This document shows, piece by piece, positions 1 through 64,000 of a stretch of DNA of 64,000 nucleotides (within the stretch, counting starts at the first letter, position 1; every line of letters starts with the position of its first letter). The position numbers were made by a program, and so were the translations under genes. Origin of the DNA: Lophium mytilinum (taxonomy: Eukaryota > Ascomycota > Dothideomycetes > Mytilinidiales > Mytilinidiaceae); the NCBI GenBank assembly GCA_010093605.1, contig MU004199.1, positions 875,609 to 939,608 on the forward strand, read 5' to 3'. The notes below the pieces were generated by a model. The model was not told the DNA's origin and made no database searches. It saw nothing but the letters and a program-made list of their open reading frames with translations.

Positions 1-504
1 AAGAATGAGGCCAATAGCGTATGCAGGTCTACGTCCCGCCATATCGGCAAGGTCGCCAAATATGGTGGGAGCTAATCCTTGGAAGATCATGTAAGATGTG
101 AGGGTCAGGTTTATCAAACTGTTCGATACGTCCATCTCCCGCGCAAGCGTGTTCAGAGCCGGAAAATAGATATTGGCGGATAGCGGGGAGAAGAAGCCAC
201 CCCACGCAACGAGAAAGACGATGAATCGCTTTTTCCTTTTGCTGAATACGGAATAGGGAGGACCTAATGACTGAATGGTTGACAATGCCTCGAGATCTTG
301 GGTTTGATCCCGTTCGGGTTGGTCCTCATTCAAAGATGGCGCTCGTGATATTGCTGTAGATTCTTGGCTCAAGCGACCCGTCTCTTTCTCAATCGCGAAC
401 TCCTTAGAAGTCTCCAGCCGAGCATCTGCCTCAATTCCAAGAGCGGAGATTGTAGAGGGTATCTCTGTCTTCTCGACATCATGTAGATGGTGGGTTTTCT
501 CCAT
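1..504 (-). CDS. MFS drug transporter, DHA1 type, N-terminal part (runs off left edge)
   Basis: The reverse strand reads 168 codons without a stop from an ATG at 504 to the window edge. The first ~95 residues are a hydrophilic acidic cytosolic tail. The first membrane segment starts around FIVFLVAWGGFF and is followed by a PLSANIYFPAL motif typical of fungal DHA1 (quinidine/dityrosine-type) transporters. The loop after the second helix has GDLADMAGRRP, matching the MFS signature between TM2 and TM3. The family is proton-driven export of drugs or metabolites at the plasma membrane. The upstream ATG pair at 477-482 is not used: one of the two gives a short dead frame, and the 504 ATG is in frame with the body. 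The C-terminal two thirds lie outside the window, so substrate cannot be inferred. Confidence 0.85.
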   Translation of the reverse strand, partial: MEKTHHLHDVEKTEIPSTISALGIEADARLETSKEFAIEKETGRLSQESTAISRAPSLNEDQPERDQTQDLEALSTIQSLGPPYSVFSKRKKRFIVFLVAWGGFFSPLSANIYFPALNTLAREMDVSNSLINLTLTSYMIFQGLAPTIFGDLADMAGRRPAYAIGLIL

Positions 505-1391
505 GATAGTGGCACAGGCAATACTGTCGAGTTTAGGGTGCAACTCCGCAGAAGGGTTCGCGAAAGTTTAGCCAGCTGTCGAAGTAGAACTCCAGCTTGC
601 CCGGCCGGTGGAGACAGTAGTGCATTTCCGATTCAGCGACCTCAACGGCGACATCGGCATCCATACGGTTAGCTATGTCCGCAGCTATCGAATGCCATCG
701 TTATTGGCCACCAGCGCGGTGCTTTACTGAAAGGAGCTGGTGGTTGCTGCCCGTTGCCGGATTGCCGCTACAACGATAGCGAATTTCCTAGGTTGCCTGC
801 CGGCATGATGGCGGCGTCGACGATCCGGCAGGCAGCTCAAAGCCGCCCTATTCCCGTCCCGCGTTTTCTTTGCTAAAAGACGCATCGTTTTGCGTGTGTG
901 TTCCATGTTTCAAGGCGGAAGGGTCTTGATATATTGATGAAATGAAAGGTGGAAGTTGGAGAAGTTGGGATGGATAAGCAGCTGTCAGCGCGAGTTATTG
1001 GTGGCGGCAAGGAGGTTTAGGGGACTGGGGCACGCTAGAGTGGATTAGCTTTTTGGGAAGTGCGTGGAGCTTTCTGGACACCCCAATATGCTTTCATCAC
1101 TAACATGAACGCGGTAGCGCTTTTGATATTCAGCATCTAAGCATCAAGGTTCTCTAACTTTCTGCTTCTATACTGTCTGAAGTATAGAACTAATTGGGCC
1201 GACCAGAGTCACCGAACATCAACTGTCGCTTCAATGCACCCTTAAATCTAGAGAACAGTGACAAATACACTTCAAGAAGCAGTTTATTTATGTATTAGAA
1301 CAGCAAGTACATAAGATACAGCAAACAACGCATACAACATCAATCATACACCCCAAACCCCGTCTCATGTCGCACCACCCCTCAAACAGCC
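505..1391. other. Intergenic, promoter side of the MFS gene
   Basis: No supported gene. The short frames here lack family signals. An inverted repeat is listed separately at 795-833. The part near 1260-1390 is the 3' side of the next small gene. Confidence 0.5.
795..833. promoter_or_regulatory. Inverted repeat with CGG half sites upstream of the MFS gene
   Basis: GCCTGCCGG at 795-803 is mirrored by CCGGCAGGC at 825-833 with a 21-nt spacer. It lies about 300 bp upstream of the MFS start. Spaced inverted CCGG/CGG triplets are the kind of site Zn2Cys6 regulators bind, and such a regulator is encoded at 5206. The link is inference. Confidence 0.3.
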
Positions 1392-1736
1392 TTACAAAGT
1401 CCTCTTTTCATCCCCTACCATGATCCCACGACCACCATACCCGCTATCCATCTTGTTCTCATAAGTGGTTGTATAATCCCAAGCTGGCACATTGTCGTAG
1501 TCCGGCGGGTTCTCCTCCTGCGCCTCAATCTCCTTCGAGTGTCTAGACATCTGCGCATCCTGAATCGCAGAGCGACGAGCTTCCTCATAATTCAGCTCCC
1601 CCTCGATAGCTCTAGTAGCCTTCTCTTCCTCGCGCGCTTTGCGCTTCTCCTGAACCTTCTTGGTGCCCAAGGCCACGCCGGCGAGGACGAGGGTGGCGAT
1701 GGGGCCGCGGCGGCGGTTGTTGCGTCGGGGGCACAT
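1392..1736 (-). CDS. Small conserved-looking hypothetical protein (114 aa)
   Basis: This is a single open frame from ATG at 1736 to TAA at 1394-1392. The N-terminus is very basic (CPRRNNRRRG), followed by a short hydrophobic stretch (PIATLVLAGVALG) that could be a weak membrane anchor. Next comes a highly charged helical segment (KKVQEKRKAREEEKA), and the tail is Tyr/Gly-rich (YTTTYENKMDSGYGGRG). The layout resembles many short uncharacterised Pezizomycotina proteins. No catalytic or metal-binding motif is visible. The amino-acid composition looks like real coding sequence rather than a chance frame, but I do not recognise the family. Confidence 0.55.
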   Translation of the reverse strand: MCPRRNNRRRGPIATLVLAGVALGTKKVQEKRKAREEEKATRAIEGELNYEEARRSAIQDAQMSRHSKEIEAQEENPPDYDNVPAWDYTTTYENKMDSGYGGRGIMVGDEKRTL

Positions 1737-2319
1737 GTTGCTTGGACTTTGGTTTGGGGTTGGAATTGGCTTTGCAGAGGATATTTGAAGAGCTTGATTA
1801 TGAATCTCGATTGAGGTATGATTGAACGTTTGATGATGGTTGGTGATGGATGGAGAAATATCTGCCTACCTATACGACACATTATATATTTGAGATCAGA
1901 CTCTTCAAGACGCATTTACGGGCGTAAGCTGCGATATACGGGCTTGAAGCTAGATACATTGTTGTTCCGCTTCGAAGGTGTACGAAGGAAGACTATTTGG
2001 GAGACATTCGGCGCGAGGCGCTAGGGTTGCGTCATGGAACGGATTGACCAATCAGATCTCGTTTGGTGCTACCGCACAGCCACATGCTTACGGCCGAGAG
2101 TGAATTGCGGGGAGGAGATCAAAAGCTTGTTTACTAAACTAGACAGTTTCCAGTGACGTTGTACAGGCAGCACTAAGCTTCCAGGAGTCGTAAACGCGTG
2201 TATAGATCTTCAACATTCAATCTATATTATAGACTAACTAAATACTTCACTTCATCTAAGATAACTCTCAAGAGTGGCCAGCAGCATCCAATCAAGGCTA
2301 TAAGCCTTGATTAGCACAC
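1737..2319. other. Intergenic
   Basis: I see no coding sequence. It separates the small gene at 1392-1736 (promoter side) from the 3' end of the dehydrogenase gene. Confidence 0.5.
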
Positions 2320-3168
2320 CTACCACGTAACATCCTTGTGGTCGTAACAAGCAAAGCGCCCCTCTTCAGTCCGGGTAGCTCCATCAATCTGGATCAAATG
2401 GGTTAGTAAGAGATCAATGCAAAAAAGACAGCAGAATAGCTTACCTCCTGAACAACCCCTTTAATACTCTCCTCCAACGTCACAGGCGCCAACCCTCCCT
2501 CCGCCGCCCGAAAGACCTTCGCACCCTCATTCCCCATGTCCGTTTGCGTCCATCCCGGGCAAACCGGCAAAGCAACCAGGCCCTCGTGTTCATAGTGCAG
2601 CCTTCTGGTCAGGTAGTTGATGCTCGCTTTACTTGCCCCGTAGGCGCCGCACGGCAATCCCCACTCAGGCCCTACCTTCACACTCCCCAAGCTCGACGAA
2701 ATCACGATGAACTTCGGCGACACAGACTTCTGCAACAGGGGCCAGGTGGCTTGGAAAAGCACCAAGGGCCCTACGACGTTGATGCTCTGGTGGTAGAGGT
2801 ACTCATCGACTGTGATGTCGAGGACGGGGTTGAAGACGGTAACGCCCGCGTTTGCAATGACTAGGTCGATGCGGGAGATCGAGGATGGGAGGGTGGAAAC
2901 GGCAGTTTTGGCGTCGGTGGGGGCGAGTGAGTCGATCTTAATGGTGATGAGGGTGCTTCCGGTGCCTTTCGGGAGAGTTACAAGGGCCTTGGAGTTAGAT
3001 TTGGAGGGATCGCGGACGGCGGCAATAACGGTAGTGTGAGGGCGGGACAGGTACTCGGTGGTAAGGGCGTGGCCGATGCCTAGGCATATGAGAGAAATTC
3101 TTAGGGGCTTAGGGAGTTGCTATACCTCTATTAGCACCAGTGATAAGAACAACGTTGTTCGTCGACAT
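2320..3168 (-). CDS. Short-chain dehydrogenase/reductase, norsolorinic-acid-ketoreductase-like
   Basis: There are three exons: 3168-3126, 3079-2445 and 2388-2320 (248 aa). Introns are GT-AG, and the second has a perfect TTACTAAC branch point. The start gives MSTNNVVLITGANRGIG with the Rossmann TGxxxGIG motif near residue 10, completed only after the first splice. The NAG motif (VIANAGV), the active-site SSSLGS serine and YGASKAS (Tyr-x3-Lys) are all intact. The final exon ends in ..YDHKDVTW. The length is normal for classical SDRs. The overall pattern resembles the fungal nor-1-like ketoreductases that reduce polyketide carbonyls with NADPH, but many relatives are uncharacterised. A longer upstream frame to 3480 looks spurious because the GxxxGIG motif sits right behind the ATG at 3168. 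Confidence 0.9.
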
Positions 3169-5205
3169 TTTGAAGTAACTTGGTTGGTGGTTCGAAAGAG
3201 ATTCGAAATTTAGCTGAAGTGATAAGATATTGGTCGAGATGGTGTAGTGAGGCGTTGTCTGGTGTTCTGTGATGCAATATATCGAGCCATGATCGTGGTA
3301 CTTTATATCAAGGGCAGAATCGTAGCACTGTCCTTCTGATTTCAAAGACTGAGATGCTGCAATGCGCTCTCTGGTATCGACAGTGTAGAGGAAGTCAAAG
3401 TCGCGCGGTAAGGGAACAGCTTCAACGCCGCGGGCGGAAACAATGAGAACGCCGTGTGGTTCCTGAATAATATTAGCCATACTTAATTTGCTATATCAGG
3501 CTATTGATCGCCTTAGTTGCAGTAGCGAAAAGCGGACTGGCTGAACCACCCCCCCTGCTCGGAGGCGTACGAGTCTCCGCACCGAGCAAAGCGCTTCCAC
3601 GTCCGCTTACAAACACATCTTCTAGTTCTCTGAATTAGGAGCAGATACGCTTGAGTTGATGGTTCGTCACGAAGCTCCACAACCTTGTATCATTGCGAAG
3701 TCCACCAAACAGTATCTCGAATGCTTGATCGAACCATACAAAAGGCCCTCAAAATGTTCATGCAAACCTGGTGCCGGTCCGTGCAGATGTACTCTCTCCC
3801 CTTACTTGAACACTCCATCCTCCGACTACAATGGCTTAATTGACGATTCCGACGTACTCTGAGCAGATACAATGAGTTTGCATACTACGAAGGCAGTTCT
3901 AGACTTGGAGACAAGATAGTTGCCGTCGCTAGGGAAGTCAACGGGGCATCTAAAGCCATTGTACTGATAGACCATACGTCTGGGCAGCTGGTTCGCCACT
4001 GCTTGAGGTGCCCCCACTAGGTTACAAAGTCCAGGGCCGATGTCGAGTGTCAAGCAGCTCAAATTAGACTTCCTCTTGACTGCCTGGCTATTGAGGAGCC
4101 AGACTACTCCTCACAGTAGTGCCGAGTGAGCAGACTCCACACTAAAGAGCGTTGAATCCATGTGCCTAAGCTCATGATCTAGTACTGTATTCTCACTGAT
4201 CAGAGGGAAGATGTTGGGACTGCGGAGTAGCGTTCGAACGCAGCGAGAGACGAACCACATCGAAAATAATTTCTGGGACCGTTGGAGTAACCGGTCGGCG
4301 CCAAGCTTCCGTTTTCAATGCGGTAATAGCCAGATATGGGATATTCAAAATTTCTTGAATGCTTGATGTCAGTACCAGCCACCCCAAGAGTTAGGAAAAG
4401 AAGAAGTTTATCCATGGCCACTCCATCGCCACGACAAATTAGGAGCATGATTAGAGTGAAGATTTTACCGTTATCGACTGGAAAAGTGAGTGCTATTCTA
4501 TTCCTAGTTGTTACATCTTCCAAAACTGCTTACCGTGGTGTCCTCGAAATATGCTAGGTAAATTCCACGAACATTATGTGGAGAAAGATGTGGGGCCAGC
4601 ATCTTGACAGTACCGACGCTCAGTAGTTTCACACGTTAACAGAGACCTTAGTAGTGCGCCAGGTATGTACAATGCCACATGCCAGAGGAGATGATATCGG
4701 GTACAAAGGTTGACGGTGTAGAATATCGATAAAGAAACGCGAATCGCGTCAAGGCATCTAATCTACTGTACCTTCGGCGATAGATGACCAACACAGTGCC
4801 ATTGGAAGTCGTCCAGCTCGAGCGAAATGTCACGCCTTATGTGATTGATACTAAGTTAGAGTAGAGGCACAGGAAGTGGTTATTTCGATGAAGTGCAGAT
4901 GTCCCTGATGTTAAGGTAGATCCGTCTCTTGGAGCGGGGGCATTACAAATCAGAATCCGTCGCCAATCACAGTGCCTGCACTTAGTATAAGGAAATTTAG
5001 CGCAACGCTAAACGCCTTTAAGACATAATCAAGAGGTAGTTGCTGAATCGACATTAATAATCCAGATTTCAACCATGTCTACCTGGAGTGTCAGAGGCAT
5101 TCAAGTAATTCCAATGCGTCAGTTCAACACTGGGGATATCAACCTCGCTATTTGTTCCAAGTAAACGGTTTAGCATCTCGAATCAATTCTATTTTTTACT
5201 TAAAA
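3169..5205. other. Long intergenic region between divergent SDR and regulator genes
   Basis: This is about 2 kb between two divergently transcribed genes. No intact gene is supported. On the minus strand around 4200-4860 several overlapping frames look protein-like (for example IYLAYFEDTT near 4540 and ITALKTEAWRRPVTP near 4300), which suggests a decayed gene I could not identify. The rest shows no structure. Confidence 0.4.
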
Positions 5206-7483
5206 ATGAGTACCGAAGCACCCGCCGTTCCCAGAGAACATATGGTCGATGATGGCTACCTCAGTCCAGACTCTGTAGTCCGAGACAAAAAAGCTGTGGT
5301 TATTGTAAGCAAGTAGGAGCGAAGTTACTGGGCCTATTGATACTAACAAGTAAATAGGCGTGCGACCTTTGCAGGAAAAGAAAGATCAAATGCGATCGCA
5401 ACTCGCCGCAATGCTCGACCTGTGCAAGCTACCAAGCCGAATGTGTGTTCACGCATAAGAAGAAACCGCGGAAGCTGCCTCGCAGAAGGTAGTTTTCATA
5501 TTTCCCTAATTGGAATTCACTTAGCTGACAAGAATAGTGGAGAGCGCATCGACAAGCTCGAAACACGCCTTCGAAACGTAGAAGCGATGCTAAAGAAAGA
5601 TATCTCTTCTCAGAATCAAGTGAAGAAGTCTACCAGTGGCGACATGATGACCTCAGAGGCCCAGCGCATGTCACCACTGCTGAAACAGAACCCGATCACG
5701 AATCTAGACCTCGTTGGCAACGGCCCTCAGTCGGAAGCATCATCAATGACCACTTCAACATCATCACAGGATGAAGCTCACCCTCCGTACACTAACGGCT
5801 CCTTGCGTAGTAGACCTAGTGTAGGTGACGTATTAAGGCTTCCGCGCCACGAACATCTTCGTCTTCCCCCCAAGGACGAAGCAGTCAAAATAGTCACCTC
5901 CTACTTCAACGGCCCAAACAACGCTCTCCCCCTCTTTCACCCTGGGAGCTTCATGCAAAGATTCCATAGACAGTACGGTCGGGAGTACATAAACGACCCG
6001 GCGTGGTGGGCGGCTTCAAATGTTGTAATGGCACTGGCACTCCGATTGCACTCCGTGCCAGGGCTTGCTCACGAAGAGCAAGATAAGAGAGCTCAACAAT
6101 ACCTCCAGAACGCATTGACCGTCGTCTCCGATCTTACCCTTTATGAAAGTAGTCTTCTGGCCATCCAGGCCCTGCTCGGCATTGTATTACTACTACAAGG
6201 CATACCGGATCCCCGTCCAGGATCCGTGTTTTTAGCAGCAGCAATTCGCCTATCGAACCATCTTGGGATGCATCGAAAAGGTTCCCCTCATGATCTCGAT
6301 ATCTTTGCAGCAACTCAGCGTAAACGAGTATTTTGGATTGCAGCTCTCCTAGACAAAGACTTCAGCATCAGAACGGAACAGCCACAGATGATCGACAACG
6401 ACGACGTAGACATCGACCTACCAGAAATATCTCCCCAAGACGGCCTGGGCTATGTTTATGCGCTTGACTCCTTCACGAAGATCAACTACTTCCGCCTCCG
6501 CGTCGAGCTTTCTATCATCCAGGGCAAAGCATACAGGAACCTCTATTCCGCGCGCGCCTCGAAAAATGATGTAGACACGCAACTTTTAACCGTTTACGAG
6601 CTTCACCAGTCCCTCGTTGATTGGAAAGTGGGTATCGATCCTCGCTTTTGGGCGGAAAACATTGCGACATCCGTTCCGAAAGCATTGATGATGCAAATGA
6701 TCTTCTTGCACTTGGCATACTTCCATTGCCTAGCCACCGTACATCGAGTAACTTTCCAGAACCGCCTATGGCAACTGGCCGTAATGGTTCCTCCGGGGCC
6801 GGATGGGAAGCTTGTACCAGATGACGGCGAGTGGTGTCAATCAGCCGAAACATGCGAAGGAGCAGCGAGGTCTTCGGTGCAGCTAATGGCAATCCTACCC
6901 ATGGAGGAGCATCCTTGTATCTGGTAAGTTTTGATTCCCATTAACCTTGTGCTTCAATCACTGACATAGCGTGCTTCCCAGGATAATGATGTCGTACTGC
7001 GTCTCCGCAATGGTGATCTTGATGGCCCGGATTATTCACAAACCAACGCACGTCGAAGCCCACTCAGACTTGGCACTCATCAAGCCTCAACTACAACTTC
7101 TGTATTCATTAGCAGAAAGAGCTGATGATGAAGGTTTTGAACGAATGCGAGGCATTTGCGTGGAGCTAGAGCGAAAATGTGAAGCTGCTTTGGAAACTAC
7201 GGTCAAAATACCGAACAGCATCGCAAGTCTGGAAGACCGTCAGTCCGCGAACATTGTCCTTGGGACAGACACGCTCGGGATCCATGCGAATGAGTTTCAA
7301 GGCTACAACTTTCCTCCTTGGGATTCTCCCATGACAAATCTAGATTTGCTCAATAAAGAGAACCCTCTCAGCTCTGTGCAATTGGACGACTGGAGTGGAG
7401 TTTTTGCTGATAATGTCCAACACGCATTGGAAATGCCTGGTCTCGAAACACCATTCTTAGATATGGGAGAGTCTTTTCTCTAG
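5206..7483 (+). CDS. Zn2Cys6 fungal-specific transcription factor (705 aa)
   Basis: There are four exons: 5206-5304, 5358-5488, 5538-6923 and 6982-7483. The binuclear cluster is Cys35-x2-Cys-x6-Cys-x6-Cys-x2-Cys-x6-Cys (ACDLCRKRKIKCD...), followed by a basic linker KKKPRKLPRR and a short coiled coil (ERIDKLETRLRNVEAM) for dimerisation. The middle region matches the Fungal_trans domain, with PLFHPGSFMQRF, AIRLSNHLGMHR and RVFWIAALLDKD. It should bind DNA in the nucleus as a dimer and sense a metabolite. The last splice has two in-frame acceptor choices; CCCAG at 6981 keeps a Trp and is preferred. Genes on either side (SDR, ArgRS-like protein, MFS pump) are candidate targets, by position only. 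Confidence 0.9.
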
Positions 7484-8140
7484 GTTAGGAAGGGCTACCG
7501 TGAGGGATTCAGGATTGACTTCTTTAGTAGGAGCGAAAGCAAGTATCTTTTGAGCTGGTTTTCAAACACGTAGCTTTTATCAACAAGCTAGAGTTTCTGA
7601 GACTGAGAAATCTTTAACGTTTATGCTATACTCTTACAAATATGGTTCGAGTTCGTCATGCCTTGAGATGAGGGTCATGGGTCAAGGTCACGTGAGATCC
7701 ACGTGACATTACTCTCCTGTTATTCGAGTCAGCCGCCCCAAGACCACAGATAACCGCAACATAGCGCAGCATCAGGGAGCAGTCTGCAGAGCCTTGAGTG
7801 CTATTGGAAGATTCCAACTTTCCCGCGGGGCTGCAGGAAGGCTGACATCCATACCCAATCCGCGTCCACCACGACTCACCATGTCCAGAGCACACGGCGG
7901 CCACGCCCGGCGTCGAATGAAGTCGGGAATGGAGGCATGCCCGGTGAAAACTGCAACCTTCATTGGCAGCTCTTCTGGATGCCTTTTAGCCCTACGTGGC
8001 GATGAGGCTGACTGCACGGAATAAGTCTTGATGCCCGACATGTCGAGCCTCGTCGTAGCCTTATCATACCTTCAGCACTGCGAGCTGATGAGCTTCCGGA
8101 ATCGAGTTTAGCCAATACAAGAAGACAAGTATCGGAGAAG
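7484..8140. other. Intergenic / promoter of the ArgRS-like gene
   Basis: No gene is supported. It contains the CACGTG dyad at 7688-7706. Several antisense frames between 7650 and 8320 overlap the next gene's promoter and first exon and have no family features. Confidence 0.5.
7688..7706. promoter_or_regulatory. Paired CACGTG boxes forming a dyad
   Basis: TCACGTG at 7688-7694 and CACGTGA at 7700-7706 form a perfect inverted repeat around a 5-nt spacer, 435 bp upstream of the ArgRS-like start. CACGTG is the core site for fungal bHLH factors (Pho4/Cbf1/SREBP-like) and resembles bZIP half sites. Function is inferred from the sequence alone. Confidence 0.4.
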
Positions 8141-10080
8141 ATGTCCACCAGTACCATCACAGAGCTTGAGACGCTTCTCGCAGAGCTGGGGCTGAAAACG
8201 CCCATTCCGCAATTTCCAGCCGCTGATGTGCTGAGAAAGCCTCTCGATATCGCCCGTTGCTACCTCGCTGATGTCTTCTCTGAGATTTCTGAATCCGATG
8301 TCGAGAATGCATATCATTCAATTAATGGACCGAACAACATTCCTATGGGCGACTTAGCGGTTGTTCTGCCAAAGCTCGTCCACGGAGCCGACGCCAACGT
8401 CTTAGCGTTTGAGCTGATGCAGAAGGTCTGTGGTTTCTCTCTTGCTCAAGTTCCCGAATATGGATAAAAGCTCACGTACCGTTGTAGTTCCCTGCAGAGT
8501 CTCCGCTCTTCCTTCTTCCATTCCCGGAAGGAGTGCATCTTTTGATCATGTTCAGGCCGCAGACGCTTCCGCGTCTCTTTCTTCCGTACATCAATGACCG
8601 CAAGGAATCGTATGGTCGAGATGCGGTACTTGGCCTCCTTGATCCTTCGTCTCCGGATTCTGGCCGTAAGAAACTGGTTATAGAGTTCTCATCTCCCAAT
8701 ATAGCCAGTGAGTTTCAGGGCAAACATCTCCGGAGCACGATCCTCGGTGCATTTATATGCAATCTCTACGAGAGCATGGGTTGGGACGTTACCAAACTCA
8801 ACTACCTCGGTGACTGGGGGAAGCCGATCGGTCTGCTTGGAGTGGGGTGGGAGAAGTTTGGCTCGGAAGAGCTCTTTCAGGCCGACCCCGCCGGTCACCT
8901 GCTTGAGATCAACCACAAGATTAACGATTTATTCGTTCCCGAGCAAGTAGCCAGCAAGAAGGCTCGAGATGACAAGAAAGATTCGGCGGAGATTGAGTCG
9001 CAAGGTCTGTTCGCGGAACGAAACGCGTTCTTCAAGAGAATGGAAGAGGGTGACGAGGCTGCACTTGCGTTCTGGAAGCGCGTTCGAGATAATGGTATTC
9101 AGAACTATACTCGCTTCTACAATCGGCTGAATGTCAGCTTCGATGAATACTCTGGAGAGTCCCAAGTCAGTCCGGAGACGATGACCGAGGTCGAGCAGAT
9201 CCTGAAGAGCAAAGACATCTGCGAGGAAAGTGGTGGAGCTTGGATCGTCGATCTGAAGAAGCATGGGGGAAGAGCTGGAGTGGCGATCATTCGGGATCGT
9301 GCTGGAAGCACTACTTACCTGCTGAGGGACCTCGCAGCTGTCTTGGAACGCCACAAGAAGTATGCGTTCGACAGCATGATCTACGTCGTCGCCAGTGATC
9401 ATAATACCCACTTTTCGCGCCTTTTCAAGATACTGGAGCTCATGGATATGTCCGATCTGGCCAACAAGCTGCAGCATGTCTCTTTCAACGCGGCATCGCA
9501 GCTCTCAGAGAAAGTAGGCCATGGGGAATACACGCTGGATGGTATTCTAGACAAATGCCAGAGCGCAGTAGAGGAGTCCTTACAGGGGAATCCAGAAAGG
9601 GCTACTTTGCTTGAGGTCGCGAAAGGGACATCCGATCTCGGCGTCGCAGCACTCCTAGCTCAGGAGCTATCCGCGAGGAGGGCGAGCGACCATGGATTTG
9701 ACGTCTCCCGGATGACTTCTTTCGAGCCTGGCACTGGTCTGGACCTCCAGTATTGGTACGCAAGGGTGTGTGACAGCATCAAGATCCTGTCAAATGGGGC
9801 TAGTTCTTCCGATAATGACGTGGCTGCCCTAGAGGATGAGGATGAAGCAAATCTCCTTCGTTCCCTAGTGCAGTATCCGGAGGTCACTCACTTAGCGTAC
9901 AAGACTTTGGAACCAGCTGGAGTAATGGTGTACCTTTTCAACATCACTGCGCAACTGTGCTCTTACTTTGAGGCTGGTCGAGACATCCCTAAATCGGCGG
10001 ACCTGCCTTTGTACGAAGCTACACGGGTTGTATTGGAGAGTGGACTAAAGCTGCTTGGGATCAAGCCGCTAGCCGGATGA
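8141..10080 (+). CDS. Arginyl-tRNA synthetase-like protein with altered signature motifs (625 aa)
   Basis: There are two exons, 8141-8425 and 8488-10080. The intron has a weak GTCTGT donor but restores the family text ..MQK/FPAESPL... The protein aligns along its whole length with eukaryotic ArgRS: N-terminal additional domain, EFSSPNIA, LRSTILGAF, NLYESMGWDV, NYLGDWG, YSGESQVS, and a C-terminal anticodon-binding helical domain ending KLLGIKP. It is not a standard copy. The class I HIGH element, FHAGHLRS in housekeeping ArgRS, reads FQGKHLRS at residues ~172-178. The MSTRKG loop (KMSK equivalent) is replaced by QLSEKVGHGEY near residue 430, and DTGPYLQYAHSR becomes GTGLDLQYWYAR. Ordinary charging activity is therefore doubtful. 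It could be a diverged paralogue with another job (for example using or sensing Arg-tRNA) or a protein under relaxed selection. Confidence 0.85.
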
Positions 10081-12268
10081 GCTCGCACCAGATCTATAAG
10101 ATCGGAACGCGCCGGTCTGGTGTAAAAGCCTGCTTGGTGGTAGTATTCATGCATGGAATACATGCTATAAGTTCCAGCTCGCTGCCCTGATGCTCGCTAC
10201 TGGAAACTCGTCTGGAGGGTCATCTTATCCCCTTGGTTGGAAGCGTTCATCTTTGACGCGATTTTTCGTCTCATATTTACTCTGTTCTTGTTTTGCACCA
10301 ACATTTCGTCCTATTGTGGCTCGCAAGGCCGTGCAACAGGGTTCACGCTGTGGGACAACCGATCAAGTTGACTATGATCTGAATGGTATGGTGTTCCGCC
10401 GCTCTTCATTCGTCACTGCGTGTACTTCATTCCTCTTTTTAGTCCATGAGTACGTCAGATATGCGCGTCTCACCTGATTGGTCGATCTTTCTCAGCCTAA
10501 TGGCGCTATTCCAGCATAAAGTTCTCATTCCGGTGATAACGACATTAGTCTTTTTGCTCGTGCGAGACTTATTCATGGCCTAGAATATGAACTCTATTGT
10601 TTCTATGCCAATGGCAGGATGTAGGGACTTTATCTGATTTTATGATGACTTCCTAGCGAAATTGGCAGCTCAATGCCGCTTCCCGAATGCATCGACGTGT
10701 AATTCATACTCTACCAACTTCGAAATTCTGAAAGTGGGACAATGAGGTAACGTATATATGTCGGCGTGGTCTTAGACCAAGAAGGATCCCAGATGCAGGT
10801 GGTAGGGGCTGAAACCTCCCGCCAATTGCAATCTCACCGCTCTGGCAGCCCTTTCAGGGGTAACATGCGAGGGCCCGCTTCCCCGTACGAATGAATTGCC
10901 CTGCTTTCCATTTCGGTTGGGAGAGCAGCACTGAGCGGGCTGCTTCAATTTTTTACATTCGAATTTGTGCGATACGTGGTCCGGTAAGTCTCTGCCTATT
11001 TCATATTATAGCATTGCATTATCGTTACATCGTTGAGGATCAGAGCGCTTAGAACGCTTTTTTCAACGCTTAGAGTCCCTTACCACGTCCGGCACAACCT
11101 GAGTAGCGGCGCGTAATGGCATAGTTTGTGCGATAATGCGGGTCGCTGGACTAGGCAAATTCTCATACCTACCATTTGACTGGCCTAGAAATCCCCTTGA
11201 AATGATAGCGGTGTGGCGCCACTTCCTCGCTATTGAATTATTCGGCCAAAAACCGTATATCTATCCTTCCGTTGTAGCTAGCTCCCTCCCTCATTCCTCA
11301 ACAAATACAATACGATCATTCCTCCAAACCGCTACCCAACCTTGCTCCCACAGCTAGCGACCGATCAAAGGCAGCAGTCATAACAGAGCTCACAACAACG
11401 ATAGACCAGAGCAATCTTGGATGGGACCCGTTTCGCTGTCCAAGACACCGGATTTCCTGCTCTTTAGGAAGGTGATGCGGTTGCAATCTGGGCTAACGAC
11501 TATGGGCCAAGCATTCACCATCAGGGACATCGAATAACCAATGGCATCCAATCATCAGAGACGCATTGAATCAACATACTAGTCGGACTGTAACCTCCTG
11601 TACGGTGTATACATCTCATCTCTAAAGCACCTCCCACTTAAAGACGTCCGACAAGGGCACACCCATCGTCAACGCACCACTCTCACAGCAATGTAGAGAA
11701 AGCAAACGGTGACCATATTCAAGTTGTGTTCATTATAGGGTACACATCCACCCGTAGACAACGCCTTGGTGGATACCCCATTCACAATACCACTTTAACT
11801 CTTCAGGCGAAGGGCATATTCGTGTTATAGAGTCTGGAAAGATACACATTCACATCTATACTCTATTGCCCTAGCAACTCATCTACCTTGGTCACTTTCA
11901 CTGGTTGCAAGCTGATACTCTTAGTCTTAAATTAAGGATGATCAGTGGCGCTCTTTCCTCGCTATCGGCTTACTCAGCAAAAAGAACCAGTATATTTCCT
12001 CTTCCTTTGCAGTTAGCTTCCTGCCTGACTATTCCTCCGAACCGTTGCTTTGCTCATCGGTGTAACGTTGTCACTGCATACAAAGTGGATTGATATCTAT
12101 AGCGGAAGCCAATTGTGGAACATCTTCGTCCTTACATTACGCCTGTTCTGCAGCCAGTCGTAAATCTTCACCTTGATCGGCACAGTGGCTGAGACTCACC
12201 TACACCCAGCTGAAGCAATATACTCAACCCATTTTCCCAACGGCAATTATGTTGGTGCAAAAGGTATC
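10081..12268. other. Gene-poor intergenic region
   Basis: This is about 2.2 kb with only short unsupported frames. No repeat or RNA gene was recognised. Confidence 0.4.
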
Positions 12269-12733
12269 ATGTGCCCAAAAATGCAGTCTAGATTATCTGA
12301 TGTTGTGGGAGACCGCTACTCGGAGATTGCGGATATCCCGCGGACAAGGTCATTGGATCTTAAGCGATCTCAGCCCTGGTCAAATGGATCCTTCAGCTGC
12401 GTCGCCCACTCCTCGCCCGTCAACGCCCAACACAATTCAGTCGCCTTCTTTCCGCCAGGTTGGGAGCTGGTCAGTCCGCCTCACAGTCAACCCCATCAAT
12501 CAATGGAGAATGCATGCTGACCGCCGGCTATTCTAGGCTAAGAAAAAGTACTCGTACATCTGGCAGTGCGTGAGTGGACGCAGCAAAAGCGAAGCGGCAT
12601 CAATGAAGGCTAACGGGACACAATCCAGTGCGCTTGTGGGTGGACAGGCATCAACATAACCGCAGCAACGTGTCCCTCGTGTGGCACTGCTAGATGCGCA
12701 TACTGCCAGACGACCAAAGTACAGGCACGATAG
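12269..12733 (+). CDS. Zinc-ribbon mini-gene, copy A (112 aa)
   Basis: There are three exons: 12269-12469, 12537-12569 and 12629-12733. Exon 2 is 33 nt (AKKKYSYIWQC) and exon 3 is 105 nt. The C-terminus carries C-C-x-C-x10-C-x2-C-G-x2-R-C-x2-C (CPSCGTARCAYC), a compact zinc ribbon. Exons 2 and 3 have exactly the same sizes and nearly the same protein as the copy on the other strand at 16843-17201, and the first intron of both starts GTCAGTCCGCCTCA. That pairing is the main evidence that both are genes. Exon 1 is uncertain: the frame that splices correctly starts at 12269, while a more natural-looking Pro/Ser-rich frame starts nearby at an ATG around 12384 and is out of phase, so copy A may carry a small indel. 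Function is unknown; zinc binding is inferred. Confidence 0.6.
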
Positions 12734-13177
12734 GCGGAAGGAAAAAGGGATTGGTTGCAGGCGAGCACTGCGCCTGGTCTCTCGGTCGCCTCTCAAGATT
12801 CCTAGACTCTATCACGACGGCCAGCGCATCTGCAATACCAGTTGCCTTTTTTCCACACGCAATTGGGAGGCCTACGGAGACGATATACTGGTCAACGGGG
12901 GGAGGTCTGGAAATACAAAAGTATGGAGTCGCAGCGCACACCTGGGCTGTTGGAGTCTGGTTACGACGTTCTTCGTTTCTAGATGCAATTCACGATTCAT
13001 GACTCTTTTTTGACCTCAGAGCTCGCGATCTTCAGTGTTACTATCAAGTCATTTATTTCCACCTCAGGCCAGTGCCCCCATTCGCAAGTCCCAGTAGGCA
13101 TGAATTGGTGCCGTGCTTGCCGCCTTTCCCGGATCTCCAGCGCGTTGAATTACTCCTATCTCCAGATCTGACGAATC
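12734..13177. other. Intergenic
   Basis: No supported gene. It is the likely promoter of the CorA-like gene. Confidence 0.4.
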
Positions 13178-15464
13178 ATGAGCGCTGCAAAGATAAATTC
13201 TCCTGGGGACTTCTATGCCAAAGAATGGGACCGGAGGTTTTCCAAAGACCGGATTCCGAGAGAGAAAAGTTCATTCGTTGACGCCAAGAGACGTGCGAAT
13301 GCCGTTGGCGATGGTGTTGCAATCTTCTTACGCGACTCTGAGGGTGCAGTACCATCGTGCAAGTGGCGAGACGTGGAAAAATTCTGCCAAGACTCCTGTC
13401 TAGATGATATCGAACGAGGACTAGGTATCGCGGGGATGCGACGGGCTGCTTGGATTGACGACCGGAGTCTGATTCCCCAAGCAAATATAATTCACAATAA
13501 CAATACCGAAAACGTTGATAGAACGGCCGTGGATGACGTGACCGAGCCGAACGGCGGAACTATCAGAAAATGCCAGAACCCGTTAACGGCGACTGCTGTT
13601 CTCCGACACTTGAAAGAACCGGTACAGAAACATCTACTACTTCTCATGATCCTAGCAATAAAATCCTAATCAAAAACCATTTAGCGATTCGATCATACCG
13701 ATCTACCTGACGCAGACAGACGACTGATGCAAGTCCCACATCTCGAAATCTAATCATACTTAACTGACTCAATGTACGGAAATAGTTATATACCAAATTT
13801 AGATCCCCATTACACGCTTGCACTGGCAGAAACCGCACCTTTCCATCAAGTCAGAGCTCTGAGAGATGCTATCTGGAATCACCTAGCACTTGAAACCTCA
13901 CTCCGAGTGAAGATGGCTGTAAGTGATTGAGGGAACATGGCCCTACATGGCACTATGATACTATAAGTTTCAGTAAATAGCTAACTAGAGTGTTCTTCGA
14001 CCATGATATAGGGCTTCAAGGGCTACCCTGTTTTCCAAATGGAAATGCACATCCCCTTCTTTGCATTTCGAGAGTACCCGCCTTCCACAACAGATAAGTC
14101 AGAGGGAGAAGGGTGCAACAGGAATCTAAAAAGACAGTGGACCGACCTATCTTTCTTGAGCGTGCCAGCATCAAAATCAAAGCCTAAACCTGAGCCAAAT
14201 TACGGCATATACAAATCACGATTCTCGCTTGTCATCTGTGGCTCTGAAAACCGGCGCTGGATTGGGTACGCTTTCGTGGACCAGCATATCGATGACGAAG
14301 ACCTAGAAGAAGAAGACTGTTCTTATGAGGAATTTCAAGAAGATCCAATTCTGTCTGATGGTTCGGATGCCAATCTCCCGATTTGGGACCCGAGAGAATA
14401 CTTTCTCATGACACTCGAAATTCACGTGCGTAAGATTCTCGGCGAATGGGAGAATGCAGTGTATACTGTCAAAGGCAAAATCAACGAATATGTGAGCGTT
14501 CTTTCCAAAATCGCTGTTTCACCTTCTGTATGTTTAAGCTTTGCTGACGCTGGCAACAGCAATCTCGTCACGGCTCTATATGGTCGCACGACCCTGCAGC
14601 TATGGAGCAAAATTCGACTGAAAACGTCAAAGAGATCTTTGAGTGGACTTTGAGAACAATGAGACTACTCAGCCGTGTTCTGGACGTCCTTTCCGCTACA
14701 GTGCAGGCCTGGGAAAGATTCAAGTGTCACAATGGAGACATTGGGTATTTCCGTGACTCCTCCACCGAGACCTCTCCATTCCCAAGGCAAACAATACAAC
14801 GATCCCTATGTGCTATCGATGGCAAATTTGAGGAGTTGACCTTTCTACAAGAGAAGTTAGTCGCATTGAAGGAAACCTGCAACAACTCAGCAGAAGCTGT
14901 AAGTTTGAACACATGTTTTGGTCTTCTCTTCTCCTATATCGCGATCCAAGTATTTTACTTACACAGCAACCTAGCTCAAACTACGTCTCACTGTGGAAAG
15001 CAGCGAAACGATGCAGCACACTGGGATTACTACCGACTTCACTGTTTTAGTAGGTCCAGCTGATTTGTTCATGCTACTATGAGAATATTGACTCTTTGCA
15101 GGTGCTTTACCCTTTTGCGCTTGCAACAGCCTTTTTCGCAATGCCACAAGCTGCTATCCCCTTTACTCTCACTTTCAGATCCTTCGTTATATCCGTCTTC
15201 GTTATTATGGCTATGATGCTTGCATTCAAGCTACTGTTCGTCGCTCTCAGTCGTATCCTGAGGTCCTGGTGGCGGAATGCAAACATCACCCCGGTCAAGA
15301 ACCTCAGGCAGTGGCTCTTCTGGAAGAGGCGTGAGACCTCACCAGCTACTCCAAATAGTTTCACTAATCAACGTACTGGGGAATTTGGAGGAGACATTCT
15401 TGAAGGGGTGATCGAAACGACTACCTACGCAGGGGGCATTGAAATGCATCCAATTGTAGTCTGA
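13178..15464 (+). CDS. CorA-like two-TM membrane protein, fungal hypothetical family (625 aa)
   Basis: There are seven exons: 13178-13621, 13685-13728, 13786-13918, 14012-14491, 14560-14898, 14975-15049 and 15102-15464. All phases agree and the family text reads through every junction (DFYAKEWD, CKWRDVEKFCQDSC, RRAAWIDD, DLPDADRRLIYIPNLDPHYTLALAETAPFHQV, GEWENAVYTV, IFEWTLRTMRLLS). The third intron boundary (13729) is a GC donor, GCAAGT, which is required to keep frame. A long helical region precedes two C-terminal membrane segments (PFALATAFFAMPQAAIPFTL and VISVFVIMAMMLAFKLLF). This is the layout of CorA-type Mg transporters, but the pore GMN motif is absent, so transport is unproven. The family is common in Dothideomycetes and uncharacterised. 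Confidence 0.85.
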
Positions 15465-16842
15465 AGGACTCTTCTTATGGTCATGACTTCAATTTTCATA
15501 TTCTTATTTCTCTATCTGCATATAAAGCCTTGTAATTCCTAATCCTCCCTTCATGTTGTTCTTGGGTACTAGTAACAGCACACCCCCCCTCTTATCTAAT
15601 CTTCTAATTAGCTAGAACGGCTCGGATCTTCATCCAGAGCTCTATTCTCACGTGCATGATGCATCTGTGCCGTAGGCTTGACTGTACGGAAGGCCGTACG
15701 TAAGGCAAGGCTGTATAGCTTCTGCATTTCATCTAATTCCTGTAGTTGCTTATAGGCTATTGCATTGGTGCCTACATGCCTACATGCCTAGAACAATGCC
15801 AGCACTGTTGAAACCTTATCTTATCACCGCTCCTCCGCATTGAGCCTGGGCTCTTCCATCGCCGCTGCCTGATTGATATACTCCATGTCCTCATCATACG
15901 ATGTAAACTAACAAACAAGCCCATCACGGCCAAGCTTCCCTTCCTGAGGAGGAGCGCAATCTTGCCACTGTACTTCCTTCTTCCGCGGTGCCTTATGATT
16001 TAAGCTAGACGGCCTGCCAGGCTTCTTACCCGTAGGTGCGCCTCTATGAGCTTGTATAGGTGAGGGCGTAGATGCGGGCGTAGATGCGGGCGTAGGCACG
16101 GGCGTAGATGGAGAAGTAGGTAGAGGATAAGGATGAGGATGTGATTGTTTGCGCCCACGCCGCATTTGGAGAGAGCATATAGAATTAGTGAGTGACTTGG
16201 ACGAATGTATTGGAGGCTTCAGGGCACCTCTCCAAACCAAGTGATGAAGTGACTGGGTAAGGGGGTGGGTTACGCGTAGAACGAAAAGGGAGTGTGTCTT
16301 TTGGAGCGCTCGACAAGTTTGTTTTGTCGAAAAACTCTAGTAATACGTAGATGATGCTCAATACTACTCGTACAATACTATATCGTTTCCAGCGGCATGC
16401 CCAATAGGTGCTTGGCTTTTGGCATGCCGTAAGTCTTGCATTTTGAAGCAGTATAGAAACTCTTCGACAGTCCTCAAAAGTCGTCAGTTGACCAAGCGCA
16501 GCACGCTCCTCACTCGAATCCTCTTAGTAAGTAACAAAACGTAGCGAGTTCGGGAAATGGGATCAAATATTGATTCGGTCTGTTGTAGAAAGGTAATAGG
16601 CTTAGATAGTGACAGGAGAGGAGACATATACACAGCCGCTCCAAGCATTTGAAACGTAAGCTAAGATCATAACCAGCCCGCACTAGCTCGTTATCCTTTC
16701 AAATGACCTCCCAGATGATGTGTACAATATAGGCAACTTTTTTAGTAGGAATGCGTTGGATGTCGTAATAGAACGTTGAGCATTCTTGGAAGCCGATGAG
16801 CAGGCGCAGCACGCTTTAACATTGGATCCCGCTTCCATCCAC
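15465..16842. other. Intergenic with one weak frame
   Basis: Apart from the doubtful frame at 15908-16240, no gene is visible. 15770-15790 has a short direct repeat of TGCCTACA. Confidence 0.4.
15908..16240 (-). CDS. Doubtful hypothetical protein with AT-hook-like motif
   Basis: This is an open frame of 110 codons. It contains a basic start near MRRGRKQ, a Pro/Thr/Ser tandem stretch (PTPASTPASTP, encoded by an imperfect 12-nt repeat) and KKPGRPSS, which resembles an AT-hook. There is no homologous neighbour and no clear promoter signal. It could equally be a fragment of a decayed DNA-binding gene or a chance frame produced by the tandem repeat. Confidence 0.25.
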   Translation of the reverse strand: MVWRGALKPPIHSSKSLTNSICSLQMRRGRKQSHPHPYPLPTSPSTPVPTPASTPASTPSPIQAHRGAPTGKKPGRPSSLNHKAPRKKEVQWQDCAPPQEGKLGRDGLVC

Positions 16843-17201
16843 CTATTGGACCTGGACTTTTGTTGTTTGGCAGTAGGCGCATCGAGCAGCGCCACAGGAT
16901 GGACACGTTGCAGAGGATATGTTAATGCTGGCGCAACCGCAGGCACACTACAAGGCAACATGTTAGCCTCTTATTACATGCCTTCACAATGGCCAATCTG
17001 CTCACGCATTGCCAGATATACGAGTACTTCTTCTTAGCCTAGAAAGAAGGGCGGTGAGTACGCTATGTGATTGGATTTAGTATGAGGCGGACTGACCAGC
17101 TCCCAAGGCGAAAAGAAAGAATCCAGGAGGGTCGGGAAGTTGGACGCCCGCGCGTCAGCGTCGTCGTTGCAGGGTTCTGGCTGGTAATTATTGGTCTTCA
17201 T
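16843..17201 (-). CDS. Zinc-ribbon mini-gene, copy B (80 aa)
   Basis: There are three exons on the minus strand: 17201-17097, 17038-17006 and 16947-16843 (105, 33 and 105 nt). Exon 2 encodes AKKKYSYIWQC and exon 3 encodes C-A-C-G-x10-CPSCGAARCAYC, ending KVQVQ. Copy A at 12269-12733 has the same exon 2 and 3 lengths and almost the same residues, while intron sequences have drifted. This is the signature of a duplicated gene kept under protein-level selection. The start at 17201 is the nearest in-frame ATG; the frame is open further upstream. The Cys pattern predicts one zinc-ribbon fold. No signal peptide is seen. Role unknown. Confidence 0.65.
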
Positions 17202-18472
17202 AATGGCCTTAGGGCAAAAGAGTGTAAATTGATAATAGAAGACGCCTGTGAGAGTCCAATTCTCCTTCATGGCTTTCCAAACGCTTGACCTCAATTGCCA
17301 GACGGCAACGGCACAATCAGGCTATATATAACGAGTAAGAGACCTGCGGAGCAGACAAGCGATTGCGTACCATGGTACTTGGGGTATGTACGGAAAGCCA
17401 TGTCTCGGTCCATTAGGGTGTTCGCGAGTTTGCTCTGGGCTGACTCGATGTCGAATTCTACGAATGAGCTCGTTTTCAGAATGCATAGACTAGGAAACGG
17501 AAGTACCTTTGTAACGCCGAGATGCTTCCAACTTCCGCGCACTGCATGCACACTCTGAAAGATAAAAATGTCTAGCTACGCTGATAGAGAGATACGTTGA
17601 AGCATAGAACGCTTTCCGAATTCATTTGGCCCTGTAGTTGGTCCTGGAGGTTGGTGAGATGGAAACGTAGTTTTGGTTATGCATCACTAAAAACCGCTCT
17701 CCCCGGGCTGAGGCAAGGAAGCCGCCACTTGTTGATATCAGGAGTGGCTCTTGCACCCGCCGCGAGAGAGCGTAGTCGGCCCAGTCATCCTGAAAAAGAG
17801 CGAGATTTAGCGGAAGGTTTGAATATCATGCCACGAGTCAACCGCGCCATTCCCCACGCCATGGATATTCAGAAACCGTACGAATTGCGGAGCTGAGTCC
17901 GTCGTCCTGGGCCACAAAGGTTACAAGCCGGGGCAGGGTTTGGGGTACCAACAACGGGACTGGCGTTAAATGGCGCGGGATGGTCCCAGGGCTCAGCCGA
18001 GAAAGATCCGCCATGCATAAGCTGGATGCAGGGCGCTACTGGGTGTCTATCGTTTGCACGACTTTTTGCTTTTCTCCGTTCAAGCTCCTCAAGCCTCCAG
18101 TCTCCCGCCCGCTTCTTGCCTGCATCTGCCTATCGGCTTACCGTCAACACGGCTCTAAATCCCAATTCCTTTCCAAAAGCGACGCGTGTACGCCTAGGCG
18201 ATTGTACGAAATGCATGCCACGTGCATATATCCCAAACCACTTCTCAGGCATCGGCCTGCTCGCCTGCCTATACTGGATTAAGACGACCGATCTGCTTTT
18301 ACCGCATGCTAGCGTGCCTTTATCGTCTGTCCATATCATACACGACAAGGGTTTTAACGGAGCCAATCACCGCTGTCGCGCACAGAGCTTTACGCCCCGA
18401 GCAGGGAACTGTACTTCGACATTTAATGACGGGACTCAGGTCTCACAATCGGCCGCAAGTACAGGACCTTCT
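17202..18472. other. Gene-poor intergenic region
   Basis: Only unsupported short frames are present on both strands (for example 17291-17551 minus and 18026-18484 plus). No repeat or RNA gene was recognised up to the first MITE. Confidence 0.4.
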
Positions 18473-18654
18473 CACGTCCGGTGACCTAGTGTGGAAACTG
18501 AGTCGACCCCTGTGAACCTCCTTTTCTAGGCTAATAATGAGCCTACTTGAAGATTTATTGGCCAGGCGGCTATTATTCCCCCCTGAAGGCGTCTGGGATT
18601 GTAACCCCATACGGTACTCTGTGGCTTGATTTTGACGCTAGATCACCGGACGTG
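18473..18654. mobile_element. MITE copy 1 (182 bp)
   Basis: The left end CACGTCCGGTGACCTAGTGT pairs with the right end, whose reverse complement is CACGTCCGGTGATCTAGCGT (18 of 20). There is no coding capacity. The inner right side (CTGTGGCTT..GACGCTAG.TCACCGGACGTG) is shared with copy 2. Flanks differ slightly, so no clean target duplication is called. The autonomous partner is unknown. Confidence 0.65.
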
Positions 18655-18872
18655 GGAAGATGCTGTACTGTACTGTAGCCGTCTTACCATGGGCGTGGTT
18701 AGCGTGTAGGCAGCTGTAACGGCAGGACGGTAAATTCCGGCCTTGCAAGCTGATGAGAGAGATAACATGGACCAGGATAGCCTTCAGAAGGTCGGAAAGC
18801 CTTTTGTTACGCCTCATATATGAAATTCGCTAACCACAACATGCGGCCATAAGCTGTCTGTAGTCTGCCCGA

Positions 18873-18944
18873 CACGAGAAAACGCCATTTGGTACTTGCA
18901 CAACTACACCGCCACGTGAAAACATCATTTGGTATTTCCACAAC
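18873..18944. repeat. Two-copy tandem repeat, 40-bp period
   Basis: CACGAGAAAACGCC.. at 18873-18904 is repeated at 18913-18944 with four substitutions (shared core ATTTGGTA.TT.CACAAC). It is a local duplication next to the MITE pair. Confidence 0.5.
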
Positions 18945-18993
18945 GTGTACAGCGCAGGGCAATCCTCGTGGAGGGTCTGATACAGCGTCTTGA

Positions 18994-19197
18994 CACGTCC
19001 GGTGAACTAGCGTCGATTTGAAGCCACAGGTGGAATAGCTGGGATTAGAACGGAGGATGCCCATTTTCGGACTAAAAATTACCAAGGCTGAGCCAAATCT
19101 GCTAAAAGCACAGTACCCCGAGGCGTTACTTTCAAGACTATCCTGCTTTTGTGGTAGACTTTCGCAGCTTGGTTTCCGCGCTGGACCACCGGACGTG
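18994..19197. mobile_element. MITE copy 2 (204 bp), opposite orientation
   Basis: Left terminal sequence CACGTCCGGTGAACTAGCG; the right end reverse-complemented is CACGTCCGGTGGTCCAGCG. Its left arm matches the right arm of copy 1 over ~35 bp (CTAGCGTC..AAGCCACAG), so the two belong to one family inserted in opposite directions about 340 bp apart. Internal sequences are diverged. Confidence 0.65.
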
Positions 19198-19576
19198 TCT
19201 ACGTACATGCTGTACATATCCTCCAAATCCTTGCATCGCGTCACATCACAACGTCGCATTACTTTCTCAACTTCCATAAGTACATACGTTTTGAGATTCG
19301 ACCACAAGCAGCCCTAGCGCTAAACTTCCGGAGGAGCGTTGAAGAAACCTTATGACAGAGACGCGTCAGAATGTGTAGATACTTACTTCTTGGTCGCTAA
19401 TTCTGCATCACCCCTTGTCGCTCTTCTACGTAACCCCCCCGTCTTGGTAACTCGGCGACTTTGTCACTTTACCTCTTTTTCAAGCTGGACAGGTCGCATG
19501 ATGTCCCATTCCTCAGAATACATCAAGACACTCCAGGCCGTAGCCATCGAATACCATATATCACAACTTCTACTAT

Positions 19577-20872
19577 CTAGAAATCCGGAAACGGTTCTAA
19601 CCCCGCCCTAGCCTCCCTGTCCAACTGCACCCGCCGCGCTTCCAACATCCACCTCAAATGCCCACTATCATTCTCCTGCCCCGAGAACTCGCCCCCGTTA
19701 TAAAACACCTTAACCTCTGGCACGCGATCATGCAGCTCCCACTGACAAACCGAGCACGCCAGTATCATCTTCCGCCTCAACATCGCCGAGTACAACTTCC
19801 GTGTCGTCCCCACCAACCCCCCAATAGCTTCGTCGCACTCCTTTTCGCCGCTGCCGCACCTGAACCAGATGATCTCCGCCTGGTCAGTGGGCTCAGAGTA
19901 GGGTATTACGCAATCCCCGATTGATTGAACGTCGGCCAAGTCTGGTACGATATGCAGCCCGTCGACAGGTATGCCGGGACCAATATCGCCATGTCGTGAA
20001 ATAACTAATCGTTGCATCCGCTCGACTAGCTCACGGTGCTCTTGGCGAATTACAGAAGTCGCAGCTCCTCGCAAATTGGAAAAATCACGACCATGCGTTT
20101 CTAGCGAGCGAAGAAAAGGCGTATTCCTCGGCGCGCCGGGGCCTTCATCGATCTCCGGTCCCCCCGTGACTTGGAAATACTGCAATCTCTCGCGGCTATC
20201 ATAGTACAGCCCACGGGCTCTGGCGACGTTCAGCGAATGTCTGACCACCGTTCTACTACGCGGACGCCCTAGCTCGGGCCAGCTCTCGTTCTCGTTAAAC
20301 CGTGGCCTTGGTTCCCGTTCGGGGGAGTATATGGTGGTCGTGGCCCAGTCGTGGTTCTCGTCGAGTGAGGTGAGAAAGTTCGGTGAGCGAGACCATGCTT
20401 GCCAGCGGTATCCACCGTTCTCATGGTCGGATACGTACTCGCCCTCCTCGTCTTCTTGAGCCCTTTCGACGATCCGGCGGAGGTCGGTGTAGAGAGGGCT
20501 TCTGGGGAGTTGATCGATGGACCAACGCCTCCTCAGGTCAGGACGCAACGGTACTGGTGCATAGCGAGAGCGAGTACGGCGTGGACTGTCTAGACTAGGT
20601 CGCGGTCTGGTTGGAATGGGTCGTTGTATATTCTGGTTGATTTGTCGTAGAGCTGATGCATTCGAGTAGAATGGGGGAGCAGGCTGTAGTCTAGGCGGAC
20701 TGGGCCGTGCTGGGAGTCCAGAAAGGTCTGTGTAGCGAGGCCGTATATCATTGATCAAAGGCCACCTCTGGCGGTTTGGAGTAGTTGGAGCGGGCGGATC
20801 GATTGGACTTCCCCCTGTGTGCATAGTTGATGATTCGAATTGTTCCCGTAAAGATGTAGGAATGGTGAACAT
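19577..20872 (-). CDS. Hypothetical Arg/Pro-rich protein (431 aa)
   Basis: This is a single long frame. Residues 20-130 are Pro/Arg-rich and disordered, a middle part is acidic (QEDEEGEYVSDHENGG), and the C-terminal ~180 residues look folded. That part has ELVERMQRLVISRHGD, IVPDLADVQSIGDCVIPYSEP, IIWFRCGSGEKECDEAIGG and a C-x2-C pair in LACSVCQWELHD. The Cys arrangement hints at a metal site but matches no named domain I know. There is no signal peptide or membrane segment. It is divergent with the gene at 21366. A second ATG at residue 17 is an alternative start. Confidence 0.65.
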   Translation of the reverse strand: MFTIPTSLREQFESSTMHTGGSPIDPPAPTTPNRQRWPLINDIRPRYTDLSGLPARPSPPRLQPAPPFYSNASALRQINQNIQRPIPTRPRPSLDSPRRTRSRYAPVPLRPDLRRRWSIDQLPRSPLYTDLRRIVERAQEDEEGEYVSDHENGGYRWQAWSRSPNFLTSLDENHDWATTTIYSPEREPRPRFNENESWPELGRPRSRTVVRHSLNVARARGLYYDSRERLQYFQVTGGPEIDEGPGAPRNTPFLRSLETHGRDFSNLRGAATSVIRQEHRELVERMQRLVISRHGDIGPGIPVDGLHIVPDLADVQSIGDCVIPYSEPTDQAEIIWFRCGSGEKECDEAIGGLVGTTRKLYSAMLRRKMILACSVCQWELHDRVPEVKVFYNGGEFSGQENDSGHLRWMLEARRVQLDREARAGLEPFPDF

Positions 20873-21365
20873 TCGCGAGGGGTAACAATAGACGATAGCT
20901 GTGCTTTCGTGAACTTATACTGTGCTCTGAACGACTGGATGGTATCCGAATAAGTGCACGAAGGTATCCAAACAATGAGAGGATATCGAAGCGATTGGTA
21001 ATATCAGAGCGATTGGAAGGTATCAATGCGTTGATATGCGCTGTGATGCTGGTTGATGAGAGGACTTGAAAACCCCACGGCCTTTCAGTACAGCTGCAAA
21101 GCCTAGGAAAGGTCAGAGCTGCCATCTCTAACTCCTGCTCTTGCAGGTGCCATACTGTCGGCGGAGACTACCTTAATGTCGAGTCAACTCTCAACCCTCA
21201 CCTGCCTCTCACCGCTCATCACTACTTCCACTTCCCACGGCACCTCTCCAAACATCAGACCACTTTTCCCTCCATCTTCAACTCCTTCGCAAGTACTTCA
21301 TCCTTTCAGTTTTTCTCTTTCGAACAATCACACTCCGCAGCACTACTTGGTCCACGAAACTCATC
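20873..21365. other. Divergent promoter region
   Basis: Shared upstream region of the genes starting at 20872 (minus) and 21366 (plus). Between 20930 and 21030 the motif GAT(A/G)TCGAAGCGATTGG and relatives recur (ACGACTGGATGGTATCCGAA, GCGATTGGAAGGTATCAA), a weak direct repeat. No coding sequence. Confidence 0.4.
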
Positions 21366-22384
21366 ATGATCGAGACGTTCAAAGACCTGAAGCATGGACG
21401 TTCCTCTGAAAAAACCTACAACAACCTTAGCCATGAACACTCCACAAAGGAGATCCTACATCACCTAGAAGCGAAGGAAAGCGAGGAAGTGCTTGACTCA
21501 CTGCGGTCCCGTGTACTCTGTAAGCATTGTCCACCTCTCCGCATCTGATCTTCAATACGTCCACGCCCGCATCCCTCCTCCGTTAACACTACCCTTTCAC
21601 ACCCACCCTCATATTTCTATGACCATCTTCCACTAAGCCCCCAGCTAACACATCCCCAGCCAACGCCCACACAATCTACGGCCCCACCCGTACCCTCGAC
21701 GTCGTAACCTATAGCCTGACCTCCTCCCGCAGAACCGTCGCCAGCATCGTCGAGCACAGCGCAACCGGCCGCTCCTACATCCACTGCAGCTCCGCGCGCG
21801 AATCCTCCCGCACCGAGGCTATCGAGCACCTCCTCGTCATCACCGAAGACCTTCTCGCCCGCATGGTCGACGCCCAGGGCATCGAGAGCTCCGGGTGGCT
21901 GCCGCTCAGCGCCCCCGGAGCGGCAGCAGCGAACAGCATCGCGGCGGCGAACAGCGCGGCCGGGGGCTCGACGGTCGCGAGCTCGATCGCGGGAAGCCTG
22001 CCGGGGAGCAGGAGGGGGAGCGTACAGCCACAACAGATGATGACGCCGCAGCAGATGATGACGCCGGTGCCGGGGATGGGGAGCATGGGAGGAATGGGGC
22101 TGATGAGCTCGTCGATGACGCTGACGCCGCGGGGTGGGGAGGCCTCGCCGGAGGGGTATAGCATCCCGCCGGGTATGGCGCTGGTGAGGCGGAGCAGCGA
22201 TCAGACTTTGCGGCGGGCCGGTGATCAGAGTACGCAGCAGTGGAAAAGGAGTAGTGGGGATTTGGCGCAGCAGCAGCAGCAGGTGGGCGCGGTGATGCCG
22301 AGGACGAATAGTGATCTCATTCTGCAGCCGAAGCCGATGACGGGTGGGCGGGCAGTGAGGTGGGATATGGGGTCTGAGAGCTGA
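21366..22384 (+). CDS. Hypothetical fungal protein, GGMGLM/poly-Gln-rich C-terminus (292 aa)
   Basis: There are two exons, 21366-21519 and 21660-22384, with a 140-nt intron ending CCCCAG. The N-terminal half looks folded (TIYGPTRTLDVVTYSLTSSRRTVASIVEHS, then RTEAIEHLLVITEDLLARMVDAQG). The C-terminal half is low complexity: Ala/Ser-rich, then PQQMMTP repeats, a Met/Gly stretch and a poly-Gln run (AQQQQQV). The coding GC content is high in exon 2, consistent with a real gene. No enzymatic motif or localisation signal is seen. I do not recognise the family. Confidence 0.7.
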
Positions 22385-22592
22385 GGGAGTGGGTGTTGGT
22401 TATGGTATGACTTGCAGGGATGAGTGTAAAGGATGGAGGTATGAGGGAAATTGATGGTATGAGTACGAAACCACGATTTTGAGTAAAGCGGTTGAAATGG
22501 AAGTATGAGAGGTAGCAGACCCTAAAACGATATCCATACACGCTTGCAAACTAAGGAAGAAAGGGATTGCAGGAAATGCACCATGCTCTTTC

Positions 22593-23560
22593 TCATTTGT
22601 TCGTTTCGTATCTGCTCTCTTGCTCCAACCAAGTGCCAAAATCCAACAGACCCGGATGCATTTCCTTTAGCTCCGTGATATTAGCGCCAAAGCCCTCGTC
22701 TCTGAAGAACCTGAACATATACCCGAAGTCCTTGAATAACGACCTTAGCATATACGAGATGAAAGGAAAAGTAAGCGGCATGTCTTTCCCAATTTTATCC
22801 TTGAAGATTGCATTCGCTTGCTGGAACGTGAGTTCACAGCCAGCGAGTGGCAGAGACTTCGATTTGTATTCTGCTGGATTAAGGAACGCAATGGCTGTAA
22901 ATTCACCAATGTCGGCCATGGAGACTAGTTGCAACGGCTTCTCTTTTAGGTACAACTTCCAGGTCGTCGCGAAGAGCTTCGCGATGAAACCATTGCTCCA
23001 GTTGTCCATGAAGGCAACTGGTTGGAGGATAGTCCAAATCATGTCTGTATCTTGTGCAGAAGCCACGAGATGGTGCTCGATCTTGTGCTTGCTCAGGTAA
23101 TGCGGAATGTCGGTCGGGTTCTCGAAGCTCCTGGGCCCTCCGCGGTCTACAGAAGAGTACACGAAGTGGGATATTGAGTGTTTCAGGGCCGTATCAATGA
23201 GGGCGTTGCCTTGAGTTACTTCTCTACCGCGTGAGACCTAAAACGCACGGTTTGTATTTCGCTCTCTCGGCGAGGGCCCATCTGAAAGGACGTATGATGG
23301 CTTACCTGAACGCTGAACACGCCCCAAATGGGCGTATCAACGAGTGACTCGGCAGCCTCGAACAGGGCCTCGGTATCATTTAGATTGCCTTGAACAAGTT
23401 TGATGTAGGGAGACTTGGCGGCAAGCTTTTGTGCTGAGGCGGAGGACGCATCACGTGTCACTGCCAGAATGTCGAACTGGGCATTGCGCGCTAGGAGGGC
23501 GTTGATGACTGCACTGCCTCGTGTTCCCGTCGCGCCTATGACAAGAATGGATTTGGTCAT
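22593..23560 (-). CDS. NmrA-like NAD(P)-binding protein (299 aa)
   Basis: There are two exons, 23560-23306 and 23237-22593. The N-terminal Rossmann motif is VIGATGTRGSAV (GxxGxxG), followed by an Arg (VTRDAS) that would favour NADP. Family landmarks follow: VQGNLND, GVFSVQ, HFVYSSVDRGG, HYLSKHKIEHHL, TILQPVAFMDNW, QLVSMADIGEF. This is the atypical SDR/NmrA family, which includes redox sensors that restrain GATA nitrogen regulators as well as isoflavone-reductase-like enzymes. Tyr-x3-Lys catalysis is not obvious, so sensing or an unknown reduction are both open. The gene faces away from the eIF3g gene. Confidence 0.88.
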
Positions 23561-24121
23561 GGTTGAAAGAAAGAAATGAACTTTTTAGAGTGACATGAAG
23601 CGAGGCTGGGATAGCGTAACAGAGATGAGTAGAGATAAGGAAGATGGGACTGTGGCACAAGCATTTACCAATAACAGCTGTGTTTATGATTGTTATTAAA
23701 ACGTCGTATGGCTAGTAAATATATACATGCCAAGAAGCAAAGGGGTGCCTATTCAAGGGTATCCGCCCACGGACTAATTCGCACGCCCAGACGCCCTAGA
23801 TTAGGCGGGGTCAGATCCTTCGTGGAGAAACGCGGTCAAATGAACGCTCGTTAGTTCAAGCGAAGCGCAACATTCGTGTGAGTTTCGTGATGGATGGAAT
23901 TGCCCAGAACTGGTGTTTTGGGGAGGAAGAGATGGTGGCGGTGGCTGATAAATTCGCCTCTGTCACGTGACTGTCGAATCAGAGCGGGCCACTCTGAATT
24001 TCCATTGCCCCACGGCGCCGCCACCTAATAAACTTCCCTCTTTACTCTCCAGCAACCATCCATATACAGCACAACGAAACGCAGAAAACATCCTGCCCAT
24101 TGAATATACTACTCGCTGAAA
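23561..24121. other. Divergent promoter, NmrA-like / eIF3g
   Basis: No coding sequence is seen. It includes GTCACGTGAC at about 23963-23972, a palindromic CACGTG site 150 bp before the eIF3g start. Confidence 0.5.
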
Positions 24122-25130
24122 ATGTCACGAGCAGTAGGGCGAGTACCGCACCTTTTGAAATCTCACCGCAGTCGCTGATCATACAAAGACGCACCACCGA
24201 CTGGGCTGAGGAAGAAGACGAAGATTCGCCCCAGGCCCAGCTCCCACCGCCCCAGACCATCAAGAACAAGGACGGAACCGAGACCACCATCACATACACG
24301 ATCCGCGAGGATGGCAAGAAGATCAAGACGACCCGTCGCATCAAGAAGACGATCGTGAAGCGCGTTGTCAACCCCCGCGAAGCCGAGCGAAAAGAATGGG
24401 CCAAGTTCGGACAGGAGAAGGGCAAGGCGATCGGGCCGCAGAGCGATACCACCAGCGTTGGAGAAAATATTGTGTTCAGGCCGATGGCGAACTGGAAGGC
24501 GTCGGCAGAGGACAAGAGTGAGAGCGAGAAGAAGAAGAACAACCTGAAGGATGCCAAGATCAAGTGCCGTATCTGTAGCGGAGACCATTGGACTACCAAA
24601 TGCCCCTTCAAGGACACCATGGCTCCAGAGGGGGATGTCGGCGCTGCTGAGGTACCTGGCGATGGACCCGATGAGCAGGGTGGATTGGGACAGGGCGGAT
24701 CGAGCTACGTGCCGCCTCATCTTCGTGGCCGTGGTGGCGCTGGTGAGAAGATGGGAGGGAAGTACGAGCGGGATGACTTGGCTACTCTTCGCGTCACGAA
24801 TGTATGTGTCCACGAGACCGTTAGTGAAGCCTACCTGCTAAACTTTTGCCTAGGTCAGCGAAATCGCCGAAGAACAGGACCTCCGAGACATGTTCTCACG
24901 ATTCGGCCATGTCACCAGAGTCTTCTTGGCAAAGGATCGGGAAACAGGACGAGCAAAGGGCTTTGCATTCGTCAGCTACGCGGACCGGACAGATGCTGCC
25001 AAGGCGTGCGAAAAGATGGATGGCTGTAAGAACCCGCTCTTTGTTCTTCAAACGGAATACTTGCTAATCCATACCAGTTGGTTTCGGACATTTGATCCTT
25101 AGAGTCGAGTTCGCGAAGAAGGCAACTTAG
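24122..25130 (+). CDS. TIF35: Translation initiation factor eIF3 subunit G
   Basis: The main exon runs to 24801, followed by 24854-25025 and 25078-25130. eIF3g bridges the eIF3 complex to the scanning 40S ribosome. Family features in order: [48 protein letters not shown], a CCHC-like knuckle ([18 protein letters not shown]), [10 protein letters not shown], and a C-terminal RRM with RNP1 KGFAFVSYA, ending [10 protein letters not shown]. The first ATG (MSRA..) at 24122 fits fungal orthologues, but joining it to DWAEEE needs a small first intron. The cleanest option is GTAGGG at 24134 to CCGCAG, only 38 nt, so the exact N-terminus is uncertain. Confidence 0.92.
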
Positions 25131-25672
25131 ACGTGCGTGGATAATGGAGAGAGAAGATCCATGGATTGGCATTAGTCAGGCGTTCAATATGGCGTACCCG
25201 GGTAGATTCACAACGGGAGAATGGTCAAAATGTAGCGTGTATTGGAGCACTTCTCCAAAAGCCTCAAAGCCATAAGATGATATGAATTAAACCCTTGTTC
25301 ATAAGCACATATTTGTACCCTAACTCTTCGAGATGATAAAAACCTTCAACCACAACATATGACCTAGCAGTAATGCCTCTTTTAATATTTCCATGAACCA
25401 TCATAATCTGCTATTTTATAGAGCGCACTGAACCTCAGTATCGTGGTTGCTTTTGCTTGGCGGCACTTTCCGGACGGGAGCACGCGCGGATAGCAAGCAC
25501 AGCCACACCTTGACTTCGCTGACAACCTTGCAGTGATGCCAGACTCCAGCTCCATTCTCAATTCTTCGAACTCCCCCTTTTTCTCTCACAAGGCTCACTC
25601 ATAATGATTCACGACCTATGACCTAATCCCGACTCCGCAAACGACGACTCGAGCAGGACACCTATCGCTGCT
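25131..25672. other. Intergenic
   Basis: 3' region of eIF3g and promoter of the palmitoyltransferase gene. No gene seen. Confidence 0.5.
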
Positions 25673-28078
25673 ATGTCCTCTTCCCCGACCTCCGCTTCTG
25701 CACGCGCCGAGCAGACCTCAAACGGCAAGCCGGTTGGAGGGGACCAACATGTCGAACTCGAGATACTGACGTCGGGAAAGCCCAGTATGCCTATCGAAGA
25801 AGACATAATGCAACTGGCCCGGTTGGGGGAGATTGCGGCGATACAGAAATTATTCGATAGCGGGAAGTTCGATGCTAATTATGCTGACGAGCAAGGTATT
25901 ACGCCGCTACACGTACGTACAGGATTTGCATCTTCTTGGAAACTTCAAGGAATATTCGCTGACATCTACTACGTTCAGTGGGCTGCAATCAATAACCACT
26001 ACGCTCTATGCCACTTCCTCATACAAAACGGCGCAAACGTGAATGCGAAAGGCGGCGATGCTATGGCTACGGCAGTGCTATGGGCTGCGAAGAGATGCCA
26101 TTACTACGTGGTTCACCTTCTACTGCAGCATGGCGCCGACCCTCTCCTCACCGATGACCAAGGCTTTAATTTACTACACTCTGCGACTCTCGATGGCAAC
26201 GTCTTCCAACTCGTCCTACTTCTTCATCAAGATATTCCCGTGGATATTCCCGATGCGCAAGCGCATACCTCGTTGATGTGGGCGGCGTACAAGGGATTTC
26301 CTTCCTGTGTTGACTTGTTCCTCCGCTGGGGCGCGAACGTATATGCAAAGGACGACCAAGGATTCACTGCGTTACACTGGGCACTGGTGAAGGGATCGCA
26401 AGGGTCGATGCAGAAGTTGATCGAATACGGATCAGACAGATTTGCAAAGAACAATGACGGGAAGACACCGGCTACGACAGCCTCAGAAATGAACACACAG
26501 CGACAGTGGTATCGGGCGCTCTCAGAATGCGGCTACAATAAGGACGGAACGACTAAGGACTTCCCGCTCTCTTTCATGGTTAAGGACGTCAAGACCTTCC
26601 TTAATCGGGCTACGTTCTTATTACCGTTTCCCATGATTTTCGCTAGCATGTATGCCCTGAGCCACATGGTTATATACTTTGCCATACCCACTGCTCTAGC
26701 CATAGTCTTCGGGTTGCAATGGATAGGGCAGTACTCTCTTCGGTGGGCTCCGTCGAACATGAAGAACATCGGACATACCGTATGTTTCACGTCTTTCAAT
26801 TGAAGGAGGAACTGAGCTAATTTTTGAAAGCCATTCATGGCGGGCATTTTTACTGCTTCAATGTTCTGGGTTGGTGTTCGTTGGTTGACCACACTCCTAC
26901 CCTGTAAGCATACAGAAATCGACTATTGCTACGATGCTAACTCCTCCAGGGACTTTCATGACTAATCCGTTTATCAACTTCTTCTTCGTCGCCTTTTACG
27001 CACTTTCAGGATACTTTTACTTCATGAGCATGAATGAAGATCCTGGCTTCGTGCCAAAATCGGGGAGTCGAAGTGGTCAAAAAGCTGTCATTGACGAGCT
27101 CTTGGAATTGCGTCAGTTTGACGAGCATCATTTCTGCGTTAACTGCATGGTTCGCAAGCCTCTCAGGAGTCGGCATTGCAAGAGATGCAATCGCTGTGTC
27201 GCAAAATCCGACCAGTACGTCCATGATCCATCCCTTCGATATGGTCAGTCTGCTAATGATAGTAGTCATTGCCCATGGGTGAACAACTGCGTTGCGAATA
27301 ACAACCATCGTCATTTCTTTCTTTACGTTCTCACCCTAGAAATTGGCCTCATCTTTCTGATGCAGGTGGTCTTGGCCTGTACGTAGCAGCTTCGTGCCCT
27401 TTTTAGCCTTCACTAACACCGCCAGACCTCTCCATAATTCCGACACCAAAAGACGTTACCTGCAACGTCCTTTCCGATGACCTATGTAAAATCCTACACA
27501 AAGACCCCTATACGATCGACCTCTCTATCTGGTGCGCAGCCCAGTCAATATGGGTAACCATGCTTGTTGTTGTCCAACTCCTCCAAATCGCCCGCGCCTT
27601 GACAACTTTCGAGAGCATGCGCGGCCATCTTAACAGCCAAACCCCCGGCGAAGCTCTCACCTCCTTCGTCACCACTGGCACCACATCCCAAGAGGTCACC
27701 GGCGCCTCCAACGGCTTCGGCTCTGGCCAGGACATTGGCGACCTGCCTCCTCGGCCTCACCAGCACCATTCCGTCTGGGACCAGTGGAAACGTCTCTTAG
27801 GCCTTGACACTTTCTTCGCCACCGCCTTCCGCGGCTCGCAGGGAAACCAGGCCCGCGATCGCGGGAACCCCTTTTCCCGGGGCATTATCACGAACTGCAA
27901 AGACTTCTTTTGTGATGGGTCGCCAGTCTTCGGATTTAAGGAGAATGGGTCAGCGAGGCTGGGAGGCGAGAGGGTCGATTACACGAGACTGTATGAACCA
28001 CCGCCGCGAATGACGATGCGCAGGACAGAAGGCAATAGAGCAGCTTATGCGGCTGTGGGTACGGACGATACAGTTTAA
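25673..28078 (+). CDS. AKR1: Ankyrin-repeat DHHC palmitoyltransferase (714 aa)
   Basis: There are six exons: 25673-25912, 25979-26779, 26831-26903, 26950-27214, 27266-27378 and 27426-28078. The first intron is 66 nt and stop-free, so it is easily missed; splicing it joins GITPLH to WAAINNHY in the ankyrin consensus. About six ankyrin repeats (residues ~50-270) precede four membrane segments. The DHHC zinc domain lies between segments two and three ([27 protein letters not shown] then HHCPW), and the DHHC motif is restored across the exon 4/5 splice. Akr1 transfers palmitate to cysteines of proteins such as casein kinases at the Golgi. Length and layout match the family. Confidence 0.95.
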
Positions 28079-28774
28079 GCCTCATGATGCATGTATATTC
28101 TTAGCGTTCTTGTTTGGGCTCTGGATAAGGGTTTAGCGGGCGGGATGGTAGTTTGTATGCTTAGGTGCGTCAAATGATCTGGGGGTCAGTCGACGATTAC
28201 CACAGTGAAAGAAACATAACTTTTATCCTTCGAGTTGGCTTCTTTCTCGCTCTGGAGAAGGAATGATGACCTTCCTAGTGCATGGACTACTTCTCGATAC
28301 CATTCTCAAACATGTCACTCATAAGATGTGCTTTTATGCTCCTCTGTCTATTGATAGGCGGAATGATGCATATTACGGTATGGGGTCTCTATAAATCTCT
28401 AGGTAGAGCGGCAGGAAGAGCCGAGGCTCGCTATTGATCATCCCCACTTCAACCATTTCCACAATTTAGCACGTCTTACAACTCTACCATCTACAAGCTC
28501 CCGCAAATAAACTTGGGCTTACTAGAAGAAACACCAACTCTCACACAAGCCTGAATCTTCCGTTGAGTTCGAAGAAAACGCTAGGCAACGACTCCATTTT
28601 CAGCACCCGTCGCATATCCCACCTTACAATTTACCTAAATTCAAACTCCAGGCAAAGAGTCCTCAGCATCAACGTCTCAAACCTTCTTCCACACATCTGA
28701 AAGAAAACATCCATTTCAGCTACTTCAGAAACCCCACACCCATATACCCATACACCTCTTTCCCTCTCGTCAAA
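28079..28774. other. Intergenic
   Basis: No gene is seen. 28440-28774 is C/A-rich with few G, typical of a fungal 5' leader of the next gene. Confidence 0.5.
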
Positions 28775-29476
28775 ATGCCCACAACCACCACCACCACGGA
28801 CTCATCATCACCGACCCTCTACTTCGGCTACGGCAGCAACCTCTGGCAGCACCAAATGCGCCTCCGCTGCCCAACCTCCCGCTACCTCGGCGTCGCGCGC
28901 CTGCCGAACTGGCGCTGGATCATTAACACGCGCGGCTACGCCAACGTCGTCGAAGTCTCCCCATCCAAATCAACACCCGCATCCCAGAATCTCACCTCTA
29001 CTCCCCCAGCCACAGCGCAAAAGCACGCCGACGAAGTATACGGCCTCGTCTACGCCCTCCTCCCCGCCGACGAAGCGCGGCTGGACGTCAACGAGGGCGT
29101 GCCGGAGGCGTATGGGAAGGAGGTGCGGGAGGTGGAGTTTTGGGGGCGTGGGGGCGATGCTGACAGTCCGGGCTGGACGGACGTGAGGAAGAAGGCGGTG
29201 AAGAAGGGCATGCTGGTGTATGTGGATCGGAAGAGGCTAGGGGAGGCGAAACCGAAGAAGGAGTATGTGCATAGGATGAATAGGGGGATTGCGGATGCGT
29301 TGGCGATGGGGGTGCCGGGGGGGTATGTGGAGGGGGTTTTGAGGGGGTTTATTCCGGAGGAGAAGGAGGAGGGGGGAGGTGAGGAGGAGGCGAAGGCGTT
29401 GAGGCAGGCGGTTAAATCTTGTGGACGAGGGTACGTTGGGGGTGTAAGTGGGGGATGTCGATGCTTTATAGCATGA
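28775..29476 (+). CDS. Gamma-glutamylcyclotransferase-like protein (233 aa)
   Basis: This is a single exon. It opens with a Thr/Ser-rich lead and then LYFGYGSNLWQHQM, the YGSN loop that binds the gamma-glutamyl group in this fold. The general-base Glu is expected in LDVNEGV, aligned with LDEQEGV of human GGCT. The C-terminus carries YVHRMNRGIADALAMGVPGGYVEGVLR, a stretch seen in fungal members. The family forms 5-oxoproline from gamma-glutamyl amino acids or glutathione in the cytosol. The codons after 29390 are extremely G-rich and the last ~25 residues (SCGRGYVGGVSGGCRCF) look unusual; a missed last intron is possible. Confidence 0.82.
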   Translation: MPTTTTTTDSSSPTLYFGYGSNLWQHQMRLRCPTSRYLGVARLPNWRWIINTRGYANVVEVSPSKSTPASQNLTSTPPATAQKHADEVYGLVYALLPADEARLDVNEGVPEAYGKEVREVEFWGRGGDADSPGWTDVRKKAVKKGMLVYVDRKRLGEAKPKKEYVHRMNRGIADALAMGVPGGYVEGVLRGFIPEEKEEGGGEEEAKALRQAVKSCGRGYVGGVSGGCRCFIA

Positions 29477-32400
29477 TTGGGGAAGAAGAGTGATAGAAAG
29501 GTGTGAAGGGGGTGGTGATATTGTGGAGCTTCGTTTCGATGCATTTAGCGTGGATATCGCGGTTTATTGATAGAAACATCTAAGTCAGACCTGTCCCATC
29601 TACATTGACACATCCTCATACAGTTCTCTCATCTCATCGAACCCGCTCCTCTGGTTCCATGTTTTGATTCCCTATTCCTTTGGCCCCGACCTACCCGCCC
29701 CCTTTCTCCTAGACCCTGGATGACGACCTCTTCGCGCTCGGTGAGCAACACCAAACCTGCCCAAGCCGTCCCACATACGATTCCGTCTCAACCGGCTTCG
29801 TATCCACTTGTGAACCCGTCTGTGAAGGTGTGTATGAGAAAAGATATAACACAGCTCGCGGGAAATGCTGTAGCTACTACGGGTTATGCCACAGCAACGG
29901 GATCGTATGCCGCTTTGATATTGGACGGCTGGGAATACTAGGAAGATTTAAGAAAGTACTGTCGGAAACGCGGGCTGCAAATCTATTTTCTCATTCCTTT
30001 ACTCCGTACTGACGAGGCTGATTTTTCGTGACTAGTAAACGTGTGTACCGAGTATTTAGACTACGGTGGGATTTTCTAGTCAAACTGTCGAGGGCATTTG
30101 CGAGCTGCCGGGAAGGCTCTTTGGCCGGGTCTTGCTAAGTCAAGCGGATACGGACGCTTAGCTGTCTGCTGTATTGCATCTGGTTTCGGAGGAGAGGGAC
30201 AAGAAGTACAATGAAAAGGCATATAATAACGAATAACCAGTGGTAGCTCGTTGTAATCTTAGATGAATCGTGGATAACATGAGCCATGTGGACTTTGGAA
30301 TGCATGACTGGCAAATTGACATGGAAGGAGAGTACAAAGGTATATTTACGTGATCTGTCACTGCTTCTGCATCGGACCAACATACGAATGAGAATAAAAC
30401 GCCATTTACCTTGAAGATAATGTGCTAGTATGAGATATATGTACAGGATAGTAGCACGTTTCTACTAAGGAACTAGTGCCAAAGTAACAGTGAGAGGCCT
30501 GAACAGTAGTTCGCCCGCGTGGCCTGGCCGCTCGGAGATATTCGCAGACTGGGATGCGCAAGCGGGAAGGATCAATTGGATTGACGCCAGCGGAGGAAGA
30601 GTCATGTGGTTAGGTTGTTTCAGCAGTGGGTAGTCAAGGTGTTTTGTGTTCGCATGATGCTGATGGCGTCAGAGGCGGGGTAAATAGAGACACCTTGTGC
30701 AGCCTGGATGCGCTGGCAACGAGAGTAGAGCGACCTAGTGGAGAGTTGGCACGCTTCGATAGAGGGCGTTTAAGAGTGCAGAGGTATCTTTGCGAGGTAC
30801 GTGAACTAATGGTTCCGGCTCTGGAGGCATGAGACGGAGTCATATGGATAGATAATGGTAAATAAGAAGTATCAGCCCACATTCTTGACGGCGGCAGAGT
30901 GCAAGGGACGTTTGGGCCGAGGTGACTTTAAGCCTGCTACTGTGGTGAGCCTTGCTAGGTTGGATCAAGGATCCGCCCTGATAGGGAGCACGAGCCGGTG
31001 AATGACTCTGACTAAGCTGTAACAAATTTTAGAATACCAGCATGACAAGACCACGCACCTGTGACCAACTGATCTCATGAACTTCGGCATCGAATCTCGA
31101 AGCTGGAACTCCCTACGCTATATACAGGTAGGGTTTCTCGAGATACTTAAGCTGATAGTAATGCACAGTTCTGGTCGCTCACCCGGTGCCTGCTGCTCGG
31201 GGTCGCTAGACGTCAGCGTCCTGCAGCGACTCCACTCACTCCATATCTTACACGAAGAAGCGCCTGCTATCGAACGAGGAGATAGGGCATCACGCTGCGG
31301 ATGTTGCAAGGCCAAAGACACGGTTTGGGTCCTCCAGAGCATACCGTCTTCCATGTCTTCCAGACGCCACGAGGCAACGTTCACAGCTCGAACCAAAGTT
31401 TGAAAACAGGCGACTGTTCGGGCCCCTTATTTTACCGTGGTCTTCTCGGCGAGAGGACAGAATTGCAGCATTCGTCACCGTCAGCTTTCGTCCGCTCCTC
31501 GCAGCAGCCCTTACTACTCCACCCCTGAGCTTGAAGCCCACATCTCAAGTCGCCGGCGTCTTTACCATAGTATGCAACAACATCAGCACCAACACCACAC
31601 CCGCAGAAGATGCTCGCTGTCGGCAAGGAGGCCAGAGCCGCTGCCGGGTGCCGGGCCCGTTGCTGCGCCCCGTTCGTGACCGGCCTGCAGCGTATCAACG
31701 ATCACCATGGGCCCGGGCTGCTGCTGAGCGTGGTAGCGTGCATGCGGCACAATCTCCAGCACTCACCATTCGACGGCGCGCGCCAGCCCCTCGATTATGA
31801 CCTCAAAATCCAGCTCGCAGCGTTGCATCCTCTTAATCACCATCAGTGCCATGCTTCCCGCACTCTCCAGCACCTCGCGACGCGGCCATGACGGCACCCT
31901 GCTGCACCTCGCACCCCGTCTGCGTGCTCGATGCCGACTCGGGGCGTCGCTTGCTTGGGGCGCGCAGCCTCGGACGATGCAGATGCTGGAGCACCCGGCT
32001 GTTCGTCTCTCTCTCAGCTAACAGCGGCCTAGCGCACGTGACTAACTGGCCTTGGCAGCTCATCTGAATGCATTCTAGCGTCCTCGCTGCCGTCTCCTCC
32101 CTCAGTTCTCACCTGGGCTCTCTCGCAGTCCTGCACCCACTCTCTCCCTACAGACCCTCCCAATCCCACCGTCGCAGTCGCGCAGCTACAGACAGCAGCG
32201 CTGTGCTCGTTGCCCCTTCTTCTCTTGCCGCCTTTCGCCCCCCTTGTCTGTTTGCAGTCGCTGAAAGGTCTCGTTGAGAAGCCACCGCCGCCGAACCTCC
32301 TCGCCCTCCTGCCCACGACCTCAACACCACCGGCAGCAGCACTGCGACACGCTTCCAACGACTTCTAATGATAGCTGCTCTAACAAATCCACACTTTGAA

Positions 32401-32678
32401 CCGTTCCGGCCCTTATCGACCGCCTCAACACCTGCTGCCGATCGCCTCTCCTCTGGCGCCCGCCACCCTCCCTTGGACGACGCCATTGCACAAAGCTCGC
32501 AGCCGCTCAATCCATCGCTCGACACCCGCGACTAGGCCATCGGACTCGACTGCGGTCGAGATCCGTCACTGTGTCCTTGCTGTGCGCGCGACGGCCGTCA
32601 TGCGATCCAAACCAAGAAAACTCTGAGCTGCGACACCATACCAACCCACCTCATTCTCTTACAACCGTCTGGCGTATT
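29477..32678. other. Long intergenic region and leader of the PHD-SET gene
   Basis: These 3.2 kb show no supported gene. Short frames near 29720-30010, 30626-30832 and 31077-31900 have no family signal. 31600-32670 is GC- and CT-rich with many frames open on both strands and probably holds the promoter and a long 5' leader of the Set3-like gene. Confidence 0.4.
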
Positions 32679-35600
32679 ATGACAGACATCCCGTCGCTCA
32701 AGACGCATGCTGAGTCTCAGCTCGCCTCCATCCCGCCGTTTGGGGGCGCGCCGACCGTCCCGTACGCCAACGGCTCACCTGCCCTGGACGGCCCCGTTGA
32801 CGATGAAGAGTCCTCCACCATCAAGTGCATCTGCCGCTTTCCAGACGACGACGGCTCTACCGTCCTGTGCGAAAAGTGCGACACGTGGCAGCACATAGTC
32901 TGCTACTACGAGAGCCGCGACGTGCCCGACGTCCATGAGTGCGCCGACTGTTCACCCCGACAGCTCGACTCGAAACGGGCGGCAGATGTACAGCGACAGC
33001 TTCGGGAGGTTCACAATGCCGGCGAACGCAAGGGCAGACCCAAAACTGCAACAAAGAGCCACAAGAAGAAGATTAAGGATGCACCAGGCGCAGTCCAGAC
33101 AAACGGATGGGGCATCCACACCAACACCGACATACACTATGTCGCGACTCGGAAGAGCGAAAGCCCTCGGGACCTCCCTCCACCGGCGAAACGACCCAAG
33201 ACGGGCCACAGAGCCTCTGGGTCTGTCAACGTTCTCAGCCAAACACCCAATTTCGCACCCACTGTTCGGAAACGGGCTAGCTCGACCATGTACAACGGCC
33301 ATCAGAGCCCCGTCAAGTCACCAACCTCTCCCCAAACTAACGGCTACGCGATAGAAGAGTTTTCGCCCGAATTCCTTCGCCTTTATCGACAGCCCGAGCC
33401 TCAACCTATCCCTTCGAATTCATACGCAGACATCAGGATCACCGACGAAATCTTCACATGGCTCAAGGATCGCGAAAAGCTTGCAGAGGCCACAAACGGT
33501 ATGGAACCTGGCCAAGTCTTCCAAAGAGTCGAGAAGTCGATCGAGGAACTAGACGAACTGGCGCCGGTGATCACCAAACGGACGGAAGAAGACCCCAACA
33601 TTGTCGCACATGGCCTTCATCCGAAGTGGGAGTTCCTGACTGTCGAGTCGCCTGTAGCCACGGGCAGCTACATTGGGGAGCTGAAGGGCCAGATTGGAAA
33701 GAAGGTTGAATATAAGGATGACCCTTCTAATCGTTGGGAGTTACTGCAACATCCGGAGCCTTTCGTGTTCTTCCCCCCTCATTTACCCATCTACATCGAC
33801 GCTCGACGCGAAGGCACCATCCTACGATATACAAGACGAAGCTGCAATCCAAACATGACGATCAAGATCTTCACACAAAGCCCAGAACTCGGCTGCCACT
33901 TCTGCTTCATTGCGATAGACGACATCCAACCTGGAGAGGAACTGACCATCGGTTGGGACTTAAGTCCTGAGATCCGACAACTGCTCTCGAACTCTGTGAC
34001 GAACGGAGATCTACGAAAGGAGGGTTTCAAAAAGGTTGAGCAGTTCGCAAATTGGGTTGCTTGCGTGCTCGCAAACTTTGGCGGATGCGCTTGCGATCCG
34101 CAGGCTCCGCACAAGGGCAGGGAGTGCCTTCTAGAACGCGCCCGTCCTACTACAACCCAGTCAGAATCTGTCCTCAACCTGCACAAACCCACTAAAGGAA
34201 GACGATCGAAAAAGAACCAAATATCGCCGTTGAGCACCGGCCACGCTGTCAATAGCCGCGCCAACAGCGAAGCGTTCCACCGTGATGCGCACGATGATGA
34301 CCACGCCGACTTGCGCTCGACGTCTGGTTCCACTCGAAGTAAACAGGGCAGCCGCGACAATACACCTGGCACACATTTCTCGCTCGATGGTGTTGACATC
34401 AAGAATTCCGACCGTGAAAAGCGAAAAATCCAGCAGCAGGAACGACTTTTTGAACAACTGGAGTACGACGAACAACACGGGGGCAAGCGGCGGAAACGGC
34501 ATAGCGGTGGGTCGACCCTGAATACACCCACCGTTGGCAGTGTAGTAAGTTCTCGCTTCCCGACGATCTCGAACTCTTACGTGTTCGGCGCTAATCCTGA
34601 GACACAGAAGCATCTTGGCCATCCCGATCCCTTCCCTCCCACAACCTCCAACCACAAACAACGCACCCCAAACGGCTGCAACACTCGCAAATCCGTCGGC
34701 ATCAATGGAAGTCGTGGTTCTTCGAGCAAGACGACCGGTGGTTCGATGCAGTCACCCAAGCCGCGACCGGTGTACGCTGATGCCTCGACGCAAACCGAGC
34801 GCACGAATCATTCGAGTCCACCGATGTCGCCGGCATTGATTCAACCCCCGTCGCAACCCCCAATATCATTTAAAAGGAAGCTTCTTCTGCAAGCGAAAGA
34901 GGAGAGGTTGCAGCGCGAGAAACGTCGGTCGGTTAAGAGAGAGGTCGAATCGCCGGCTCTGCGAGATGTCATCGAGAGCAAACCTATAGAGGCCCCTGCT
35001 GCATCGCCTTCGCATCTTGGACCAGACCCGGATGGTGCCGACTGGAATGGCCTCGACACGTCTCAAGATGGCCCACAATTTAAGGACACAGCTACAACTG
35101 CGGCATTTGGACAGTCGGCAGAACCGGTACCAGCACCAGGCTCTGTGGAACAGGAGGATGTGGAAATGAAGGACTCCATACCGTTGCCTGCCAACGACGA
35201 GGGTGCTTCGACGCCGTCAAAAGTAAATGAGCCCGAAGGTCCCATACCACCTCCCCCGCCGTGGCCATCTGCATCATCTCACACACATACAACCCCTGCG
35301 CAACTTCAACGGCCTGCTGATCTTGCTATTCAACTTCCTCCTACTCCTGATTTCTCATCAAACACCCCTACTCTCGCTACTCCGTCGGTTGTCACCCCGG
35401 GCTCTGTCAACAGCGTAATAACGGGCGGCTTGCTTGCGCAGTCTCCATCCGCACTGGCACCTCCCGCACCTTTCGCCTCTCCTTCGATATCTAGCGCTGT
35501 TGCGGGGCCAACGCGTAAGAAGTTCAGCTTGAGCGATTACATGAGTAGGAAGAAGAAACTTGACCAGGGCACTCAATCGTCCGGCCAGTCTTCTGGAAGC

Positions 35601-35807
35601 CCTCCTAACCCCATGGATATCTCATCGACTGAGCCGGAGCCTTCGCAGATTCACATGGCGCCGTCTGAGGTGGCCATGAAAGTTGAAGCTGAGGCCGAGT
35701 CAGAGAAGCTTGCTTCGCACCCTCACACGGCACCGTCGGAGGCGGGCCCGCAAGTTGAGACTGACCTGGATAAGCTAGCTACGACTGATGCCATGGACGA
35801 AAGCTGA
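32679..35807 (+). CDS. SET3: PHD-finger and SET-domain protein, Set3-like (1042 aa)
   Basis: This is a single exon; the first ATG in frame is at 32679. The PHD finger (residues ~49-93) reads C-x-C..C-x2-C-x4-H-x2-C..C-x2-C (IKCICRFPDDDGSTVLCEKC, HIVCYY, HECADC). A SET domain follows at ~350-445 with YIDARREGT, RYTRRSCNPN and EELTIGWDLS. The typical catalytic Tyr region (LTxDY) is GW here, as in the Set3/MLL5 group, whose SET is thought to be inactive as a methyltransferase. Set3 scaffolds a histone deacetylase complex that reads H3K4 methylation through the PHD. The C-terminal half is long, Ser/Pro-rich and disordered, with a basic helix QAKEERLQREKRRSVKRE. Confidence 0.88.
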   Translation: MTDIPSLKTHAESQLASIPPFGGAPTVPYANGSPALDGPVDDEESSTIKCICRFPDDDGSTVLCEKCDTWQHIVCYYESRDVPDVHECADCSPRQLDSKRAADVQRQLREVHNAGERKGRPKTATKSHKKKIKDAPGAVQTNGWGIHTNTDIHYVATRKSESPRDLPPPAKRPKTGHRASGSVNVLSQTPNFAPTVRKRASSTMYNGHQSPVKSPTSPQTNGYAIEEFSPEFLRLYRQPEPQPIPSNSYADIRITDEIFTWLKDREKLAEATNGMEPGQVFQRVEKSIEELDELAPVITKRTEEDPNIVAHGLHPKWEFLTVESPVATGSYIGELKGQIGKKVEYKDDPSNRWELLQHPEPFVFFPPHLPIYIDARREGTILRYTRRSCNPNMTIKIFTQSPELGCHFCFIAIDDIQPGEELTIGWDLSPEIRQLLSNSVTNGDLRKEGFKKVEQFANWVACVLANFGGCACDPQAPHKGRECLLERARPTTTQSESVLNLHKPTKGRRSKKNQISPLSTGHAVNSRANSEAFHRDAHDDDHADLRSTSGSTRSKQGSRDNTPGTHFSLDGVDIKNSDREKRKIQQQERLFEQLEYDEQHGGKRRKRHSGGSTLNTPTVGSVVSSRFPTISNSYVFGANPETQKHLGHPDPFPPTTSNHKQRTPNGCNTRKSVGINGSRGSSSKTTGGSMQSPKPRPVYADASTQTERTNHSSPPMSPALIQPPSQPPISFKRKLLLQAKEERLQREKRRSVKREVESPALRDVIESKPIEAPAASPSHLGPDPDGADWNGLDTSQDGPQFKDTATTAAFGQSAEPVPAPGSVEQEDVEMKDSIPLPANDEGASTPSKVNEPEGPIPPPPPWPSASSHTHTTPAQLQRPADLAIQLPPTPDFSSNTPTLATPSVVTPGSVNSVITGGLLAQSPSALAPPAPFASPSISSAVAGPTRKKFSLSDYMSRKKKLDQGTQSSGQSSGSPPNPMDISSTEPEPSQIHMAPSEVAMKVEAEAESEKLASHPHTAPSEAGPQVETDLDKLATTDAMDES

Positions 35808-36828
35808 CGATGACTTCTCCCCTCCTCTCACCCACGGGGAAGCGCTGCGCACGACCCCATGCACGCTCACGCCTTCATGTACTATAATTACGAGCGGTTT
35901 TGTTTTGGCCCACGAATTGGGGACCTTCCCTCCTTTTTCTTCTCTTCCTTTTGTCCACTTTAATGCTGAGTTGCGGTTGCACTCACTATGGCGAACGACC
36001 CGGATACATCATCTTAGGGTCTACGGGGGGTATTTTGGGAGGAAATCAAGGCGTACTCGAGGCGTTTTCCTAACCTATGGCGGAAAACTTGGACCCGTGG
36101 AGGGTTAGATATCAAGCCGGGTTTCTGGACTAGGTAGTCGATGAAGTATGTTGTGTTGTTGTGCGATTAATGTGCCGTTGATATGAGTGACGTGGATGTG
36201 CAAGGAGTCTCCGTGCCTTACTTGTTAGAAGTGAAGGCCAGATCGCTCGACAGAGGAAGTCTTGAAGAAAATGTCAAAGAAAATGTGAAATTTGACGAAC
36301 TGTACAGTTGTTAATAAGACTTCCAAGCGATTTGATTCACCAAGATATGCACAAGTGACTAGGTTTCGTACCAAAGCAAACGATAGGATACTTGCTAAAC
36401 TCATCATACGGATTTTATAAGTACGCTAGCTTTCATACGATTTATATGAGACTTACGTATATGTTTGAGCCTATCACCCATATATGTCTATCTTGTGATT
36501 GGAGTTGCGGAGTCAAAGGAGTCAACCCCGAAGGCCGTGCCTACCCTCAATACCCTTGTATGCTACAAGGATACTTGTCCTATGTACTAAAAGGCCCTAG
36601 CGGGGTAGCGGCGGTGAGATTCCAACGTCGATGATATTTCTCCCTTCCTCTCTATGCTTACTACTGCAGGCAACGTTCCCACGACTTATCACACGTTTGT
36701 CTCAATGCACATCCAGCCCAACTCAATCCCTCCGCGTTTGCTGCTTTGTTCATGGTGGAAGGGAGGTCCGTTTGTTATATGTTGAATTGCGTCGTCACCC
36801 TCCCTCGCCTCAATTCAATCCGATCCCA
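35808..36828. other. Intergenic
   Basis: 3' region of the Set3-like gene and promoter of the ABC transporter. No gene seen. Confidence 0.5.
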
Positions 36829-39800
36829 ATGGCGGACTACCAAGTACCGCTGGCATATAATGCCACACCGCATACTTACGTAGCGGAGGCCTCATCGCGA
36901 TGTTCGATATGGGTAAGCTGAGTATGAAATATGTGTATGCGTCTGTAATTTCTAATTCGGAATCAATGAAGGATCCTCAAAGAGCACGCTTCAATATCTG
37001 CTTCCTTCCCGTCGTCTCCGCGATACCGGCAGTGGTAGCACTGCTGATCGTTTTTGCGTATTGCATTTCTCAATTCCGCGTGTCTCGGCCAAAATGGACG
37101 AAGGCATTTATTGCGGAAGTCAAGGAAGACGCCGATGAGCTGGAGGTGCCCAGCAGACGCCTAAGCTTTTGGACTTGGTGCCTTATGGTACTATCATGCG
37201 TAGGGTTCGCGATGTCAATCACGACGGTGTTCTATCCCTATCGTCGCGTGACGGCGACCTATTCAGTTCTCGCATGGGTACGTAGGTCCCCGACATGCTC
37301 GTCTATGGCTGACAGATTAGACAGGCCATTTCTTTGGCAATGGTTGTATTGAAGCGCCCGAACACTGCTCCTATACCATTACTCGTTCTCTGGCTTGCTC
37401 TATTTGTTGCCGATTGCATCACGCTAACCCGCACTCACACCACTCTAGCTGGCGAAGACGCCCCCACCATCGTCGGGGCTGTGGCCGCGCTTGCGGGGAT
37501 GATTGTAATTCTTTGTATGCCACTGCGCGACTCTGAACTGCCCAACGAGGAGATCAGCACTGTGTTTACGCCACCAATTTCAACTCTACGCACCCCAGAA
37601 GATAACCTGACGCCCTGGCAGTGGATGTCGGTATCCTGGATGGCTCCTCTCGTCTCATTGGGCTCAAAACGACAGATTCACGATGAAGACGTTTGGGATC
37701 TGGGGTACGAGTTCAAGCATAGACGACTCCATGATGTGTTCCGGGAGCTGCGAGGGTCGGTGATCAGGCGATTACTGAAAGCGAACGGACTGGACCTTGC
37801 CATTACCACTCTTCTAAGCATTGTTGAGCTTTTCGCAAACCTTGCGGCGCCGGTGTTGTTGCAGCAACTTCTCCGGTCGATGGAAGACCGTGATGCGCCC
37901 AGGAGCGCGGCGATCACGTTTGCTGCTTTATCGCTCATCGTTCGTTTAGTGGCAAGCCAGTCGTCGGTGTTTAATCTGTGGTTCTGTAGGCGCGCGTATG
38001 AGCGATCGAGGGGAGAGATGATTACGATGCTCTATGAGAAGACGCTGAATCGGAAGATTGTATCTGCTCGGCCTACGGACGTGTGGGAGGAGAGCTCTAA
38101 TGGGAATGGCCTTACACACAGCCAGTCAAATGGCGAAACGAACGGGAGCTCTAATCACAAGAGTACCAAGACTAGATATTCAAGGATGTTATGGAATAAG
38201 ATGTCTCATTTTGTCTCATTACCATTTCGATGGGTCAACGTCGGGAAGGCTCCTGAAGTGGTTAAGGAACCGGCCTCGATGGGCAAGATCTTGAATCTGA
38301 TGAGGTTAGTTTCTTGTCTACTAATTGCCGAACTCGAAACTCACTAGTAATCTAGGAACGATGTATATGAGGTGGCACAGAGGTAATTCACAATCATTAT
38401 TTCTTGAGCTATGCTGATAAACCTTAGGTTCTGGGAGTTCCCTAATCTTATCACAAAGCCACTCGGCATGGTTTTATCGATTGTTCTCGTCTGGAGAATT
38501 CTTGGATGGCCATGTCTCCTCGGAATGCTGACAGTCATACTCGCCCAGGTCATCAATGCCTTCATTGCCCGCGCTATCATACGCTGGGAGCGGAAGCGCA
38601 GAATTGCAACCGATGGAAAACTCCAAAAGATATCTCAATTCGTTGAAGCAATCCGCCATCTCCGCTGGTATGGATGGCAGGACACATGGCTTACCGAAAT
38701 TATGGAAGCAAGACAGCATGAGTTGAATCTCCGAATCGTAACGGGAGTCCTTCGTCTCTTTATTTACTATTTCAATTCTCTCGCAAGCGGTCTCTTCCCC
38801 GTGGTCGCGTTTGCCGCTTTCACGACGTTAGCGGGTCAACCGTTGCGAGTAGATATCGCATTTCCAGCTCTCAATCTTTTCACCATGCTGGAAGAAAACC
38901 TGCGCGAGATTCCAAATTTGATAACGGTCTTATTGAACGCGGCCGTTGCAGTCGATCGAATCGAGGCCTTCATGAGCGAGCCGGACAAGGAGCATTTTGA
39001 GACGCCGCCGACCACCACTACACAGCTGGAATTGAAGAATGCTTCTTTTGCATGGCCTGGTGCCGATGAAGATACATTGCACGATGTGTCGCTCTCCTTT
39101 CCACCGGGATTGACAATAGTCTATGGAGAAGTCGCGTCAGGAAAGACAGCATTGTTACAAGCCCTCCTTGGCGAACTGGATAAAACAGGAGGCGATATTA
39201 CCCGGCCAGACGAGATGATTGGATATTGCGCGCAGACTCCTTGGCTACAAAGCATGAGTATTCGCGAAAACATTCTCTTCTCCTCGCCCTACGAAGTGGC
39301 TCGATATAAAGAGGTTCTGGATGCTTGCGCTCTGCTAGCCGATATGGCGAATTTTAAGGATGGAGATCTTTCAAACGTTGGAGAGAACGGTGTAGGCCTA
39401 TCAGGAGGACAGAAAGCGCGCGTGGCGTTGGCAAGAGCGGTGTATAGTAGGTCTCGGATTTTGTTTCTCGACGACCCGATCTCTGCTCTTGACCATCAAA
39501 CCGCCGAAAAAATCGTTCAAAAGTGTCTTTCTGGCCCGTTAATGAAAGACCGGACTATAGTCCTAGTGACTCACCGCACGGAACTATGCCATGGTCTTGC
39601 GAAACAATGGGTGGAAATGTCGGAAGGGAAAGCAACTTTGTCGGATCACTTTACAGAGTCAGCGAATACCCTGCATAAGGTCAAATCCCCGGAAGCTCTA
39701 GACGAGGCTGAAGTCAAGAGACGAGAAGAGGAACAGCTTGCTGCAATCCCTGACAAGTTTATCGAGGAAGAGCATCGAGCGCATGGCGGAGTCCAAGCGC

Positions 39801-41649
39801 ACGTCTACTGGCAGTATATCAAGGGCGGGAAACTGAAATGGTGGTTCATTTTGGTTGTCACCATGTCATCATATCGCGTTCTCGATCTCGCAAATACCTG
39901 GTTCATCAAAGCTTGGGGTGAGCGATACGACCAAGTCAAACAACAAGGCCTATCCGGTATTTACGATGGCCTCCCGCAGCCGGAGGATAACATCATTCCA
40001 TGGCTCGTTGTGTTCACGTTGATCCAGTTCACCATTTCTTTCTTCTTGGTCCTCACTCAAGGAATCATGCAGATCATCACCTACTTTACGGGGAAGCGGC
40101 TGTTCAGGGACGTCATGGACCGCGTAGCGCACGCATCCTTCCGTTTCTACGATATCACTCCTGTCGGCCGCCTTATGAATAGGCTCACGTCTGATATCAA
40201 CACGATTGATGGGAACATTAGTGTTGGGTTTGCATCCGCGGCTTGGTCTACTATCTCTTGGATTACCTCGCTTTGCATCATTGCGTCGGTTACTCCGGTG
40301 TTTCTCGTGTTTTCTTTGGCTCTTGCGGCGGCTTTTGTGCTCATTTTTAGACGCTTCCTTCCTACATCGCAAAGCTTGCGGCGCCTCGAGGTATGTATGC
40401 CCGATCTCTGCTAAAGTTTGACACGCTGACAGAGTCCCAGATGGTATCTCTAAGCCCGCTCATGTCCAATTTCGGTGCTCTATTAGATGGTTTGACGACA
40501 GTCAGAGGTAAGACAATACATTTTAGCTACTCCATTGACGATTCTAACAAGACTTCTAGCGTTCTCTGCTCAGCATAGATTTCAAGAGCGTGTCATTGAA
40601 GTTACGGATAAGTTTCAGAAAATGGATCATTTCTATTGGAGTCTCCAAGCCTGGTTGACATATCGATTCGACACCCTCTCTGCATTCGCCACCCTCATTC
40701 TTACCTTACTAGCCATCTACACCAACGTAACCCCCGGCCTAACCGCCTTCGTCCTCATCGCCGCCTCAAAATGTGCGTAACCCCAACCTCCCCCATCCCC
40801 CCATCCTAACACCCCCCAGTCGTCCTCTCAACCCACATCCTCTGCAAACAATACGGCGCCCTCCAAATGGACTTCGTCTCCGTCGAGCGCGTCGTCGAGC
40901 TCCTCTCCCTCGAAACCGAACCCCCCGGCACCGTCCACCCCCCGGCCTGGTGGCCCTCCCTCACCGGCGACATCGTCTTCGAAAACGTCACCGCCCGCTA
41001 CGCGCCCCACCTCGACCCCTGCCTCACCGACATTTCCCTCCGCATCCCCGCCGGCTCCAACACCGCCATCATTGGCCGCACCGGCTCGGGGAAATCAACC
41101 CTCGCCCTCTCCCTCCTCGCGACCATCACGCCGGAAAGCGGCCGCATCTTGATTGATGACGTGGATTTAGCGACGGTTGATAAACATAAGCTGCGCCAAC
41201 GCGTCACCTTCCTCGCGCAGGACCCCGTGCTCTTCCCCGGGAGCATGCGGGCGAACCTCGACCCGCTGTCCGAATACTCGGACACGGCGTGCGCGGGCGT
41301 GCTGGCGAAGATCGCGGGGCGCCACGGGTGGACGCTCGATATGACGATTGATGCTGGCGGGCGCGGGCTGAGTCAGGGACAGCGGCAGCTGGTGGGGCTG
41401 GCGCGGGCGATGTTGAGAAGGAGTAGCGTGGTGATTCTGGATGAGGCGACGGCGAGTATTGATGTGGAGACGGCGCAGCGGATTCAGCAGGTTTTGAGGG
41501 AGGAGATGAGGGGGAGTACGGTGATTACGATTGCGCATCGGTTGGAGGCGGTTAGGGGGGCGGATTTTTGTGTGGTGTTGGGGAGGGGGAGGGTGGTGAA
41601 AGCGGGAGCGGCGCGGGAAATGGGGGAGGTTGGGGGGCTGTTGGGGTAG
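36829..41649 (+). CDS. Full-length ABCC (MRP-type) transporter (1491 aa)
   Basis: There are eight exons: 36829-36912, 36972-37277, 37325-38304, 38356-38382, 38428-40390, 40435-40507, 40560-40772 and 40820-41649; phases close at every junction. Exon 4 is a 27-nt microexon (NDVYEVAQR). An N-terminal TMD0 is followed by two TMD-NBD halves. NBD1: Walker A GEVASGKT, signature LSGGQKARV, Walker B ILFLDDP. NBD2: Walker [10 protein letters not shown], signature LSQGQRQL, Walker B VVILDEA, H-loop TIAHR. NBD1 carries Asp-Asp-Pro in place of the catalytic Glu, the usual asymmetry of ABCC proteins. The family exports conjugates and drugs at the vacuole or plasma membrane. The last exon is much richer in GC than the others. 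Confidence 0.93.
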
Positions 41650-42783
41650 AGAGGCGGGTAGACGGGGAGGGTGTTGGGGTTTGTATGTAGGGAGATTGCT
41701 ACGTGATTGGGATGTGGGTTGTAGATAAGGGAGATCTCTGAAATAAGTAGGTTGTAGGTATGAAAATTTCCATGGTTCTCTTCGTAAGCTCCTTGAAGTC
41801 ACGACGAGGTTTGGCACATGACTATCGCACTATGTGGGCACGTGCCTTGCTGGCCGTGTTGGACTGCGTGGGGGGAAATATCGAATTTGTACGTAGGGAA
41901 ACCCCCGACATGGTTTGTAAGTTGAGAATCTCTATTTTTCTTGTCATCTGCCCTTTCGGAGTTGCGACGAGGTTTGGGTATGAATGTCACGCTGCTTGGG
42001 CAAGCACTTTGCTAGCCGTAACAACCTTTTGGGGGGGAGATATTGGGCGTATTCATGGCGGTCACGACGCGATATGAAGGTGGTTTGTGAGTAGAGAAAT
42101 CTCCGAGATGGTTTGCAAGCTACCAGTTTCTATGGTTTCGTATTATTTGCTCCCTCGGAGTTGCGTCTAGGCTGAAGCATATGAATATCACACCGTCTGG
42201 GCACGCGGGCGGAGGTTTGAGGTTTGTACGTCTGAGGAATAGCACGCAATTGAAATGCAATTGTAGGTAGGGCAATCTCCGACATAGTTTCTAAGTATAA
42301 GAAGCTCCATAATGTTCTTACCGTCAGTATTTCAAAAGCCGCGTTAAGATTTTGGCACATGAATATCAGCACCTGCTAGCCATGCTGATTGGGAAGTTCT
42401 TTTCTTGATTCAGAGATGAAAAGCGCTTAGGGAGAGGGTCTGTCGGTGGGGATGGAACCCTAATCTCCACTATATTGAAGGTTTCAATATGGGTCAAGAG
42501 TCTTATATACCGTTTGGTACACCCCAGCGACGACAAATCTACATACACAGGCTGGCTACGTCTTCGCGAGGTATTGTAGAAAGCCATATTAATAAGGCAT
42601 CTTATTTCATTCACTGTATAGTCTCACACCTAAAACGCATATGTGCGGCCCGCTGTTGTCTGCACTGGCCCGGCCTCCAATATTTAAGGGCCTTCCCTAC
42701 TTGCCGTTTGTTCCTTTCACAGCTCTTCATCCACACGACCAATTTATTAACACCCATAGCGAGTTAAGTATTATTGTAGCAAC
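41650..42783. other. Intergenic with degenerate repeat array
   Basis: No gene is seen. The repeat array at 41757-42376 is listed separately. 42430-42530 has tRNA-like fragments that do not fold properly. Confidence 0.5.
41757..42376. repeat. Degenerate tandem array, ~170-200 bp period, four units
   Basis: Units begin near 41757, 41910, 42108 and 42279. Each contains the ordered landmarks G(A/T)CATGGTTTGTAAG..., TTTCTATGGTTTC..., CGGAGTTGCG(A/T)C..AGG, GCATATGAATATCAC and GGGCACG..TGCTAGCC, at 60-75% identity by eye. Spacing varies because of deletions. No coding potential. Confidence 0.6.
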
Positions 42784-44483
42784 ATGAACAGCATCACTAT
42801 CGATGAGGCTGCTAGCTTACGCAGTGAGCTTGCTGCACTAGAAGAGATACATTCGCAGCTACAGAATGATCGAGAACAAGTGGGAGGCCAGAAAAAAGAG
42901 CTGTGCGATCAACGAACAGAACTTTCTAGGCAGCAAGCGGAGCTTGTGAAGCAACAAGCAGAACTCGCGAAGCAGCAAGCACAATTCGCAAAGCAGGATC
43001 AGGCCCTGGGCGTACGGGAAGTTCAGATTGGCGATAAAGTCGAAGATAACCAAGCAGAGATATTGGTGAGCGATCGTCTCGATCCTTACCTCCATCTTCT
43101 TTGCCTCAAGTAAGCTGTCTAACGTTTGTGTCTGCACGTAATAGGTAATCCGGAAAAAGCTCAGGCAATATCGAGACATCCAACAGATTGAGCCGAACCC
43201 TCCACACCACGGCCCTTCCGAGACCCAGTCAATTCCGACTGTCTCCATTCAGAGAGCCGTTGCTCATATACCAGTGCAGCATTCTCCAATCGCGTCCGCA
43301 TCCGACACGATTACCGTTCGGTCCACACCAGTGGCGGGATTCACCCAAAACAATCCCAAAAGACGACCTATCGATCAGTCGAAAGTTGGTATCATTGTGA
43401 TGCAAGGAGGAGGCATCTATCTCCAGCAATACGAGCATGTGGTTCAGATGGATGATGGAAGATGGGTATCACTGAAATGTCACCTCTGCGGTATCAACGT
43501 GAACATTTCGACTGGTGGATATATGAAGGGACTACGAGGATTCAGATTACATCTCGAAAAAGCCCACGATATATCCCAGGACAGCCTTGCCCAGGCGCTA
43601 GTTCAGTGCTGTGATAGGGAACTCACTCAAACTCAGGTCGACGCTCTCCGATTGAGACTGCCTGGAGCTCCCAGAATGACCAAGTTCGGAAAAAAGAAAG
43701 ATGAGGAAGGGAGAAACCTTATCGCCATAGTAAGCAGTCTGCGACTCACTTCTCAAACTGGTGAGATCGACGAACCGGCTATTGAGCAGACCGAGATCCA
43801 TACTTCCAGTCCCGGACTCGTCAGCGTCGAGCGCGTAAAACGAAAGAGAGATTCAAATGAGTCGTCTGGTTGCACTACGAACATTGCAACAGACGAAATC
43901 GTCGGTGAGGATGGTCGGAGCACCGTTCTCCAAGGTGGACACACGGACAAGAGAGCTCGCAATAACGAACTTACGTAAGTCAAAACATATACGATTGCAA
44001 CTCGCTCTCCGATATCGCAAGTTTTCTACAAAATAGTCAGACGCTGATTAGCAATACAATAGACGCAGCTCACTTGGACTACGTCCGAATCCACCCGCTA
44101 CGCAAAAGGCCCTCGCTGAGTCCCACCATGACGATAACATGGGTGATACTCTGACCCAACTGGAAGAGGTGTGCCCATGCAACCTCTCAAATCATCGTTG
44201 TTCCATGCTAAGAGGCTGTCGTATGATTAAGATCTGTACCGTAAGTACTTTGTCCTTCAAAGAAGACGATATCGGATTATCGAGCTGACATGTTGTCTCC
44301 TCATAGGAAAAGAAAGGTGATCATGACGAAACTTGCCAGCAGGACGCTCACAACATAAAGCCATCTTGCAGTACCATCAAAAGCCATAGGAAGTGTCAAG
44401 TAAAAGACTGTCAATATGGTCATGATAGGCGTCGCGCTCGGGAGAGACTCTACCATTACCCGAACGAGTGTTCTAACCATTAG
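42784..44483 (+). CDS. Coiled coil + long-loop C2H2 finger + C-terminal Cys/His module (488 aa)
   Basis: There are four exons: 42784-43065, 43145-43974, 44063-44240 and 44307-44483; all phases close. Exon 1 is a heptad-rich coiled coil with repeats of QQAEL(V/A)KQQ. Exon 2 holds one finger at ~200-240: WVSLKC-x2-C-x(~18)-GFRLH-x4-H, followed by the conserved LTQTQVDALRLRLPGA, then a basic NLS-like VKRKRD. Exons 3 and 4 carry the C-terminal module: C-P-C-x2-S-N-H-x-C-x5-C-x5-C, intron, H-D-x2-C-x8-P-S-C-x8-C-x4-C-x2-G-H-D and a last C-x2-H at the stop. C-x8-C-x4-C-x3-H fits a CCCH zinc finger. Four other genes in this window share the module. Nuclear nucleic-acid binding is inferred; I know no named family. 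Confidence 0.75.
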
Positions 44484-44913
44484 GCCAGATCCGTGGAGGT
44501 TCCATATGCACTGGGAGCTATCATGGGAATTGGGGAGAGAGGCTAGGGAACACTTCAGAGGCTTTCCTGCCATGTGCGTACAAATTCGCCCAAAATTGTG
44601 GTTATGACCGGCTACCACGTGATAGATAGTGTATGTTACAATAACTACTACGTTTTAGTCGCATAACCTTTGGCAATGGAATGATTGATTCCCACTTCAC
44701 TCCTTTCATCTCACCCATTGTTAAGCGAGGAACATCCACTTCACCCCCCTCAGTTCACCCTAACTTCAAGCGAGGAACAAGCACGTGCGTCCGCCCCACC
44801 TTCTTGCTTACTAACCACTCTCTTATATTCTGCAGCTTCCTGAACCTAGCTGTTGCCCACCTCCCTCACTCACTGTGCATCGTCTCATTGCGCTCAACAT
44901 AGAGGCCGACGCT
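44484..44913. other. Intergenic
   Basis: Short spacer between two co-directional module genes. 44690-44790 has an imperfect direct repeat (TTCA(T/C)..CACCC..TTAAGCGAGGAACA occurring twice, ~58 bp apart). No gene. Confidence 0.4.
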
Positions 44914-46280
44914 ATGGAAGAGGCGAAACATCTTCAAGGCCAGCTCGACGCCTTGGAAGTCAAACACTCACAGCTCTTGAAAGATGAGCAAGACCTCGAA
45001 GTCCGCCAGAAGGAAAACGCGTACGAACGCGCGCGTGTGGAGCTGAAGCAATCCGTGAGTTACTCCTCACCTCTGACCTTGGGACACTGATCTTAATGAC
45101 TTCGTGTCTTTAGAAACTACGGAAACAGTTGCGCGAGCTCCAGCATAGGCAGACTACGAACAGTTCCTCGAAGCCAACGCCGCTGGAGATGCCAGCCTCT
45201 GAGGAACCCCAGACCACGGACCGAGCACCGATGGAACCCGTACAACCGATCCACCAGCCAGCCGCTACCGCGTACGAATGGCCATCGGGTCCGATGAACG
45301 AGCCGCAACAAACGTTCCTCCTTGAGCGCGTCAACATGACAAAGAAGAAGAAGGACTCTTACGCCTTTTGGGATCCTGTAGATCCTGTGCTTCTTGGCAT
45401 CCCCACTTATCCGATCATAGTGAGGACTCCGATGTGCCTCAACGAAATGATGGAAAAGCTGGCCCGTGGAGAATACCGCTCCGTCATTGATTTCATGAAG
45501 GATCTGGATCTCGTCGTCGACAACAGCATACTCTTCAATAGCTTGACTCACCCTATCGCGCAGCAAGGTCTAAACATGAGAGCCTTCTTCTTGAAGGGCA
45601 TGTTGGCAATGCCGGGGGTACGGTCAAAGACAGCCCGCAAGCCACGCGAGATGCCTGGAGGCCCACAGAATCCCATCAACCTTGAGGAATACTCTCCGAA
45701 GAACACTCCGGTTGACCACTCGGCAAATTATGAGTCGGATAGCTCTTACGAGGACGATGAAGTCTTGAAGGGTACCTGGTCATGACGGCTATCTAGCGGT
45801 AATCGGAAAACCTATCTAACAAGCCAATAGTTGAGACTCCTGATAGTTCTAGCACGAAGCGCAAGCAACTGCCAGTCACTCCTTCTCGTCTTTCCCAAAC
45901 AAACCAGCGCTCCGCAACGAAGCGACGGTCAAACGCAACCACAGTGCCTATACTGGTCACATATTGCCCATGTACCGTGTCTGGACATAAGTGCGGCATG
46001 TATGGACTGTGCGACAGGATAAATCTCTGTGTCGTTAGTATCCAGCAGAACTACCCACTAATCCTGTTTTTTGAGCTAATTCGTCTCGTGGGAATAGCAA
46101 AACACCCACGACAAATACTGCCAGAACAGCACGAGCCATGAATTCCTCCCAAGCTGCCTGACGAACATTTATGCAGCTAATGGCTGCAAGATTGAGGGGG
46201 ACAGTGGCTGTGGGCTGGGTCACGACAACGCTGCTGAGCGCAAACAGATCCACGACGAGCACCTATGCGGTTCTCATTAG
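44914..46280 (+). CDS. Coiled coil + bromodomain + C-terminal Cys/His module (394 aa)
   Basis: There are four exons: 44914-45054, 45114-45771, 45831-46033 and 46098-46280. Exon 1 is a coiled coil like that of the preceding gene (LQGQLDALEVKHSQLLKDE). Exon 2 contains a bromodomain at ~120-210: FWDPVDPVLLGIPTYPIIV (ZA loop), TPMCLNEMMEKL, YRSVIDFMKDLDLVVDNSILFN with the acetyl-lysine-binding Asn, and HPIAQQG. Exons 3 and 4 give the same module as the neighbour: C-P-C-x2-S-G-H-x-C-x5-C-x5-C, intron, H-D-x2-C-x9-P-S-C-x9-C-x7-C-x2-G-H-D, ending C-G-S-H. The module only appears after splicing 45772-45830, which removes an early TGA. Reading acetylated chromatin is the likely job of the bromodomain; the module's role is unknown. 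Confidence 0.78.
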
Positions 46281-46595
46281 CTGGTAAGGGCGGATATGGG
46301 CGATAATAGTCGGACGATGAGGGGCGGTGGGGCATTTTGTAGGCTCATTGGCACGCTATGCGTGCAGTCTTTGCGTGAAATGAAAGTCACTCTTTGTTCA
46401 TTACTTGACTATGCGTGCTATCAAGTGTTGCAACTTGTGCAACTTCAAGTAATCAAAGTTGAGGCACCACTATTAATGTAGTATCGAGACTCTCGCTTTT
46501 TATGTTACATTATTGACCTACGCTTCTGTGACTAAGAGTACTTCTTCAACAGAATTTAGTGGCCCTACCCTGAGGCTATTGTTCTCGCATTACTG
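46281..46595. other. Intergenic before the 240-bp array
   Basis: 3' side of the bromodomain gene. No gene seen. Confidence 0.4.
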
Positions 46596-47606
46596 GCTAC
46601 AGTACCAGGCCATAAGTCGGGGAACGCGGATTGATTACCGTTCAGCTCCCATTTGCTCACTTGACACCACTGTGAGGAGTAGCCCAGCCAGCTGATAGGC
46701 TGTGAGTTAAATAGCACTCTGATTTGTACTGCCTGGAACTTGACATCGCAGCTGGAGGTTTATAACCTTATGGGGAAACCCTAAACAGTGGCGAAGCAGT
46801 GTACCGAGCCCTCTGGCCTGTAACTGTGATCCGGCGCTACAGTACTATGCCATAAGTCTAGGCACACAAAATTAAAGATCGTTCAGCTCCACTTTGATCC
46901 CTCGATACCACTGTAAGGGGTAGCCTGGCTGTTCGATAGCTAGGCAGTCAAGAGGCAGTGTGATTTATACTGCCTAGAACATTACATTACGGCCAGAGGT
47001 TTATAACCTTATTGGGGTACCCCAAACAGTAGCAAAGCAGTGTACCCCGACTTCTTACCCGTAACTGTGATCCGGCGTTACAGTACTATACTATAAGTCT
47101 AGGCACACGAACTGAATACCGATCAACTCCAATATGCTTACTTGAAACCACCCACAGGAGTGGCCCAGCCAGCCCATAGGCGGTAAGTTACGTAGTAGTC
47201 TGATTTGCACTGCTTAAACTTTGACATTAATAGAACTAGGCTATAAGTCCGGGCATATGATAATATCTATGCTTTGCTCTAACTTTTCTCTCTCGGCACC
47301 ACGGCTAGGGTTACCCTGGTTGCTAAACAGCCATTTAGTTAAGAGATAGTCTAATATGTACTGCCTGGAATTCGATATAGCCCATAGGACATTGAAATCC
47401 TGTGGGGGTACCCCAAGCAGCGTCAACAAGCGGTAAATTTAAGGTCATTATTTCTGCGGTACAAGACTACAAGCCTACGCACACAAATTCATCACTGCTT
47501 GCCTCGAATTTTGCTCATTCACTACCACTGCAGGGGATGGCCCAGCTGCTGAATGGCCAGTCAGTCAAGAGGTAGTCTGATTCGCACTGCCCGGAACTCG
47601 ACATGG
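46596..47606. repeat. 240-bp tandem satellite array, about 4.5 units
   Basis: Units start at 46596, 46836, 47077, about 47226 and about 47458. The first two intervals are 240 and 241 bp; unit 3 is shortened to ~150 bp. Landmarks: CTACAGTACTA.GCCATAAGTC, ACCACTG.AGGGGTAGCC, GTCTGATTTGTACTGCCTGGAAC, GGTTTATAACCTTATTGGGGTACCCCAA. No open frame is conserved between units, so this is non-coding. A further decayed unit lies at 52946-53150. Confidence 0.75.
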
Positions 47607-47846
47607 CGGCTTGCTGCGTTGTCTTACAGCCTCCGATGCCGCCTATCAGTGCGCGTGGCATGCGCTGGTCCTTCCCCTTCCCCTTCCATCCTTCACTTCA
47701 CCGCTAAAAACGCCCGCATCGTTACCCATAAATTCAGTTCTGAATACTCCTCTTGAAACCACAAATTTTACCCTCAAAGAAAGGGTGACCGAGTACAACC
47801 AACTTCCAACAACCTAAACAATCTCACGAGCTTTCTGGTCCCCAAA

Positions 47847-47999
47847 ATGCCGGTTCCGGGCGAAAATCAATACGAGCCGCCGGCGGTTTTCCACTACAGG
47901 TGCTGCGAGTGCGCTACCTGGTTGATTGGGAAGATAGGTGTGCGAGCTCCATGCCGGTGTGGACATGTACGGTGCAGGTACTGTCATGCTGGGCCTTGA
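47847..47999 (+). CDS. Zinc-ribbon microprotein (50 aa)
   Basis: This is a single-exon frame. After a 17-residue lead it reads C-C-x2-C-x(~12)-C-x-C-G-H-x-R-C-x2-C (CRCGHVRCRYC), ending AGP before TGA. The pattern is the same class as the zinc ribbons at 12.3 kb and 16.8 kb, with CGH in place of CG-x2, and it resembles short uncharacterised proteins widespread in Dothideomycetes with a CCxC...C.H.RC..C layout. Nearly a fifth of the residues are Cys or His in a metal-binding spacing, unlikely by chance. It lies between two tandem repeat arrays. No signal peptide. Unknown role. Confidence 0.6.
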   Translation: MPVPGENQYEPPAVFHYRCCECATWLIGKIGVRAPCRCGHVRCRYCHAGP

Positions 48000-48035
48000 G
48001 ATTTGGGGATAGGGGCGGGGAGGTTGGAATCTATA

Positions 48036-48481
48036 TCGTAGTGGTCAAACTGAAGCATCTCTTGGTTTGATTCGAACCTCGGAAAACTTGACATCACAAA
48101 GCTGGAATTATAGAAGGTTGAGTAGTGCTTCAGCCCTCTTTTCGTAGTGGTCAAATGGAAGAGTCTCTTAGCTTCATCTGAGGCCCAGGAAACTTGAAAT
48201 CATAGAATTCCAATGAGATATGTTTAGGTAGTGCTTCGAACTCTTGTCGTAGTCGCTAAGCGAAAGAGTCTCTTGGCGCGATCTGAAGTCTGGGAAACTT
48301 GACGTCATAAAAGTATATTGAGAGAAGGTCAGGTAGTGCTTCGAGCTCTTTTTTGTAATCGTCAAATTGAAGAACCGCTTAGTCTAATCTGAAGCGTGGA
48401 AAACTTGACATCACAGGATTGCAAATACAGAAGGTCAGGTAGTGCCTCGAACTTTTGTCGTATTGGTCAAACCGACAAATC
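48036..48481. repeat. 105-bp minisatellite, 4.2 units
   Basis: Units start at 48036, 48142, 48247, 48353 and 48458 (partial), a very regular 105-106 bp spacing. Shared text: TCGTAGTGGTCAAA..GAAG, GGAAACTTGACATCA, AAGGTCAGGTAGTGCTTCGA. Units are ~75-80% identical by eye. It is unrelated in sequence to the 240-bp array upstream. Confidence 0.8.
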
Positions 48482-48600
48482 CATACTCTTGATTCCGAGC
48501 GCAATTCTCCAGACAACTTAAAACCCCCAATCTACACCGCCGACGCGAACATCTCTACTCCCGCCTCTCAACCCAGGCCCCCTCCGCATTTCGAATTCTC

Positions 48601-49288
48601 TTAGTAACGCGCCTCGGACGGCCCCCAGCCAGTCCCACCGGCTCCTCCACGCCTCGTTTGCGCTTTGCCGGCTGTACAACGAACGGAACTACTCAAAATC
48701 AGCACCCGAATTCCAAGAGCCTTCAAATCACCTACCTCCATGCTTCTTGCTGCCCCGCCTCACAATCGCCCTCATCTCCCCCGGCGTAATCTTCCTATGC
48801 TCACACGCCTCCAAAGTCTCCGCCAAACTATACGCGATCCTGTGAGCGCCGCGGCGGTGCTGCGCAAACCCGCCCACCCCCTTGAGGAACTGCGTCGTGC
48901 CCTTCAGATTGGCGTAGGCGTTGGCGCCGCAGGCATCGCACCTCAGCTCCACGAAGTCATCCCCGACCCGCACGATGGTGGGCAGCCAGGCCGGGACGGA
49001 GGGCAGATTCGCGGGCTCGGGATTTGGGGTCTCGGTGACGGTGTCTGGCAGCTGGTCGGCGGCAGCGGGCTCGGATTCGGGCGGTGGGGGCGCTGCGATT
49101 GGGACGTTGTCGAGCTTGGCGAGGGCCTCCGAGAGGGTCTGACGGTCCTTCACGAGGCGCGCGATTTGGGCGTCGAGGTTGGCGATGTGGGCGCGGATCT
49201 CGGTCTTGGCGGCGTCGAGTTCGGCCTGGGTGGGGAGGGTGCTGGTGGCGGTCTCAGCGAGCGAGGGGATGGTCTGGTTGGCGGACAT
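48601..49288 (-). CDS. Coiled coil + single long-loop C2H2 finger (207 aa), module-less relative
   Basis: Exon 1 is 49288-48736 and exon 2 is 48671-48601. The N-terminus is a coiled coil (QAELDAAKTEIRAHIANLDA, ARLVKDRQTLSEAL), then a Pro/Glu linker, then the finger VELRC-x2-C-G-x(~17)-GVGGFAQH-x4-H, followed by KITPGEMRAIVRRGSKK. This matches the layout of the genes at 42.8 kb and 60.6 kb, including the helix after the finger. The 3' end is uncertain. The phase-consistent splice (GTAGGT donor, TACAG acceptor) stops at 48601, but a GTGAGG donor 30 nt earlier leads to a basic tail (AKRKRGVEE..) stopping at 48555, which looks more like the NLS of its relatives. No Cys/His module follows in either case. 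Confidence 0.65.
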
Positions 49289-49959
49289 AGTGGCCCAGAT
49301 TGTGTGAGAAGAGAGAAGATTTGAAGGTTGTGGCGATGGCGATGATGAAATTTGTGGAAAAAGCTGCGAAGCTGTGCGGTGGTGATGTCGATAATGAGAA
49401 AGCTGAAGTGCTGGAGAGGAGGGAATTGAGATGTTTATATACGCTGGCGATTCGAATTTGGGTGCTGTATAGAACAATACACTTATTGAGACAATAGTGG
49501 GAGAGGTGAAGCTGCAACAAGGGACTGAATAGCTATTGTTCGGGGAGCGGTGAAAATCGTGGGAACTATGGAACAGTGAAAGATCACATGTCAATGCACG
49601 CGCAGTTATCCTTCAATTGGCGTAAAAACATTCGTGATTTTGGCAACCATTATAGGAGTTGAGGGCGCCATTTAGCCTTGCGAAGATTAAAGCTGCAGAT
49701 GTAGAGGAACTCAAGCGCGATATGGGACCTTTGGAACCTACGTTTTGACTGCTACTTGACAATGCTTATGGGTTCAAATTGCGCGCATGCAGTGATCAAC
49801 TTGACAAGCGCAACAGAGCCTCGAAGGGCCACCGGGCCTTACGGGAAATGACATAGAAGATGTAAAGCTTGCCAGTCTCAATATTGGACGTCGGAATATC
49901 ACTGCATGACTTTGATGGGAAAAGTACGAGGCAACTCCAACAATGCTAAATAAAACATA
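49289..49959. other. Intergenic
   Basis: Promoter of the finger gene and 3' region of the kinase gene. No gene seen. Confidence 0.5.
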
Positions 49960-51301
49960 CTACATCTTGAACCAAGGGTGCTCTAGAACGGTTGCTGTGG
50001 AAATCCTTTCCCTGGGATCATATTTCAGCATCTGCCCGAGAAGGTCTGCTAGTACTCTACCCTCATCTCGGGGAATCGTATGGCTTTTTGTGATGACACC
50101 GTTAAGATCATGAGTGACTCCTTCCTCCACATATTCTTCAATCGTTCTTGCACCCGACACAGACATATGCCCTGACTCGGTCATGTACGGGTCTCCATTG
50201 TCATCGAAGTAATTCTTACGCGTCTCCCAAGAAGACCACCACGGCTCAGGGAACTTTCCCAGCAATACAACCATTTGCCATTTAGGGTCCTCTCCGTCCC
50301 CTTCCCAGTCACGGAAAAGCCGTCTTGTGGTCCGGATCTCGGAAAGGGTACAAGCGAGAGCCCAAAGATCACTCGCTTGGCTGACTATGCTGCCAATCAA
50401 GAGCTCAGGCGCGCAATAGGCAGTCGGGGTCCCAAGCTCCTTCGGAGGATTAGATGTTTCGAACGATTCACCGAAGTCGACTACCGCTATCTGGTCTTTG
50501 AAGTATTTGCGATCCACGTTGCGGTCCCAGGCTATTGGTGCCACGACGTATTTTGGAGCGGCTGGTTCGGGCTCTTCACCCGATTTGGTATACACTTCAA
50601 AGGACTCGGGCTTTCCCAGTGCGTGGATTAGCTCTTCCTCGTTAAGATGGTCCAGAGAGGAAATTTGGAGCAAGATGTTTGCAGGCCGAAAATCTGGAAT
50701 CCAAGTCAGTCAAATTTACTAGATATTAAAAAGAAGATACTGGGCACGAACCACCGTGGCCTAGACCATTGCTATGTAAGGCATGGAGTCCTTTAGTGGC
50801 GTGTAGTGCGATGTTCCTCAGGGACCTTTCGGGACTTTCAAACAGGTCCCAAGCCTGGTCAACCCGGGGGCCAAAGACAGGAAGAACCAGACAAAGATGC
50901 CGTCCATTCGGCCCATCAACCCAAAATTGATGCTGCGGCAACCCGAGCCCGTCGCATCCTTCTAATTTGGTCATTTTCAAATCGGCGCAGTCTTCGCGAG
51001 ATTGATCGGCCGCGATGATCTTTACAGCCACGTACTTTTCCATTTCACGATCTCGACAAAGCCATACGGTCGCCAATCCCCCGGCTCCAAGTTTGTGAAC
51101 AACTCGGTACCGGCCTTCAAGCTCGTCCCCAAGAAATACTGGGTGGAAACCACCTTCGCAGTAGTCTTCTAGGTCTTCGATCCCATCGATAAAACATGAC
51201 TGATATCGTCTTCCTTCCAAGGGACCATCGACGGAATTGTCGGCGCCTTCTAGAGACTCCAAGTCGTCGGGACTAGGCGATATCGAGGAATGGGTTCCCA
51301 T
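49960..51301 (-). CDS. SRPK-like protein kinase (426 aa)
   Basis: There are two exons, 51301-50755 and 50693-49960. The glycine loop is LGAGGLATVW, the ATP-site Lys is in YVAVKI, and the catalytic loop is formed across the splice as H-D-F-R-P-A-N-I-L. Metal binding is VVDFGESF, and the activation segment ends CAPELLIG. A C-terminal lobe runs to LKYDPRERISTATVLEHPWF. The linker before the DFG (residues ~190-260) is typical of the fungal SRPK-like kinases that form large families in ascomycetes. The catalytic Asp is present two residues away from the usual HxD spacing (HDF rather than HTD), so activity should be checked. Probably a Ser/Thr kinase; substrates unknown. Confidence 0.88.
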
Positions 51302-52502
51302 CTCGTCCGCTAGAAAACTTTACGATGCGAATTGAAGAAAGAGCCGCGTAGAATCCTACTAACGTCGTCTGACAGGCTTTTTCGCCCAAGATACTCATGT
51401 GCAATCTGAAGAAAAGGCTTATACGTCCTACGCAGAATGTGAAGAGATATCTGTTGGCGATGGACAGAAACAGTGCTGCTATGTCAGGAAAAGTAGACCT
51501 CATGAAGTTGAGAACAGCCGAGGCAACGCAACTATGCGCCTCATGAGAGAGCTTCCGTATATGACAGACGGAAAAGAGGCCTGGCATAAATGCTTTGCGC
51601 ATATGTTGCAACTTGGCAGCAAAGACTGGAGCCGCTGAGGTTGATTTAGCCTACAACAATAGCACCGCGCTAACACGATCAGTTCTAGCGCCATCTCAAT
51701 CTCGACCCCTACGAACCGCCTCTTATTTTAGGGACAGCACAAAGGGATTGGAGAACTATTTTGATGACCTTGATAAGAGTGGGAGGTGATGTTGGGCCTT
51801 CAAGGAAATCGGATTGGAGTTATAAGAGGTGGTAAGCACGAAATTCCACTCGAAGGGGTTTGCACTCCAAATATTAGAGCCTTTCGTATCAATTATACTA
51901 CAATAATTGAGTAGGCTACAGAGACTTGGACGTCTTCGTGTAATCGAACCATGTCCGTAGACACCTTGAACAGTTCACCTACTAATGAATTACGCGGCGC
52001 GGCGTGTCTCCCTTGGAGACTTCACCACGTAGTCTCGTAGTATCACTACTTAAGCACGGGATTTAGTATTACTCGCTCGACACCGGTTCGAGGAGCGTTC
52101 CAGGTATTGATCATCCGATTGAGCTAACGGGATATCTGATCTCAATTGCGATAGCCATCGTCTCCTTAATTCTCAGAGCCCACAGAGTTGCCTCCAGCAG
52201 CGATAGAGAAATATAGCCCACCTAGCTCGCTGTCGTATAAGATGATTTAGCCTAAACAGCACATTGGTATTACTTTTAGAGGAGTATAATATCCAATCAG
52301 GTGCCTCATGGGCACTTGACGAATTTTTATTTATAATCTAGCTGAGTTGGGCCACTGTGTACACTGGTCTATCAACTGTCCGAGGTACCCCAATGAACTC
52401 TCCTTATCTCAAGTCCGACAAAAGCCTTTTATTCTGAACACTGGATCAGCCTACCAAGCTACCTCAGACGGCGCTGTCTTACAGAGAAGAGCTATGATCA
52501 GA
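51302..52502. other. Intergenic
   Basis: No gene is supported. 52060-52145 (minus) has a tRNA-like A box (TTAGCTCAATCGG) but no matching acceptor stem. Confidence 0.4.
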
Positions 52503-53522
52503 CTAGTGCTCATTGCAGAAATGTTCTGACGAGATCAACCGTCTATCAGCGATGCTATCATGTCCCTGTCCACAGATACCACCAAGCTCTTGAGCGTAAC
52601 ACTCATTCTGTTCGAGGAAGCTAACGCAAGACGGGAGGAAGTCGTGCTTTTCCGAAGCGGGGCACTCTACGTCGTGAATGGATCGCTGCCAGGAAACACA
52701 GATGAGCGAAGGCACTCATTCAATTATATGCATTTTGGAACACTTACCAGGCAAAGCTTTGGCTGGCTGCATCCTCCGTACATGCCACACAAGTGGCCTG
52801 TCATATTGCAAGGGCAGAAATCGCCGAGTTTCAACAGCGGCGTCGAGGGACTGGATGCATTGTCGATCGGAGTGTTCGGCGGGAGCTTTGTAGGCTTAGG
52901 GGACCTAAAAGACCAAAGTTGTTAGTATGTATTCGTTGAAGTACGTAACATAGTACTAGGCTAAAATCTAGCCGCACTATCTGCTATAGCTTTAATGCTT
53001 TCGAAAGATGAGCACCACTACAAGGAGTATTTCGTTACAAATAAATCTGCCAGTCCGGAGGCAGCTCTGGTTACCCTGCCAAAACCTTGATATCGTGCCT
53101 AGATCTGGTGAAAGCTAATGGGGATGCCTCAAGCAGTGAATAACGAGTGATCACAGACTTATAGTCCGTCTGTAGCTGATATTTAGCTGTTGTGGCTTTA
53201 CATACTCTTCATGGAGGCCGACTCTTTCAGCTAGGCGTGGTTTCAACATAATACATTGAATGGCGCAAGGCATTGAGCTTACACTTTTCTGGCGATCGAG
53301 CTCGTCCGTCTCGTCGATTAGCTTCTTCTCCTTAGCAACAAACTCGGTCTGCAATATCTGGATCTGCTGCAGGGGGACGAAGTCTAGGCCGAACTCGTCC
53401 AGTAGGTCCTTTTGCGCCTTAACAAACGCCTCTTGTAGATTCTTTTGAGCTGTAGCCTTTTCCTGCATCGCCCGATCTAGGCGATCAAGCTCGCCGCGGA
53501 GGACATCTGCGTTTTGCGACAT
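52503..53522 (-). CDS. Coiled coil + C-terminal Cys/His module, middle missing or intronic (~190 aa)
   Basis: Exon 1 (53522-53283, 80 codons) is a coiled coil (LRGELDRLDRAMQEKATAQ, LIDETDELDRQK) ending in a GTAAGC donor at the same place and phase as in its relatives. The last two exons (about 52894-52748 and 52685-52503) encode the module: C-P-C-x2-T-G-H-x-C-x5-C-x5-C, intron, H-D-x2-C-x9-P-S-C-x8-C-x8-C-x2-G-H-D, ending C-N-E-H. The finger exon found in relatives is absent. In its place is a 388-nt stretch containing a decayed 240-bp satellite unit. The natural TTTTAG acceptor (52904) is out of phase with exon 1; an AAG acceptor ten bases on keeps frame. It may be a shortened gene or one damaged by the repeat. 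Confidence 0.6.
52946..53150. repeat. Decayed unit of the 240-bp satellite
   Basis: It shows the same ordered landmarks as the 46.6-47.6 kb array: CATAGTACTAGGCTA, ACCACTACAAGGAGT, GGTTACCCTG and TAATGGGGATGCCTCAAGCAGTG. It lies inside the apparent first intron of the gene at 52503-53522, 5.3 kb from the main array. Confidence 0.5.
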
Positions 53523-54229
53523 GGTTCAAGACTATGAACGGCAAGAAGTGCCGGAGGCAAAGATGGAGTGACTGGGTAGTAAGCAACGCGCGAATAAGAA
53601 TCGCGGCTTGCGGGGCGCTAAGATATTCTAAGCGAGGCACGTGCCAGATATGTATGCTATGGAAATGGTATGACCGGAGTTCTCCAGGGAAATACGCAAG
53701 ACAGGTTCGCACTAGGGCACAAGATAAAACTCTAGAGCGTTGAACTAAAGCTAGGATTGTCTAGCACATTTGAAAGTCTAAAAACTTAGCGCGGATTGGT
53801 AGCCACCGAGCGTAGCACCTCCTTGGTAGTATAAGAGTTCACACGGGAAGACAATTCTGTTCTGGACTGAACTTTACCGGCTCGAGCTTAATCTACTATG
53901 AGCACAGTACTACAAGGCGTTATTTGCACAAAAACAGCCTTGTTCAGCGACTACTTTGTAGCTTGCATTGCGCCACAAGTCACCGGACGCGCGAATATCC
54001 GTAACCGACCAAGATCTGCCAGCCTTCTCTACTATTCGACGTATCGCGAGCCTCGTATGCAGCCGACAGCTCGGAAGGGACCTTGGCATTATTGTCTTGC
54101 TATCTTTAAATCCCCACGTTTCCCAAGCCCCCAAGTCCTCTCTTTTTCAGCCTTGTCGCCATTTGCAAAACGTCCTTTTCCCTGAGGAGCGCCCCATGCG
54201 GTAGAGACGTTTATCAGCTCTCTAATGCC
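53523..54229. other. Intergenic
   Basis: No gene supported on either strand. Confidence 0.4.
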
Positions 54230-55114
54230 ATGGCTGCTTCCTTTTTCTTAGTAATATGCATTGCTCTCGCTAGTTTTACCCACAGCCTCCAAGTCGACAC
54301 GACCTCAGCCTACGTTAATCTCGAATAGCGCCTACGAAAACCTCGTCCTATACGTATCGACCACATCCGGGGAAGCAGACGTAGTCCTCTCCGACATCGC
54401 CTCCGCAGGCGACGGGAAATACTGGTACTTCGATATTTCAGGCTCCACCTACGCTATTACGCCGAAATCGTTCCCAGCCTACCGCCTGGACGGCCATTAC
54501 TACAACAAGGTCCCATACCTCAGCGTAGCAAGCACTCTGCTGGGCGGGCAGGTATGCACATTGACACGTGGTCGGATGGGTCGTACAAGCTTTGGCAGGA
54601 CTGCTGTGGTGATGGCTTCACGCTTGCGGCGATGAGCAATAGGAGGACAACGAATGTAACTGAGGGGAATGACGATTCGCACCGGTGGTCGCTGGCGGCG
54701 AGTTCGACTACTTCGAGCGTATCGAGCACATTAAGCGCATCGTCCACATCAACTATAACTTCAGCCTCATTAACGTCGTCAAGTGCTCCGATAATCCCGA
54801 CTTCAGCATCGCAGACGGCGTTGCCGACCGTAATTCCATCTCCAAGCCAGTCGAGTTCCACGAAAAACGGCGGGCTGTCCGCGGGCGCGAAGGGCGGTAT
54901 TGGTGCCGGCGTCGGTGTGGGAGCCATCCTATTCATAGTACTAGGCTTTATAGTCTGGAAAAAACGAAAGAGGACAGGCGATGGAAGCCTCGAACTTCCC
55001 GAAGCGCATCCACAACCAAGTCATAGTGACCAGTACGAGCATGGGATAGCTGGTGGGCGCGCGAAATTGGAGGCCCCTAAACCAGCTTGGATGTCTTCAT
55101 ACGGAGGAGGCTGA
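54230..55114 (+). CDS. Secreted-domain single-pass membrane protein, Ser/Thr-rich stalk
   Basis: ATG 54230 gives a good signal peptide (MAASFFLVICIALASF). The body, in a different frame, has a small extracytoplasmic domain (NLVLYVSTTSGEADVVLSD, YWYFDISGSTYAITP, DGHYYNKVPYLSV). A 47-nt intron (54552-54598) follows, then DCCGDGFTL, a long Ser/Thr stalk, a membrane helix (GAGVGVGAILFIVLGFIVW) and a KKRKR stop-transfer, ending WMSSYGGG at 55112-55114. The topology is that of the many fungal wall-facing membrane proteins with a short cytosolic tail. No splice joins the signal-peptide frame to the body cleanly, so either the true first exon is elsewhere or there is a one-base frameshift between about 54290 and 54330. 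Confidence 0.6.
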
Positions 55115-55846
55115 GGACTGGGATTGCATACTTCGGGAGATGCTGTTTCGGTGGAGCGCTGAATCCTTGGACGCTTTCAGAGTGCCGTACCCGCAATGCG
55201 GGTCGTTTATGGTATCTTTCTGACCTTTAGTTGTGCGGTGCTACGACAATGCGGAGAGAGGAGTCGCGTAGATATTCTAATTGACAGGTGTGCGTAAAAC
55301 GATTTAGGAGTCTACCCGTAGTTCCGCATGATGAGAATCCAGAACAAATACCGATTTTGCGGCGCTAGACAGGAATTAAACGGACGATCTAGCTGGGCGT
55401 ATTAATGCTGTAGTATGTTTGTAAAGACACCTGGTTTCACGAACGTGGGCTTACCCATGCCACAGGTGCCGTCAAGTCTTATCGAAAACGCGTCCAGCGT
55501 TATAAGTCTTGTAAGGGCAACAATGGGCTCCTTACTCGCGAACCTGGGTCTTATAGAAAAAGACAGTACGTGCTAGCGGCATACAACTGAAAAGGTTGTG
55601 GTACTTAAGATCACGTGATACAACCCGCCAAGACATGTGGAGACGAATTGATGGCATGTGACAATTCGAACTTTTTCAGACTTTCACATGTTGCTCGTAA
55701 CCACGCGTTCGCTAGGATTGGCATTCGAAGAACATGTCGAGATTCGGAGAGAAATCTGCCCAGTAAATGAGAATCAGATTATATTATTTGTACAACAATT
55801 GGGAAAGTACAGAACACCAATGCTAATTCGACATGCTTTCAACCGC
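55115..55846. other. Intergenic
   Basis: Region between two convergent genes. No gene seen. Confidence 0.5.
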
Positions 55847-57102
55847 TCACAACTTTGGCTTCGATATGATGAACGAGTTTCCCTTCTGCAGCCACGAGAC
55901 GGCATCTCCAACCAGCTCGTCTACGATGGCCTTGGCGCTCTTCTTCTCATTAACAACGGCAGCAGCCTTGCCCATGAGGAACGGACGGGCGTTGTCCATA
56001 GTCTCGTCATCAATATCGTCGCCCATCTTTTCTAGGTCGTGCTCAGCGGGGATGATACCCTTGCCTGTTAGCTCCTTGATTTCCTGCTGCCTGTTCTCTT
56101 CCCAATTCGCGATGTATGGGTTGGTGCGCACTCGGAGCGGCCGGCCGGTGAAAATAATTGTGCGAACGTTGTCATCAAAGCCAGAAGTGCGGACGGCTTC
56201 TTGGTGGGCTTTCGGGGCGCCAGCCTCCTCTGACAGAATGAAGCGTGTGCCGATCCAAACAGCGGAGGCGCCGAGCATTAGCGCAGCAGCGAGAGATTGG
56301 CCGTTGTAGAGACCGCCAGCAGCGATGATCTGTACCTGGGCACCAGTCATAGGTGACTTATGACCCTTAACGAGCTCGACAACGGCCGGGATTAGGACCG
56401 TAGTCGGGACATCGCCGGTATGCCCTCCGCCCTCCCCACCCTGGGCGCAGATGATGTCTACACCAACCTCGAGGCACTTCTTGACGTGCTTGGGGTGTCC
56501 GATCATGTTCATGTAGAGGATGCCGGCCTTGTGTAGCTTCTCGACGACGGCCTTGGGTGGAACGCCTACGGCTGAGACGAATAGCTTAGCACCGGATTCG
56601 ATGATGATATCGACGAGCTCATTTAGCTTTCCCTTGGTGTAGTCGTAGCTAATCACATGCAAACGTCAGCTTGGGTTCCTCGAATAGTCATATTCTTGCT
56701 GAGTGATATAGTAATCACGCGGGTACTAAGGCATTTTGATGCACAGCTGAGGGCTGAGAGATGACAGTGCTTACTTGGTCTTCCGCGCGCTCCCACCGAC
56801 TTGAGGGATTAGCAGGTCAACACCAAACGGCGCATTCTTGTCGGTCAAGTAGCTCTTGAGTTCTGCGACTTGCTCCCGTAGCATATCAGGCGTGTATCCT
56901 ACACCTCCGATGACACCGAGACCCCCAGCATTTGTGACGGCAGCGGCGAGCTTGGGGCCAGCAGCAACGTTCATGCCAGCAAGGAGGACGGGGTGGTTGA
57001 TCTTCAGAAGATCAGTGGCCGTGGTGCGGATTTGCTCTGTGTATTGTTAGAAATGGCCAGGGCGCATGTGACAAAAGACAGTGACGTACGCGGAGAGGCC
57101 AT
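55847..57102 (-). CDS. Nitronate monooxygenase (358 aa)
   Basis: There are three exons: 57102-57090 (only 13 nt), 57036-56775 and 56648-55847. The start MASPQQIRTT..LLKINHPVLLAGMNVAAGPKLAAAV is the beta-barrel entry of 2-nitropropane dioxygenase-type enzymes, followed by GGLGVIGGVGY, CAQGGEGGGHTGD with the catalytic-base His, IIAAGGLYNGQSLAAALMLGA (FMN phosphate site) and GTRF. These FMN enzymes oxidise toxic nitronates such as propionate-3-nitronate. The tail (AEHDLEKMGDDIDDETMD..) is fungal-type. It is divergent from the folate gene across 556 bp. Confidence 0.92.
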
Positions 57103-57658
57103 GGTGGCTGTCGATGGTTTTTGAGGTGAAGAGGGCGTATGGGGCGTGTGTACTTCGATGTGGGTGAGGGTGTGGATCGAAGGACGAGGATGTTTGTTGT
57201 AAGTGCGAGGGTCGGGTCTTATGAATGAAAGGCGGGAGAGTCGAACGGCTCGACGTCTGGCGACTACCCCAGGAATCGAGAAGATACCGAGGCACCGAAA
57301 GAAACCGGGTTTAACTGTGTGGGGCATAGTGTGGACACTTTGCCTCCTCCATCTAGCTGCATCTCCGTGAGCATCTGCTTATGCTGGGAGTGCGTCCGCT
57401 GATTCCGCGTAGAGAGGCGACATGCGCCAGAGTGAACAGCATCGCTATCTTATGACAGGCCGATATCTTCAGAGCTGCTTGACTAACTCCAGCAAATGAG
57501 GTCCAGCATTGACCATTCAACGAGGGTCCGCTTAAACTGCTATTGGACCCTGCGCTAGTCCTCGGAGCAGCCGGCGCAATGAAGAATTTATTCACCTAAC
57601 TACCAACATCAACAAAATGTCGATATAGGAGGCTAATGTTGCACAATACGTTGCCTCC
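57103..57658. other. Divergent promoter, nitronate monooxygenase / folate gene
   Basis: No coding sequence seen. Confidence 0.5.
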
Positions 57659-59754
57659 ATGAAGATTTCCACGAGAGCGTATAGAGCCTCCAAAAGAGTG
57701 CTCTCGCCAAGCTTCCGGAATCCGACCCCCGCCGCATCACAGTCGATTCGGAGTCCGTATCTGTCTGTCGGGGGTGTCTCAACCTCTTCACTTCAACCTC
57801 GTTCACCAAAGCGAAACTTATATAATATGGCCCCAGTCACCTTCACACAGTCCTTCGTGCGTCGTTTCCACGATGGCCCTCGTGAGAAACACCGCGCCTT
57901 TGTCGCCCTTGGGAGTAATCTCGGAGACAGGGTTCGATGGATCGAAGAGGCATGCAATGCCATGGAATCAGGGGGTGATCTTAAGGGTGAGATGGGACGC
58001 GACATCCGGATCCTACGAACCAGCAGCCTTTGGCAAACGTCTGCCATGTACGTTCTAGATCAGGGGGACTTCCTTAACGGCGTATGCGAGGTAAGAAATC
58101 TCATGTCTCAATCATACTCTCGGTGTCGTCCCGATTTCGTATCGCTTGCCACTGTCTGTGGTGTCCCATAATACCTTCACGCCTCAGGACAAGATGTCAA
58201 TTCAGAATTTCTCATCGTTTGCCGCTGTCTGGGGTACCTCAACAAGTCTCAAAATACAAAGACGATATCTCAATTCTGTACATTCTAATCCAGACTAATG
58301 TCGTCTAAAATCTCATGAACGGCTGGTAACTTTACTGTACCACCTCAGACAGGGTCGTCGACCGGTCCGAACAAGCATGCACAAATAGTGATTTATCATC
58401 GACATCTTGCGTGTCTTGAAACACACTCAAAATTGTTCTAAGATTTTGTACAGATCGAAACCCTCTTGAGCCCTATAGAATTACTCGACAGGCTTCAAGC
58501 AATCGAGAACCAGCTCGGCCGCGTGAAGCTGATTGATAAGGGCCCTCGAAACATAGACCTTGACATCCTTCTCTACGATCAGACAGTCTTCCTCAACGAA
58601 CGGCTACAAATACCGCACAAGCTGATGCTAGAGCGCGAATTTGTCCTACGCCCTCTTTCCGAGTAAGTTGAGCCCTACGCGATACCCCTGCACGTCTACC
58701 ATCTATATCCGCTCTATGTGTCTGCCTCCAACGTCTATCATTAATGTCAATGCTGTACGCTAAACATCCCAGATTAATCCCCAGCGAATCTCTTTCCACA
58801 GCACCAACAACCACCATAAGCACCGCCCTAACCCAACTACCCCTTGGAGACGCCCCTATGACCTCCTACACCCCCCTCTCCCTCCACTCCCACCAACTCC
58901 CTCCCATAACCCCCCAACACACCCACCGCAAAACCCACATCATGTCCATCCTCAACGTAACCCCCGACTCCTTCTCCGACGGCGGCCTCCACTCGCCCCA
59001 CGACACCCTCCACCTCTCCAAAACCGCCGCCGCCCACATCGCCTCCGGCGCCACCCTCCTCGACATCGGCGGCCAGTCCACCCGGCCCGGTGCGCCCCAA
59101 GTCTCCTCCAAAGAAGAACTCGCCCGCGTCCTCCCCGCCATCCGCGCCATCCGCGCCCTCCCATCCGCCGCGAACATTGCTATCAGCGTCGACACCTACC
59201 GCGCCGATGTCGCCGAAGAAGCTGTGCGCGCCGGCGCGGATATCGTCAACGACGTCAGCGCCGGCGCAATGGACCCGGATATGCTCGCGACGGTCGCGCG
59301 GCTGGGGTGCACGGTGTGCCTAATGCATATGCGCGGCACGCCAGCGACGATGAACAACCACGCTTCTTACCCCCTCGGCGTCGTTCCAACAGTGGCGGAA
59401 GAGCTGCTCGAGCGCGTGCGCGCCGCTGAAGCTGCGGGAATACGCCGGTGGCGGATCATTCTCGACCCTGGGATCGGGTTCGCGAAGACGCAGGAGCACA
59501 ATCTAGAGCTGCTGCGTAATCTGGAGCAATTGAGGAAGTATCCGGGGCTTGAGGCGTTTCCGTGGCTGGTGGGGACGAGCCGGAAGGCGTTTGTAGGGAG
59601 GATTACGGGGGTGACGGAGGCGCGGGAGCGGACGTGGGGGACGGCGGCGGCGGTGAGTGCAGCGGTGGCGGGGGGTGCGGATATTGTGCGGGTGCATGAT
59701 GTGGATGAGATGGGGAAGGTGGTGGCGATGGCGGATGCGGTGTGGAGGGTTTGA
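57659..59754 (+). CDS. Bifunctional HPPK / dihydropteroate synthase (540 aa)
   Basis: There are three exons: 57659-58090, 58454-58662 and 58773-59754. The first ~70 residues are Arg/Ser-rich without acidic residues, like a mitochondrial presequence; a second Met at residue ~57 (MAPVTFTQSF) could start a shorter form. HPPK: ALGSNLGDR, GPRNIDLDIL, PHKLMLEREFVLRPL. DHPS: SILNVTPDSFSDGG, GGQSTRPGA, SVDTYRADVAEEAV, NDVSAG, MHMRGTPATM, WLVGTSRKAFVG, VRVHDVDEM. Together they make dihydropteroate for folate synthesis, and the DHPS half is the target of sulfonamides. The dihydroneopterin aldolase part present in yeast Fol1 is missing here. The first intron is 363 nt, far longer than any other in the window. 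Confidence 0.93.
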
Positions 59755-60623
59755 TGGGGTGAAGAAGGGAAGTGGAGAATTAGGGCTGTGGAGCATAGTC
59801 TCATGGTCTTTGTATTCTGTATACCGAATTGTGGTTGTCCGGGGGTATTAGTCTACCTTCAGAAATGCAGTCGACGTCGAATTATGGTATCTGGTATGTA
59901 CGGTCGGTCGACCAGCTGGCCTACCTTACCCGGCGGTTGGCCGGCTGTTTTACGCGGTGGTGGTTGCAGTTCTCCAAAGACAGCGAGAGCATTACAGGTA
60001 GAATATAATTGGCAGCAGGAGGGCGTGGGAGACACGCGTTTTGCGCTCTACGAATACATGCCAACACGCCTCCACCATTAGGGCGGCCGAGTCTTTAACC
60101 CTTTACGCAGACACCCATTTATTCAGGGCCGATCCCAGGCTCTAGGTCATTAGTAGGAAATTATCGATAAGTTGGATAGAAAAAGACAAGGATAACCTAT
60201 AGGAGAGACATACGTCAGGGAAACCCCTACCCAAAACTCGGAACTAGCCCTTGTAGCGATGAATGCAGAAAGCTAGTGGCACTTAATAGTTGCGTTAAGC
60301 GACCCGTTATAGAAGGCGGGTAGATCAGGATATTTAGAAGTATAAATTAGTAGAAGGTCGAAGCTAGCGTATATAAGGCTGACGGTGTACACCAAAAATA
60401 TTGCATTGATACTACCAAATACTATAAAAGCCGAAAGGGTTTGCTGTCATGACTACCCGTAGTCCGACCGGGTAGAGATTTGTCTGGATATACCATTTCG
60501 GGATCGACCAAGAGGTGATAAACCGAGATACTCGTATAAACCTAAAGAACAAATTGAGATACTTCGTCGCCGTTACTACCACCGGACCGGTACCCTAGCG
60601 CGGCAACGTCGCCATAGCTCTAG
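59755..60623. other. Intergenic, partly TA-rich
   Basis: No gene is seen. 60090-60600 is rich in TA steps and carries scattered protein-like scraps in several frames; it looks like an old, heavily mutated repeat, but I cannot name a family. Confidence 0.35.
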
Positions 60624-62641
60624 CTAGTGACTGGTATGGTTATGTTGAAACCGCACCCTCCTAAGAGCAGCATCATCATGACCATCTGGGCAGTCGTGCC
60701 GGTGACAATGCTGAAGGGCGGCAACATTAGTGCAAGTGGGCCGCAGATGGCAGTCTTCGGATGTCTTGCAGGCATCGCTGTGCGGGAAATTCTGTCGATT
60801 GGACACGATCAGCAGTGTGCTTGGGATGAATGACGATGTAAACATACTAGGCAGATCTTTGGCTTTTCGCAGCCGGCCATTCTGCAAGGATGGCCCGAGA
60901 GACTACATGGGCAGTAGTCTTCTAACTGGTGTTGCGTTGTATTCGGTCTCGGCGGGGACATGTCCACCGTAATCTTGTCTTGGATGCTAGTCGTTGTTCG
61001 ACGTGAAGGCTTTCTACAGGAGTCCCTACCACCATCAAATGGATTAGCACACGTCACCAACCATAGGGACTTCGGGTTAGACTCACTGCCCACTTTTGCT
61101 CTGACGAGCCCGTTTGATGCCTACGCGATTGTCTCCCTCAAAGTCGCTCTCGGTTTCATCAGCAGTATCTGCGCTTTCGTCGTCGTCAGAGGTTGAGCGC
61201 GTTACTCTATGCCTGTCCCTATCTCGTTTACGCGTAGCTGTTTTGCAGTCTACTAAGAGAGGTCAGAGTTTGCTTCGTTTGGAAAAGACCATGAAGTGGA
61301 ACTTACTCTTGTACGCTTCTCTACCACGCTGCCTAATTCCTTCCACCTCTCTGTCGGTCAGCTCACGCTGACTACAGAGAGACAAGACTCGCTCAGCAGG
61401 AGACGGCAGACCACGAGTTGAGTACGTTACGCAGTCGGTAATCGCGTCCCATTCTTCCGGATGAGACTGTTTGAGATGTTTTCCAAATCCATTCAAACCT
61501 TTGAACTCGGTCGCCTGGTTCGCCCTGTAGTTGACGCTATTGATCCCACAACCGTTGACATTGCATCTCAATTCGACGTATTTCGTATTCGGGAGCTTGA
61601 TGATGGTTGGGAACAGTCTCAACACGATATCATCCGTGGAAGTCTGCATCGTATTGATGCCACTGTTACCGTTGGTGGCATTGTAGTTAGGAGCGGTCTG
61701 ATCGACAGTACTCCCCGCGATCTTACGCATGGTTAGAGCGCCAGGCAGCCCCAGTCGAAGGGCGTCGATTTCGTCAGTGGATAAACGACGTACTATCTTA
61801 CAGTGAGCAACGACTTGGTCGTCTGCAAGGGTTGGTATCTGATGAAATCGGCTAAGATGGCGTTTGAAGCCGTTCAGACTTTTGTAGTAGTCGTTCTTGC
61901 CGTGATAGTTCACACCACAAATACCGCATTGCAATTCAACCCAGCTTCCGTCATCTAGCCGGGTGACGTGGGAGTAGTCGATCAGGTACGTAGTCCCGTG
62001 TTCAGTTCTGATGCCTGTGGTATCGTCGTGCCCTATGATTTCGGATGGGTTTGGTGCTTCCAACCCGGGGTTGTCATCAGAACCATCAAAGTCATCCTCG
62101 GATCCGGGATCAGCCATCCTACGAGAGCTTGTAGGATTGACATTGCAGGCAGCTCTCGAAGGGGCAGCTTGATTAACGACAGGGAGTGTCAACTCGGCCT
62201 GATCGCGCTGAAGAGGTGGCGTCGCAAAATTTTGCCGATGCGGGACTTGAGATTTGCGGAGTGCGCGCTCTCGCTTTTTGAGGACCTAAAACCACAATCA
62301 AGGTTAGTGAAGAGACGGAAGGGCTCGTTCATAAAGTGACTGACAAAAATCTGTCTCCCAATGTCCTGGAAAAAGGTCAGCAATTCATACTGAACTCAAC
62401 ACGTCAGAGCCGGGATGAGACCCACAAGCTTCCTCTCTTCGATCTTCTCCAATTCATCCTCAAGTTCTGTATCCCGACGGATTAAGTCTGCTTCTCGTTT
62501 CTGGAGCTTCTTGAGCCTCGCAGATATCCGTTCGGTATGCCCTCGTATCTTATGCAGCGCTGTTGACTTCTGCTCGAGAGAATCACTCAATTCGGCGAGT
62601 TGGCTGCGCAATGTATCATATTGGGTAATAGGGTCTTCCAT
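60624..62641 (-). CDS. Coiled coil + two long-loop C2H2 fingers + C-terminal Cys/His module (568 aa)
   Basis: There are five exons: 62641-62426, 62285-61307, 61252-61087, 61025-60848 and 60791-60624; all phases close. Exon 1 is a coiled coil (YDTLRSQLAELSDSLEQKS). Exon 2 has finger A at ~190 (WVELQC-x2-C-G..LNGFKRH-x4-H, then LSTDEIDALRLGLPGA) and finger B at ~315 (YVELRC-x4-C-G..LNGFGKH-x4-H, then LTDREVEGIRQRG). Exon 3 is basic then acidic (TRKRDRDRHR, DDDESADTADETESD). Exons 4 and 5 carry the module: C-P-C-x2-S-G-H-x-C-x4-C-x5-C, intron, C-x9-P-T-C-x8-C-x4-C-x2-G-H-D, ending H-T-S-H, so the final Cys is His here. Exon 4 is 178 nt, identical in length to the matching exon at 44063-44240. 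A DNA/RNA-binding regulator is inferred. Confidence 0.78.
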
Positions 62642-63678
62642 TTTGTAATAAGGAGGGTTTGAATGAAAATTGCAGGGAGATGGAGGACGGGGAAGCCAGA
62701 ATCTCTAGAGTCCAAGTCCGGAGAACGGCCAGCATACCTATCTACGCGCTAGCTGTTTAGAAGTGACGTGTAACATTTAGATGAGTTACCGCTCAGCTGC
62801 ATAATGGACCCATATTTCATCTGCGCCTCCCGTAGATATGCACTCACCCAGTCGCTGATCCCTAGCTGCTGCTCATGTGTCACTAGAGTCTTCAAGCCAG
62901 TGGAAGGCTGACTTCAACTACATATTGGGCTCGGGCGTCTACGCTTTCACTACCGTGGAGTGTCGGAATTCATCGGCTGGTCAGCAAGATGCCCAATTAG
63001 AAAAGGATGTACGCAGCCTCTAGACGTATCTCTTCGTTATCGTTGCGAGTAGGTATGGTGGCAGGATGGCTTTGGTTCCTAAGAAAGGGCTGATTTGGAC
63101 CAATGGGCTCGAGCTCACGGACTTCCGCCCGTGTTTCCCATTAAACCGCCTGCAGACTGACCATAGGATGCGTCTAAGGGCTGTTGGTTGTTGCCTACGT
63201 ACAGCGACAGCCCGTCAGGTGTGTACCTTGTTGGCTTTCCTGTGTAACAAACGCGTTACATAGTGCAGGAAGCGGATTACGCCACCCAACTTCCACATAG
63301 GCGTTTCCAAGGACTAGACGCGATCAAGCAACAGGATCCCGGATAACCGACCACGCTTCGTGCACCGATATCTTAAAGGCAGTATCATTTAACAGTCAAA
63401 TCGCGGTCTCTAGAAGCCCATTCCAAGAGAGGAAGTTTTCTGATTGCAGGTTGCCTATAGAACCTTACCACCCCGTTGTCTCAAACAACTTGTTTCGGCA
63501 CCGTGTAAGACCATCAGGATCAAACTAGCCCAAGGATTTAGAGATCCCAAACAGTTCGACAACTTGCGCGACAACGCCGCTACAACTACCCCGTATCCAA
63601 CCCAATCCAGTGGGTCCAAATCTCAAGACATCTCCGCTGCACAATTCTTCCCAGTCATAGACGCCTAGAATGCGCGCG
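62642..63678. other. Intergenic
   Basis: No gene seen between two module genes. Confidence 0.4.
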
Positions 63679-64000
63679 CTAATGCTGATTGCATACGTGC
63701 CCACGGAAAAGTGCTTGTCGAGCCTCAATGTCATCATGGCCGTAAAAGCAATAGCCGTTATCGTAGGCCGCACAGTTTGTGCTAAAGACCATCGACAAGC
63801 AGGTCGGGCGGGCGACGTGGTCGTGGGTAGCGCACTGGTTATCGTGTGTATCAAGCTATTGAGATGGGTAGTTAGATAGGACGTTCGGTGTTTGATTGGA
63901 TTTGCGACTTACAGTGCACACCTTGATGCCCATGCAGTTGCCGCCGCATGGATGTCCAGAAATGGTGCAAGGACAGTACAACATGAACGGATCAAATTGA
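63679..64000 (-). CDS. Partial gene ending in the Cys/His module (runs off right edge)
   Basis: Two exons are visible: 64000-63913 and 63855-63679. They encode C-P-C-x2-S-G-H-x-C-x3-C-x5-C-T, an intron at the family position, then H-D-x2-C-x8-P-T-C-x8-C-x7-C-x2-G-H-D and a final C-N-Q-H before TAG. The last exon is 177 nt, the same as in the gene at 42.8 kb. The intron interrupts the module exactly where it does in the four other copies. The N-terminal part lies beyond the window, so the partner domain is unknown. Confidence 0.75.

Follow-up and report, generated by a model that had tools for sequence, protein, structure and literature searches.

A cluster of genes with a common C-terminal module

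The window, a 64,000-nucleotide stretch of the Lophium mytilinum genome (contig C19, positions 875609-939608), contains five genes that end in a common Cys/His module of about 80 residues, encoded over two exons. Two of them, g1 and g2, lie on the forward strand, and g3, g4 and g5 lie on the reverse strand. The family layout consists of a coiled-coil-like first exon, a variable middle and the module. The exon models, made from the sequence, are listed below in window coordinates, together with a related gene that has no module.

42784-43065, forward: g1 exon 1, N-terminal coiled-coil-like segment rich in E, K, Q, R and D (48%), from composition
43145-43974, forward: g1 exon 2, linker and one BED-like finger (about 43406-43669)
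44063-44240, forward: g1 exon 3, linker and module first half (CPC box; Cys/His at 44172-44237)
44307-44483, forward: g1 exon 4, module second half and stop
44914-45054, forward: g2 exon 1, coiled-coil-like segment
45114-45771, forward: g2 exon 2, bromodomain (PF00439, 57.5 bits)
45831-46033, forward: g2 exon 3, linker and module first half; the preceding intron has a weak donor, GTACCT
46098-46280, forward: g2 exon 4, module second half and stop
53283-53522, reverse: g3 exon 1, coiled-coil-like segment
52748-52894, reverse: g3 exon 2, short linker and module first half, after a 388-nt intron (uncertain)
52503-52685, reverse: g3 exon 3, module second half and stop
62426-62641, reverse: g4 exon 1, coiled-coil-like segment
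61307-62285, reverse: g4 exon 2, two BED-like fingers (61737-62000 and 61308-61637)
61087-61252, reverse: g4 exon 3, basic linker (KRDR, KRAR)
60848-61025, reverse: g4 exon 4, module first half
60624-60791, reverse: g4 exon 5, module second half and stop
63913-64000, reverse: g5 third exon, 3' part, module first half
63679-63855, reverse: g5 last exon, module second half and stop
48728-49288, reverse: related gene lacking the module; it encodes an N-terminal segment and a single BED-like finger (48746-49009)

All five spliced copies of the module named in the original prediction were found. The outer bounds given there for four of them (44063-44483, 45831-46280, 52503-52894 and 60624-61025) coincide with exon boundaries that we derived. 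The fifth (63679-64000) is also present; the window end cuts through the g5 module exon, and the rest of this third exon lies beyond the window together with two upstream exons that encode the coil and two BED-like fingers. The common intron position, likewise proposed beforehand, is borne out by the predicted splicing of all five copies: the intron falls at the same codon, one codon past the sixth Cys/His, in phase 0, with GT...AG borders and a length of 56-66 nt. Relaxed patterns for the two halves of the module matched these five copies and nothing else in the window; 100 windows simulated from a first-order Markov model gave no match.

When the genome (43.18 Mb, 24 contigs) was searched with single copies, the module copies were connected with one another, with a best cross-match of 9.6e-9. 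A sixth copy, g6, lies on the same contig (C19:960.8-961.1 kb), 21 kb outside the window, and has a readable intron at the same place as the other copies. It also has an in-frame TAG between its two BED-like fingers and no stop directly after the module. The six module genes on this contig cover about 43 kb. A broken remnant of the module with internal stops was detected on another contig (C1:672.9 kb). No further convincing copy was found in the genome with six module exons, one CPC half and a module from Tothia fuscella as queries; these counts are lower bounds. We consider the copies, with slightly better than even confidence in the explanation as a whole, to be a small, locally duplicated family.

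The genes differ mainly in what lies between coil and module. The N-terminal segments of g1 to g5 are 48-57% E, K, Q, R and D and, judged by composition and pattern, partly heptad-like. The middle holds one BED-like finger in g1, two each in g4, g5 and g6, and a bromodomain in g2, while no middle domain was seen before the module in g3, where the 388-nt intron is uncertain. A basic K-[KR]-x-[KR] motif occurs upstream of the module in four of the five window proteins, that of g2 being at the edge of the bromodomain. None of the five has a hydrophobic N-terminus. Like the sixth copy and the C1 remnant, the shared first exon, the BED-like fingers and the bromodomain go beyond the motif first described.

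It had been hoped that many proteins of related fungi would match the module and have the same intron. We found one other protein, EJ08DRAFT_666503 of Tothia fuscella (Dothideomycetes, Venturiales), a module homologue that is named C3H1-type in UniRef. It has the same order of parts, with a BED-like finger followed by the full 16-ligand module. However, at 746 amino acids it is longer, its N-terminal part is a different one, and seven residues follow the last His.

Sixteen conserved Cys/His positions

We aligned seven modules (the five window copies, g6 and the Tothia protein), leaving out the C1 remnant and a possible relative on contig C9 described below. In 16 columns, six or all seven rows have C or H; 13 of these columns are invariant. 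When the alignment was shuffled 2000 times, the mean number of such columns was 0.055 and the maximum was 2. In the three remaining columns, g1 has a single N, and the other 20 of the 21 cells are C or H. The motif first described did not include two of the conserved columns: one with [HC], located shortly before P-[ST]-C, and one with H, at the second residue ahead of the last [CH]. Also invariant are one R, the proline of CPC and the aspartate of GHD.

Fixed ligands among rapidly changing residues had been proposed for the module. The contrast itself holds, as pairs of modules are on average 92% identical in the 16 Cys/His columns and 25% identical in the 64 others, but 'rapid' does not follow, as these identities come without a time scale.

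Sixteen ligands suggest four zinc ions, and we infer that the module carries four zinc sites. Site 1 would be formed by C-P-C-x4-H-x-C and site 2 by C-x5-C...H-x3-C, both as CCHC ligand sets, and site 3 by a CCCH finger. For the proposed site 4, the [HC] preceding P-[ST]-C would join the terminal H-x-[CH]-x2-H, so that its ligands lie on both sides of the CCCH core. At column 45, both g4 and g6 carry C in place of H, and at column 90 they carry H in place of C. This paired exchange would fit two ligands of one zinc, at the proposed site 4. It counts as one event at most, because g4 and g6 are sisters in the module tree (88/87, below the strict level) and because a His in g4 and a Cys in g6 lie right beside the exchanged site.

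Relation of the module to CCCH fingers

The first reading of the locus could assign the CPC box and the terminal C-x2-H to no named domain, and we agree: no sequence match in Pfam, NCBIfam or the PDB extends over the module. It had also taken the second half to be probably a CCCH finger. This is favoured by the ligand spacing, by the UniRef name of the Tothia protein and by weak structural matches described below, but profile searches and structure prediction did not confirm it. The CCCH order, C-x8/9-C-x4..8-C-x3-H, is present in all seven modules. CCCH fingers have the ligand range C-x(4-15)-C-x(4-6)-C-x3-H, and the middle gap is 4-6 in four of the seven modules and 7-8 in three. No zf-CCCH profile match was found in any of the five window modules or in the Tothia protein. 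The AlphaFold2 model of the module is of low confidence (mean pLDDT 46.6). With this model, Foldseek returned ten weak matches, none of them significant (E 2.5 to 7.8, probability at most 0.16), to M2-1, MBNL1, Mtr4-Red1 and CPSF30 entries, which look like CCCH proteins; no VIA match was found with it.

The module could be a diverged standard CCCH finger, with the CPC box and the last C-x2-H as merely unrelated flanks. Besides the spacing of the second half, such a reading draws on a possible relative of weak likeness, a protein encoded on contig C9 that has two CCCH-like motifs. It aligns to the module over 58 columns that begin with the second half of the CPC part (hhalign probability 78%, E 1.8e-5). 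However, across the seven rows, that of Tothia among them, the CPC box shows the same invariance as the CCCH ligands, and a genome search with one CPC half turned up no isolated half elsewhere than in the cluster. We regard a simple diverged finger as improbable. The module resembles CCCH (C3H1) fingers of Pfam zf-CCCH in the spacing of its second half and in the name of its homologue, but its CCCH-like part sits between the CPC box and the terminal H-x-[CH]-x2-H.

BED-like fingers and a bromodomain of probable BET origin

At least 27 BED-like fingers occur in the genome, most of them missed by Pfam zf-BED (PF02892): five of 27 finger rows match this profile at E up to 0.1, and 22 do not. The product of g4 exon 2 scores 22.2 bits (cut-off 20.6), while a scan of the full-length g5 protein (E up to 0.1) reported none. 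Most copies share C-x2-C...H-x4-H with the BED zinc finger of Pfam, yet most give no profile match, and their predicted fold has no significant PDB match. This fold, of 88 residues, consists of three strands followed by a helix, a helix, a strand and a helix, and was modeled with confidence (pLDDT 92.6); the search of the PDB returned nothing at E up to 0.001 and no BED chain among the matches listed.

The bromodomain of g2 is recognized by PF00439 at 57.5 bits (cut-off 21.7), and its PDB matches include chains of BRD4 and Bdf1. It retains the Tyr and the Asn that align with the acetyl-lysine pocket of BRD4. Its nearest counterpart in the genome, at C6:403550-403831 on another contig, is the first of two bromodomains encoded by one gene, with 63% identity over 94 amino acids. 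The likeness extends about 40 amino acids N-terminal of the domain (55% over 143 amino acids). We identify the C6 gene as a BET gene because it has two bromodomains and a Pfam BET extra-terminal match, split in two (24.0 and 29.4 bits; cut-off 24.5). The g2 bromodomain thus probably stems from the first of the two in this BET gene, which belongs to the same genome. We considered g2 itself as a BET family member and rejected this, as it has one bromodomain stretch only and no extra-terminal match (E up to 1); unlike BRD4 and Bdf1, it sets a single bromodomain in a coil-plus-module frame. The module tree groups g2 with g3 (85/89, with a warning about long branches), and the bromodomain may therefore have entered a g3-like gene. 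Between the g2 and C6 bromodomains, dN is 0.32 and dS 2.7 (NG86; saturated), which hints at constraint on the g2 domain.

BED fingers occur in hAT-type transposases, and the family might accordingly be a decaying by-product of mobile DNA, with transposase-derived BED-like fingers and no host function. Signs of decay do exist: the in-frame stop between the fingers of g6 and the lack of one right after its module, the broken C1 copy, and a decayed piece of g2 exon 2, also on C1 (85% identity over 364 bp). Yet exons are still open, and splice sites and ligands retained, in the five window copies at module identities to g1 of 32-37%, no transposase family appears in the Pfam matches of the scanned family proteins and open reading frames, and the g2 bromodomain seems constrained. 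We consider an origin of this kind, without host function, improbable.

Proposed function

Our preferred reading, to which we give a probability of about 0.55 including the local duplication, is that the family encodes adaptors that act inside the cell, probably in the nucleus, bind chromatin or nucleic acid and share an output domain at the C-terminus. The coiled-coil-like segment would make oligomers. The middle would target the protein, BED-like fingers to DNA and the bromodomain to acetylated histones, and the module would be the constant output part that binds an RNA or protein partner. A nuclear location would fit the basic motif and the absence of a hydrophobic N-terminus. New members would arise by duplication and exchange of the middle, as when g2 gained its BET bromodomain.

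The two kinds of module partner we put level. It is possible that the module binds RNA as a CCCH finger extended by further zinc-bound parts, and that the proteins thereby link DNA or chromatin sites to RNA decay or processing. The CCCH order and spacing, the C3H1-type name in UniRef and the CCCH proteins among the Foldseek matches speak for RNA, although those matches are weak and come from a low-confidence model. Aromatic residues stack on bases in many CCCH fingers, but the module alignment has no conserved aromatic column. Equally possible is a protein-protein interaction or dimerisation domain, in which zinc holds the fold and the variable residues choose the partner. Fixed ligands with differing residues between them would suit this role, as would the presence of the module in proteins with unrelated middles and in g3, seemingly without one; however, any small zinc-held fold would give the same pattern.

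A more speculative and rather unlikely extension of the adaptor reading, by analogy and not by kinship, would make the cluster a fungal counterpart of vertebrate KRAB zinc-finger clusters: an expanding local family in which a new four-zinc domain acts as a constant effector on chromatin or RNA, with exchangeable targeting parts behind a common coil. These parts would be either the BET-derived bromodomain or a DNA-binding finger of unrecorded fold, present once or twice. The KRAB clusters, too, are made up of neighbouring duplicates in which one part stays constant while the DNA-binding parts vary. In contrast, the family here has few fingers and no KRAB domain, and nothing in it points to repression.

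Zinc fingers and domain-swapped chromatin proteins are known kinds, and the searches made found one relative outside this genome. The cluster offers a testable fungal case of modular assembly of chromatin-type proteins, with a constant zinc-rich tail and several targeting parts, and the likely donor gene of one of these parts is still present in the same genome. The 16-ligand module and most of the fingers are not recognized by the domain libraries searched, and naming them could annotate more 'hypothetical' fungal proteins. If the module is an output domain, its ligand would reveal the role of the whole family.

Probable origin of the g2 bromodomain and a possible distant source of the module

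In g2, the bromodomain-bearing gene among the five that end in the Cys/His module, the middle exon (window 45114-45771) comes from the first of the two bromodomains encoded by this genome's BET gene on contig C6 (C6:403550-404434; stretches L049 and L051). g2 is a gene fusion, and its likely donor, the BET gene, still resides in the genome. We also detected a decayed piece of this exon on contig C1 (C1:431121-431273; L050), which has 85% DNA identity over 364 bp and starts near the exon's 5' end.

An ORF of 225 amino acids on contig C9 at 876.9 kb (L046 1270-1947, minus strand) has two CCCH-like motifs and weak similarity to the module, of which it could be a distant source.

The BED-like finger family

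The BED-like fingers (alignment A9) form a large family, with members on contigs C4, C5, C6, C17 and C19. Their predicted fold (88 residues, a confident model) had no clear match among solved structures, and the family may merit its own name.

Surrounding sequence

Ordinary neighbouring genes in the window
38408-40414, +, ABC transporter
49960-50709, -, protein kinase
55847-56665, -, nitronate monooxygenase
58672-59754, +, pterin-binding enzyme

A 50-amino acid ORF (window ~47847-47999, plus strand) contains several cysteines in a zinc-ribbon-like pattern; no Pfam match was found at E values up to 0.01. Direct repeats that have diverged (241, 149 and 101 nt; 63-77% identity to the reference copies) lie at 46598-47610 of the window, and a tandem array of four 105-nt units (66-74% identity to the reference copy) lies at 48030-48451.
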